Assembly: GCA_947176775.1 (NCBI GenBank)
Contig: CAMWRY010000002.1
Location: 1-53,749 of the forward strand
Length of the DNA stretch: 53,749 bases
Source: an uncultured Bacteroides sp.
Lineage (GTDB): Bacteria; Bacteroidota; Bacteroidia; Bacteroidales; Bacteroidaceae
Direction: 5' to 3'
The position numbers and the translations under genes are program-made. The notes under the pieces were generated by a model. It ran no database searches, was not told where the DNA came from, and saw only the letters and a program-made list of their open reading frames with translations. How positions within the stretch are numbered: position 1 is the first letter of the stretch; each line of letters opens with the position of its first letter. Positions 1-53,749 of the stretch are shown piece by piece.

Positions 1-54
1 CTGATTTTGTTTATAAAAATAGAGACTGCCTAACTTTGGTTGTTAGACAGCCCC

Positions 55-120
55 ATGATCCGGAGATGATCCGGAGCAGGTACGGAGTTGATCCGGAGAT
101 CATCCGGAGATCATCCGGAG
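55..120. repeat. Tandem array of six 11-bp units, consensus NNNATCCGGAG
   Basis: Direct reading: ATGATCCGGAG / ATGATCCGGAG / CAGGTACGGAG / TTGATCCGGAG / ATCATCCGGAG / ATCATCCGGAG, contiguous 11-mers. Confidence 0.9.
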
Positions 121-348
121 ATGGCATATCAAGCATGAACATGATTTCTGGAAAGATTTTAGGTATTTTGTCCTTTCGCTTTTTTTATCTGAACCAGTAA
201 CTTTATCATATATTTCTCTTCTTCTTGACTGTTGTTTGTAGCTAAAATACAATGATAAAGCTTTCTTGTGGAGTAATCATTTCTTTAATAATATTTTTTA
301 CGCTGAGAGTCGTTTGTGATATTACTGTATAAGGAATAGAAAAGTATA

Positions 349-1461
349 TCAAACCGTTGCAGAGTGCTCCCATAGCTCCAAGGCCGCAGCGATGGTGTCA
401 TCCATATCCGCATAGGTGTATTGTGCCAGTCTGCCTCCGAATAAGACGTGGCTTTGTTGCTGTGCCAATGCCTGATACTGCTGATAGACGTGGGTGTTTC
501 GCTCGTTGTTGATGGGATAGTAAGGTTCTTTCCCCGGTTCAAAAGCATCCGGATATTCGTAAGTGATAACAGTGAACGGCTGTGTGCCGTACTCAAAGTG
601 CTTATGCTCGATTAAGCGCGTATAGGGTATCTCAAGTTCGCAATAGTTGACTACAGCATTGCCCTGATAGTTGTCCGTACAGTCCAGACGTTTATGTTCG
701 AAACGCAAACTGCGGTATTCCAGGTGGCCAAAGCGGTAATCGAAGTATTCATCGATACATCCAGTGTAGACGATGCGTTCGGCTATGTTTTCCAGTTCGT
801 AGCGGTGTGCCGTGTAGTCGATGCCCGTGCGGACTTCGATATCTTCCAATAACCTGTTTATAAGCTGGTTGTAGCCTCCCACTGGTATGCCTTGATAGGG
901 GTCGTTAAAATAATTGTTGTCATAGGTGAAGCGGAAGGGGATGCGCTTGATGATGAATGCCGGCAGTTCCGTAGCAGGGCGTCCCCACTGTTTTTCCGTA
1001 TAACCTTTGATGAGGCGGTAATAGATATCCCTGCCGCAGAGCTTCAGGGCTTGTTCCTCAAGGTTGCGTGGCGTGTCGATATGAGCATATTCGCTGCATT
1101 GCTCTTTGATTTTGGCTTTGGCCTCTTCCGGACTATGTACTCCCCATAGCTGGTAGAAGGTGTTCATATTGAAGGGAAGGTTATATAGCTTGCCTTCGAA
1201 GAGGGCAAGGGGTGAATTGGTATAGCGGTTGAACTCGACCAGATTGTTCACATAGGCCCATACTTTCTGGTTGTCGGTATGGAAGATGTGGGCTCCGTAC
1301 TTGTGCACATGGATACCGTCCACGTTTTCGCAGTAGACGTTTCCGCCTGTGTGAGCACGCTTGTCTATCACTAAGCAACGTTTTCCGGCCGACCGGGCCT
1401 CGTGGGCAAATACGCTTCCGAACAGGCCGGCACCTACAATGAGATAATCGTATGGTTTCAT
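349..1461 (-). CDS. glf: UDP-galactopyranose mutase
   Basis: 370 aa; N-terminal FAD motif YLIVGAGLFGSVFAHEA, GGNVYCENVDGIHVHKYGAHIFHTDN, KQWGRPATELP typical of Glf. Confidence 0.95.
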   Translation of the reverse strand: MKPYDYLIVGAGLFGSVFAHEARSAGKRCLVIDKRAHTGGNVYCENVDGIHVHKYGAHIFHTDNQKVWAYVNNLVEFNRYTNSPLALFEGKLYNLPFNMNTFYQLWGVHSPEEAKAKIKEQCSEYAHIDTPRNLEEQALKLCGRDIYYRLIKGYTEKQWGRPATELPAFIIKRIPFRFTYDNNYFNDPYQGIPVGGYNQLINRLLEDIEVRTGIDYTAHRYELENIAERIVYTGCIDEYFDYRFGHLEYRSLRFEHKRLDCTDNYQGNAVVNYCELEIPYTRLIEHKHFEYGTQPFTVITYEYPDAFEPGKEPYYPINNERNTHVYQQYQALAQQQSHVLFGGRLAQYTYADMDDTIAAALELWEHSATV

Positions 1462-1496
1462 GTCGTTTTTGATTTTTACGTGAGAGTTCGCTTGTC

Positions 1497-2537
1497 CTAT
1501 CGACGACGTTTTTCATTCAGGCAGGCTTCTGCCGTTTTCAAAGCTTGCTTTATGAAATGTCCTTTCGCTATTTCCTGCCCCATTCGGTGGGCGTTTTGCC
1601 GGAGGGTGGCGTATTTTTCCGGTGTAAGTGCCTGTAACTTCTCCTCCAGTTCACTTAGTGAGTCCACACAGAGGCCCACTTGGTGTGCTTCGATGAAGGG
1701 GGCCAAGGCGGCCTGCCGCCAGATGATGACCGGCAATCCGCAACGCAGATAAAGTGACGTCTTATGCGGATTGTTGTACCGGAGGTATTCCCCGAAGTTG
1801 CCGCTACAGGTGTGCACGGAGGTGCCATCCCATACCAGTCCAAAGTCGCCTTGGGCATTGGCTATAAGCTGGTCGGAGGGGACGAATCCCCTGTAGTGCA
1901 GGTGCTCTGCTCCCTTGGCGCTTTCCACTTCGAAGCCTTTTCCGTACAGATGGAACGAGTACGAGTGGATATAGTCGCCTATTTCGTAGAGGAATGTATT
2001 CTTGCGGCGGTTCAGTCCGCCTGCATAGATGATTCGGAACGGTGTCTCCGCAGGTGCCGGAAGACGGACGGGCGCAGAGGAGAGATAGTCGAAAATGCCT
2101 AATGTGCCAATGGGTGTCTGGCATCCATGCTCTTCCAGCCAGGATTTCATCGTCGGATTGTGGGCGATGATATAGTCGGCATGGCCGAGTCGTTTGATTT
2201 CCTGGGCTACGGTCAGCTTTTTGCGTCGGAAGCTGCCCAGATCGTGGATGACAACGATGATTTTGGCTTTCCGCAGGTGGGCGAGTCGGCATACGAAAGA
2301 GAAATATTTCTTCAGCGGATATTGCAGCACCAGGATGTCGGAGTCGTGTAGGCAAAAGGGAGCTTTCAGCACACTTGCGAGGGTGGCGATGAAGGCCAGT
2401 ATTTGATTCGTGAAGATCGTTTGCCTGAAGCCTACATTTCTGAATCCCATATCGGACATGATTTGTTCGATGTCTGTCTTGGCTTTATTGCCGGCATTTG
2501 CTAGTCCTTTGTAATTGCGTGATAAGTAGCAGTTCAT
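1497..2537 (-). CDS. Glycosyltransferase, galactofuranosyltransferase-like
   Basis: 346 aa; GT-B-like layout (HDLGSFR, IIAHNPTMKSWL, GGLNRRKNTFLY, CSGNFGEYLRYNNPHKTSLYLRCGLPVIIW); adjacent to glf; overlaps upstream kinase by 4 bp. Confidence 0.75.
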   Translation of the reverse strand: MNCYLSRNYKGLANAGNKAKTDIEQIMSDMGFRNVGFRQTIFTNQILAFIATLASVLKAPFCLHDSDILVLQYPLKKYFSFVCRLAHLRKAKIIVVIHDLGSFRRKKLTVAQEIKRLGHADYIIAHNPTMKSWLEEHGCQTPIGTLGIFDYLSSAPVRLPAPAETPFRIIYAGGLNRRKNTFLYEIGDYIHSYSFHLYGKGFEVESAKGAEHLHYRGFVPSDQLIANAQGDFGLVWDGTSVHTCSGNFGEYLRYNNPHKTSLYLRCGLPVIIWRQAALAPFIEAHQVGLCVDSLSELEEKLQALTPEKYATLRQNAHRMGQEIAKGHFIKQALKTAEACLNEKRRR

Positions 2538-3274
2538 TTTTTCCCTTTCATTAACTGTTTTATTTTTTTTCGTTTCTCAAACTTGTCCAGTGCTTTCATG
2601 ACGCTGTCCACACTCTCCTGCACGTTCCATTCCCTGAGCCTGGCATATTGCTCGGTGATGTACTGCAACAGGTCCCTGCGATGTGTTACTCTTTTGAGGT
2701 TGTTTAAGCACTCTCGGGGAGGGAGCGCGGCTTTGAAGATGGAGCGGTTGGTGTCTATCACGGAGAACTGGAAATGGTCTCCGTCATCTTGGTGATACAA
2801 GATGTTGCTCAGGTTGGGGTCGCCGTGTAGGATGCCTTTGCGGTGTAGTTGTACGAAGAAGGCAGCCAGTGCGTTGGCCAACTTCTTGTCATAATTGTCA
2901 GTATTCGCCAAAGCTTGGTATACGGCAGGATAGGGACAGGAAGGTGAGATGAAATAGCAGTCACTGATAAGTCCGTACTGCTTTTCTTCGATGTAGGCAA
3001 TGCCTTCGGGAGTATCGATGTCGGCAACGAGCAACTTTTCTGCATACAGATATGCCCTCTCCGCCTTGCTCTTCTTGAAAAAGGTATAGGCTATTCGTTG
3101 GATGAGGTGAGGTCGTTTGTACCGTTTCACCATCCACTCGTTGCCACCTGTGGTAAACCGCTTGACAACGTTGCGCTTTTGGTAGACTGTCTCTCCGCTT
3201 TCACTGAATATTTCAGGGATTTGTGCGATGAAATCGCCATAAGCGCGGTATTTCGGATGGATAACAACTTTCAT
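2534..3274 (-). CDS. Lipopolysaccharide core kinase (InaA/WaaP/KdkA-like)
   Basis: Kinase-like motif LHRKGILHGDPNLSNILYH and VIDTNRS; start trimmed from the ORF-track 3388 to MKVVIHPKYRAYGDF at 3274, giving an ATGA overlap with the upstream gene. Confidence 0.8.
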   Translation of the reverse strand: MKVVIHPKYRAYGDFIAQIPEIFSESGETVYQKRNVVKRFTTGGNEWMVKRYKRPHLIQRIAYTFFKKSKAERAYLYAEKLLVADIDTPEGIAYIEEKQYGLISDCYFISPSCPYPAVYQALANTDNYDKKLANALAAFFVQLHRKGILHGDPNLSNILYHQDDGDHFQFSVIDTNRSIFKAALPPRECLNNLKRVTHRRDLLQYITEQYARLREWNVQESVDSVMKALDKFEKRKKIKQLMKGKK

Positions 3275-4311
3275 GCCTTTACAATTATTTCTATTTTTTC
3301 CATAATTTCTCTGGCTGTAATCCTTGCCAGACAGGCATAATCCCCCCTCAGGCACGGCTTGTTGCCGAAGATGGAGCAGGGGCGGCAAGGGAGTCCTTCC
3401 GTCACTTGTACCGCATTTCCGTCACTCTGTCCCCATCCCATAAAACCGGCGAAAGGATGCGTAGCTCCCCAGACGGATACTACCGGAGTGGCGGTCAGCG
3501 AAGCCAGGTGCATGTTGGCGGAGTCCATAGATATCATAACATCCAAGTGGCTCATCAAAGCCAGCTCCTCGTTCAGTTTCAGCTTCCCGGCCAGCGACAG
3601 CACGTTTTCGTAGGGTTGGCTCCATTGCTCCAGTTTCTCTTTTTCGGCCTTTCCGCCTCCAAATAGGAAAATTCTCCACGTTTGGTGGGACGAAGCTTCC
3701 TCTATCAGCCGGATAACGGTGGTGTCGGGCAGCATTTTGCCCCGATGCGCCGCGAAGGGGGCGATGCCTATCCACCGTTTTCCATCGTCGACGGGGCCGG
3801 TCACGGCTTGGAACAGCGAACAGTCGCCTTTTCCCTCGCCGTAGATAGAGCGGAACATGGTCTTGACGGTATAGCCCAATTTGCCGAATACCTCTTCATA
3901 GCGGTCGAAGGAGGAGGGCAGTTGTTTCAGCTCCTTGTGTTCGGGTCTTGCCAGCGCTTTCTTCGCCTTGCGCCCCTTGTCGATGTGCGCCACTTTGGCA
4001 CCCGAGAGCAGGAAAAGCGTGCGCAGAACTTTACTGCGTAACACATCGTGCAGGTCGGCTACGGCATCGTAGTTTCCCTCCCTTTTCAACTCGCGGAACA
4101 ACCGATATAGCCCTGCCGGCCCTTTGTACCGGCTGACGTCCACTCCTCGGAAGTGCACATTGGCCGGTGCTTCGGCATACAAAGGCTGCATGAAAGGCTT
4201 GCTCAATACCGTGATGTCCATGTCAGGGTATTGCCGAGCCAGCGAGGTGACCACCGGAACGGTCATGGCCACATCGCCGAATGCTGAGAGCCGCAGAACC
4301 AAGAGCCTCAT
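3271..4311 (-). CDS. ADP-heptose:LPS heptosyltransferase family (GT9)
   Basis: 346 aa; MRLLVLRLSAFGDVAMTVPVV..., ISMDSANMHLASLTATPVVSVWGATHPFAGFMGWGQ typical of GT9. Confidence 0.9.
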   Translation of the reverse strand: MRLLVLRLSAFGDVAMTVPVVTSLARQYPDMDITVLSKPFMQPLYAEAPANVHFRGVDVSRYKGPAGLYRLFRELKREGNYDAVADLHDVLRSKVLRTLFLLSGAKVAHIDKGRKAKKALARPEHKELKQLPSSFDRYEEVFGKLGYTVKTMFRSIYGEGKGDCSLFQAVTGPVDDGKRWIGIAPFAAHRGKMLPDTTVIRLIEEASSHQTWRIFLFGGGKAEKEKLEQWSQPYENVLSLAGKLKLNEELALMSHLDVMISMDSANMHLASLTATPVVSVWGATHPFAGFMGWGQSDGNAVQVTEGLPCRPCSIFGNKPCLRGDYACLARITAREIMEKIEIIVKA

Positions 4312-4913
4312 TTCTTGCCGTAAAGGACGGGGTTCAGACTCGGGTCATTGTACATCTTCATCTGCTTGTACACTTTCATGTACTTGCTTCCGGTCTCAAT
4401 GTCGGCTATCAGTTGGTCGATGGCAGTGGACAGGTCTTTCTGTTGTTCCAGCAGGATGTTCAGCTTGGTTTCACACTGGGCGTGGTGTTCGGGAGTGGTG
4501 TCTGTGCGTTCCACCTCTTGGCGCATGTGGTAGATTTTCAGAGCCAGGATGGAAAGGCGGTCGATGGCCCATGCCGGGCTTTCGGTATTGATGGTGGCAT
4601 CCGGTTTCACTTGGATGCTTTGGTATTTGTCCAGGAAATAGCTGTCTATCAGTTCCACCAGGTCTGTACGGTCCTGATTGGATTTGTCTATTCTTCTTTT
4701 AATCTTCAGGGCCTCTTCCGGATGGATGTTCGGGTCGCGGATGATGTCTTCCAGATGCCACTGTACGGTGTCAATCCAGTTCTTTAGATACAGATAGTAT
4801 TCAATGCTTTTCAGTTCGTAAGGGTTCTGGATAGGAGTATCTACATGGTCTTCCTTGTGATAGTCGAGGATGGACTCTGTAAAGATACGGTTGCTAAGTG
4901 TTGTAAAGCTCAT
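4308..4913 (-). CDS. DUF4254-like protein of unknown function
   Basis: 201 aa; helical, KIYHMRQEVERTDTTPEHHAQCETKLNILLEQQKDLSTAIDQLIADIETG; 4-bp overlap with heptosyltransferase. Confidence 0.7.
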   Translation of the reverse strand: MSFTTLSNRIFTESILDYHKEDHVDTPIQNPYELKSIEYYLYLKNWIDTVQWHLEDIIRDPNIHPEEALKIKRRIDKSNQDRTDLVELIDSYFLDKYQSIQVKPDATINTESPAWAIDRLSILALKIYHMRQEVERTDTTPEHHAQCETKLNILLEQQKDLSTAIDQLIADIETGSKYMKVYKQMKMYNDPSLNPVLYGKK

Positions 4914-5015
4914 GACGTTAAAGATTAAATGATAACTATGATTAAATTACAAATTAAAGCAAACTTTCCTATATATCCAATTTATCAGATGGCTTTTTGT
5001 ACTCTTTTGGAGGAA

Positions 5016-6809
5016 CTACTGCTGCGTGGCCAGGTAGTCGAAGCGAATCATCAGGTCGGAAATGTCGTAGGCCTTTCGGGCAAATGCGGCTTCTTCCGGC
5101 GTAGTTTCTTCCCCTTCTACTTCCATCCGGGGACTGACGGCAAATCCTTTTTTATCCGGATCCAAGATGCTATGTCCCAGTCCGGTCCAGCAGTAATCGT
5201 CCAACCGGAGCAGGTTCAGCAGGGTGGGGTACATATCTATCTGCCCCATCACCTTGTCGTAGCGCATGCCTGTCGGAGAGTTTACGATGATGAAGGGGGT
5301 AAATGCCTTGTCGGATACGATGCCCTCAACGCCCGGAGCGTTGCACAACTCTTCACGGTAGGTGGCCAGTCCTTCGTGGTCGCCGGTGATGACAATCAGG
5401 GTCTCATCATATTGTGGAAGCGTTTTCAGGTATTCCACAAATTTGCCTATCGCCTTGTCTGTATAGTGTGCGGTGGTCATGTAGTCGTTCATCTTCTGCG
5501 GAATGGCTGGGGAGAAGTGAATCTCCTTCAGCTCTTCGGGCAGCTTGAAGGGGGCGTGCCCCGAGTAGGTCACCAGTTGCATGTAGACATTCTCTCCCGG
5601 TTTCCAGATTTCCCCGTCTGCTATCTTCTTGGCACATTGTGCCAGAAAGGAACCATCTCCGGTGCGTTTGTGCGTACCGAAGGCTTCGGTCAGTTCAAAG
5701 TCTTGGTAAGCGATGATGGTATCGGTCCCGAAGCTGTAGGCTATGACGCCTTGGTTCCAGGTCGATACTTTGTCGATGGTCAGCAGGTAGTTTCGCGAAT
5801 GCTTCTTCTGGTGCATAGCCTTCAGTAGAGTTCCGTAGGTATGGTCGGGGTATAGGCTGCTGTAGGTACCGCTGTTGATGGGTAGCATACCGGCGCAGAG
5901 CAGCAATTGTGCGTCGATGGAGCGTCCTCCTTTCACTTGGGTCAGCATGTGGGGAGCATACAGTGTAGTAGAGTCTTGCAACAATTTATTGAGGTAGGGA
6001 GTGATTTCCTGCCCTTCTACTTCCTGCTCCAATACCCAGCTTTCCAGTGACTCGGCCAGGATAACGATGCAATGGTTACGGGTGTCGATGTCTTCGGCCA
6101 GATGCCGATGTTCGGGTTTCTGACTCAGCCACATTTGGATTTCCTGTTCTATTTGTGGCGTAGGTTGTTGTTTTCGGTCTATCAAGTCAAAACATAAGTC
6201 TCCGAAGACGGTGTACATGGACGTGGTGCTTGAGCATAGGTAGGCCTGTTGGCGGACGTTGTTGTAGGCTTCCTTGAATCCGCCTTTGGCCAGCGTGGTG
6301 ACGGCGAACAGCAGCAGGCTGATTCCTAAGGCGCCTCCATAGCACTTGTAGGAGTTCTTTTCAGGTATACTCCTCTTGTTGAGTTGATAGAGGCAGATGC
6401 TGGCAAGGGTAGAGAGAGGGAAGAAGATATCATACCAGCGGAAAGAGTCGTAGACGCTTCCGGTGAAGTCGGCCAAATTTCCGGAGAGCCCATAGCTGTC
6501 CAGGGGGATGGCAGTGTAGTAGGTGCGAAAGTACATCAGATTGGCAATCAGTAGCATGTCCAGCAGGAACATGACGACTGCCTCGCTCTTCCAAAGCCTG
6601 AAGAGTTTGTAAGGAGCCAGGAGCATGAGAGTGGCTATCACCTTAGTTGCATAAAATTCGATGGTAGAGAATGAAGCGAAGGTAGTCGGCAGGCTCCATA
6701 AAAAGTCGAATAGCAGGAACTTGAAGAAGAGGGTAGTTCCGAACAAAAATGCCACTTTATCGGTTGCTCCTTGTCGGCTATCGAAGTAATGAAAAAGACT
6801 TCTTTTCAT
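5016..6809 (-). CDS. LTA synthase/MdoB-type sulfatase-fold membrane transferase (phosphoglycerol or phosphoethanolamine transferase family)
   Basis: 597 aa; N-terminal TM segments, NHCIVILAESLESWVLEQE, GGRSIDAQL, ETLIVITGDHEG motifs. Confidence 0.85.
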   Translation of the reverse strand: MKRSLFHYFDSRQGATDKVAFLFGTTLFFKFLLFDFLWSLPTTFASFSTIEFYATKVIATLMLLAPYKLFRLWKSEAVVMFLLDMLLIANLMYFRTYYTAIPLDSYGLSGNLADFTGSVYDSFRWYDIFFPLSTLASICLYQLNKRSIPEKNSYKCYGGALGISLLLFAVTTLAKGGFKEAYNNVRQQAYLCSSTTSMYTVFGDLCFDLIDRKQQPTPQIEQEIQMWLSQKPEHRHLAEDIDTRNHCIVILAESLESWVLEQEVEGQEITPYLNKLLQDSTTLYAPHMLTQVKGGRSIDAQLLLCAGMLPINSGTYSSLYPDHTYGTLLKAMHQKKHSRNYLLTIDKVSTWNQGVIAYSFGTDTIIAYQDFELTEAFGTHKRTGDGSFLAQCAKKIADGEIWKPGENVYMQLVTYSGHAPFKLPEELKEIHFSPAIPQKMNDYMTTAHYTDKAIGKFVEYLKTLPQYDETLIVITGDHEGLATYREELCNAPGVEGIVSDKAFTPFIIVNSPTGMRYDKVMGQIDMYPTLLNLLRLDDYCWTGLGHSILDPDKKGFAVSPRMEVEGEETTPEEAAFARKAYDISDLMIRFDYLATQQ

Positions 6810-7116
6810 AAAATAATTTTTTTAAGTACTGAGTTGCAAAGGTAGATAATTTGAGGGAGAAAAACTTTGTACGTAGCAACATTTAGGAAAAAGTTAATAA
6901 AAGTCGTTTTTTTTCTGAATAGATGCAGTATATGAAAAATTCTTGTATTTACTTTGTAGTCGATTAACTTGTGTTGCTAAAACTCCAGCGCCTCTATAGA
7001 GTGGAGTATATCAAGTTAAAGTAGAGAAAAACAGACTATTATAAACTAATTAACAGAGTTCTGCCGTTCTATTGGTGAACTGAGGTGATAGCCTAGACAG
7101 TGAAATTTTTGAATTT

Positions 7117-8181
7117 ATGAAGAAACATTATTTGTTTTTTGTTTCGGTTGCTTATTCTTATCCCATACTTCGTCCGCTTCAGGACGAAATCTGGAGTAGA
7201 GGAGATGAGGTCGCATGGTTTATAGAACCGGATTGTCCGGTTCTGTTGGAAGCGCATGAAAAGTGGATGCGTACGGTGCAGGAAGTAATGGATTATCAGC
7301 CTATAGCTGTGTTTGCGCCGGGCAATTACATCTACGACTTCTTTCCGGGAGTGAAAGTCTCCCTGTTTCACGGTTATCCTATCAATAAGCGTGGTGATGA
7401 GAAGGACGACCATTTTTCCGTGCGCGGCTGGTTTGACGTCTATTGCACGCAAGGCGAAACCAGCACCATTCCCTTCAAGGCGCTTGAGCGGAAATACGGT
7501 TTTTTCAAAGTGTACGAGACGGGATGGTGCAAGGCTGATTCGCTCATTAAAGAGCGTGCGTCCGTTCCTCGCAATATTCGTCCAGTGATACTTTACTCTA
7601 CAACATTCACTAAGAGCATTACTTCCGCTTCTCATTTGTTTGATACCATCCAAAAATTGGCTTATATGAAGGAGTGGGACTGGATTCTTTCGTTCCACCC
7701 AAAGTTCAGTGATTCGGAAGTGCTCAAGAAATACCGGGAGTTGGCAAGAAACTGCCCGAACGTCATCTTCCACGAAGGTGGAGTGGTGGATGCCGCTTTA
7801 CTGAACCGGGCCGATGTCCTACTATCGGACGCCTCTTCGATTATTGTGGAGTTTATGATGTTGGACAAGCCCGTAGTGACCTACCGCAACACCACTCCTG
7901 GCAGCCATTTGCTGAATGTCACTGAAGTAGATGCTGTGGAAGGTGCCATTGAGAAGGCTCTCCAGCGTCCGGCAGAGTTGACGGAACAGATGCGTGCCTA
8001 CGTGCATCGTCACGAAGGACATTTGGATGGCGAGTCGTCTTCACGTGTGCTTGATGCCGTGAACAATTATATTTGGTATTATCAAGGGCGTATTCGAACC
8101 AAACCGTGGAACCTGTTGCGTAAGTTTAAATTGCGCTGGCGAGTAGGTTATCCGTTGATGTCGGCTTTGGAATTGTGGTAA
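7117..8181 (+). CDS. CDP-glycerol glycerophosphotransferase-like (TagB/TagF family) protein
   Basis: 354 aa; SLFHGYPINKRG, ILYSTTFTKSITSASHLF, ILSFHPKFSDSEVL, LLSDASSIIVEFMMLDKPVVTYRN. Confidence 0.8.
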   Translation: MKKHYLFFVSVAYSYPILRPLQDEIWSRGDEVAWFIEPDCPVLLEAHEKWMRTVQEVMDYQPIAVFAPGNYIYDFFPGVKVSLFHGYPINKRGDEKDDHFSVRGWFDVYCTQGETSTIPFKALERKYGFFKVYETGWCKADSLIKERASVPRNIRPVILYSTTFTKSITSASHLFDTIQKLAYMKEWDWILSFHPKFSDSEVLKKYRELARNCPNVIFHEGGVVDAALLNRADVLLSDASSIIVEFMMLDKPVVTYRNTTPGSHLLNVTEVDAVEGAIEKALQRPAELTEQMRAYVHRHEGHLDGESSSRVLDAVNNYIWYYQGRIRTKPWNLLRKFKLRWRVGYPLMSALELW

Positions 8182-8190
8182 CCGGAGTGT

Positions 8191-9207
8191 GTGATTATGG
8201 AGACAAAAGATAAACAACCGCTGATAAGCATCATAGTACCTGTCTATAATGTGAAAAATTACTTGGAGAAGTGCCTGCAATCTGTTTGTGGGCAGACTTA
8301 CCGTAATTTGGAAATCATATTGATTGATGACGGCTCTTCCGATGGTTCGGGAGAGCTTTGTGATTTATTCGCCCGAAGGGATGGGCGGATAAAGGTCGTT
8401 CATCAGGCGAATGCAGGGCAAAGCGCGGCCAGAAATAGAGGCTTGGACATGGCTCAAGGTGAATACCTTGGTTTCGTGGATAGCGATGATTGGATTGAGC
8501 CGGATATGTACGAGTTCCTGTATCGCCTGCTAAGGGAGAATGAAGCGGATATATCTATTTGTTCGCACTATATAGAAACGGCAACAAAGACCCGAGTGAA
8601 GCACGCTTCCGGACGCTTCTCTTGTTTCTCTTGTGAAGAAGCTGTCCGAACCTTGGTCAAAGACAAGCGTATAAGAAATTATATGTGGGATAAATTGTAC
8701 AAACGTCAATTGTTTGACGGAGTGTATTTCCCAGAAAATAGAGTATTCGAGGACATTGCCATCTCTTATCGGATATTTTATAGAACCCGGAAAGTGGTGA
8801 TGCAAGACTCTCCCAAATATCATTATCTGAAACGTGAGGGGAGCACTACGCAAGGCAAGTGGTATAATTATGAAAAAGAATACTTGCTTTTTCAGACCGT
8901 CTGCGAGCAGGTGAAGTTTGTACAGGAAAAAGGAATATGGGACAAGGCCGCTTATTGTGTACATAAGCGAGGCATTCATCTGGTTGACCATTTGATGATG
9001 CTTCCTCCCTCAGCTTCGATAGATGCCATTATAGAGGATGTTTTAGCCAAGATGCGAGAGTTTGGCCATGTCTCATGGCCGCAATTGGGGATTACGTATC
9101 TATGGAAGCGTCGCATGATATATGGCCATCTCAACTCTTATAGACGTATCTACCGTTTGGTGAGGAGATTCTTCAAGTCCAAACGATATAAATTCCAGAC
9201 ATTATAA
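8191..9207 (+). CDS. Glycosyltransferase family 2
   Basis: 338 aa; PLISIIVPVYNVKNYLEKCLQSVCGQTYRNLEIILIDDGSSDGSGELCD, FVDSDDW. Confidence 0.93.
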   Translation: MIMETKDKQPLISIIVPVYNVKNYLEKCLQSVCGQTYRNLEIILIDDGSSDGSGELCDLFARRDGRIKVVHQANAGQSAARNRGLDMAQGEYLGFVDSDDWIEPDMYEFLYRLLRENEADISICSHYIETATKTRVKHASGRFSCFSCEEAVRTLVKDKRIRNYMWDKLYKRQLFDGVYFPENRVFEDIAISYRIFYRTRKVVMQDSPKYHYLKREGSTTQGKWYNYEKEYLLFQTVCEQVKFVQEKGIWDKAAYCVHKRGIHLVDHLMMLPPSASIDAIIEDVLAKMREFGHVSWPQLGITYLWKRRMIYGHLNSYRRIYRLVRRFFKSKRYKFQTL

Positions 9208-9230
9208 CTTTATAGAATTGTAGTAACGAA

Positions 9231-10307
9231 ATGAATAGAGCAAGAGTTATCGCATTTTATCTACCCCAATTCCATCCGATACCGGAAAACGACAGGTGGT
9301 GGATGAAGGGGTTCACGGAATGGACGAATGTAGGAAAGGCACGCCCATTGTTTCTTGGGCATTATCAGCCTAAGGTTCCGGCCGATTTGGGATATTATGA
9401 CTTGCGAGTGCCGGAAACACGGAAGGCGCAAGCCGACATGGCACGAGAATATGGCATCGAAGGCTTTTGCTACTGGCATTATTGGTTTGGAAATGGGAAG
9501 AGGCTTTTAGAGCGCCCGTTCCATGAGGTGCTCTCTTCCGGCGAACCGGATTTCCCTTTTTGTCTGGCTTGGGCCAACGAGTCGTGGAGGGGGTTCTACC
9601 ACGGCATAAAGAGCAAGGATACGCTGATAACTCAACTCTATCCGGGAGAACAAGATTACATCGCTCATTTTCAGGAGGTGTTACCTGCTTTCAAAGACCA
9701 CCGCTATCTGACAGTGGACGAAAAGCCGATATTCATGGTCTATCACCCTTTGGATCATCCCGAGATGAAAGAGTTTATTGAGCTTTGGCGTACATTAGCT
9801 ATGCAGAATGGTTTGAAGGGCATTTATTTCATAGGCCAAACTTACCACCTGAAAGAGGAAAGAGAGCGACTGGCGGAGATGGGCTTTGATGCTATCAATG
9901 TTGTGCGCCTGTTTGACTTTGAGAAGAAAGCTGCGCTGGCCTATACCTATGCGAAATGGAAACATAAGCTGTTTCGTATTCCCAAAGTGGTGGAGTATAA
10001 AAAGGCCAGTGCCTTCTTTGTGGGTGATGAAGAGCAGGAAAAGAACATCATACCTACCCTTATTCCCAATTGGGATCATTCTCCGCGCTCCCGTGGCAAG
10101 GCATTGGTCTTGAATCACGCCGAACCTTCTTGTTTTGCCCGGCACCTGAAAAAGGTAATAAAGCGCATCGAGCATAAGCCTTTAGAACACCGGATTGCTT
10201 TTGTGAAATCATGGAATGAGTGGGCCGAAGGAAACTATCTGGAGCCGGATTTGCGTTATGGAAAACGCTATTTGGAAGCATTGAAAGAGGAGGTGGTAAT
10301 AGGATGA
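9231..10307 (+). CDS. WbsX-like (GH99-like domain) glycan biosynthesis protein
   Basis: 358 aa; ARVIAFYLPQFHPIPENDRWWMKGFTEWTNVGKARPLF, CYWHYWFGNGKRLLERP, SWNEWAEGNYLEPD. Confidence 0.88.
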   Translation: MNRARVIAFYLPQFHPIPENDRWWMKGFTEWTNVGKARPLFLGHYQPKVPADLGYYDLRVPETRKAQADMAREYGIEGFCYWHYWFGNGKRLLERPFHEVLSSGEPDFPFCLAWANESWRGFYHGIKSKDTLITQLYPGEQDYIAHFQEVLPAFKDHRYLTVDEKPIFMVYHPLDHPEMKEFIELWRTLAMQNGLKGIYFIGQTYHLKEERERLAEMGFDAINVVRLFDFEKKAALAYTYAKWKHKLFRIPKVVEYKKASAFFVGDEEQEKNIIPTLIPNWDHSPRSRGKALVLNHAEPSCFARHLKKVIKRIEHKPLEHRIAFVKSWNEWAEGNYLEPDLRYGKRYLEALKEEVVIG

Positions 10308-11251
10308 CTTTGATGGGAGAAAAGATAGCGATTGTGATACCGGCCTACAAGCATCGCTTTCTCCGGCAGACGTTGGATGCTATTGCCGCACAGACTTGCC
10401 GAAGTTTTACGGTTTATATCGGTGATGATGCCAGTCCTCAGAATCTGGAGGAGATAGTGGCGGATTATGCGGATAAGATGGATGTGGTCTACCGGCGTTT
10501 TGATACGAATCTGGGGGGAACGGACTTGCCGGGGCATTGGGATCGTTGTATAGCGCTTGCTCGGGAATCGGTTATCTGGTTCTTCTCCGATGACGACTGG
10601 ATGCCGCAGGACGGGGTGGAACGCATTGTCAAAGCCTTGAAGCATCGTGGCACGGGAAGCGGAATGTTCCGTTTCCCACTGGTTGTCATCGATGAAAACG
10701 ACCGGATAGTGCACGAAAATCCTCCGTTGCCCGAATATCCGGTTTCAGGCTATCAGTTTCTGCTGGACAAATTGGAGGGAAGAATCTATTCGGCTGCTTG
10801 CGAATATGTTTTTACTCGCGACTTATATGAACAGGTAGGCGGTTTTGTGAAGTTCCCCTTGGCGTGGTGTTCAGACGATGCCACGTGGGTAAGCATCGGT
10901 GAAAAAGCCGGTGGAATAGTCCCATTGCCAGGTAAACCGGTCGGCTGGCGGAATGTAACAGGCGAGAACATAAGTTGCTCCTCTCGTTATGATAAGGAGA
11001 AGATGGCCGCTACAAGGCAATTTATCGAATGGATTTCAGCTTTTTATCCGGACAGGCTTCGCGACAGAGAGCTACGACATGCGGTAAAGAAGTACACCCA
11101 TACGATATTGCATTATAGTTTGCAGGACCGCTATCGTTTACGCGACCTTATGGGCATGTGTTGCAGTTTGTGGCATATCTGTCCTGCAGTGTCGGTAAGC
11201 GTGGCCTTCCGCATGTGTAAGTTGAAACTTAGAAACCGAAAGAACTTATGA
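10304..11251 (+). CDS. Glycosyltransferase family 2
   Basis: IAIVIPAYKHRFLRQTLDAIAAQTCRSFTVYIGDDASPQ, FFSDDDWM; start trimmed from 10220 to the ATG at 10304, overlapping the upstream stop. Confidence 0.88.
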   Translation: MTLMGEKIAIVIPAYKHRFLRQTLDAIAAQTCRSFTVYIGDDASPQNLEEIVADYADKMDVVYRRFDTNLGGTDLPGHWDRCIALARESVIWFFSDDDWMPQDGVERIVKALKHRGTGSGMFRFPLVVIDENDRIVHENPPLPEYPVSGYQFLLDKLEGRIYSAACEYVFTRDLYEQVGGFVKFPLAWCSDDATWVSIGEKAGGIVPLPGKPVGWRNVTGENISCSSRYDKEKMAATRQFIEWISAFYPDRLRDRELRHAVKKYTHTILHYSLQDRYRLRDLMGMCCSLWHICPAVSVSVAFRMCKLKLRNRKNL

Positions 11252-12543
11252 AGAAGATACTTTTTATACTCCCTTGTGTGCCTTATCCACTGACTACCGG
11301 AGGCAATCAGGCCTTTTTCAATATGGTGGAATACCTCCGGCATACGCTGTCAGTCTCCATATTGCTTTCTCCGGAAGACAAGGAGATGAATGACGTTGAG
11401 AATTTAAGGGCGTTATGGCCCGATGTAGATTTCTATCTTTTCAGGGAAGCGGATGCGGAGCCCAAGACCCGTTGCCCCCGATACTATCGCTGGCTGAAGA
11501 AACTGTCCGAATCTATTTCCCGAAAGATGCAACGCCAGCAGTGCTCTTTTCAGCAAGAGCGCCCTTATAAGAATATGACGTTGAGGAATTCCTGTTTTAA
11601 ACCCTTTCCCAAGGCATACGTGGAGTATGTGTCCGACGTCTCGCATCGTGGCTTCGACATTATTCAGGTTGAGTTCTATCCGTTGATTACCTTGGGCTAT
11701 CTGTTGCCCAAAGACGTAGAAACCGTGTTTGTGCATCATGAATTGAGGTATATACGCAATGAAAACGAGATGGAATGCCTGACTCATGTTACAGATGAAG
11801 ACAAGATGCTCTATGGCATTGCCAAGGATATGGAGAAAGCAGCTTTGCGTCAATACAAGCATATCATTGCACTGACAGAGACCGACCGTATGTTACTGGC
11901 AGACTTGCTTGGACAAGAGTGCCGCATCCATGTCTCTCCGGCGGTGGTACAGATTGGGGCTGCTTGCGACAGAACAGTCAAGCCTACCTCTGTCCGCCTG
12001 ACCTTTGTAGGAAGTGAAAACCACTACCCGAATCAGGATGCGGTAGACTGGTTTTGTCACGAAGTGGCTCCCTGCCTCCGTGCTCAGGGGGTTGAATTCG
12101 TTTTTCAGGTGATTGGGGGATGGAAGAGTCGTTATGTGAGGAGTCTTCAGACGCTTTGTCCGGAAATGAAGCTGGTGGGGCATGTAGAGGATTTGCGAGC
12201 CTATCTGAACGGTAGCATCGTCTTGGTACCGATTCGTATCGGTAGCGGCATGCGGATGAAGATACTGGATGCAGTTTCCTCCATGGCTCCTTTTGTGACT
12301 ACGACCAAAGGAGTCGAGGGAATCGACTTGCGTCACAACGAAGAGTGTTTGATAGCAGACAGCGCCGCTGATTTTGCAGCAGCGATTATCCGTTTGAAGG
12401 CAGATGAGAACTTGCAGGCCAAGCTGGCGACGCAGGCGTTGGAGCGTCTGCATACGCTTTATAATCCTCAGGAAATGTTGGCGAGAAGGCTGGCCGTTTA
12501 TGACGAAATATGGCAAAATAGTACAGGGGATGATGTTAAATGA
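11248..12543 (+). CDS. Glycosyltransferase family 4-like
   Basis: 431 aa; PLTTGGNQAFFNMVEYL, FVGSENHYPNQDAVDWF, VLVPIRIGSGMRMKILDAVSSMAPFVTTTKGVEGI. Confidence 0.88.
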   Translation: MKKILFILPCVPYPLTTGGNQAFFNMVEYLRHTLSVSILLSPEDKEMNDVENLRALWPDVDFYLFREADAEPKTRCPRYYRWLKKLSESISRKMQRQQCSFQQERPYKNMTLRNSCFKPFPKAYVEYVSDVSHRGFDIIQVEFYPLITLGYLLPKDVETVFVHHELRYIRNENEMECLTHVTDEDKMLYGIAKDMEKAALRQYKHIIALTETDRMLLADLLGQECRIHVSPAVVQIGAACDRTVKPTSVRLTFVGSENHYPNQDAVDWFCHEVAPCLRAQGVEFVFQVIGGWKSRYVRSLQTLCPEMKLVGHVEDLRAYLNGSIVLVPIRIGSGMRMKILDAVSSMAPFVTTTKGVEGIDLRHNEECLIADSAADFAAAIIRLKADENLQAKLATQALERLHTLYNPQEMLARRLAVYDEIWQNSTGDDVK

Positions 12544-12703
12544 TAAAACTGCTATTCGATGGAACAGTCACTGTCAACGGATGCAAAGGGTATGTGATGG
12601 TCGTTGCACCTCTCCCTTCTCCTTAAGAAATAGCCTGAAACTTTTTTTCGTTCTCTTGTTTTCCGCTATCTTTGTGCCCTTAATATTCACTTAACTGCAA
12701 CCC

Positions 12704-14542
12704 ATGAAGGAATTTCTGCAACTGATGCGGCGCTTTGTGTCGCCCTACAAGAAGTATGTTGGTTGGGCTATTGTGCTCAATGTGCTGTCTGCCGTGTTCA
12801 ATGTATTTTCGTTTACCTTGTTGATTCCGATTCTCAATATCCTTTTCAAGACGGGGGACAACACACAGGTCTATCACTTCATGGGGTGGGGCAGTGGTGG
12901 CCTGAAGGAAGTGGCGGTGAACAATTTTTATTATTACGTCACGCGGATGATCGAAGTGTACGGGCCGCAGACAACACTGTTGTTCATGGGACTTTTCCTT
13001 GCCTTTATGACGATGCTGAAGACTTCCTGTTATTTCGGCTCTTCGGCGGTGATGATTCCTCTTCGCACGGGTGTGGTACGTGACATCCGTGTGATGGTCT
13101 ATTCTAAAGTGATGCATCTGCCTCTCGGTTTCTTTTCCGAGGAGAGGAAGGGAGACATCATTGCACGTATGAGCGGTGATGTGGGTGAGATAGAGAACTC
13201 CATTACCAGTTCGCTGGACATGTTGCTGAAGAATCCGATTCTGATTATACTTTATTTCTCAACACTGATTGTGACTAGTTGGCAACTGACGCTGTTCACC
13301 ATTTTGGTATTGCCCGGTATGGGTTGGCTGATGGGGAAAGTAGGCAAGAAGTTGAAGCGTAAGTCGCTGGAAGCGCAAGGCAAGTGGAGCGACACGATGG
13401 CGCAGCTGGAAGAGACGCTGGGTGGGTTGCGCATCATCAAGGCTTTCATTGCCGAAGACAAGATGGTAGACCGCTTCAAGCAGTGCAGTAACGAACTGCG
13501 CGATGCTACAAACAAGGTGGCCATCCGGCAGGCGCTGGCACATCCGATGAGTGAGTTTCTCGGTACGTTGCTCATCGTATTGGTGCTGTGGTTCGGGGGA
13601 TTACTCATCTTGGGCGAGGGTACTTCGCTGGAGGCTTCTACGTTTATCTTCTATATGGTGATTCTGTACAGTATCATCAATCCGCTGAAGGACTTTGCGA
13701 AGGCCGGCTATAACATACCCAAGGGGCTGGCGTCGATGGAGCGCGTGGACAAGATTCTGAAAGCGGAGAATCCCATCAAGGAGCCTGAATGCCCTGTCTC
13801 CTTGGATGGATTGGAAGAACGGATTGAATTCAAGAACCTCTCTTTCAGCTATGACGGCAAGCGCGAGGTGCTGAAGCATGTTGACCTGACGGTGCCCAGA
13901 GGAAAGACCATCGCTTTGGTAGGGCAGTCGGGTTCGGGCAAGTCAACGTTGGTCGACTTGCTACCGCGCTATCACGATGTGCAGCAGGGGGAAATCACAC
14001 TTGACGGGGTGAACATCAAGGAGTTCCGCATCCACGATTTGCGCGCATTGATTGGCAACGTGAATCAGGAGGCCATTCTGTTCAACGATACTTTCTTCAA
14101 CAACATCGCTTTCGGTGTAGAGGGTGCCACGATGGAGCAGGTCGTGGAAGCGGCCAAGATAGCCAATGCCCACGATTTCATTATGGAAACTGAAAAGGGG
14201 TATCAGACCAATGTCGGTGACCGCGGCGGCAAACTTTCCGGCGGACAGCGGCAGCGCATCAGCATTGCTCGTGCCATCCTGAAGAATCCGCCTATCTTGA
14301 TTCTGGATGAGGCTACTTCGGCGCTCGATACGGAAAGCGAACGGCTGGTACAGGAAGCGTTGGAGCGGTTGATGAAGACCCGTACTACGATTGCCATTGC
14401 CCACCGCCTTTCCACGATTAAGAATGCAGATGAAATCTGCGTGCTCTATGAAGGCGAAATCGTGGAGCGTGGACGACACGAGGAGTTGCTGGCAAAGGAT
14501 GGTTACTACAAGAGATTGAACGACATGCAGTCGTTGGTCTGA
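12704..14542 (+). CDS. MsbA-like ABC transporter, ATP-binding/permease protein
   Basis: 612 aa; Walker A GQSGSGKST, signature KLSGGQRQRISIARAI, Walker B ILILDEATSALD, preceded by TM domain. Confidence 0.93.
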   Translation: MKEFLQLMRRFVSPYKKYVGWAIVLNVLSAVFNVFSFTLLIPILNILFKTGDNTQVYHFMGWGSGGLKEVAVNNFYYYVTRMIEVYGPQTTLLFMGLFLAFMTMLKTSCYFGSSAVMIPLRTGVVRDIRVMVYSKVMHLPLGFFSEERKGDIIARMSGDVGEIENSITSSLDMLLKNPILIILYFSTLIVTSWQLTLFTILVLPGMGWLMGKVGKKLKRKSLEAQGKWSDTMAQLEETLGGLRIIKAFIAEDKMVDRFKQCSNELRDATNKVAIRQALAHPMSEFLGTLLIVLVLWFGGLLILGEGTSLEASTFIFYMVILYSIINPLKDFAKAGYNIPKGLASMERVDKILKAENPIKEPECPVSLDGLEERIEFKNLSFSYDGKREVLKHVDLTVPRGKTIALVGQSGSGKSTLVDLLPRYHDVQQGEITLDGVNIKEFRIHDLRALIGNVNQEAILFNDTFFNNIAFGVEGATMEQVVEAAKIANAHDFIMETEKGYQTNVGDRGGKLSGGQRQRISIARAILKNPPILILDEATSALDTESERLVQEALERLMKTRTTIAIAHRLSTIKNADEICVLYEGEIVERGRHEELLAKDGYYKRLNDMQSLV

Positions 14543-14557
14543 TTGGTGTTTTTGCCT

Positions 14558-14956
14558 TTATTCCTGTGCCAACTGTTTTACCTTTTCCCCTTCCTTCTCA
14601 AACCGATAAGTACCTCCCCGTTCGCTCAGTTCGAACAGCGAGAGCTTTTCTGTGGCGTTGTCCACAATCATCAGGGTACTCTGTTCGGTAAAGCGGCCCA
14701 CTTCCAGAGTGAAGGGTTCTTCGGTGATAGTATGGTTCACCAGCAGGCTGTCGTTGATGTAGATGGAGGTGGAATCTCCAGCGAAGCCTTTCGTCAGTGT
14801 GATGGTATAGGTTTCGATGAAGTTGCGGTTTTCCGCTTTCTGTTGTTGCAGCCTCATGCTCATGTAGACAAAGATGACGACTACGAAAATCACGGCAAAG
14901 GCAAGGATGCCGTTGCCTACCATAAACTGTTTGTTGGTATTAAGACGATGTGCCAT
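14558..14956 (-). CDS. Small single-TM membrane protein, function unknown
   Basis: 132 aa; one hydrophobic segment (GILAFAVIFVVVIFVYM) followed by a beta-rich tail; convergent with the ABC transporter gene. Confidence 0.6.
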   Translation of the reverse strand: MAHRLNTNKQFMVGNGILAFAVIFVVVIFVYMSMRLQQQKAENRNFIETYTITLTKGFAGDSTSIYINDSLLVNHTITEEPFTLEVGRFTEQSTLMIVDNATEKLSLFELSERGGTYRFEKEGEKVKQLAQE

Positions 14957-14999
14957 ATACGGTTGGTTTTAAGAAACACTGCAAATGTAATGAATAAAA

Positions 15000-15025
15000 T
15001 TGAACCGGAGGATAAACATTTGAAC
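15000..15025 (+). promoter_or_regulatory. Candidate HTCS operator copy 3: TTGAAC-N14-TTGAAC
   Basis: TTGAACCGGAGGATAAACATTTGAAC; hexamers exactly 20 bp apart, 70 bp upstream of the esterase ATG; shares AAACATTTGAAC with the copy near 31.2 kb. Confidence 0.5.
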
Positions 15026-15094
15026 AAATAGGAAAGAATGCTTTGAGGGCAATTCGCTAATATTGCGGTCGTAAAACAAATTGTTAAAGATACT

Positions 15095-16783
15095 ATGAAA
15101 CTGAATTTCATTTTTGGGCTCTTGTTTTCTGTAGTTGCATTGCAGATGAAAGGGGCTGGTGGAACCCCTGAAGGGCTTCCTCCGTTTGTTCGTTTTCCTG
15201 GGTTGGAGCAGGAAGTTTACATTACGCGTGATACGTGCAAGAGTGTAGAGGGACGTTTTCCCGGCTTTTCCCCTTTTTTCGTGATTTATCCGGACAAGCC
15301 GTGCGATGCTTCCGAAGCGGCGGCGTTGACGGATGAATTGGGTATTGCGTCCTATGCGCACACCTATTCGGGGACGGTCTGTGTGATGAACCCCTTGGGA
15401 AAGGAGTATGATGCGGTGAAGGATTTGGAAGCTTATAAGAATTTCCTGAACAAGATGCGTGTTTTTACTAATCTGAAGATAATCGGTATAGGTAAGGGAG
15501 CGACGTTCGTTAATAGAACCATTGCCGGACATGCGGGTGCTGTTGCCGGTATCGTATCGCTGAATGGCCGACCGGCCAAGACGGCTGAGGGTGCCGCCCC
15601 CGTTCCTGCTTTTATTGCCGGAACACACAGTCGGCAGGTAGCGGCAGCCTATATCTTGCAGAATCAGGCGGAACCGGTGCGGAAAGAAGACGGGTTGGCT
15701 TGTTATGCCAACCGGCAGGAGCCTCTACAGCAGGTTGTGGTGAGTGCAAACAAGTACATTTCCCTGAAAGAAGCTTTTGCGGAAGCTTGGAAGACTTTGC
15801 TTTGCAAGAACTACCGTTTCAACAATTACGAACATACTTGGTACACAGGAGCTCAATTCGACCAATATGGTACGTATGAGCTGGAGCCGTATATCATGCC
15901 CGAAGATTGGGGAATCACTCGTCGTGTGATGAAGAAAGACCTTATCGGTACAGGCGATTTCCTATGGTATGAATTCCATCCGGAAGCTACCTTGAAGGCA
16001 GAAAAGGCTTCTGTGCCGTTGTTGCTTTTGCTGCATGGCAACAACAATGATCCGCGTACGCAGGCTGAGACATCCGGCTTCATTGAGTTGGCGGTTGAGG
16101 AGAACTTCATTGTTGCCGAATTGGAGTGGCAGGGCAACGGTTATGCTCCTATGGGGTTGGACGGCATCGAGCAGGTGGTGTATCATCTGTTGAAGACCTA
16201 TCCGCAGATAGACCCTTCGCGGGTATATGCCGAAGGGCTTTCGGCAGGAGCCGCCACGGCTACGGGACTTGGTATACGCAAGTCGCACGTGTTTGCCGCT
16301 GTGGGTGCCCAATCGGCTGGGCTGACCCCCGACCGGTATATGTTCGGTTACAGTGGCGAAGCCCTGATGAACGAGGCGGTGCAGAAACGGGGCAGTGTGG
16401 AGACCGCTTATTTCTCTGTGACGGGTACGGACGACGAAGTTGTGCCTTTTGTAAGCGAGAACAATTGGCGCACCAATGCCTTTTTCTGTGCCTGGACTGC
16501 CTATCAGACCATGAACGGCATGGAGGTGAGCAGCCGGCCTGACTTTTCCAAAGATGCCACCTTCGGCATAGCGCTGAAGGATAGGGAAGTGATTTCCACC
16601 AACAAGCGCGTCACGATGGAAGCGGGAGTGCTTTACAAGGGAAACATTCCGCTGATTAAAGTCGTGGCTGTGAATGACTACGGTCATTGGAACTTCAAGC
16701 CTGACGCACGGTTGATGTGGGATTTCATGAAACAATTCTCCCGCGACCCGCAGACGAAGAAACTGGTTTATAACAAGCGATAA
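15095..16783 (+). CDS. Secreted alpha/beta hydrolase, PHB depolymerase/feruloyl-esterase-like
   Basis: 562 aa; signal-peptide-like N-terminus, VPLLLLLHGNNNDPRTQAE, nucleophile elbow EGLSAGAATATGL, GTDDEVVPF, YGHWNF. Confidence 0.75.
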   Translation: MKLNFIFGLLFSVVALQMKGAGGTPEGLPPFVRFPGLEQEVYITRDTCKSVEGRFPGFSPFFVIYPDKPCDASEAAALTDELGIASYAHTYSGTVCVMNPLGKEYDAVKDLEAYKNFLNKMRVFTNLKIIGIGKGATFVNRTIAGHAGAVAGIVSLNGRPAKTAEGAAPVPAFIAGTHSRQVAAAYILQNQAEPVRKEDGLACYANRQEPLQQVVVSANKYISLKEAFAEAWKTLLCKNYRFNNYEHTWYTGAQFDQYGTYELEPYIMPEDWGITRRVMKKDLIGTGDFLWYEFHPEATLKAEKASVPLLLLLHGNNNDPRTQAETSGFIELAVEENFIVAELEWQGNGYAPMGLDGIEQVVYHLLKTYPQIDPSRVYAEGLSAGAATATGLGIRKSHVFAAVGAQSAGLTPDRYMFGYSGEALMNEAVQKRGSVETAYFSVTGTDDEVVPFVSENNWRTNAFFCAWTAYQTMNGMEVSSRPDFSKDATFGIALKDREVISTNKRVTMEAGVLYKGNIPLIKVVAVNDYGHWNFKPDARLMWDFMKQFSRDPQTKKLVYNKR

Positions 16784-16818
16784 TCGGCAACTTTTATCGG
16801 AAGTAATCTCTATGCAGG

Positions 16819-16858
16819 CCACGGCTCTTTCTTTTAAGGGAATTAGAGGGAGCCGTGG
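16819..16858. terminator. Hairpin between convergent genes
   Basis: CCACGGCTC ... GAGCCGTGG inverted repeat (9-bp arms) between gene ends at 16783 (+) and 16883 (-). Confidence 0.6.
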
Positions 16859-16882
16859 GTGCTGATAAGGGATGTACAAGGT

Positions 16883-19800
16883 TTATTGATACTCACTCGG
16901 GTTTATGCCGAATTGTTTTTTAAAGCAGGTAGAGAAGTGGGGAAGGGTATTGAAACCGGTCATGTCCGCTATTTCGGAAATGGTATAGGTTCCTTCCTTG
17001 ATTAGTTCGGCTGCGCGGTTCAGTTTATAAGTTCTGAAGAAAACGCTTGGATTCTTGCCGGTTAACCCTTTCACCTTGTAGTAAAATTTGGTACGGGAGA
17101 TTTTGAGTAATTCGGCCATCCGCGTGATGTCCAGTTCCGGATTATCCAGTTCATTTTCCATTAGTTTATACAGTTCTGTCATGAAGGCCTCGTCTTTTGG
17201 GGTAAGGGCAAGTTCTTTCATCTGGCTTGTCCGGGTATTGTTCGTCAGGAAACTACGCATTTTATCACGGTTCGTCAATAGTGATTCAATCAGGGCCAGT
17301 AAGTAAGCCGGTTCAAAAGGTTTGGGCACGTATGCGTCTGCTCCGGTATGCAATCCTTCTATCTGGTTTTCCACGGTGGATTTGGCGGTTACCAGAATGA
17401 CGGGTATGTGACAGAATTGCAGGTTTGCTTTAATCTCTTTGCAAAGCTGGTAACCGTCTTTGTCCGGCATCAGTACATCGCTCAGTATTAAATCCGGAGC
17501 TTCGTCTACAATGGTCTGGAAGATGTTGGTGGAATTGAGTCGGCTGATGATGTGATAATGCGGGGTCAGCAGAATCTGCAGATAGTGCATGATGGCCGGG
17601 TCATCGTCTACTATGAGTATTGTTTTCGAACTTGTTTTACCTTCACGGGCAGCATCCGGTTCTATTTTCGCAGGTTCTATGGAAGTATTGTTCAGGAGTG
17701 TTTTTTTACCATAGAACCGTTCCTCTTTTGTGTACGAGAAATCGTCTGCGGGCAGAATCAGGATAAACATGGCTCCGTTCCCTTCTTTCCGGTTTGCCGC
17801 TTTCAAGTGTCCGTGGTGCAACCGGGCAAGGCATCGGGCATAATAAAGCCCGATGCCGGTTCCCAAATTGTAAGTCCCTTTGTTGCCTTTTATCTGATAG
17901 AACCGTTCAAAGATTTTTTCCAGCTGTTCTTCCGGAATGTTTTCTCCGGTGTTGGTTACGGAAATCCGGATATACCGGACGCTTTTGTCTTGTTCTGTCA
18001 GGCAGAAGAACTCCTCGGCTTCTTGGCGTGTGACGATGGCGAACGAGATTTCTATTTCACCTCCTGTAGGAGTAAACTTCATGGCATTGGAAAGCAGATT
18101 GCTCAGTATTTTCTCTACTTTGTCTTCATCGGCCCAATAGAGGATGTCATGGTGTAATCCCTGAATGCTAAGGGTTATATTCTTGCTTTGGGCATTGATG
18201 TTGAAGAAACTGATGATTCGTTTGATGGTGGAGGCAAGGTTGGTCTGTTGGACTTCCAGTCCCAGGTTGTCGTTGTCTAATTTGTTGAAATCGAGCAATT
18301 GGTTGACTAGCTGGAGCATCCGCAGAATACCGTCTTGCAGAACATTCAGTAGTTCCCGGTTGGCACTGTATTGGCCGGGGGCGGCACACAGTTGTCTGAT
18401 GGAACCCAACATCGTGGTCAGTGGTGTCCGGAACTCATGGGATATGTTGGTAAAATAGCTCATGTATGTCTTATTCATTTTCTGCTCTTGTGCTTTTTCT
18501 TGTTCGGCACGGCAGGCGGTTTCTTTCTCGATTCTTACGCGCCGCCAACTGTGTATAAGTGTACCGGCTATTCCGATGATTGCCAGAGCATATGCACATC
18601 TTGCCCACCAGGTATTCCAAGGAGCAGGTTTGACGATGATGCGCAACTGTTTTTCTTCTCCGATTATGCTTTGGTCTTCATTGGTGATTTTTACTTTGAA
18701 CATATAGGTTCCTGTGGGAAGGTTGGCATAATAAGCTTCCCGGTTGGTGTGTGCATTTATCCAGTAGCGGTCAATGCCTTCCAATAGGTAGTGATAGTGT
18801 ATTCGTTCGTATTCACTATAATCCAATGCGGCAAATGATATGCTGAAGCTGGTCTGGCTATGTTTCAGATATACGTCCGGTTGGTAGGAGAGGTCCTTGT
18901 CGATGATTGCATTCTTTCCGGGATATACAAGCTTGTTATGAATCTTCAGATTCTCGAAAGTGAGTGGAACATGGTATTTGAAAGGAGTTTCCACCGGATT
19001 GAAGAATGTCATTCCGTGAGTGCCGCCGAATACTAAGGTTCCGTTTGAAAGTCGGCAGGATGCACGGTCGTAGAATTGATTGCCGCCGATACCGTCAGTT
19101 GCATAGTAGTTGCTGATTTGATTGGTCCGGCGCTCATATTTACTTAATCCGTATAATGTGGATATCCATAGGTTCCCTTGTATATCTTCTTCGATGCTGC
19201 AAATCTCTGTGCAGCCAATGCCGGATATAGGAGATAATTTATGATTCTGCGAAGTATATCGTAAAAGCCCGTTATGGGAGGTCCCAATCCAGATATCTCC
19301 TTGGCTGTCTTCGTATAATACGGAAGGGATAAATTTAGAACGGCGTATGCAGGCCAGGCTGTCTGCCCTCGAGATGTCCGGTATCCGGATTTTCCATGTA
19401 TCCGGATTTATTGAACGAATCTTGTTGGCAAAGGAGGCAATCCATACTTCTCCATTGGAGAGGGGACGTAGGGTAGGAGTAAAGGTGAAAAATGACTGGG
19501 GATAAAGTGATACGGGTGTGAATACCTTTTCACCTTTTTTCAGGGCATATATTGCCTGGCTGAAGCTGCCTGCCCATATTGTTCCGTTACGGTCTTGCGT
19601 TATGCACAGTACGGAAGGGACGGAAAAAATACTCGTTGCTTTTAATTGATTAGACTCGAGCACGCATTTTATGACTTGATTGGTATTGGTGGCAAGCCAG
19701 ATGTGCCGGTCTTTGTCGTGATAGATGTGTCTGACAATTATATTTTCTGTGTTTTGTGCAGGTAGGATTCTACTGATATTCACAGCTTCTATATGCTTGG

Positions 19801-20929
19801 TATTCAGGTTGTAGATATACATTCCGTCTTTCAGGGTGGATATATACAAGTTGCAGGAGTCGGCATCGAGGGCTATGATGGATTTTTGATGGAAGAACGA
19901 ACGCAGATAATTGTTGCTGTTGAAACGCTCCTTATAATGATAGCGTACGGTATAGCCTTGGTCCGGCGAGCCTATCCACAGATTCTTGTGCGAGTCGGTG
20001 TACATGCATTTGATGCCATGTTGCGGGACTTCAAATGGAAATCCGTTTTCCTTTTCATGTATGACGGTGTTTTCTATGTGGTTGTAAAGGAACGTATGCT
20101 TTTGCGTGCAAATCAGTAGCCTGTTCTTGTCGTACGGGTGTATATAGGTGATGGCGGCTTTCGATAAGATGGGATGATTACTTATTGCTTCGGGAGTCGT
20201 TTTGAATCTTTTGCTTTCGGTATCGAATATGAAGAGTCGGTTCTTGCTTGCCAGCCATAGGGAGGTATGGTTGTGCATGTAAGAGTAGGTAATCTTCTGC
20301 GGCATGGGTATGGAGTCTGTCAGTTGCATGTTTCGGGAGTCGTAGCATCGGATGGAGACGGGGTTGACGGCCCACAGACAGTTGTTGTTATCCATGTAGC
20401 AGGTCTGCTTATAGGTCTTGTCCGGGTCAAAGTTGATGAAAATGCGGTTGAAGGTGTCCGTTTCGGGATTATAGACGCAGAGATGTACCACCATGTTTAG
20501 GAAGATTTTTCCATCCTTGCTTTCTATGAACTGATATCCGTTCCTATTATTATAGGGCACGTTTATGGGTATCTGGCAGAAGTTGTCTTGGTCGGTATAT
20601 CGGCATGTTCCGTCGGTTGTCGCTATCCATAAGCGTTTGCGTGAGTCCATGAAAATATCCTGGATTCTATCTCCGGGCAGTTGCAGTGAGTCGTTGGAAC
20701 TGTAATATTGCCGGTATTCGTGTGCGTTGAATCTGTTCAGTCCTCGTGTGGTTCCTATCCAGATATAGCCTTGCGCGTCTTCTTGGAAATCCGTAATGTT
20801 TTGGTTGGAAATGGTTGCCGAAATTCTATAAACATCCTGTTTTTCCGCTTCTGCTTTGGCGGTTGTCGGTTGGCACGAAGACACCGCTATTGCAGATAAA
20901 GCTATGAGGGAAAGAATGATTTTTTTCAT
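16883..20929 (-). CDS. Hybrid two-component system regulator (HTCS1): Reg_prop/Y_Y_Y periplasmic sensor, histidine kinase, receiver, AraC-type DNA-binding domain
   Basis: 1348 aa; N-terminal lipobox-like SSC, IWIGT propeller repeats, SHEFRTPLTTMLGSIRQL kinase box, ILIVDDDPAIMHYL receiver, C-terminal AraC HTH ISEIADMTGFNTLPHFSTCFKKQFG. Confidence 0.95.
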   Translation of the reverse strand: MKKIILSLIALSAIAVSSCQPTTAKAEAEKQDVYRISATISNQNITDFQEDAQGYIWIGTTRGLNRFNAHEYRQYYSSNDSLQLPGDRIQDIFMDSRKRLWIATTDGTCRYTDQDNFCQIPINVPYNNRNGYQFIESKDGKIFLNMVVHLCVYNPETDTFNRIFINFDPDKTYKQTCYMDNNNCLWAVNPVSIRCYDSRNMQLTDSIPMPQKITYSYMHNHTSLWLASKNRLFIFDTESKRFKTTPEAISNHPILSKAAITYIHPYDKNRLLICTQKHTFLYNHIENTVIHEKENGFPFEVPQHGIKCMYTDSHKNLWIGSPDQGYTVRYHYKERFNSNNYLRSFFHQKSIIALDADSCNLYISTLKDGMYIYNLNTKHIEAVNISRILPAQNTENIIVRHIYHDKDRHIWLATNTNQVIKCVLESNQLKATSIFSVPSVLCITQDRNGTIWAGSFSQAIYALKKGEKVFTPVSLYPQSFFTFTPTLRPLSNGEVWIASFANKIRSINPDTWKIRIPDISRADSLACIRRSKFIPSVLYEDSQGDIWIGTSHNGLLRYTSQNHKLSPISGIGCTEICSIEEDIQGNLWISTLYGLSKYERRTNQISNYYATDGIGGNQFYDRASCRLSNGTLVFGGTHGMTFFNPVETPFKYHVPLTFENLKIHNKLVYPGKNAIIDKDLSYQPDVYLKHSQTSFSISFAALDYSEYERIHYHYLLEGIDRYWINAHTNREAYYANLPTGTYMFKVKITNEDQSIIGEEKQLRIIVKPAPWNTWWARCAYALAIIGIAGTLIHSWRRVRIEKETACRAEQEKAQEQKMNKTYMSYFTNISHEFRTPLTTMLGSIRQLCAAPGQYSANRELLNVLQDGILRMLQLVNQLLDFNKLDNDNLGLEVQQTNLASTIKRIISFFNINAQSKNITLSIQGLHHDILYWADEDKVEKILSNLLSNAMKFTPTGGEIEISFAIVTRQEAEEFFCLTEQDKSVRYIRISVTNTGENIPEEQLEKIFERFYQIKGNKGTYNLGTGIGLYYARCLARLHHGHLKAANRKEGNGAMFILILPADDFSYTKEERFYGKKTLLNNTSIEPAKIEPDAAREGKTSSKTILIVDDDPAIMHYLQILLTPHYHIISRLNSTNIFQTIVDEAPDLILSDVLMPDKDGYQLCKEIKANLQFCHIPVILVTAKSTVENQIEGLHTGADAYVPKPFEPAYLLALIESLLTNRDKMRSFLTNNTRTSQMKELALTPKDEAFMTELYKLMENELDNPELDITRMAELLKISRTKFYYKVKGLTGKNPSVFFRTYKLNRAAELIKEGTYTISEIADMTGFNTLPHFSTCFKKQFGINPSEYQ

Positions 20930-21057
20930 ATATGAAGTGTATTAAGATATGTTCCGCGGAGAGTGTTTTTTTACAATGGAGCAGACAAAAGTAGAAAGAA
21001 AATAAGTAGGTGATATTTGCTGTAACAGTGATTTTTCCGCTTGGAATATGCTGTATG

Positions 21058-21093
21058 GCATGTTTTGAACATATTGATAATCTTTTGAACGTA
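21058..21093 (+). promoter_or_regulatory. Candidate HTCS operator copy 1: GCATGTTTTGAACA-N12-TTTGAACGTA
   Basis: Two TTTTGAAC hexamer/octamer copies 20 bp apart in the HTCS1/susC1 divergent spacer; matching copies at 31238 and 15000. Confidence 0.55.
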
Positions 21094-21236
21094 AAAGAAA
21101 CAATATCTGAACATATAGGAAATGTTTTTGTATTTTCTCAATATCCTCTTATTCCCTCTTTTGATAAAATTGTATCGAAAATCCTGCAATGAGTGAATGT
21201 AGCTTTTTTATTAACAAATCTAATTATTTAAGCATT

Positions 21237-24200
21237 ATGGAAAACAACTTTAAAAGAAAGCTGATGGCATTCTGGCTGTTCCTTTTGGTGGGAATACCTT
21301 ATATGCTGGCGCAAAGTCCGATGATGGTATCGGGACGGATCACAGATGATTTGGGAGAACCGATGATTGGTGTGAGTGTACTTGAAAAGGGCACCTCTAA
21401 TGGAGTGATTACGAATATGGAGGGAAATTATTCCTTAAAGGTAAAGCAAGGTGCCGTCATTGTCTATTCGTACATCGGATATGTGACACAAGAACTGAAA
21501 GCCGTATCAGAGAGAATGAATATAACGATGAAAGAAGACACCCGGACGCTGGATGAAGTGGTAGTGGTGGGCTATGGTGTACAGAAGAAGAGCGACCTGA
21601 CAGGCGCCATTTCTTCCGTGAAGGCAGAAGACATCCAGAACCGCTCTATTACCCGGGTGGAAGAAGCCCTGCAGGGCAAGACAGCCGGTGTGCAACTGAT
21701 ATCCACGACTTCGCAACCGGGCGCCTCGCCTACCATTCGTGTCCGTGGTTTCTCGTCGAATGGCACTTCCGACCCTCTCTATGTGGTAGATGGATTGATA
21801 GTATCCGACTTGAGTGCTGTGGATCCTAACAATATAAAAAGCATGGAAGTCCTGAAAGATGCCGCATCCGCTGCCATTTATGGTGCGCAGGCCGGTAATG
21901 GCGTGGTGCTTATTACCACAAAGAGCGGAAGCAAAGGCACCAGCAGCATTTCCTACGACTTTCAATATTCCATCAGTAGCCTGGCCCGACGTCCCAAGCT
22001 GATTAATTCACAAGAAGCCTTATTGCAAAAGAAGGAGCAAGACCCTACTTTTACAGATGATAATATCCAGGAGCTTATTACCAGCGGCACATGGGACGGC
22101 GTATCGACTACCGATTGGTATGATGTGGCTTTTAATGCTTCGCCATCCTCCCATCATACGGTCAACTTTCAGGGAGCGAATGACAAGGGCTCTTTCTTCC
22201 TGTCATTAAACAATCTGTATGACAATGGTATTCTTCGTGAAAACAAGGATACCTACAAGCGGCTTTCCGTCATGCTGAATGCCGACTATAACATTAAACC
22301 TTGGTTGAAGGTAGGTGTTACTGCCAATTATGCAAAATATACGCAGAAATCCATCAATGACGGTAGTGCGGGCAATTCATATTCCAGTATGATTGCTACC
22401 GTGATGACCATGGCTCCTTATTATGCGGACACTTATGCAGCCGATGCGCTTCCTAAACAAATGGAGGCATTGATTGCCAACGGCTTTACTTTGCTGCGCA
22501 ATGACAAGGGCGATTATTACAGCTGTCTGGGTTCTATGGAACAGATACATCCTATGGTAGCCATCCGCATGAGCGACAAGAAAAACTTCGGCAACAGTCT
22601 GATGGGAACGCTCTATGCCAACCTGACTCCTTTCAAAGGATTTGTGTTTACTACCCGGCTGGGTTACAGGGAACTGAACGCAAACACTTATCAGTATAAC
22701 AATCTCTATTACGGTTCGGCTTCCGCCAATAATAAGGATAAGAACGGGGCCAGCCGCTCCAACTCCTCTACTACCTATTATCAGTGGGAGAACTTTGTGA
22801 ATTATAGTACGGATTTGTGGGACAAGCATCATGTGTCTGCCATGCTGGGTATGTCCTACAGCGAGAATAACTTCACTTATGTTTCTGCCGGTGTAGACAA
22901 GACTGCCAAGCACGATCCTTTGTATGCCGACGTTTCGTATCCTGCCGGAGATGCCGTGAAGAGTACCGCCGGTTACAATCTGATTAATCGCAAACTGTCC
23001 TATTTCGGCCGTTTGGCTTACGATTACCAGAACCGCTATATGCTGCAAGCGGCCATGCGTGCCGATGCCGCCGATACTTCCGTGCTTCCGGGTACCAATC
23101 GCTGGGGCTATTTCCCGTCGGTATCAGCCGGTTGGGTCATTTCCAACGAGCGCTTTTTCACGGAAAAGAACAATACCCCTCTCACATTCCTGAAGTTGCG
23201 TGCCAGCTGGGGACAGAATGGAAGCACAAGCAATCTGAGCGGTTACAAGTATTCCAATTCCCTGGTGACTTCGGCTGCCGGATACTCTTTCAGCAATACG
23301 GCGATGAACTATGTCACTTCTGCCAAACCTTCGCAGCTCTATAATCCTGACTTGAAGTGGGAAACCTCCGAACAGCTGGATTTGGGTATGGATTTGCGCG
23401 CTTTCAACGACCGCTTCTCGTTTGGTATGGACTGGTATCAGAAAAAGACAAAAGACTTGATTGTTTCCAACATTGTCATTCCTTATGAGGCGGGAAACTC
23501 ATCGGCTCCGATGAATGCCGGTAATGTGACGAATAAGGGTTTTGAGTTTGAGGCCGGATGGAAAGACAAAGCCGGTGATTTCAACTATTCTGTGACCGCC
23601 AATCTGGCCACTTTGAAGAACGAGGTCACTTATCTGGATCCGCATGTCAGCGGCGGACGCATAGAAGGCGCCACTACAATGGCTTCGAACGGTTCGTTCT
23701 CCGCATTCGAGGTAGGCTATCCGGTGTGGTATTTCAGAGGCTATCAGGTCGATCATCTGGATGACAAGGGCAATCCCGTATTCAGGGATAATACGGGTGA
23801 CGGTACCATTGATGCCAGTGACAAGGCGATGATTGGTAAACCGATGCCGGACTTCACGTATGGCATCACGTTGACCGCCAACTACAAGAATTTTGATTTT
23901 CTGATTTTCGGCAACGGCTCCGTGGGCAATGACGTATTCATGTCCTACAGTTATAACTCCATATCCTATACGCTGAAGGAGATGTACGACCAGCGCTGGA
24001 CGGCGGACGGGACTACCAGCCGTAAGTTTGCACGGCCGCAGAATACGAATGCAGACAAGTATGGCTTGTCCGATGCCTATATTTTTGACGGCTCTTATTT
24101 CCGCATCAAGCAGATACAGCTGGGATATACGTTGCCCCGGACGGTTACGAAGAAATTCCTGGCCGACAAGCTGAGAGTATATGCCTCGTTGGATAATTTC

Positions 24201-24329
24201 TTCTTGTTCACGAAGTATCCGGGACTCGATCCGGAGGTTTCCTCCACGGCTACCAGCGGTATGGGCGTGGATTACGGAAATTATCCCACAACGAAGAAGG
24301 TGGTGTTCGGTTTATCAGTTACATTTTAA
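21237..24329 (+). CDS. SusC-like TonB-dependent outer-membrane transporter (susC1)
   Basis: VSGRITDDLGEPMIGVSVLEKGTSNGVITNMEGNYSLKV, TLDEVVVVGYGVQKKSDLTGAISSV, VRGFSSNGTSDPLYVVDGL; start trimmed to the ATG at 21237. Confidence 0.95.
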   Translation: MENNFKRKLMAFWLFLLVGIPYMLAQSPMMVSGRITDDLGEPMIGVSVLEKGTSNGVITNMEGNYSLKVKQGAVIVYSYIGYVTQELKAVSERMNITMKEDTRTLDEVVVVGYGVQKKSDLTGAISSVKAEDIQNRSITRVEEALQGKTAGVQLISTTSQPGASPTIRVRGFSSNGTSDPLYVVDGLIVSDLSAVDPNNIKSMEVLKDAASAAIYGAQAGNGVVLITTKSGSKGTSSISYDFQYSISSLARRPKLINSQEALLQKKEQDPTFTDDNIQELITSGTWDGVSTTDWYDVAFNASPSSHHTVNFQGANDKGSFFLSLNNLYDNGILRENKDTYKRLSVMLNADYNIKPWLKVGVTANYAKYTQKSINDGSAGNSYSSMIATVMTMAPYYADTYAADALPKQMEALIANGFTLLRNDKGDYYSCLGSMEQIHPMVAIRMSDKKNFGNSLMGTLYANLTPFKGFVFTTRLGYRELNANTYQYNNLYYGSASANNKDKNGASRSNSSTTYYQWENFVNYSTDLWDKHHVSAMLGMSYSENNFTYVSAGVDKTAKHDPLYADVSYPAGDAVKSTAGYNLINRKLSYFGRLAYDYQNRYMLQAAMRADAADTSVLPGTNRWGYFPSVSAGWVISNERFFTEKNNTPLTFLKLRASWGQNGSTSNLSGYKYSNSLVTSAAGYSFSNTAMNYVTSAKPSQLYNPDLKWETSEQLDLGMDLRAFNDRFSFGMDWYQKKTKDLIVSNIVIPYEAGNSSAPMNAGNVTNKGFEFEAGWKDKAGDFNYSVTANLATLKNEVTYLDPHVSGGRIEGATTMASNGSFSAFEVGYPVWYFRGYQVDHLDDKGNPVFRDNTGDGTIDASDKAMIGKPMPDFTYGITLTANYKNFDFLIFGNGSVGNDVFMSYSYNSISYTLKEMYDQRWTADGTTSRKFARPQNTNADKYGLSDAYIFDGSYFRIKQIQLGYTLPRTVTKKFLADKLRVYASLDNFFLFTKYPGLDPEVSSTATSGMGVDYGNYPTTKKVVFGLSVTF

Positions 24330-24347
24330 ATAATAAATAGAAGAAAT

Positions 24348-26009
24348 ATGAAAAGAAAATATATCTTGTCCGGACTGTTGGCGTGTGCACTTACATTTTC
24401 CGCATGCGATGTCGATTTGCTGGATATTCCCCAGAAAGGTGTAGAGAATGAAGAGAATTATTATCAGACGGATGAACAGTGTGAGTCTGCCATCGCTGCT
24501 GTCTATGCGTCCTGGCGGAATGCTTATTCCGGGCGTGGTGAGAAAGCCTCGCAGTATGCCAACGGTTTCTTCCTGAAAAATTTCTTGGCAGACGATTTCA
24601 ATTCGGGTGGTGCCCGCTCCGACCAGGTGTATGCGCAGGAGATATACGAAAGTGCGATAGTGGCCACGAACGGTTGGGTGGAAAACTATTATAAGAGGTT
24701 GTATGCCACGATTTATCTGGCCAATCTGGTGATTGAGCGGTTCGATGCCGCTGAAAGTGAAGTGAAGGCAAGAAACATTGCCGAGGCCAAATTCTTCAGA
24801 GCCATCTGCTATTTCGAACTGACCACTTTGTGGGGGACTCCTCCTTTGGTAGATAGGGTATTGAAGAATTCGGAAGAGTATAAGGTGCCCAACTCCACTG
24901 CCGAACAGTTGTGGAAATTCATGGAGACAGACCTTACGGAAGCTATAACTTCCGGGAAACTCACTTCGAAAACGAGTTTGGAAGACAGGGACGGGGGAAC
25001 CCGCGCCACGTTGGAGGCTGCCCGCTGCTTGTTGGGAAAGATTTATCTGTATCAGGAGAAATATGCCGATGCCAAAAGTGAGTTGGAGAAGGTCATTTCT
25101 TCCGGCAAATATGATTTGATAGCCGATGTCAGCACATTCTATCATCCGGCCTCTGCAGGCTGCAAGGAGTATGTGCTGGAGTGTGTGCGCCATTACGACC
25201 CTTCCAACATGTATTCTCAGGAGGGCTGGTTCGGCATCTTGGCCAATTGGGGATTCGGCTATGGCTTTATAGCCGGTCCGGAAGCGTCCATGCACTATAA
25301 GTTCAACACTACCAGCGGTTACAGCTACTTCAATCCGTCAAAGTCTTTGTACGATGCCTTTGTGGCTGAGGAGGGTGCCGACGGGTATCGCTTGAATGCC
25401 TGGATCAGGACCTGGGAGCAGGTGATTGCCATGAACATTGCGGTGAACACGACTACCAACAAATATGCCAGCGAAGGCTATTTCCGTCTGAAATGGCTGG
25501 CAAGCACCGATGACGAATTTGTAGGGTATTGGTGTGGAAACCAGAGCAATACTCCGGTCATCAGATATGCGGATGTGTTGCTGATGGCTGCCGAGGCTTG
25601 CCTCCAGGCGGGAGACCAAGCCGGTGCCGACGAATATCTGGGCAGAGTGCGCGACAGGGCCCGTCTTCCCAGAAAGAGTCATGTGACGCTTTCCGATATA
25701 AAGCTGGAGCGCCGCTTGGAACTTGCTATGGAAGGCATGCGCTTCCAGGACCTGAAGCGTTGGGGGGATGCTCCGGCGGTATTGGCGGATAAAGGGAAAA
25801 AGTTACCGACTTTCCAGATTGTACCTGACCCGAATAATGACCTCACTACGGCGGCAGGCATCTACAACGCCCGTTATACGACCAAAACCACTTATGTCGA
25901 TAATGAAAAGTCGTTGTCGGGTTGGACTCCCAATCGCGACGAGTGGCTGCCGTTTCCTGAAAATGAATTGGAGGTGAACAGCAACCTGAAACAGAATCCC
26001 GGTTATTGA
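24348..26009 (+). CDS. SusD/RagB-like surface lipoprotein (susD1)
   Basis: 553 aa; lipobox FSAC, AEAKFFRAICYFELTTLWGTPPLVDRVL, VLLMAAEACLQAG, ERRLELAMEGMRFQDLKRWG. Confidence 0.95.
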   Translation: MKRKYILSGLLACALTFSACDVDLLDIPQKGVENEENYYQTDEQCESAIAAVYASWRNAYSGRGEKASQYANGFFLKNFLADDFNSGGARSDQVYAQEIYESAIVATNGWVENYYKRLYATIYLANLVIERFDAAESEVKARNIAEAKFFRAICYFELTTLWGTPPLVDRVLKNSEEYKVPNSTAEQLWKFMETDLTEAITSGKLTSKTSLEDRDGGTRATLEAARCLLGKIYLYQEKYADAKSELEKVISSGKYDLIADVSTFYHPASAGCKEYVLECVRHYDPSNMYSQEGWFGILANWGFGYGFIAGPEASMHYKFNTTSGYSYFNPSKSLYDAFVAEEGADGYRLNAWIRTWEQVIAMNIAVNTTTNKYASEGYFRLKWLASTDDEFVGYWCGNQSNTPVIRYADVLLMAAEACLQAGDQAGADEYLGRVRDRARLPRKSHVTLSDIKLERRLELAMEGMRFQDLKRWGDAPAVLADKGKKLPTFQIVPDPNNDLTTAAGIYNARYTTKTTYVDNEKSLSGWTPNRDEWLPFPENELEVNSNLKQNPGY

Positions 26010-26059
26010 TTTATCCTGAGAAATTCACAATTCGGTTTAACTATATAAAGAAGAAAAAC

Positions 26060-26887
26060 ATGAAAAGAAACTTAGTGATATTTGCCCTGCTGTTTGTTTG
26101 TATGGCTATAGGGGCGCAAACGGTATTCAAGAATGAAGAGGTAGAGGTTTCCTTGTTGAAAGAGAAGACTTGGGTATTTTCTACTTGGGACTATACTACC
26201 ATGTATCTGATAGAGGGCGAAGACAAGGCCGTGCTGATTGATACCGGCACGCGTTGTGCGGATTTGGATAAGATTGTGGGACAGATAACCGGGAAACCGC
26301 TGGAAGTAATCGTCACCCACATGCACCCCGACCATGCCGGCTGCATCAAGTATTTCGATAAAGTATGGATGCATCGGGCCGATACGGTGCTGGTGCCCCA
26401 GCATGCGGCAGATTATCAAGGAGAATTCCTCTATATGGAAGAAGGACAAGTGTTCGACTTGGGTGGACGCAAGCTGGAAGTGGCATGGATGCCCGGGCAT
26501 ACGCCCGGCTCGGTGGTACTCCTGGACAAGGCAAACGGAGACTGTTATTCGGGTGATGCGTTCGGCTCGGGTGAAGTATGGCTGCAGTGTGTGCCGATGT
26601 CTCCCATCGCCACTTTCCATGAGTCGTGTTGCCGTATGGAAAAGCTCATGAAGGAAGGGCACATCAAGGATATCTGGTGCGGACATTATCCTTATCTGAA
26701 ATCTTCTTTGCCGCTGGCCTATATTCAGACGATGATACGTATTTCCCACAGGCTGATGAATGGAGACCAGGAAGGTTCGGAACCTTATTCCAACTATTTC
26801 ATCAAGATGCCTCCCACTGCGAGGAAGTTGGCCGAAGGCCGGGCGATGATTGTATATGATTCGACTAATATTCCGGAAGCCCGGTAA
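26060..26887 (+). CDS. Secreted metallo-beta-lactamase-fold hydrolase
   Basis: Signal-like MKRNLVIFALLFVCMAIGAQ, then VIVTHMHPDHAGC (HxHxDH), PGHTPGSVVLLD, GDAFGSGE, WCGHY; start trimmed from 26006 to 26060. Confidence 0.88.
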   Translation: MKRNLVIFALLFVCMAIGAQTVFKNEEVEVSLLKEKTWVFSTWDYTTMYLIEGEDKAVLIDTGTRCADLDKIVGQITGKPLEVIVTHMHPDHAGCIKYFDKVWMHRADTVLVPQHAADYQGEFLYMEEGQVFDLGGRKLEVAWMPGHTPGSVVLLDKANGDCYSGDAFGSGEVWLQCVPMSPIATFHESCCRMEKLMKEGHIKDIWCGHYPYLKSSLPLAYIQTMIRISHRLMNGDQEGSEPYSNYFIKMPPTARKLAEGRAMIVYDSTNIPEAR

Positions 26888-26924
26888 CACACATGGCTAT
26901 TCCTCTCTCACTTTAAGGCGTAGT

Positions 26925-27008
26925 CCTTGTATGCACGAGATGTGCATCTCATGTATCTCGAGATGTGCATCTCGTGTTGTATGAGATGTGCATCTCGTGC
27001 ATACAAGG
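26925..27008. repeat. 84-bp inverted repeat containing three 23-bp-spaced GAGATGTGCATCTC units
   Basis: CCTTGTATGCACGAGATG...CATCTCGTGCATACAAGG arms; GAGATGTGCATCTC at 26937, 26960 and 26983. Confidence 0.9.
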
Positions 27009-27024
27009 GCCGGTTGTTAAAAGC

Positions 27025-27064
27025 ATGAGGGTTATACCTTCACTCCTGAAAGGCATAACCCTCA
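27025..27064. terminator. Hairpin between convergent MBL hydrolase and HTCS2 genes
   Basis: ATGAGGGTTATACCTT ... AAGGCATAACCCTCAT, 16-nt arms with one mismatch. Confidence 0.6.
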
Positions 27065-27090
27065 TACAACAAGCCAAGTAGCCCGTCCTT

Positions 27091-30000
27091 CTATTTGCCG
27101 TATTCGCTCGGACTTACTCCGAACTGCTTCTTGAAGCTCTTCGAGAAGTGGGACAGCGTGCTGAATCCCGTCATGTCCGCAATTTCCGAGACGGTATGTT
27201 TCCCTTCCGTTATCAGTTCGGCGGCACGGTTCAGCTTGTAGGTCTTGAAGAAGGTGCTGGGGCTTTCGCCGGTCAGTCCTTTTACTTTATAGTAGAACTT
27301 GGTGCGTGATATTCTCAGCAGTTCGGTCATGCGGGCAATGTCCAGTTCGGGGTTGGAGAGCTTGCTCTCCATCAGGTGGTAGAGTTCGGTCATGAAGACA
27401 TTGTCTTGTGGGGAGAGGATGTTCTCTTCCATCTTGTCCGTCTGCGTGGCTTTTCCCAGCATGTTGCGCGCTTTCTCGCGGTTCTTGAGCAGCGACTTGA
27501 TGAGCGCCAGCAGGTAGGCAGGGTCGAAAGGCTTGGTCACGTAGGCGTCGGCTCCCGTGTCCAGTCCTTCCACCTGGTTTTCCACGGTGGCTTTGGCCGT
27601 AACCAGAATCACGGGCAGGTGGCAGAGCTGCAAGTCTTCCTTTATCTCCCGGCAGAACTGGTAACCGTCCTTGCCGGGCATCACCACGTCACTCAGAACC
27701 AGGTCGGGTGACTCCTCATGCAGCGCCTTCAGCGCATCGTCGGCATTGAAGCGGCAGATTACCTTGTAGTGGGCGGAGAGGAGGGTGCGCAGGTAGTGCG
27801 CCACTTCGGTGTCGTCGTCCACCACCAGCAGGGTGGGTTGCTTCTCGCCGGTGCCGGTCTTGTTCTCGGCAGGCTGCGAGGCGGCGGCCAGCGGGAAGGC
27901 TTCCGACTGGTTGCTCTGTTCCGTTGCCCGTTCGTCTTCGGCATACGCGGCGTCGTTCACGGGCAGGACGAAGGTGAACACGGCGCCGCTTCCCTCTTCG
28001 GGCTGGCTGGCTTTCAGTTGCCCGTGGTGCAGTACGGCCAGGCTGCGGGCGTAGTACAGGCCGATGCCCGTTCCCCAGTTGTAGGTACCTTCGGCTTGGT
28101 TGCCTATCTGGTAATAGCGTTCGAATATCTTCTCTATCTTGTCTTCGGGGATGCTCTGTCCCGTGTTGGCCACGGACACTTTGACGTACTGCGTGATGCG
28201 CCCGTCGGCGGACAGGCCGAAGAGCCGCGCGGCTTTCTCACGGTCTATTACGTCGAAGCCGACACTGATTTTACCGCCTTGGGGCGTGAACTTCAGGGCA
28301 TTGGACATCAGGTTGTTGAATATCTTTTCCACCTTGTCCTCGTCCAGCCACATCAGGAAGGTGTCTTCCAGTCCGTAGGTGTTCAGGTCGATGCCCTTGT
28401 CGTCGGCGTTCACCCGGAAGATGCCCACCTGGCGTTGCAGGCAGGCGATGAGGTCGGCGCGCTTCACTTGCAGGCGCAGGGTGTCGTTCTCCAGCTTGTT
28501 GAAGTCCATCATCTGGTTGACGAGCCTCAGCATGCGGTTCACGCTGCGCTGCACGATGTGCAGCAGGTTCTTGTCCGCACCCTCTATCCGCGGATTGGCG
28601 CAGAGCTGGTTCACGGGGCCGGAAATCATGGTGAGCGGCGTGCGGAACTCGTGCGAGACGTTGGCGAAGAAACTCATGTTCATCCGGTTCACCCGTTGCT
28701 CCTGCTCTTTCTCCAGGCGGGCGCGGCGGGCGGCCTCCTTCTCGGCGCGGACGCGGAGCAGGGCACGCAGGAAGAGAAGGGCGAGGGCGGTTGCCAACAA
28801 GAAGTAGATGCAGTAGGCCCACCACGTGCGCCAGGGAGCCGGATATACGCGGATGCGGATGGAGTTTTCGGCCTCCACGATGCTCCGGTCGTTGTTGGTG
28901 ATTTTCACGTGGAACACATACTCTCCGGCAGGCAGGTTGGCGTAGTAGGCCTCGTGGTTGTTGCGGGCGTCTACCCAGTAGTTGTCGAAGCCCTCCAGGT
29001 GGTATTGGTAGTGCACTCGTCCGTACTCGCTGTAGTTCAGGGCAGAGAAGGAGATGCTGAAACTGTTCTGGTCGTGCTCCAGGTGTATGTCGGGGCAGTA
29101 GGAGAGGTGCTTGCCGATGGTTTCTCCATGCAATTGCGGGCGTATCAGCTTGTTGTGTATCTTCAGGTCGCTGAACAGCAGCGGGATGTTGCGCTTTATG
29201 GGCACGTCGATGGGGTTGAAGAGCGTGAGCCCGTGCGTGCCGCCGAATGCCAGCGTGCCGTCGGGCAGACGGCACGAGGCGCGGTCGTAGAACTGGTTTC
29301 CGCCTATGCCGTCGGCGGTGTAATAGTTGGTGAAGCGTCCGGCTGTCCGGTCATATTTGCTCAGTCCGTATTGGGTGCTTATCCAGAGGTTGCCTTGCCG
29401 GTCTTCCTCGATGCCCGATATGTCGAGGCAGGAGGTGCCGGGCATGGGTGTCATCCGGCCCGTTTCGGGATGGTAGCACATCAGACCGTTGCTTACGGTG
29501 CCTATCCAGAGAATGCCGTATGTGTCTTTGTACAAGGCCGTGGGGACGAATACGGAGCGGCGGATGCAGGCTTTCCAGTCCTCCTCCGCGATGTCCACCG
29601 TGCCCGTTTCCAGGTTTTCGATGTCAATCTGCTTGATGGGTTGGTAGAAGCCCGTCACCATCAGCCGGCGGTTGTCCATCATCGCCACGCCGGGCACGAA
29701 GGTGAATCCTTCGAAGAGCTTCATCGCCTCGAATTCCTTCTTGCCGGGGCGCAGGGCATAGACGTTGACCGTGGCGGTGCCTATCCAGATGGTTCCGTCG
29801 GGCGACTGGGTGATGGACATGGGCAGGAAAATCCGGTGCCGTTCTTCTATCTTCAGTTGCCCGTCGGGCGTGTAGCGTGCCTTCAGCACTTCATTGTTGG
29901 TGATGGTCATCCATAGGTTGTTGTCGCTGTCCACCATCAGCTGGTTCGCGTAGATGGCTTTCTGTTTCTCTTGCTCGCAGAACGTTTCGGGGTCGATGTG

Positions 30001-31173
30001 CCTGATTTCGCTGCTCTTCGTGTCATATACGTAGATGCCGTCCATCAGGGTGGAAATCCACAGCTTGTGGTCCTTGCCGGCGCTTAGCGACACCACGGAC
30101 TTGTTGTTCAGCTCGGAGCGCAGGTAGTTGTCGTTGTTGAACCGCTCCTTGTAGTGGTAGCACACGGTGTACCCCTGGTCCACGGAGCCTATCCACAGGT
30201 TCTGCTGCGAGTCGGTGAACATCCGGCTGATTCGGAACCGGGGCATCTCGAAGGGGAATCCGTTCTCGTCCTGGCGGGTCACGCTGCCGGTGCCCGGGTT
30301 GTAGTAGAACATGCCGTGTCTGGCGGTGTTCAGCAGCAGGCCGTTGTTGCCGTAGGGGTGTATGTAGTCGATGTCGGCGTTGCACAGCGTGGTGTTTCGG
30401 GCGATGGGCTGCGGCAGCGGCTTGAAGCTGCGCGTGCGGGTGTCGAAGATGCTGAGGGTGTGGTTGCCGGTTATCCACAGCTCGTTGTTGTGCAGGTACG
30501 AGTAGTAGGGATAGCCGTTGAGGGCGACAGACTCTTTCAGCTGAAGGGTGGAGGGGTCGTAGCAGCGGAGCCCGGTGGAGGTCATTACCCAGAGGTTGTT
30601 GTCGGGGGCGATGTGGCACTGTGCGTAGAAGGCATTTCCGGGGCTGATTTCGGGCAGCACGCAGGTAATCTTTTCCTCCCGGGGGTGGTAGGCGTAGAGC
30701 TGGAAGCCGGTGTTGAAGAAGATGCGCCCGTTGCGGTCTTCCAGAATCTGCCTCACGTTCTTGTTGTCGGCCTCGATGGGGATGATGCGGAAATTGTCCT
30801 TGTCGGTGTATAGGCACACGCCGTTCACGGTGCCCACCCAGAAGCGGTTCTTCGAGTCGCGCAGCAGGTGGGTAATCTGGTTGTCGGGCAGTCCCAGCGA
30901 GTCGTCGGTGCAGAAGTACTGGTGGTAGTCGTGCACGTTGTTCTTGTTCAGCCCGCGGAACGTGCCTATCCATATATGGCCTTGCGTGTCTTCGGCTATG
31001 GTGGTGACTTTCTGGTTGGAGAGGTCGTTGGCTATGACGGGGCTTTCGATTTCGGCATTCCGGTTTTCGGGTAGGGGCTCTTTGGCATCGCATGCCGACA
31101 GGCAGACGGCATACAGAGTTCCGGCCAGCAGGCGGAACAGGGTGCGGAGGATTTTCCGGTTAGACAAGGTCAT
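27091..31173 (-). CDS. Hybrid two-component system regulator (HTCS2), paralogue of HTCS1
   Basis: Start trimmed to MTLSNRKILRTLFRLL at 31173; lipobox-like LSAC, propeller repeats, SHEFRTPLTMISGPVNQL, LLVVDDDTEVAHYL, AraC HTH VSEIADMTGFSTLSHFSKSFKKQFG. Confidence 0.95.
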   Translation of the reverse strand: MTLSNRKILRTLFRLLAGTLYAVCLSACDAKEPLPENRNAEIESPVIANDLSNQKVTTIAEDTQGHIWIGTFRGLNKNNVHDYHQYFCTDDSLGLPDNQITHLLRDSKNRFWVGTVNGVCLYTDKDNFRIIPIEADNKNVRQILEDRNGRIFFNTGFQLYAYHPREEKITCVLPEISPGNAFYAQCHIAPDNNLWVMTSTGLRCYDPSTLQLKESVALNGYPYYSYLHNNELWITGNHTLSIFDTRTRSFKPLPQPIARNTTLCNADIDYIHPYGNNGLLLNTARHGMFYYNPGTGSVTRQDENGFPFEMPRFRISRMFTDSQQNLWIGSVDQGYTVCYHYKERFNNDNYLRSELNNKSVVSLSAGKDHKLWISTLMDGIYVYDTKSSEIRHIDPETFCEQEKQKAIYANQLMVDSDNNLWMTITNNEVLKARYTPDGQLKIEERHRIFLPMSITQSPDGTIWIGTATVNVYALRPGKKEFEAMKLFEGFTFVPGVAMMDNRRLMVTGFYQPIKQIDIENLETGTVDIAEEDWKACIRRSVFVPTALYKDTYGILWIGTVSNGLMCYHPETGRMTPMPGTSCLDISGIEEDRQGNLWISTQYGLSKYDRTAGRFTNYYTADGIGGNQFYDRASCRLPDGTLAFGGTHGLTLFNPIDVPIKRNIPLLFSDLKIHNKLIRPQLHGETIGKHLSYCPDIHLEHDQNSFSISFSALNYSEYGRVHYQYHLEGFDNYWVDARNNHEAYYANLPAGEYVFHVKITNNDRSIVEAENSIRIRVYPAPWRTWWAYCIYFLLATALALLFLRALLRVRAEKEAARRARLEKEQEQRVNRMNMSFFANVSHEFRTPLTMISGPVNQLCANPRIEGADKNLLHIVQRSVNRMLRLVNQMMDFNKLENDTLRLQVKRADLIACLQRQVGIFRVNADDKGIDLNTYGLEDTFLMWLDEDKVEKIFNNLMSNALKFTPQGGKISVGFDVIDREKAARLFGLSADGRITQYVKVSVANTGQSIPEDKIEKIFERYYQIGNQAEGTYNWGTGIGLYYARSLAVLHHGQLKASQPEEGSGAVFTFVLPVNDAAYAEDERATEQSNQSEAFPLAAASQPAENKTGTGEKQPTLLVVDDDTEVAHYLRTLLSAHYKVICRFNADDALKALHEESPDLVLSDVVMPGKDGYQFCREIKEDLQLCHLPVILVTAKATVENQVEGLDTGADAYVTKPFDPAYLLALIKSLLKNREKARNMLGKATQTDKMEENILSPQDNVFMTELYHLMESKLSNPELDIARMTELLRISRTKFYYKVKGLTGESPSTFFKTYKLNRAAELITEGKHTVSEIADMTGFSTLSHFSKSFKKQFGVSPSEYGK

Positions 31174-31237
31174 ATTAAAAGGTTTTGAATGATGTGCGAA
31201 AATAAGGATAAAAAATTGAATATAAGTTGCTTTACAG

Positions 31238-31273
31238 CATGTTTTGAACAAAAGAACAAACATTTGAACGTAT
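31238..31273 (+). promoter_or_regulatory. Candidate HTCS operator copy 2: GCATGTTTTGAACA-N12-TTTGAACGTA
   Basis: Same half-sites and same spacing as 21058-21093, in the HTCS2/esterase divergent spacer. Confidence 0.55.
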
Positions 31274-31529
31274 GGGCAAGCGCTTTTAAACTTCCGGGCA
31301 AATCCTTTTTACATGTCGGCCAGCCCTTCCGGCGCAATCGGCGTAATATTGCAACCGGAAAAAGTGAACGAGTTAACAAGGCTACAAGTGAACAAGGCTT
31401 TTCCTTGTAATCGCTTTAAAAAGCAAGATATAGGCCGAGGGCTGTTTATCCCTTCTTGTAGCCTTGTCAACTTGTTCACTAAAAGCAAGTCAAAGACAAA
31501 TTATCAACTTAAAAAAACGGTATACAACC

Positions 31530-33191
31530 ATGAAAAAGCAACCTTTATCTATGCTTGCGTTGGCCTTCCTGCTGATTCTCTCCTCTTGCGGACAGACAGC
31601 GGGCGTGAAGACCGCCGACGCGCAACAAGCTCCGGGCGAAATCATCGCCTCTTCCGAGACAGCCATCACCGAAACAGAGTCGGGCAAAGTGGGAGGATTC
31701 CTGCAAGACGGTATCTATATATATAAAGGTATTCCCTACGCCAAGGCAGAGCGTTTCATGCCCCCTCAGCCTGCCGACAAATGGGAAGGCGTGCGCAGTA
31801 GCCGCATGTTCGGTCCCACCTGTCCGCAGGGGAAGCGTGCCGGCTGGGGTGCTGACGAGCATGCTTTCGCCTTCCACTGGGACGACGGCTATCCCGGCGA
31901 AGACTGCCTGCGGGTCAATATCTGGACTCCGGGCCTGAACGATGGCAAGAAGCGTCCTGTCATGGTGTGGCTACACGGCGGCGGCTATGCGGCAGGCAGC
32001 GGGCAGGAACTTCCCTCCTACGATGGTTTCAACCTTGCCAAGAAAGGTGATGCGGTGGTAGTCACGCTCAACCACCGTCTCAACGTCCTCGGCTTCCTCG
32101 ACCTTTCCGCCTACGGCGACAAATACGCCAAATCCGGCAATGCCGGCCTGCTCGACCTCGTGGCAGCACTTCAATGGGTAAACAAGAATATAGCCGCGTT
32201 TGGCGGCGACGCACAAAACGTAACGATTTTCGGACAGTCGGGCGGTGGCGGAAAGGTTTCCACATTGCTTGCCACTCCGTCTGCCAAAGGGCTCTACCAC
32301 AAGGCCATCGTTCAGAGCGGTTCCATGCTGCGCACGATGAATGCCAAGTACTCCCGTCGCATCGGTGCAGCCGTGATGGACGAGCTGGGACTGAAAGCCT
32401 CGCAGATAGACGAGTTGCAGAAGATGCCTTACGAACGGCTGCTTGCTGCCGGTGAGAAAGCCGTTGCCAAGGTGAAGGCCGAGGCCGAGAAAGAGGGCGG
32501 CATATCCACCTTCATCTTCGGATGGGCGCCCACCGTGGACGGAGACGTGCTGCCCGCACAGCCCTTCGACCCGCAGGCGCCTGCACAGAGCAAGGACGTG
32601 CCCGTAATGATAGGGACTACCTTGCACGAGTTCACCATGAGCACCTACGTGCCTGCTTTCCGCACCATTACGAAAGAGAAGGCAGTGGAACTTCTGAAGC
32701 AACGCTATGGCGACCGCACGGACGACTTCCTCGCCGCCTTCGAGAAAGCCTATCCCGGCTATCAGCCGAAAGACCTGGTGGACGTGGACTTCGTCTTCCG
32801 TCCCGGCGCCGTGGAGCAGGCACGGCTGAAAGCCGCCCAAGAAGGCGCTCCGGTCTATATGTACCTGTTTGCGTGGGAGTCGCCCGTGCTCGACGGCATG
32901 TTCCGCAGCACGCATTGCATGGAGATACCTTTCGCCTTCAACAACGTAGTGCGCCACGCCACGATGACCGGCGGCGGTGCCGAGGCGCAGGCGCTTGCTG
33001 ACAAGATGAGCGGTGCCTGGCTGAACTTCGCCCGCACCGGCAATCCCAATGCCGAAGGCCTGCCCCAATGGGAGCCTTATACGGCCGAAGGCGGCGCCAC
33101 GATGTTCTTCAACAACACGTGTGAGGTGAAGCACCACCACGATAAGGAGCTGCTGGAGGTGGTACGAGCGTTCCCGACACGCGGTTTCTGA
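31530..33191 (+). CDS. Secreted type-B carboxylesterase
   Basis: Lipobox LSSC; YKGIPYAKAERFMPPQPADKW, EDCLRVNIWTPG, VMVWLHGGGYAAGSGQE, TIFGQSGGGGKVS. Confidence 0.93.
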   Translation: MKKQPLSMLALAFLLILSSCGQTAGVKTADAQQAPGEIIASSETAITETESGKVGGFLQDGIYIYKGIPYAKAERFMPPQPADKWEGVRSSRMFGPTCPQGKRAGWGADEHAFAFHWDDGYPGEDCLRVNIWTPGLNDGKKRPVMVWLHGGGYAAGSGQELPSYDGFNLAKKGDAVVVTLNHRLNVLGFLDLSAYGDKYAKSGNAGLLDLVAALQWVNKNIAAFGGDAQNVTIFGQSGGGGKVSTLLATPSAKGLYHKAIVQSGSMLRTMNAKYSRRIGAAVMDELGLKASQIDELQKMPYERLLAAGEKAVAKVKAEAEKEGGISTFIFGWAPTVDGDVLPAQPFDPQAPAQSKDVPVMIGTTLHEFTMSTYVPAFRTITKEKAVELLKQRYGDRTDDFLAAFEKAYPGYQPKDLVDVDFVFRPGAVEQARLKAAQEGAPVYMYLFAWESPVLDGMFRSTHCMEIPFAFNNVVRHATMTGGGAEAQALADKMSGAWLNFARTGNPNAEGLPQWEPYTAEGGATMFFNNTCEVKHHHDKELLEVVRAFPTRGF

Positions 33192-33228
33192 CGGGACGGA
33201 TGTACGTCCTTTCGGAAAGGTAATACGC

Positions 33229-33364
33229 TGCCAATGAAAAAGTTGCTTTGCCAATCTCAGGACGCTGCTTTGGCACAGCCTTGCCAACATATAGGCAAGG
33301 TCTTGCCTGCCTATTGGCAACGGCTTGCCAACCCGTTGGCAAGAGGCTGCCAGTGGGTTGGCAG
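33229..33364. repeat. Cluster of TTGCCAA/TTGGCAA inverted motifs
   Basis: At least eight TGCCA/TGGCA sites, including the hairpins CTTGCCAACATATAGGCAAG (33280-33299) and CTTGCCAACCCGTTGGCAAG (33324-33343). Confidence 0.85.
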
Positions 33365-33437
33365 GAAGTGGTAGCAACGCCGCCATCCATATAAAAACAA
33401 CACTTGAATTATTAACATAAATCTAATTTAAACGAAA

Positions 33438-36400
33438 ATGAAACAAATCATGAAGCTGACAGAACGGAGGAGATTCGCCACACTGGCACTCTTCCTGTTA
33501 ATCTGCCTTCCTTTCACGCTGGCACAAGCCCAGACGATGAAAGTGACCGGCAAGGTGACCGACAACCTGAACGAACCGATGATTGGTGTAAGTATCGTAG
33601 AGAAAGGTACTACCAACGGTTGTATTACCGATATTGACGGTAATTATACATTGAATGTAAATCAGGGAGCGACAATTATTTTCTCTTACATCGGCTACAT
33701 AACCCAAGAGAAACAAGCCGTTGCCGGTGTGATGAACATTGTCTTGAAAGAAGACAGCGAGACGCTGGACGAAGTGGTGGTAGTAGGTTACGGTGTGCAG
33801 AAGAAAAGCTCCGTGACAGGAGCCATTTCGCAGGTGAAGGCCGAAGACATGCAAAACCGTACTATCAGTGATGCTTCACAAGCCTTGCAGGGTAAGACAG
33901 CCGGTGTGCAGTTGATTACGACTTCTGCCGCTCCGGGTTCCTCACCTACGGTACGTGTGCGCGGTTATTCGTCCAATGCGGCTTCCAGTCCGCTTTATGT
34001 GGTGGATGGCGTACGCATGAGCAGCATTGCCGGTATCGACCCTAATGATATTGCCAGTATGGAAGTGCTGAAAGATGCTGCTTCCGCTGCTATCTATGGT
34101 GCTGAGGCCGGTAACGGTGTTATCCTTATATCAACAAAGAAAGGTAAAGCCGGACAAGGAAAAATTACGTATGACTTCCAGCTTTCCACGCAATCCATTG
34201 CCCGTATGCCCAAGTTGCTTAATGCAGAAGAATACGTTGATTACATGTCGGAAAGCAAAGCTTTCGACCCCAATTTCATAAAAGCCAATTGGGATGGAAA
34301 GACCAACACGGACTGGCTGGATATTGCCTTTGAAAACTCATTGATGATGAAGCACAATTTGGCTTTTGCCGGAGGTGGCGAACAGGGTAATTATTATTTG
34401 TCGCTGACTTATCTGGACAATGACGGTATTGTAAAAGGGAAAGACGATGTTTACCAACGTATGACGGCTACCGTCAATGCCGAATACAACATAAAGCCTT
34501 GGTTGAAGGTAGGTACGACAAACCAGATTGAGAAGTATAATACTCGCGGTGTATCTACGCAGAATGCCTATGGCAGCTTCCTGCAATCCGTTCTGATGAT
34601 GGACCCCTTGACACCGGACACTTATGCACCGGACAAATTGCCTGCCCACATGCAGAACGCTTTGAATCAGGGCAGCACATTGTTGCAGGACGAAAACGGC
34701 AACTACTATGCCTCTTCTCGTTTCTATGAAGGTGAAAACTACCATCCTACAGTGATGCGTAAGAATACCATTGGCCGTAACAGCGGATTCAATGTCAATG
34801 GTTCTATTTATGCGGACTTCACGCCCATCAAGGGATTTACCTTTACTTCCCGTTTCGGCTACCGTCTGGGGGGCACTCGCTCTGCTACAACCAATTTGCC
34901 TTTCTATGGCAACTCAATACAGAAACGTGATTATGTAAACGTAAGTAGCCAGTCTTCTACAAGCATTTATTACCAATGGGAAAACTTTGCCAATTACGTA
35001 AAATCGTTCAATGGGCATACCATCAATGCCATGCTGGGTATGTCGTTCCAAGAATCCACTTACGACTATGTAAAAGGTTCTCTCGACCCGGATGGCGAGC
35101 ATGCCGTACTTCAGAACAATCCGTTGTTCTTTTATCTGAATTACGGTGCTGCTTCTGCAATCAAGGGTATCGGTGGTGAGAAGACCCGTTCGGCCAAGAT
35201 GTCTTACTTTGGCCGTGCAAGCTACGATTATATGGGGCGCTATATGGCTCAGTTCTCGCTGCGTGCTGATGCGGCAGATATGTCACAACTGCCAGTGACA
35301 AACCGTTGGGGATATTTCCCGGCAGTCTCTTTAGGTTGGACGGTTTCGGAAGAAAAGTTCTTTGAGCCGGTGAAACAGCACGTCAGCAGCTTGAAGCTGC
35401 GCGCCAGTTGGGGACAGAACGGTAGCCTTTCCGCATTGAGCGGTTATGCCTACAGTACGGATATGGCTTCCAGCGGTATCTATCCGCTGACCGGAGGCAA
35501 TGGTTTCACTACTGGTGTGAACCCCGCTTCATTGGGTAATGATGAGTTGAAATGGGAGACATCCGAACAGATTGATTTTGGTATGGATGCCCGTTTCCTG
35601 CGTGACCGCCTGACTTTCAGCGTAGATTATTATGAAAAGAAGACGAAAGATTTGTTGGTGCTGGATACGAAACCCTCTCTCAGTATTGGTGGAAAGACTT
35701 CTCCGATGAATGCCGGTAATGTAAGCAACAAAGGCTGGGAGTTTGAATTGGGCTGGCGCGATAACATCAAGGATTTCAGCTACAGCATCCGTGCCAACTT
35801 GGCCACATTGAAGAATGAAGTAACTTATCTGGATCCCTCACAGCCTCGTATTGAAGGAGCTTCATTCCATACTTACAAACTGAGCTACTTTGAAAAGGGC
35901 TATCCGGTGTACTATTTCCGTGGTTATCAGTTTAATGGTCTGGACGAAAAGGGCAATCCTACTTTCAAGGACCTTGATAACAGCGGCACTCTTAATGAAG
36001 GCGACTTGGCTTATATTGGTGATGCCATTCCCGATTTTACGTATGGTATTACCTTGACAGCTGCCTATAAAGGGCTTGACCTTACTATATTTGGTACGGG
36101 TTCACAAGGTAACGATATTTTCCATTGTTACTACCGTCCTGATTATAGTAAGAGTAACCGTTTGAAAGAAGTTTGGTATGATAATCATTGGTCTACAAAC
36201 AATCCGACCGGTACAGTACCTTTGGCTAATGCTAATAATATAGACCAGTACATCCAGTCCGATGCGATGGTTTACGATGCTTCTTTCTTCCGCATCAAGC
36301 AGATTCAGTTGGGCTATACCTTGCCGAAATCACTGCTGAAAAAGGTATTTATCAACAACATGCGCCTTTATTGTTCACTTGACGACTTCTTCGTTTTCAC

Positions 36401-36518
36401 AAAATACCCCGGTTTCGATCCGGAATCTTCGGCTAACGCCACTACGGGTATGGGTATTGATATGGGTGGTTATCCTGCTTCCAAGAAAGTGGTGCTTGGT
36501 TTCAATATAGAATTCTAA
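33438..36518 (+). CDS. SusC-like TonB-dependent outer-membrane transporter (susC2)
   Basis: KVTGKVTDNLNEPMIGVSIVEKGTTNGCITDIDGNYTLNV, ETLDEVVVVGYGVQKKSSVTGAISQV. Confidence 0.95.
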   Translation: MKQIMKLTERRRFATLALFLLICLPFTLAQAQTMKVTGKVTDNLNEPMIGVSIVEKGTTNGCITDIDGNYTLNVNQGATIIFSYIGYITQEKQAVAGVMNIVLKEDSETLDEVVVVGYGVQKKSSVTGAISQVKAEDMQNRTISDASQALQGKTAGVQLITTSAAPGSSPTVRVRGYSSNAASSPLYVVDGVRMSSIAGIDPNDIASMEVLKDAASAAIYGAEAGNGVILISTKKGKAGQGKITYDFQLSTQSIARMPKLLNAEEYVDYMSESKAFDPNFIKANWDGKTNTDWLDIAFENSLMMKHNLAFAGGGEQGNYYLSLTYLDNDGIVKGKDDVYQRMTATVNAEYNIKPWLKVGTTNQIEKYNTRGVSTQNAYGSFLQSVLMMDPLTPDTYAPDKLPAHMQNALNQGSTLLQDENGNYYASSRFYEGENYHPTVMRKNTIGRNSGFNVNGSIYADFTPIKGFTFTSRFGYRLGGTRSATTNLPFYGNSIQKRDYVNVSSQSSTSIYYQWENFANYVKSFNGHTINAMLGMSFQESTYDYVKGSLDPDGEHAVLQNNPLFFYLNYGAASAIKGIGGEKTRSAKMSYFGRASYDYMGRYMAQFSLRADAADMSQLPVTNRWGYFPAVSLGWTVSEEKFFEPVKQHVSSLKLRASWGQNGSLSALSGYAYSTDMASSGIYPLTGGNGFTTGVNPASLGNDELKWETSEQIDFGMDARFLRDRLTFSVDYYEKKTKDLLVLDTKPSLSIGGKTSPMNAGNVSNKGWEFELGWRDNIKDFSYSIRANLATLKNEVTYLDPSQPRIEGASFHTYKLSYFEKGYPVYYFRGYQFNGLDEKGNPTFKDLDNSGTLNEGDLAYIGDAIPDFTYGITLTAAYKGLDLTIFGTGSQGNDIFHCYYRPDYSKSNRLKEVWYDNHWSTNNPTGTVPLANANNIDQYIQSDAMVYDASFFRIKQIQLGYTLPKSLLKKVFINNMRLYCSLDDFFVFTKYPGFDPESSANATTGMGIDMGGYPASKKVVLGFNIEF

Positions 36519-36543
36519 CTTTTAAACTTAATGGTATAAGACA

Positions 36544-38187
36544 ATGAAAGCAACACATTATATATATGTACTTTTTGCAGCCTTGTTTACCTTGGCATGC
36601 ACTGGCTGTGAAGACCGCTTGAATATAGAGAAACACGGTAGTCTGGGAGGTCCCGAGAATTACTATAGAACTGATGCAGAGGCTGAGGCTGCCGTGGCTT
36701 CTATGCTTATCTCCTGGCGTGATGTATATTCCAATTGGTTTTATGTGAAAAACTGCCTCTCTGATGATGCCTATACAGGTGGTGGCTCCCGTGGTGACAA
36801 TGCCATGATGGAGCAGTTGAATGAATTCACGTTCTTTACAGACAATGGTCTGGTTTCCGGTTTGTATTCCGGACTTTATACTGTGGTTTATAAAGCCAAC
36901 TTGATTATAGAGAATGTAAAAGGTGATTCTCCAATCATGAGACGTGCTGTGGCCGAGGCTAAATTCTATCGGGCATGGTCTTATTTTGAGTTGGTCACTT
37001 TGTGGGGTACTGCTCCTTTGGTGGACCATTTGTTATCTCCGTCCGAGTATCACGTGAGCAACAGCACACCTGAAACTCTGTGGGCCTTTGTGGAGCAGAA
37101 TCTTGAAGAAGCCATTTCTTCCGGTGCATTGCCATCTAAATCCGGTGTAAACGATGAGGATGCTACTTCACGTGTTACGCTTGAAACAGCTAAAGCTTAT
37201 CTTGGTAAAGCTTATCTTTTCCAAGGTAAATATTCTGATGCTGCTACTGTTTTGGACGAAGTCATTAATTCTAAGAAATATGAGTTATATCAAGGCGGCT
37301 TTGACATGTTGGGACATGCTGTGACTAACAATTGTAGTGAATCTATGCTTGAAGTACAACGTCGCAATAATAGCGAACAAATATGGAGTCAGTTCGTACA
37401 GTTCTATATAATGTTGGGCTGGCGTACAAGCCACATGTCATATGGTGTTAAGGCTCTGTCTGAAGAGGGCATTGCAATGGGTACTTATGGATTCTTTAAC
37501 CCTACCAAGTCTTTGTATGATGCTTTTGTCGAAAGAGAAGGGGTGGACGGTTATCGTCTGAAGAGTACGATGCGTACCTATGAACAAATGAATGAAGTGG
37601 AAATGGCTATTAATCCGGGATTCTATCTGGTTGGTAACGAGGGCTATTTCTTCTGGAAAACTCGCCTTTTGGCCTCAGATAATATTATTGATCAAAGTGG
37701 GTTCCAGTGCTTTCAATATACTAACCTGCGTGTGATGCGTTATGCAGAAGTATTGCTTATGGCCGCTGAGGCTCATGTAATGGGTGGTGGCTCTGCCGAC
37801 AAGGCTGTGAAGTATATTAATGAAATCCGTACTCGTGCCAAGCTTGTTCCGCTTTCTTCCGTGACATTGGATGATGTGAAGAAGGAAAAACGCCTTGAAC
37901 TTTGCTTGGAGAGTGTTCGTTTCCAGGATTTGATTCGCTGGGGTGATGCAAAAGCTGTGTTAGGTGAACAAGGCAAGGCCATTCCAGCCTATGGCTACTT
38001 TGTCAAAATTGGTGCTGATGGCAAACCGGTTGTGGATGCAGACAAGAATCCAGTATTTGAATTCAGACTGGAACCGGAAAACGTAAAGAACTCTGTGTAT
38101 GGTTTCCAAGACAAACACATGCTGTTGCCTATTCCTCATGCAGAATTGAATGTGAATCCCAATATCAAGCAAAATACAGGTTGGTAA
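36544..38187 (+). CDS. SusD/RagB-like surface lipoprotein (susD2)
   Basis: 547 aa; CTGCEDRLNIEKHG, AEAKFYRAWSYFELVTLWGTAPLVDHLL, EKRLELCLESVRFQDLIRWG. Confidence 0.95.
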   Translation: MKATHYIYVLFAALFTLACTGCEDRLNIEKHGSLGGPENYYRTDAEAEAAVASMLISWRDVYSNWFYVKNCLSDDAYTGGGSRGDNAMMEQLNEFTFFTDNGLVSGLYSGLYTVVYKANLIIENVKGDSPIMRRAVAEAKFYRAWSYFELVTLWGTAPLVDHLLSPSEYHVSNSTPETLWAFVEQNLEEAISSGALPSKSGVNDEDATSRVTLETAKAYLGKAYLFQGKYSDAATVLDEVINSKKYELYQGGFDMLGHAVTNNCSESMLEVQRRNNSEQIWSQFVQFYIMLGWRTSHMSYGVKALSEEGIAMGTYGFFNPTKSLYDAFVEREGVDGYRLKSTMRTYEQMNEVEMAINPGFYLVGNEGYFFWKTRLLASDNIIDQSGFQCFQYTNLRVMRYAEVLLMAAEAHVMGGGSADKAVKYINEIRTRAKLVPLSSVTLDDVKKEKRLELCLESVRFQDLIRWGDAKAVLGEQGKAIPAYGYFVKIGADGKPVVDADKNPVFEFRLEPENVKNSVYGFQDKHMLLPIPHAELNVNPNIKQNTGW

Positions 38188-38199
38188 TCCTAATAAAAC

Positions 38200-40566
38200 A
38201 TGAAAAGATTCTTAACTCCCCTTTTCACCTTTTGCGTGGCGCTGGCTGTGAATGCACAGCCGGTGCCCGCCACCGGTTCGCCCGTGCTGCGTGCCGACAA
38301 CATTGACGAAGTGGTCAGCGCCCTGACCCTTGAGGAGAAGGTGCACCTCGTCATCGGTTGCGGCATGTCGATGGGCAGTGACTCCAAGTTCCCCGGTACT
38401 GCCGGACGTACCTACGACATTCCTCGCCTGGGCATCCCATCGGCTTTCCTTGCCGACGGACCGCACCGCCTGGCGATGGCTTCCAAACGAGAGTTCGACA
38501 GCCACACCTATCATGCCACCGAATTCCCCTCGAGCACCACAGTGGCAGCTACGTTCGATTCCGATGCCGCCTACCGTGTAGGCCAGGCTCTGGGTACCGA
38601 AGTGAAAGACTACGGTATGGACGTGCTCCTCGCCCCCGGTGTCAACCTGATGCGTAACGCCCTCTGCGGACGAAACCACGAGTATTATGCCGAAGACCCC
38701 GTGCTGGTGGGCAAGATAGCCGCCGCCTACATCAACGGCATCCAGAGCGAAGGTACCGGCACCTGCCTGAAGCACTTCGCCGTGAACAACCAGGAAACCA
38801 ATCGCAACAACAACGACTCCCGACTGACGCAGCGCCCCTTGCGCGAGCTTTATCTGAAATGCTTCGAGATAGCCGTCAAGGAGGCTCAGCCCTGGAGCGT
38901 GATGACCGCCTACAACAAGGTGAACGGCAAATACACCTGCGAAGACCGCGAACTGACCGAAGATATCCTCCGCGACGAATGGGGATTCAAGGGACTGGTG
39001 ATGTCCGACTGGAATGCCGGAAAAGATGCCGTGACTTCCATAGCTGCCGGAAACGACATGTTGCAGCCGGGACAGGAACGCCAGTACAACGCCATTCTGG
39101 AAGCCGTGAAGAACGGCACGCTGGATGAGGCGCTCCTCAACCTCAGCGTGAAGCGTGTGCTGGAGTTTGTGGTGAAGAGCCACACCTTTGCCGGTTACAA
39201 TTATCCCAACGAGACCGACCTCAAAGCCCACGCGCAAGTGGACCGCCGGGTAGGTGCCGAGGGCATCGTGCTGCTGGATAACAAGAATGCGCTGCCTATG
39301 GCTGCCGGCATCAGGAAGGTAGCCCTTTACGGCACTACTTCTTACGACATGGTTCCTGCCGGTATGGGATTCGGCAGTACGGGCTTCGGATATTATACGG
39401 TCTCTATGGTAGAAGGCTTGCGCAATGCGGGCTATACGGTAGATAAGGATTTGCTGAACCGCTACAAGAAGCACATGGCCGACGAGCAGAAACGCCTCTT
39501 CCCCCACGGTCGTCCTCCTTTCGCGTTCACTCCGCTGCCCCGTTCCGAAGAGTTCCTGCCCACTGCCGAGGAACTGGCCGCGCAAGTGAAAGCCAACGAC
39601 ATCGCTGTGCTTACGCTGGGACGTGTCAGTGGTGAAGGCTGCGACCGCCGTGTGGAAGATTTCCTCTTGAAGGAGAACGAACTGGCTCTGATAAAGCAAG
39701 TGTCTGCCGCCTATCGTGCCGCAGGCAAGAAGCTGGTGGTGGTTCTCAACATCTGCAGCCCCGTGGAGACCGCTTCATGGAAAGAGCTGGCAGATGCCTT
39801 GGTATGCGCTTTCCAGCCCGGGCAGGAAGTGGGCAACTGCATTGCCGACGTGTTGACGGGTAAGGTGAACCCCAGCGGCAAGCTGCCTATGACGTTTGCC
39901 GTGAAGTATGGCGACGCGCCGTCGGATGCCAATTTCCCCTTCGACTATGAGTTCAAGATGCCGTCGTTCGCCATGGGTACCGGCATGAACTTCAAGTCCG
40001 ACAAGAAAGAGGAGAAGCCGAAAGAGCCGGAACGCAACGTCGATTTCACCCTCTACGAGGAGGGCATCTACGTGGGTTACCGTTACTTCGATACCTTCGG
40101 TAAAGAGGTGTCTTACCCCTTCGGCCACGGACTGAGCTATACCACCTTTGAATATGCGGTGGAAGAGGCTGCCATCGACGGTGACCGCTGCCGCATGAAA
40201 GTGAGCGTGAAGAACACCGGCAAGGTGGCAGGCCGTGAAGCCGTGCAGCTCTATGTCAAGGCTCCCGAGGGCGGCATGGACAAGCCCGCCAAGGAACTGA
40301 AAGCCTTCGGCAAGACCCGCCTGCTGAAACCCGGCGAGAGCCAGACCCTGACATTGGAGTGGAACGTGATGGACATGGCCTCCTTCAACGAGAAAAGCAG
40401 CTCTTGGGAGTTGGCCAAGGGTGAATATCAATGGATGGCTGCCGCCTCTTCGGCCGACGTGCGTTGCACCACGGTGCAGAAGGTGGCAAAGGCACGCAAG
40501 CAGAAAGTGCACGATGCCATGCGGGCACAAGTGCCGGTGGCTGTGCATCCCATGGTGAAGAGATGA
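38200..40566 (+). CDS. Glycoside hydrolase family 3 (beta-glucosidase/xylosidase-like) with C-terminal Fn3-like domain
   Basis: 788 aa; signal peptide, GFKGLVMSDWNAGKDAVTSIAAGNDMLQPG, SYPFGHGLSYTTFEYAVEE. Confidence 0.93.
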   Translation: MKRFLTPLFTFCVALAVNAQPVPATGSPVLRADNIDEVVSALTLEEKVHLVIGCGMSMGSDSKFPGTAGRTYDIPRLGIPSAFLADGPHRLAMASKREFDSHTYHATEFPSSTTVAATFDSDAAYRVGQALGTEVKDYGMDVLLAPGVNLMRNALCGRNHEYYAEDPVLVGKIAAAYINGIQSEGTGTCLKHFAVNNQETNRNNNDSRLTQRPLRELYLKCFEIAVKEAQPWSVMTAYNKVNGKYTCEDRELTEDILRDEWGFKGLVMSDWNAGKDAVTSIAAGNDMLQPGQERQYNAILEAVKNGTLDEALLNLSVKRVLEFVVKSHTFAGYNYPNETDLKAHAQVDRRVGAEGIVLLDNKNALPMAAGIRKVALYGTTSYDMVPAGMGFGSTGFGYYTVSMVEGLRNAGYTVDKDLLNRYKKHMADEQKRLFPHGRPPFAFTPLPRSEEFLPTAEELAAQVKANDIAVLTLGRVSGEGCDRRVEDFLLKENELALIKQVSAAYRAAGKKLVVVLNICSPVETASWKELADALVCAFQPGQEVGNCIADVLTGKVNPSGKLPMTFAVKYGDAPSDANFPFDYEFKMPSFAMGTGMNFKSDKKEEKPKEPERNVDFTLYEEGIYVGYRYFDTFGKEVSYPFGHGLSYTTFEYAVEEAAIDGDRCRMKVSVKNTGKVAGREAVQLYVKAPEGGMDKPAKELKAFGKTRLLKPGESQTLTLEWNVMDMASFNEKSSSWELAKGEYQWMAAASSADVRCTTVQKVAKARKQKVHDAMRAQVPVAVHPMVKR

Positions 40567-40661
40567 GGTGTGCATATACATCACCTGAAAAAACTGATAT
40601 ATATCAATCCGTTTTAGAATGGAAAGCACTTATTTTGTAGTACATTTTTAAAATCTATGCC

Positions 40662-41546
40662 ATGAAAAGATTGATACTTTCTCTTTTTGCCGTCTGCTCG
40701 TTGTGGATGGCAAATGCACAGAATCCTGCATGGGGACCACAAAGCAAGGTCGTGACCGACAGCATCTACAGCACGGTGCTGAAGACGCACCGCGCCTATA
40801 CCATCTATCTGCCTCAGAGCTATGACAAGGAGGCAGACAGGAAGTATCCCATTCTCTACCTGCTGCACGGCATGTCGGGGGTGAATACCAGCTGGTTTAC
40901 GGACCAGCGTGTGAAGGACGTGATGGACCAGTTGACGGCATCGGGTGAGGCGTGCGAGATGATTATCGTCAGCCCCAACGCCGGAGGCAATCCGGCCACG
41001 TGCTGGAACGGTTACTTCAACATGCCGGGATGGGCTTACGAGGATTTCTTCTACAAGGAGTTCATGCCCTATATCGAGAAGACCTACCGTGTGGTGGGCG
41101 ACCGTCAGCATCGTGCCGTTGCGGGCCTTTCGATGGGTGGTGGCGGAACCACAAGCTACGCGCAGCGCTATCCCGACCTCTATTGTGCGGCGTATGCCAT
41201 GAGTGCCTTGATGAACATCCCCGTCAGTGGTGAGGCGGCGGGAAAAGACCCCGACCCCACGAACAAGGTGGCTGTGCTGACCCGTTCGGTGCAGGAGCAT
41301 AGTTGCATCAAGTATGTGCTGGAGGCTGATGAGGCCCGTAAAGCCGCTCTGCGCACCGTGCAGTGGTTTGTGGATTGCGGTGACGATGATTTCCTGCTCG
41401 ACCGTAATATCGAGTTCTTCCAGGCGATGCGCAATGCCGGCATTCCTTGCCAGTTTCGCGTGCGCGACGGAGGGCACACCAGTGAATACTGGCATTCGGC
41501 ATTGTATATGTGCTTGCCTTTTGTGAGCCGGTGTTTTGAGAAATGA
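40662..41546 (+). CDS. Secreted esterase (feruloyl-/acetyl-esterase-like, esterase D family)
   Basis: 294 aa; signal peptide; YPILYLLHGMSG, nucleophile elbow AGLSMGGGGT, DGGHTSEYW. Confidence 0.85.
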   Translation: MKRLILSLFAVCSLWMANAQNPAWGPQSKVVTDSIYSTVLKTHRAYTIYLPQSYDKEADRKYPILYLLHGMSGVNTSWFTDQRVKDVMDQLTASGEACEMIIVSPNAGGNPATCWNGYFNMPGWAYEDFFYKEFMPYIEKTYRVVGDRQHRAVAGLSMGGGGTTSYAQRYPDLYCAAYAMSALMNIPVSGEAAGKDPDPTNKVAVLTRSVQEHSCIKYVLEADEARKAALRTVQWFVDCGDDDFLLDRNIEFFQAMRNAGIPCQFRVRDGGHTSEYWHSALYMCLPFVSRCFEK

Positions 41547-41590
41547 GATTTGATTCCCTTCAACTTTCTCCAACTCCTTAAACGATTATA

Positions 41591-41902
41591 ATGATTATGA
41601 AGAATTTTACACTTTTATTTACCCTGCTGCTGATGTGTACAATGACCTTTGCGCAACAAGCATTGTGGATATGAAGGAAGGCAAGGACGGTGTGTGGGAA
41701 TATACCACTACCGAACCGCTGAAGCCTGAACTGTACGGCTATTCATTCTACGTGGACGGCCTGAAAAATAATGGATCCCGGCAACGTCTATATGATTCGC
41801 GACGTGGCAACTGTGACTTTGTCTTTGGAAACTGGCGAGGGACACATCTGGAGAAACTGGCGCATCTATCTGACGGAGTTCGCGCCGAAGTTATTCAAGT
41901 GA
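41591..41902 (+). pseudogene. Collapsed remnant of an esterase gene paralogous to 41992-43188
   Basis: Retains signal peptide ([26 protein letters not shown]), a middle fragment ([32 protein letters not shown]) and the 3' end ([24 protein letters not shown] stop) in different frames; two large internal deletions plus indels. Confidence 0.88.
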
Positions 41903-41976
41903 CCTCGTGCCGATTGATTCACCCTGCACTTTGCCAATCCGAAGTGCAGGATTATAGAAAACCTGTTTAATAATAA

Positions 41977-43188
<1,212 letters not shown>

Positions 43189-43197
43189 ATTGTTGAA

Positions 43198-43288
43198 GGA
43201 GTTATCGCCCTTCGGGCTTAGGAGTTAAAAACCGATAGTATCTCCTTGTGACAGGAAGACTATTGACTTCTAACTCCCGATAGCTCCC
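43198..43288. repeat. Nested intergenic inverted repeat
   Basis: GGAGTTATCG ... CGATAGCTCC outer arms, GGAGTTA ... TAACTCC inner arms, small CCCTTCGGGC hairpin in the left arm. Confidence 0.75.
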
Positions 43289-43315
43289 CTTGAATAATTA
43301 ATATCCCAATCTATC

Positions 43316-45310
43316 ATGAAGAAACAAATCTTATCAATAACGCTTATGGCAACTACCTTTGTTGCCTGCGGACCGGGCGTGCCGCAGCTCGGAAAAGCCT
43401 CTTTGGAGGATGTAATCGGCGCCATGACTTTAGAAGAGAAAGCCCACCTGGTCATCGGCACCGGCATGGCGGGCTTCGAGAACGGAGACAGTGCCGTGGT
43501 GGGCGAAACGCGCAGCCTGGTGCCCGGTGCCGCCGGAACCACTTATCCCATCCCCCGTCTCGGCATCCCCTCCATCGTGCTGGCCGACGGTCCGGCAGGA
43601 TTGCGCATCAACCCCACGCGCGAGGGAGATACGGCAACCTATTATTGTACCCATTTCCCCATCGGCACGCTGCTGGCCTCCACCTGGGACCAGGAGCTGG
43701 TGGAGAATGTGGGCAGAGCCATCGGCAACGAGGTGCTGGAGTATGGTGCCGACGTATTGTTGGCTCCTGCACTCAACATCCACCGCCATCCGCTTTGCGG
43801 ACGTAACTTCGAATACTATTCCGAAGACCCACTGGTGAGCGGAAAGATGGCTGCCGCCTACGTGCGCGGCGTGCAGAGCAATGGCGTGGGAACCAGTATC
43901 AAGCACTTTGCCGTCAACAACCAGGAGACAAACCGCATGGCGAACGATGCGCAGGTATCGCCCCGTGCGTTGCGCGAGATTTACCTGAAAGGGTTTGAAA
44001 TAGCCGTGAAAGAGTCCGACCCTTGGACGGTGATGTCTTCCTACAACTACGTGAACGGCGTATATGCTTCCGAAAGTCCCGAATTGCAGACCACGCTGTT
44101 GCGCGACGAATGGGGCTTCAAGGGCATGGTGATGACCGACTGGTTTGGCGGCAAGGATGCCGTGGCACAGATGAATGCAGGAAACGACATGCTGCAACCC
44201 GGCTACGACAAGCAGTACCGGGACATCGTGGCAGGCGTGAAGGAAGGCAGGCTGGATGAGACGGTGCTCGACCGCAACGTGAAACGCATCCTCGAACTGA
44301 TACTCCGGACACCTCGCTTCAAGGGCTATCCCTTCTCCAACAAGCCGGACCTGAAGGCGCATGCCGCCATTACACGGCAAAGTGCCACGGAGGGCATGGT
44401 GCTGCTGAAGAACGAGAACAGCGCCCTCCCACTGCCGGCAGACGTGAAGCGTGTTGCCCTGTTCGGCTGCACCTCCTACAATTTCATCGCAGGTGGCACC
44501 GGATCCGGAAACGTGAACCGGGCTTATACCGTCTCTCTGCTGGATGGCTTGAAGAACGCCGGCTATGAGACAGACGACCGCCTGAAAGCAGATTATGAAG
44601 CGCACATTGCCGCCGAACAGGAGCGGTTGAAACCGGAGGATGGTAAGTTCTCCGCCTTCATGCCGGTGGTGCTTCCCCAAGAAATGACGTTCGAAGAGGC
44701 ACGCTTGAAGGAACTGGCCGCACAAAGTGACATGGCGCTGATTACCATCGGCCGTGGCTCCGGTGAGTTCCTCGATCGGGAATCCGCCAATTTCTATCTC
44801 AGCAAAGAGAAGCGGCAGCTGATGCAGGACGTATGCCGCGTGTTCCATGCTGCCGGCAAGAAGGTGGTCGTGGTGCTCAATATCGGAGGAACCATCGAAA
44901 CCTCCTCCTGGAAAGCGCTGCCCGATGCCATCCTATGCGCCTGGCAGGGTGGGCAGGAAGGTGGAAACAGCGTGGTGGACGTGCTGAGTGGCAAGGCTTC
45001 GCCCAGCGGCAAGCTGACCATGACCTTCCCCGTGCGCTTTGAAGACCATGCTTCGACCGCCAACTTCCCCATCGACCTGAAATCGGACATCGACATCGTC
45101 AACGCCAACAAGGGCGAGAAGAAGCACAGCCTGAAAGACGTGGACTATACGCGTTACGAGGAGGACATCTACGTGGGTTACCGCTACTTTGACAGCTTCG
45201 GCAAGGAGGTATCCTACCCCTTCGGATACGGCCTCTCGTACACTACGTTCGCCTACGACAAAGCGAGCATACGGGCGGACAATGGCCTCTATACCGTACC
45301 GTGGAGGTGA
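43316..45310 (+). CDS. Glycoside hydrolase family 3, main part; reading frame broken before the C-terminal Fn3-like domain
   Basis: 664 aa; lipobox [65 protein letters not shown] stop. Confidence 0.88.
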   Translation: MKKQILSITLMATTFVACGPGVPQLGKASLEDVIGAMTLEEKAHLVIGTGMAGFENGDSAVVGETRSLVPGAAGTTYPIPRLGIPSIVLADGPAGLRINPTREGDTATYYCTHFPIGTLLASTWDQELVENVGRAIGNEVLEYGADVLLAPALNIHRHPLCGRNFEYYSEDPLVSGKMAAAYVRGVQSNGVGTSIKHFAVNNQETNRMANDAQVSPRALREIYLKGFEIAVKESDPWTVMSSYNYVNGVYASESPELQTTLLRDEWGFKGMVMTDWFGGKDAVAQMNAGNDMLQPGYDKQYRDIVAGVKEGRLDETVLDRNVKRILELILRTPRFKGYPFSNKPDLKAHAAITRQSATEGMVLLKNENSALPLPADVKRVALFGCTSYNFIAGGTGSGNVNRAYTVSLLDGLKNAGYETDDRLKADYEAHIAAEQERLKPEDGKFSAFMPVVLPQEMTFEEARLKELAAQSDMALITIGRGSGEFLDRESANFYLSKEKRQLMQDVCRVFHAAGKKVVVVLNIGGTIETSSWKALPDAILCAWQGGQEGGNSVVDVLSGKASPSGKLTMTFPVRFEDHASTANFPIDLKSDIDIVNANKGEKKHSLKDVDYTRYEEDIYVGYRYFDSFGKEVSYPFGYGLSYTTFAYDKASIRADNGLYTVPWR

Positions 45311-45657
45311 AGAACACTGGCAAGACGGCAGGGCGTGAGGTCGTCCAGCTCTATGTCTCCGCTCCCGACGCTTCCGGCACGAACAAGCCCGAGAAGGAAC
45401 TCAAGGCATTTGCCAAGACCCGGGAACTGAAACCGGGCGAATCTGAAGTGGTCACGCTGAAGGTGAACTCCGCCGACCTGGCTTCCTACGAGGAGGCTTC
45501 CTCCTCATGGGTGGTGGCTGCCGGAAACTACAAGTTCCTGGTAGGTGCTTCTTCTCGTGACATCCGCGCCGTGCTGGATGCCGAGGTTGAGGCTGCCGTG
45601 CAGAAGACAAACGACCTCTTGAAGTTGCAAGCACCCCTTGCTACACTGAAAAGATAA
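45301..45657 (+). CDS. C-terminal Fn3-like domain of the same GH3, in a shifted frame
   Basis: MEVKNTGKTAGREVVQLYVSAPDASGTNKPEKELKAF matches the Fn3-like tail of the intact GH3 at 38200-40566 ([36 protein letters not shown]). Confidence 0.85.
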   Translation: MEVKNTGKTAGREVVQLYVSAPDASGTNKPEKELKAFAKTRELKPGESEVVTLKVNSADLASYEEASSSWVVAAGNYKFLVGASSRDIRAVLDAEVEAAVQKTNDLLKLQAPLATLKR

Positions 45658-45683
45658 CAAGGCTTGCGGCGACTTATATGTCG

Positions 45684-45774
45684 CATGGTACGCGGATGAC
45701 GCGGATTTCGTTTTTTTTATTTACAAAAATAATTCGCGTTTATCTGCCTAATCCGCGTTCATCTACGTGCCATG
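45684..45774. repeat. Imperfect intergenic inverted repeat rich in CGCGGAT
   Basis: CATGGTACGCGGATGACGCGGATT ... AATCCGCGTTCATCTACGTGCCATG. Confidence 0.8.
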
Positions 45775-45899
45775 TCTGATTATTCCTTGAATAATAATAC
45801 TGGAAATGGATAAAACAATGTCACTCTATATCGGAAGATTGCACTATCTTTGTCCGGACATGATTAAAGACGAAAGTTAAAACCTAAAATATACCATTT

Positions 45900-48389
45900 A
45901 TGAGTAAGAAAACGATTTTATCCTTGGCTCTTTCGGGGCTTCTTTCAGGGGCCGTGGCACAGACCACCGTGGCACCTGCCATTCCAAGAGACGAGAAGAT
46001 AGAGCAGCAGATTGAAACGCTGTTGAAGAAAATGACACTGGACGAGAAGGTCGGACAGATGTGTGAACTTACCATCGACCTCTTGCAGAAGCGTGCCAAT
46101 CCTTTCGCCGGACTCGACCCGAAGAGCATCACAGTGAACGACCTGAAGAAGATTATCAAGAAATACAAACTTGAAAAGGAATTCAAGTTGGGCAAGGAGA
46201 TGCCCTCGCAAGAGGTGATGATGCAGCTCTACATGCGCATTCAGGACATAGAGAATGCCAAAGGCTTCCAGCTCGACGAGGCGATGCTCGACTCCGTCAT
46301 CGGGAAATACAAGGTAGGCTCCATCCTCAATGTGCCCAACGGCGTGGCGCAGTCGGTGGAGAAGTGGCAGGAAATCATCAAGCGCATCCAGGAGAAATCC
46401 ATCGAGGTGATGGGCATCCCTTGTGTCTATGGCGTGGACCAGATACACGGGACTACCTATACCCTGGGCGGCACCTTCTTCCCGCAGGGTATCAACATGG
46501 GAGCCACCTTCAACCGTAGTCTGACGCGCGAAGGCGCACGCATCTCCGCCTACGAGACCAAGGCCGGAAGCATCCCCTGGACTTACGCCCCCGTGACCGA
46601 CCTCGGCCGCGACCCACGCTGGCCGCGCATGTGGGAGAACTACGGGGAAGACTGCTATGTGAATGCCGAAATGGGGCGCGAGTCCGTCCTCGGCTTCCAG
46701 GGCGAGAACCCCAACCTGATAGGGACAGACCGCGTCGCCTCCTGCATGAAGCACTTCATGGGCTACGGCGTTCCCGTTTCGGGCAAGGATCGTACCCCTT
46801 CGTCCATCACCGTGCAGGACATGCGCGAGAAGCACTTCGCGCCCTATCTGGAGATGGTCCGCAACGGTGCCCTCTCCGTCATGGTGAACTCCGCCATGAA
46901 CAACGGCCTCCCCTTCCATGCCAACTACGAACTATTGACTCAGTGGCTGAAGGAAGACCTCAACTGGGACGGCATGATTGTGACCGACTGGGCGGACATC
47001 GACAACCTCTGGAAGCGCGACCACATCGCCAAAGATAAGAAGGAGGCCATCAAACTTGCCATCAATGCCGGTATCGATATGTCTATGGACCCGTATGACT
47101 GGAAGTTCTGCACGTTGCTGAAGGAGCTGGTGCAGGAAGGCGAGGTGCCGATGAGCCGTATCGACGATGCCGTGCGTCGCGTGCTTCGTCTGAAGTTCCG
47201 CCTCAATCTCTTCGAGAAGCCTTACTATGACTACAAGGACTTCCCGCTGTTCGGAAGCAAGGAACACGCCGCTGCCGCTCTACAGGCTGCCGAAGAGTCG
47301 CTCGTGCTGCTGAAAAACACGGACGGCATCCTGCCGCTGGCAAAGGGCAAGAAACTGCTGCTCACCGGTCCGAACGCCAATTCCATGCGTTGCCTCAACG
47401 GCGGCTGGTCTTACTCCTGGCAGGGCGACAAAGCGGATGAGTGCGCCGGACAATACAATACCATTCTGGAAGCCTTTACCAACAAGTTCGGTGCGGAGAA
47501 CATCCTTTATGAAGCCGGTGTCACCTACAAGCAGGGCGGCAACTGGTGGGAAGAGAATGCTCCCGAAATAGAGAAGGCGGTAGCTGCCGCTGCAAATGCC
47601 GACTACATCCTGGCCTGCATCGGTGAGAACTCCTACTGCGAGACCCCCGGTAACCTGACCAACCTCTTCCTCTCGCAGAACCAGCTCGACCTGGTGAAGG
47701 CGCTTGCCAAGACCGGCAAGCCCGTCATCCTTATCCTGAACGAAGGCCGTCCGCGCCTCATTGCCGACATCGAACCGCTGGCAAAAGCTGTTGTCAACAT
47801 CATGCTGCCGGGCAACTACGGCGGCGACGCCCTTGCCAACCTCCTTGCCGGCGACGCCAACTTCAGCGGAAAGATGCCCTACACCTATCCGAAGGAAATC
47901 AATTCGTTGGTGACCTACGACTACAAGCCCTGCGAGCACATCGGCAAGCAGATGGAGGGTGCCTACAACTACGACGCCCAGGTGGCGGTGCAGTGGGCGT
48001 TCGGCTACGGACTGAGCTACACCACCTTCGCCTACAGCAACCTGCGCGTGGATAAGCCCACCTTCATGGCTGATGACCTGCTGACCTTCACCGTCGATGT
48101 GAAGAACACCGGCAACCGCATCGGCAAGGAGAGCGTCCTGCTGTTCAGCAGCGACCTTGTCGCCTCCCTCACTCCTGACAACCGCCGCCTGCGTGCTTTC
48201 GAAAAGGTTGAACTCCGTCCGGGCGAGACCAAGACCGTCACCCTGAAAGTGAAAGCTTCCGACCTCGCCTTCGTGGGCTACGATGGCAAGTGGGTGCTGG
48301 AGCAGGGCGACTTCCGTATCCAGACGGGCGATCAGGTGGTGAACGTGGTCTGCACCGCTACCAAAAAGTGGGACACGCCTAATAAGTGA
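45900..48389 (+). CDS. Glycoside hydrolase family 3 (beta-glucosidase-like)
   Basis: 829 aa; signal peptide; [60 protein letters not shown]. Confidence 0.94.
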
Positions 48390-48402
48390 ACGATGTGAGA
48401 CT

Positions 48403-48444
48403 GATGTGAGGCCGATGCAAGCGATACCCAATCAGCCTCACATC
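48403..48444. terminator. Hairpin downstream of GH3
   Basis: GATGTGAGGCCGAT ... ATCAGCCTCACATC starting 13 nt after the stop codon. Confidence 0.5.
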
Positions 48445-48499
48445 ATTGAAACTGTCATGCCGCATGGCAATTGAGGTGTGTCAAAACCCTCTCTTTAAC

Positions 48500-48541
48500 A
48501 AAATCCCCTTTGCTACAGATATCTGTAGCAAAGGGGATTTT
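48500..48541. repeat. 42-bp perfect palindrome without spacer
   Basis: AAAATCCCCTTTGCTACAGAT|ATCTGTAGCAAAGGGGATTTT. Confidence 0.97.
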
Positions 48542-48571
48542 CATATTTTGGTGTTTTGGCACATTTCAATA

Positions 48572-48603
48572 TTTGCACACCTCCCCCAAATCCCTTACAT
48601 TTG
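48572..48603 (+). promoter_or_regulatory. Bacteroides-type promoter upstream of GH29
   Basis: TTTG (48572-48575), 20-bp gap, TACATTTG (48596-48603) matching TTTG-N19-21-TAnnTTTG. Confidence 0.55.
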
Positions 48604-48628
48604 TACCATTCCTAAAAACAGATATCGT

Positions 48629-50521
48629 ATGAAATCATTCCTACCAGCAACATGCAGCATCGCCATGGCTCTCTCCCTGGCCTCCTGCTCAGTGTCGGAC
48701 ATCAAGGCACCGGAGCCTATTTTGCCCGTTCCGGAGCAAAAGCAAGTAGAGTGGCAGAAGATGGAGACCTACGCCTTCATCCACTTCGGCCTGAACACCT
48801 TCAACGACCGCGAGTGGGGCTACGGCGACTCCGATCCCTCCACCTTCAATCCCACCCGGCTTGACTGCGAGCAATGGGCGCAGACCCTCGTGAATGCCGG
48901 CATGAAAGGCGTCATCCTCACCGCCAAGCACCACGACGGCTTTTGCCTCTGGCCCTTCGAGGGGACAGACTACAGCATCGCCCGTTCGCCCTACAAGAAC
49001 GGCCGGGGCGACATCGTGCGCGAACTCTCCGAAGCCTGCAAGAAGTACGGCCTGAAGTTCGCCGTCTACCTCTCTCCCTGGGACCGTCGTCAGGCCAACT
49101 ACGGCACGCCGGAGTATCTGGACTATTTCTATGCCCAACTTCGCGACCTGCTGACCAATTACGGACAGGTATTCGAAGTCTGGTTCGACGGCGCCAACGG
49201 CGGCGACGGCTGGTATGGCGGCACCAAGGAGGTGCGCACCATCGACCGCAAGAACTACTACAACTATCCGCGCATCTACGAGATATTGGACGAACTCCAG
49301 CCGCAAGCCGTGATTTTCTCTGACGGCGGCCCCGGCTGCCGCTGGGTGGGCAACGAGAAGGGCTTTGCCGGTGCCACCAACTGGTCCTTCCTGCGTCAGG
49401 GTGAAGTCTACCCCGGCTACGACAAGAGTCATGAGCTGCAATACGGGCATGCCGACGGCAACCAGTGGGTTCCGGCCGAGTGCGACGTATCCATCCGCCC
49501 GGGCTGGTTCTACCACCCCGAAGAGGACGACCGTGTGAAGACCCCCGAACAGCTGCTCGATCTCTACTACCGGAGCGTCGGCCACAACGGCACGCTGCTG
49601 CTCAACTTCCCTGTAGACCGCGACGGACTGATTCACCCCACGGACTCGGCCAATGCCGTCCGCTTCCACCAACTCGTCCAGGCAGAGCTGAAGACCGACC
49701 TGCTGGCCGGCCTGCTTCCGGAGGTCTCCAACGAACGGGGCGGCAAGTTCACCGCCTCCGCCTTGACGGACGGTGACTACGACACCTACTGGGCCACGGC
49801 CGACAGCGTGGACACCGCCGAAGTGACATTCTCTTTCTCCGCCCCTCGGCGCATGAACCGCATGCTTCTGCAGGAGTACATTCCGCTGGGGCAGCGCGTC
49901 AAGTCCTTTGTAGTGGAAAGCCGGGACGGTGACGGCACCTGGCGTCCGGTGCGCCTGAACGAAGAGACCACCACCATCGGCTACAAGCGCCTGCTTCGCT
50001 TCGAGACGGTGACTGCCGATGCCATCCGCGTCCGCTTCACGGAGTCGCGCGGCTCGCTCTGCATCAGCACCATCAGTCTCTACGATGCCGGCGAGGGGGC
50101 GGACCTGACCTACACGGTTCCCACCGAGCAGCTCAAGAGCCTGCCCTTTAGTCTGCCGCTCCTGCCGGAACAGGAAGCCGCCTTCGCCTCCGACCGCAAC
50201 GGGCAGACCACCCTTTTTGTCCATGCCGATTCGCTCCTTATCGACCTGGGTGCCGAACGCACCGTCTCTTCCTTCCACTTCCTGCCCGACCAGGGGGAAA
50301 CGAGCCGGGGACTGGTGTCCAATTACGAGCTGTCGGTAGGCCCTGATGCCAGCCGGATGGACCGTGTGGTGAAGAGTGGCGAGTTCTCCAATATCCGGAA
50401 CAACCCGGTCATGCAGTCCGTCTATTTCACGCCCGTCACCACGCGCTACCTGCTCCTGAAGGCCACTCGTATGGTAGTGCCCGGTGAACCGATGGGATTT
50501 GCCGAGATAGCTGTGCAGTGA
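48629..50521 (+). CDS. GH29 alpha-L-fucosidase with C-terminal F5/8-type domain, lipoprotein
   Basis: Start trimmed to the ATG at 48629; lipobox LASC; FIHFGLNTFNDREWGYGD, LTAKHHDGFCLWPF, FEVWFDGANGG. Confidence 0.92.
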   Translation: MKSFLPATCSIAMALSLASCSVSDIKAPEPILPVPEQKQVEWQKMETYAFIHFGLNTFNDREWGYGDSDPSTFNPTRLDCEQWAQTLVNAGMKGVILTAKHHDGFCLWPFEGTDYSIARSPYKNGRGDIVRELSEACKKYGLKFAVYLSPWDRRQANYGTPEYLDYFYAQLRDLLTNYGQVFEVWFDGANGGDGWYGGTKEVRTIDRKNYYNYPRIYEILDELQPQAVIFSDGGPGCRWVGNEKGFAGATNWSFLRQGEVYPGYDKSHELQYGHADGNQWVPAECDVSIRPGWFYHPEEDDRVKTPEQLLDLYYRSVGHNGTLLLNFPVDRDGLIHPTDSANAVRFHQLVQAELKTDLLAGLLPEVSNERGGKFTASALTDGDYDTYWATADSVDTAEVTFSFSAPRRMNRMLLQEYIPLGQRVKSFVVESRDGDGTWRPVRLNEETTTIGYKRLLRFETVTADAIRVRFTESRGSLCISTISLYDAGEGADLTYTVPTEQLKSLPFSLPLLPEQEAAFASDRNGQTTLFVHADSLLIDLGAERTVSSFHFLPDQGETSRGLVSNYELSVGPDASRMDRVVKSGEFSNIRNNPVMQSVYFTPVTTRYLLLKATRMVVPGEPMGFAEIAVQ

Positions 50522-50647
50522 TGGGTTATCTCCTTCTCTCTACGAGGGTGGCCGAAGTGTAATATGATACGTTTTTTTTACAAATAGACCATTTTCTCTG
50601 CAAGTGAAGGAAACGGATACATTTCAGGTCTGAAACCTACCCGAAAG

Positions 50648-50744
50648 GGGTCTGGTCCGTACCCGCTCCGTACCTGCTCCGTATAAAAGTACCTTTATAC
50701 GGAGCTGGTACGGAGCAGATACGGACCGGGTACGGACCAGACCT
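50648..50744. repeat. Inverted repeat built of 11-bp TCCGTACCNGC / GGTACGGAGCN units
   Basis: Left arm GGTCTGGTCCGTACCCGCTCCGTACCTGCTCCGTATAAA with three units; right arm TTTATACGGAGCTGGTACGGAGCAGATACGGACCGGGTACGGACCAGACC with four units. Confidence 0.92.
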
Positions 50745-50902
50745 CCTTTTTGCTAAGTCACAGATAGCAATTAAGCACGAAAATTTCGCCAACAAGCACG
50801 AAAAAACTCTGTTCACTGTGCCTAAGGTTGAAAACAGGCATATCTCGCAATTCTTTTGTATATGTAAGACTTTAGTTATAAACTTTTACAAATAGGCTTA
50901 AT

Positions 50903-50995
50903 GAACGTGAGTTCGGTATAAGCGATAACTTACATGCCGCATGGTAGCTTCAACAACATGCGGTCTATGGGTTATCGCTTATATTCACGTTAGTG
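50903..50995. repeat. Long nested stem-loop upstream of rimP
   Basis: Outer stem TATAAGCGATAAC ... GTTATCGCTTATA with flanking AACGTGA ... TCACGTT; inner stem CCGCATG ... CATGCGG. Confidence 0.8.
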
Positions 50996-51038
50996 ATAGG
51001 TGGAATTTCAAGCAGATGAATCTTTTTTTCGCTAATAT

Positions 51039-51069
51039 TTTGTAGTCGAACATTTTATTTATATCTTTG
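51039..51069 (+). promoter_or_regulatory. Bacteroides-type promoter upstream of rimP
   Basis: TTTG (51039-51042), 19-bp gap, TATCTTTG (51062-51069). Confidence 0.55.
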
Positions 51070-51136
51070 CAATCGGAAACGGATGAAAGGTGGAGGGGCG
51101 ATAAAGCTCCTCTTTTTTGTTCCTAATGGTTAATCT

Positions 51137-51604
51137 ATGATAGAAAAGAAAACTGTTTGTCAGATTGTTGACGAGTGGCTGGAGGGGAAAGACTACTTTC
51201 TGGTGGAGGTGACCATCAGCCCGGATGACAAGATTGTGGTGGAAATAGACCACAAAGAAGGTGTTTGGATTGAGGACTGCGTGGAGCTGAGCCGCTACAT
51301 CGAGTCCAAGTTGAACCGTGAAGAGGAGGATTATGAATTGGAGGTCGGCTCGGCCGGCATCGGACAGCCCTTCAAGGTATTGCAGCAGTACATGAATCAT
51401 ATCGGCGAGGAGGTGGAAGTCCTGACAAAGGACGGGCGGAAGCTCTGCGGCGTGTTGAAGGAAGCCGACGAACAGCATTTCGTGATTACCATCCGGAAGA
51501 AAGTGAAAGAAGAAGGTGCCAAGCGCCCCAAAATGGTGGACGAGGACTTGGACTTTGCGTATGAAGAGATAAAATACACTAAATATTTAATCAGTTTTAA
51601 ATAA
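51137..51604 (+). CDS. rimP: Ribosome maturation factor RimP
   Basis: 155 aa; CVELSRYIESKLNREEEDYELEVGSAGIGQPFK; directly upstream of nusA. Confidence 0.93.
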   Translation: MIEKKTVCQIVDEWLEGKDYFLVEVTISPDDKIVVEIDHKEGVWIEDCVELSRYIESKLNREEEDYELEVGSAGIGQPFKVLQQYMNHIGEEVEVLTKDGRKLCGVLKEADEQHFVITIRKKVKEEGAKRPKMVDEDLDFAYEEIKYTKYLISFK

Positions 51605-51608
51605 GACT

Positions 51609-52874
51609 ATGGCCAAAAAAGTAGAAACTGTCAGCTTGATAGACACATTTTCGGAATTCAAGGAACTGAAGAATATCGACAGGACCACGATGGTAAGCGT
51701 ACTCGAAGAGTCGTTCCGCAGCGTGATTGCGAAAATGTTCGGTACTGATGAAAATTACGACGTGATTGTGAACCCGGACAAAGGGGACTTCGAAATATGG
51801 CGTAACCGTGAAGTGGTGGCAGACGAGGATTTGGAAAATCCGAACTTGCAGATTGCGCTGTCGGAGGCACAGAAGATAGACGCTTCCTACGAAGTGGGTG
51901 AGGAGGTGACGGATGAAGTGATTTTTGCCAACTTTGGCCGTCGCGCCATCCTGAACCTGCGCCAGACGCTGGCTTCCAAGATTCTGGAACTGGAGAAAGA
52001 CAGTATCTATAATAAATACATTGACAAGGTAGGCACCATCATCAACGCGGAGGTATATCAGATATGGAAGAAGGAGATGCTGCTGCTTGATGACGAAGGC
52101 AACGAACTGCTGCTGCCCAAGACCGAACAGATACCGAGCGATTTCTACCGCAAAGGCGAGACGGCTCGCGCTGTGGTGGCACGTGTGGACAATAAGAACA
52201 ACAATCCCAAGATTATCCTGAGTCGCACATCGCCCGTCTTCCTGCAACGCCTGTTCGAGATGGAAGTGCCCGAAATCAATGACGGGCTGATTACTATCAA
52301 GAAGATTGCCCGTATTCCCGGCGAGCGTGCCAAGATTGCCGTTGAAAGCTACGACGACCGCATCGACCCGGTAGGCGCCTGCGTGGGTGTGAAGGGTAGC
52401 CGTATTCATGGTATTGTTCGCGAGCTTCGCAACGAGAATATCGACGTTATCAACTATACGTCGAACATACAATTGTTCATACAGCGTGCCTTGAGCCCTG
52501 CCAAGATCTCTTCCATCCGCCTGAACGAGGAAGAGCGCAAGGCGGAAGTGTTCCTGAAACCGGAAGAGGTGTCGCTGGCTATCGGTAAAGGCGGTTTGAA
52601 TATCAAGCTGGCCAGTATGTTGACTGAGTACACCATCGATGTGTTCCGTGAACTGGACGAAGCGGTCGAGGATGAAGACATCTACTTGGACGAATTCCGT
52701 GATGAAATAGACGGGTGGGTAATTGATGCCATCAAGTCCATCGGCATTGATACGGCCAAAGCCGTGCTGAACGCTCCCCGTGAGATGCTGATTGAAAAGA
52801 CGGACCTCGAAGAAGAAACGGTGGACGAGGTATTGCGCATTTTGAAACAGGAATTTGAAGAAGAAGGAGAATAA
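51609..52874 (+). CDS. nusA: Transcription termination/antitermination protein NusA
   Basis: 421 aa; GERAKIAVESYDDRIDPVGACVGVKGSRIHGIVRELRNENIDVI; KH-domain motifs. Confidence 0.96.
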   Translation: MAKKVETVSLIDTFSEFKELKNIDRTTMVSVLEESFRSVIAKMFGTDENYDVIVNPDKGDFEIWRNREVVADEDLENPNLQIALSEAQKIDASYEVGEEVTDEVIFANFGRRAILNLRQTLASKILELEKDSIYNKYIDKVGTIINAEVYQIWKKEMLLLDDEGNELLLPKTEQIPSDFYRKGETARAVVARVDNKNNNPKIILSRTSPVFLQRLFEMEVPEINDGLITIKKIARIPGERAKIAVESYDDRIDPVGACVGVKGSRIHGIVRELRNENIDVINYTSNIQLFIQRALSPAKISSIRLNEEERKAEVFLKPEEVSLAIGKGGLNIKLASMLTEYTIDVFRELDEAVEDEDIYLDEFRDEIDGWVIDAIKSIGIDTAKAVLNAPREMLIEKTDLEEETVDEVLRILKQEFEEEGE

Positions 52875-53050
52875 TGTGGTAATGTGATAATGTGCTAATG
52901 TGCTAATGGAGATAGTGGGGCTATCGCCATCCATGTAGCGCAGCACATTCACAGCGCACTTCCCCATTAGTACATTATTCCCCATTAGCCAATAGTGTAT
53001 TTGTATATTCGCACATGGATGTACTTGCATATTGGTACATTGGCACATTA
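52872..53050. repeat. 8-bp-period TAATGTGN array with degenerate inverse copies, nusA-infB spacer
   Basis: TAATGTGG TAATGTGA TAATGTGC TAATGTGC TAATGGAG from the nusA stop codon; opposite-orientation relatives in ATTGGTACATTGGCACATTAA and CCCATTAGTACATTATTCCCCATTAG. Confidence 0.8.
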
Positions 53051-53064
53051 ATTCATTGTAATTT

Positions 53065-53706
53065 ATGACGATAAGGTTAAACAAAGTAACAAGAGATTTG
53101 AATGTAGGAATTACGACGGCTGTCGAGTTCCTGCAAAAGAAAGGATTTACCGTGGAGGCAAATCCGAACACGAAAATTACGGATGAGCAGTTTGAATTGC
53201 TCAAAAAGGAGTTTAGTACAGACAAAGACCTTAAGATAAAGTCGGAACGTTTCATCCAGGAACGTCAGAGTAAGGATCGCAACAAAGCGTCGGTAGCGAT
53301 TGACGGCTATAAGGAGACGCAGGAGAAGGCCAAGCCTGAGGAAATTAAGACGGTTGTTCCGGAAGATGCACGCCCGAAATTCAAGCAGGTAGGCAAAATT
53401 GATTTGGATAAATTGAAGCACAGACCGGCTCCTGTTCAGGAAAATGTAACAGTGGCAGAGGTTGTGGTAGAGGAGAAGAAAGTGGAGGAGCCGGTAGTGG
53501 TGGAAACTCCGAAGCCGGAGTCTGCTCCAATAGCCCAGCCCGAACCGGAACCGCAGCCGGAAGCTCAGCCGAATCCCCAGTCTGCACCGGAACCGAAGGT
53601 ACAATCCGAGGTCAAGGAAGAACCGGCTCCGGCAGTAGAGACCAAACAAGAATCTAAAAAGGAAGAAATGATAAAAACGCCTGCCCCCACACCGGCAGTT
53701 GTGTAA
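53065..53706 (+). CDS. infB: Translation initiation factor IF-2, N-terminal part only; open frame ends in tandem TAA codons in the linker
   Basis: [46 protein letters not shown] is the IF-2 N-terminal domain of Bacteroidetes; Pro/Glu-rich linker follows; G domain absent from window. Confidence 0.85.
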
Positions 53707-53749
53707 TAACCGGTGGAAAAGGAGAGAAAATAAGAAGAGATTTTCAAGA

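Follow-up and report, generated by a model that had tools for sequence, protein, structure and literature searches.

The window, a stretch of 53,749 nucleotides from an uncultured gut Bacteroides sp., belongs to a MAG that is 64.5% complete, and the PULs examined in this source are those within the window. On the plus strand, the TonB-dependent transporter SusC1 (21237–24329, with its start methionine at 21237; TIGR04056, 839 bits) is followed by the lipoprotein SusD1 (24348–26009; PF07980, 135.5 bits, E 3.9e-39) and by a metallo-beta-lactamase (MBL)-fold hydrolase of 275 aa with a signal peptide (26060–26887; PF00753, 79 bits). Upstream, across the minus-strand hybrid two-component regulator HTCS1 (16883–20929; Reg_prop, Y_Y_Y, HisKA, HATPase_c, Response_reg and HTH_18), lies PHBdep (15095–16783, plus strand), a secreted serine esterase of 562 aa with the PHB-depolymerase/fungal-type feruloyl esterase fold. 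An earlier, sequence-only reading had described the susC1-susD1-MBL order, with its coordinates and motifs, and a PHB-depolymerase-like esterase across HTCS1. The first is borne out by the three family matches; the esterase is present as well, as a marginal match to PF10503 (23.5 bits; cut-off 23).

The same reading had SusCD1 followed only by the MBL gene, which proves to be a boundary effect. Beyond HTCS2 (27091–31173, minus strand), which has the domain matches of a hybrid two-component regulator and is 50% identical to HTCS1, candidate operator sites at 31244 and 31264 precede the next plus-strand cluster (31533–50521). The true start of HTCS2 probably lies about 30 codons downstream of its listed ATG at 31263. 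The cluster begins with COest (31533–33191), a type-B carboxylesterase with a lipoprotein-like signal (PF00135, 348 bits; nearest PDB entry 5a2g, E 1e-108), and continues with a second pair, SusC2 (33438–36518) and SusD2 (36544–38187), which are 51% and 40% identical to SusC1 and SusD1, respectively. There are three GH3 genes: GH3a (38200–40566; PF00933/PF01915), GH3b (43316–45310; beta-glucosidase 8idz, E 3.9e-229) and the BoGH3B-like beta-glucosidase GH3c (45900–48389; 5jp0, 1260 bits). The C-terminus of GH3b is frame-shifted in the window; the intact protein of 780 aa is found in L097. Between GH3a and GH3b are CE1a (40662–41546), which is homologous to 5vol, a ferulic acid esterase of B. 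intestinalis (phmmer E 1.3e-135), and CE1b (41992–43188), a CBM48-like plus CE1 protein of feruloyl-esterase type (6rzn/8bbp, E 6e-101). The last gene encodes a GH29-like protein with F5/8 C domains (48629–50521; PF01120, 126.6 bits). It is kept in B. muris; next to the unit in L098, L099 and L124 no homologue was seen.

A domain search found no GH or lyase-type PUL partner within 21237–26887. The earlier statement that there is no glycoside hydrolase therefore stands for this interval and fails for the adjoining cluster, which has the same candidate operator, three GH3 genes and the GH29-like gene. An adjacent susC-susD pair, one mark of a PUL, is present (TIGR04056, PF07980), and the other mark, co-localised GHs, is supplied by the three GH3 genes of the adjoining cluster. 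Endo-acting depolymerases were not found in the window neighbourhood by domain search, and the domains detected in the window cluster include neither GH10 nor GH43.

The candidate operators are of two kinds. PHBdep carries a single half-site (15020–15036, plus strand), TTTGAACAAATAGGAAA, which is an exact match to TTGAACNNATNGGNAA and is related to the sites before SusC1. SusC1 and COest are preceded by tandem TTTGAAC repeats that have a period of 20–23 bp, with three TTTGAAC/CTGAAC sites (21065, 21085 and 21107) in the SusC1 array (21064–21122, plus strand) and the two sites already mentioned in the COest array (31243–31280, plus strand). The motif matches the window at 12 places where 4.6 would be expected, a number reached in 0 of 100 shuffles, and there are 2 tandem pairs where the expectation is 0.005; the candidate operator that had been proposed as common to PHBdep and SusC1 is real. 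The PHBdep site is kept before the orthologues in L004 and L005, the SusC1 array is also found in L006, L033, L035 and L036, and the COest array in L005, L006, L034, L035, L036 and L124. These repeats may be HTCS binding sites.

The place of the MBL gene beside SusCD1, whose loss in relatives would have counted against the earlier proposal, is mostly conserved. The order SusC1-SusD1-MBL is kept in the window, B. muris, G064, G016, G099 and G633, and G035 has PHBdep between SusD1 and MBL. B. rodentium (L005) lacks HTCS1-SusC1-SusD1, and PHBdep is directly upstream of MBL. In L083, from another family, PHBdep-SusC1-SusD1-MBL stand in line and adjoin CE1b-GH3b-GH3c. All ten members of the core clade (the window, B. 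muris, B. rodentium, SC0300, G064, G069, G016, G099, G035 and G633) have the MBL gene adjoining esterases of the PHBdep/COest/CE1 set. The COest-GH3 locus (PUL2) occurs without the MBL module in L124, and over the examined part of L125; MBL is therefore optional and not essential to PUL2.

Across the Bacteroidales, the neighbours of MBL are mostly esterases and exo-acting glycosidases. Distant relatives lie with GH78/GH106 (rhamnosidase) genes and COest (L046, L049, L080), with CE1 and GH3 genes (L087), or in xylan loci (L048, with GH10/GH43/CE1, and L084, with GH115/GH5); L041, L043, L044 and L086 are members without such neighbours. The domain also occurs fused to enzymes of the same kinds: to PHBdep in a protein of 818 aa (MBL-PHBdep; L033/L035/L036), to COest in one of 723 aa (COest-MBL; L038–L040) and to GH3 in one of 1013 aa (GH3-MBL; L042). 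The MBL-PHBdep proteins make up a single clade with good support, as do the COest-MBL proteins, and these two clades and the GH3 fusion lie separately; judged from the protein sequences, the domain was fused in three separate events. In every case the junction is at the expected end of the MBL signal peptide, in keeping with a common location in the periplasm. Bacteria often carry MBL-fold genes, and an unrelated one might have come to lie here by chance. The separate fusions, together with the conserved gene order and esterase neighbours in 10/10 core-clade members, rule this out for practical purposes.

These arrangements bear on the proposal of a self-contained, GH-free PUL-like unit for a non-carbohydrate ester or lactone, e.g. 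a plant secondary metabolite. The absence of GHs from the interval agrees with it, as do the lack of an endo-acting depolymerase nearby and the range of the MBL fold, which covers lactonases and ester hydrolases. Glycosylated small molecules would also suit a SusCD1 paralogue that pairs with GH78 (alpha-L-rhamnosidase) and no MBL in G099:C28, as well as the distant MBL relatives beside GH78/GH106. Against this, the candidate operator is common with the adjacent GH3/CE1 cluster, the SusCD1-MBL unit and that cluster form a single locus in relatives, and L042 has the MBL domain joined to a GH3 enzyme in one protein. A separate unit of this kind is unsupported, and we regard it as improbable.

The MBL protein has the motifs HMHPDH, GHTPGS, GDAFGSG and CGHY. 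Its metal ligands H87, H89, D91, H92, H147, D166 and H209 are all invariant in an alignment of 30 sequences, and the HxHxDH, His, Asp, His ligands together with the alpha-beta/beta-alpha fold are those of a dinuclear hydrolase of the MBL superfamily. D166, in SGDAFGSG, occupies the position of the B1 Cys ligand at the second metal site; by its residues the ligand set is of the glyoxalase-II/lactonase type and not that of a B1 beta-lactamase. Family scores are far below the cut-offs for class B1 metallo-beta-lactamases (NF033088, 31.3 against 200), glyoxalase II (GloB; TIGR03413, 46.0 against 200.8 bits) and the AHL lactonase AiiA (NF045699, 23 against 375 bits). The structure prediction called for by the earlier reading (pLDDT 87.7) has the MBL fold, matched in the PDB at 12–25% identity. 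The search gave 584 matches at E<=0.001; the top 50 have no more than the generic fold in common with the model, and the search therefore selects no substrate. Sequence matches in the PDB are weak (best E 1.3e-7), and neither PDB search found a close homologue with known activity. A protective enzyme, which destroys a toxic lactone or antibiotic entering with the nutrient and has no part in digestion, would likewise be secreted with an MBL fold, and NF012229, a class B beta-lactamase model, gives a weak match (47.8 bits). Yet all NCBIfam beta-lactamase models are far under cut-off, D166 replaces the B1 Cys, and the fusions are to digestive esterases and GH3; protection is thus very unlikely, and an antibiotic beta-lactamase is rejected on the family cut-offs and ligand type.

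In PHBdep, the triad S383/D447/H531 is invariant among 16 aligned sequences. The top PDB fold matches of its model (pLDDT 84.6) are the PHB depolymerases 9byu/8daj, and feruloyl esterases (8iy8, 8jh8, 5vol) are also matched. With such a mixture, a literal polyester digester is unsupported.

Could the locus be an ordinary PUL for feruloylated or acetylated hemicellulose, with MBL as an extra xylan or pectin de-esterase? The likeness of CE1a to 5vol and of CE1b to CBM48-CE1 feruloyl esterases points this way, as do the MBL relatives in xylan loci, and the published esterase-gene-enriched (EGE) PUL of B. intestinalis is a precedent (PMC7815789). On the other hand, GH10, GH43, GH115 and other endo-enzymes are absent from the window locus and none was recognised in its close relatives, and the GH3 enzymes resemble beta-glucosidases. 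Such a PUL is possible, though doubtful. The non-polysaccharide ligand of the sequence-only reading fares in a mixed way: with no endo-acting depolymerase in the locus, small or already cleaved ligands are the likelier, and the distant relatives in true xylan loci speak against it.

The reading we favour, and hold to be reasonably probable, is that SusC1-SusD1-MBL and PHBdep are an add-on module of one larger, apparently co-regulated, esterase-rich PUL that contains GH3; SusCD1-MBL is probably not a stand-alone, sugar-free system. The repeated fusions with enzymes that cleave esters or sugars make MBL a probable, hitherto unrecognised hydrolase of esters or lactones that would act on acylated plant glycosides or oligosaccharides; the partners in these fusions, serine esterases of two kinds and a GH3 enzyme, and the esterase and exo-glycosidase neighbours strengthen the earlier suggestion of such chemistry. 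Counting against this reading are the weak PDB matches of MBL, the members without such neighbours, the PUL2 copies that do without the module and the SusCD1 paralogue of G099:C28 that has GH78 and no MBL. The steps may be ordered as follows. An HTCS regulator on the tandem TTTGAAC sites would turn on both SusCD pairs and the enzymes, and SusCD1 would import an acylated plant glycoside or feruloylated-type oligosaccharide into the periplasm. There MBL, as a dinuclear-metal hydrolase, would cut an ester (or lactone) class spared by PHBdep, CE1a, CE1b and COest, and the beta-glucosidase-type GH3 enzymes would then free the sugar.

To our knowledge, there is no carbohydrate-esterase family with an MBL fold. 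More speculatively, MBL might found a new metal-dependent carbohydrate-esterase/glycoside-lactonase family, a standard Bacteroidales partner of serine esterases and GH3/GH78/GH106 that digests acylated plant glycosides with dedicated SusCD import; we offer this tentatively. Should MBL prove to cleave esters or lactones, a protein family that at present goes by no other name than ‘MBL fold metallo-hydrolase’ would become a marker of gut loci that deacylate plant glycosides, with a bearing on the release of phenolic acids and aglycones from food. The natural fusions are ready-made enzymes for testing.

The literature searched held no description of MBL enzymes as parts of a PUL, and searches on phenolic glycosides gave nothing relevant. 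The closest published system is the EGE PUL of B. intestinalis, an HTCS-controlled susCD locus that also encodes GH3 and CE1 enzymes and a number of esterases (Pereira et al., 2021; PMC7815789). EGE PULs are defined by having more than two carbohydrate esterase genes, known or putative (PMC7815789), and the window locus has CE1a, CE1b, COest and PHBdep. It differs in having two SusCD pairs, PHBdep and MBL, and in lacking the GH43 arabinoxylan endo/exo enzymes of the EGE PUL; the main text of the EGE paper makes no mention of a beta-lactamase-type protein (PMC7815789). Among characterized enzymes, 5vol of B. intestinalis is a clear homologue of CE1a, and the CBM48-CE1 feruloyl esterases 6rzn and 8bbp of CE1b. 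PHBdep resembles the PHB-depolymerase-type esterases (8daj, 9byu; fungal feruloyl esterases 8iy8, 8jh8) in its alpha/beta hydrolase fold and its Ser-Asp-His triad, although it scores under the TIGR01840 cut-off (31.8 against 107.85 bits) and has an extra N-terminal region of ~230 residues. MBL has the HxHxDH, His, Asp, His pattern in common with glyoxalase II and AiiA-type lactonases, and differs from them in its sub-cut-off scores, in being secreted and in having relatives fused to esterases and GH3.

The window comes from a 2.2 Mb Bacteroides MAG that is about 65% complete and is closely related to B. rodentium and B. muris. At 15095–26887, with every domain call confirmed, it has in order a secreted PHB-depolymerase-type serine esterase (PHBdep, 15095–16783, + strand), the hybrid two-component regulator HTCS1 (− strand), then SusC1, SusD1 and an MBL-fold hydrolase (MBL, 26060–26887, + strand). 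The MBL has a signal peptide without a convincing lipobox, and every motif listed for it in the sequence-only reading is found in the protein. That reading regarded SusC1-SusD1-MBL as a unit with no glycoside hydrolase. This holds solely within 21237–26887, since past the convergent HTCS2 the same strand carries a type-B carboxylesterase by domain call (COest, 31533–33191, + strand), SusC2, SusD2, the GH3 enzyme GH3a, the feruloyl-esterase-type CE1a and CE1b, GH3b, GH3c and a GH29-like protein. The SusC1-SusD1-MBL feature is real and conserved but was misread at its edge: instead of standing alone without glycoside hydrolases, it forms the part with MBL and esterase in a larger PUL rich in esterases.

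From sequence comparison, the SusC1 and SusC2 halves look like one system, because their SusC, SusD and HTCS pairs are paralogues (51%, 40% and 50% identity), tandem TTTGAAC repeats are common to both promoters, and both halves lie in line in genomes G064, G016 and G099. In these three, a single HTCS gene is collinear with the SusC1-SusD1 pair, a gene for MBL fused to PHBdep, and SusC2-SusD2. COest stands between the fusion and SusC2-SusD2 in G016 and G099, and the G016 line extends to CE1a, two CE1b genes, GH3b and GH3c; no COest was called in locus L033.

The repeats, candidate HTCS operators with a 20–23 bp period, precede SusC1 and COest in the window and occur at both promoters in L006, L035 and L036, with 2–4 tandem pairs per locus in these loci vs an expected ≤0.005. 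The strict pair test left out looser versions in L037 and L083. PHBdep is preceded by one related site. Other repeats lie nearby. Between the convergent MBL and HTCS2 (26925–27008), the palindrome GAGATGTGCATCTC occurs three times at 23-bp spacing within a 41-nt inverted repeat (85% complementary), and only three more copies are found in the 2.2 Mb of MAG sequence. A 26-nt inverted repeat (92%) is inserted between the operator and the COest start (31363–31480); it is absent from the near-identical SC0300 genome (L004), parts of it are at four other genome places, and it is possibly a small mobile hairpin that alters the COest promoter. Upstream of SusC2 (33244–33366), a cluster of palindromic TTGGCAA/TTGCCAA repeats is also found in L004, with other sequence in its place in B. 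rodentium and B. muris.

Some genes are damaged. The GH3b frame (43316–45657) is broken near 45300, with the C-terminal domain in another frame (45301–45657); SC0300 has an intact 780-aa GH3b (L097), and the break is therefore either recent damage or a fault of the assembly. Of a second CE1b gene only a remnant is left (41547–41992), with its signal peptide, middle pieces and C-terminal end in differing frames, and B. muris has an intact extra copy at the corresponding place (L095:15513–16721). In the SC0300 MAG, window positions ~19278–24749 (HTCS1 front, whole SusC1, SusD1 start) are missing at a clean junction (L004:8691), either because they are truly deleted or because the assembly collapsed two paralogous regions into one.

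MBL matches were found in 25 of 151 genomes genus-wide (E≤1e-20) and 11 of 393 order-wide (E≤1e-35). In core-clade members, MBL precedes PHBdep within one fused protein (818 aa; L033, L035, L036), adjoins it in L037 and in B. rodentium (L005), where the adjacency is kept and HTCS1-SusC1-SusD1 is absent, or lies within a SusC2-SusD2-CE1-GH3 operon (L034). Elsewhere it is fused behind COest (723 aa; L038–L040) or GH3 (1013 aa; L042). The junction in every fusion is the predicted signal peptide cleavage point of the second domain. PHBdep fusions form one well-supported clade, COest fusions another, and the GH3 fusion is separate from both, hence three independent events. Neighbours of distant homologues (32–50% identity) are GH78/GH106 rhamnosidases and a carboxylesterase (L046, L049, L080), GH106 and GH3 (L093), several CE1 and GH3 (L087), CE1b (L088), two GH30 and GH3 (L085), GH10/GH43/CE1/GH127 (L048) and GH115/GH5 (L084); around the homologues in L041, L043, L044 and L086 no esterase or glycosidase link was seen. 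At L087:7059–8900 the MBL relative adjoins an amidohydrolase (PF04909) with CE1 genes around, and an S15-type hydrolase (PF02129) lies farther along its strand, a candidate further acyl/lactone hydrolase set.

Among nine SusD1 orthologue places in the genus search (identity 57% or more), seven have MBL adjacent, one ends at a contig edge, and one has a SusC1D1 paralogue (70%/55%) followed by a GH78-like alpha-L-rhamnosidase and no MBL (G099:C28; L122:7175–14450), hinting that the SusCD1 type imports rhamnose-containing glycosides. SusC2-D2 also occurs without the MBL module in L124 and in the partial locus L125. SusCD1 and MBL are thus not obligate partners.

The sequence evidence extends to which genes are present, which operators they share and which partners are fused; from these we infer the reaction, ligand, HTCS-operator assignment and step order. 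On sensing a breakdown product, HTCS1 and HTCS2 would bind the TTTGAAC repeats, SusCD1 and SusCD2 would import acylated sugars, the serine esterases and MBL would take off differing acyl (or lactone) groups, and GH3 enzymes would free the sugar. The locus has no endo-acting depolymerase, which points to a ligand that is either a small acylated glycoside or an oligosaccharide cut beforehand; given the xylan-type neighbours of distant MBL relatives, it may also be a feruloylated hemicellulose fragment.

MBL residues H87, H89, D91, H92, H147, D166 and H209 are invariant among 30 aligned sequences, a ligand set that is well established in the superfamily as the glyoxalase-II/lactonase type with a bridging Asp, as opposed to the B1 beta-lactamase type, which has Cys in its place. 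AlphaFold2 gives a model of high confidence (pLDDT 87.7), but its PDB matches are at fold level only (12–25% identity), and the structure therefore gives no substrate reading. For the MBL subfamily, a role in plant-glycan loci as a new metal-dependent esterase or lactonase is credible. The PHBdep triad S383/D447/H531, assigned by motif, is invariant in 16 sequences, and a structure search with its model finds resemblance to PHB depolymerases and feruloyl esterases. A domain like BD-FAE, which has been published as a feruloyl/acetyl xylan esterase (PMC8165983), is fused to PHBdep in L075, L078 and L079, from a different genus of the family. Four other enzymes of the locus have close homologues: for CE1a the ferulic acid esterase 5vol of B. 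intestinalis, for CE1b CBM48-CE1 feruloyl esterases, for GH3c BoGH3B and for GH3b the beta-glucosidase 8idz.
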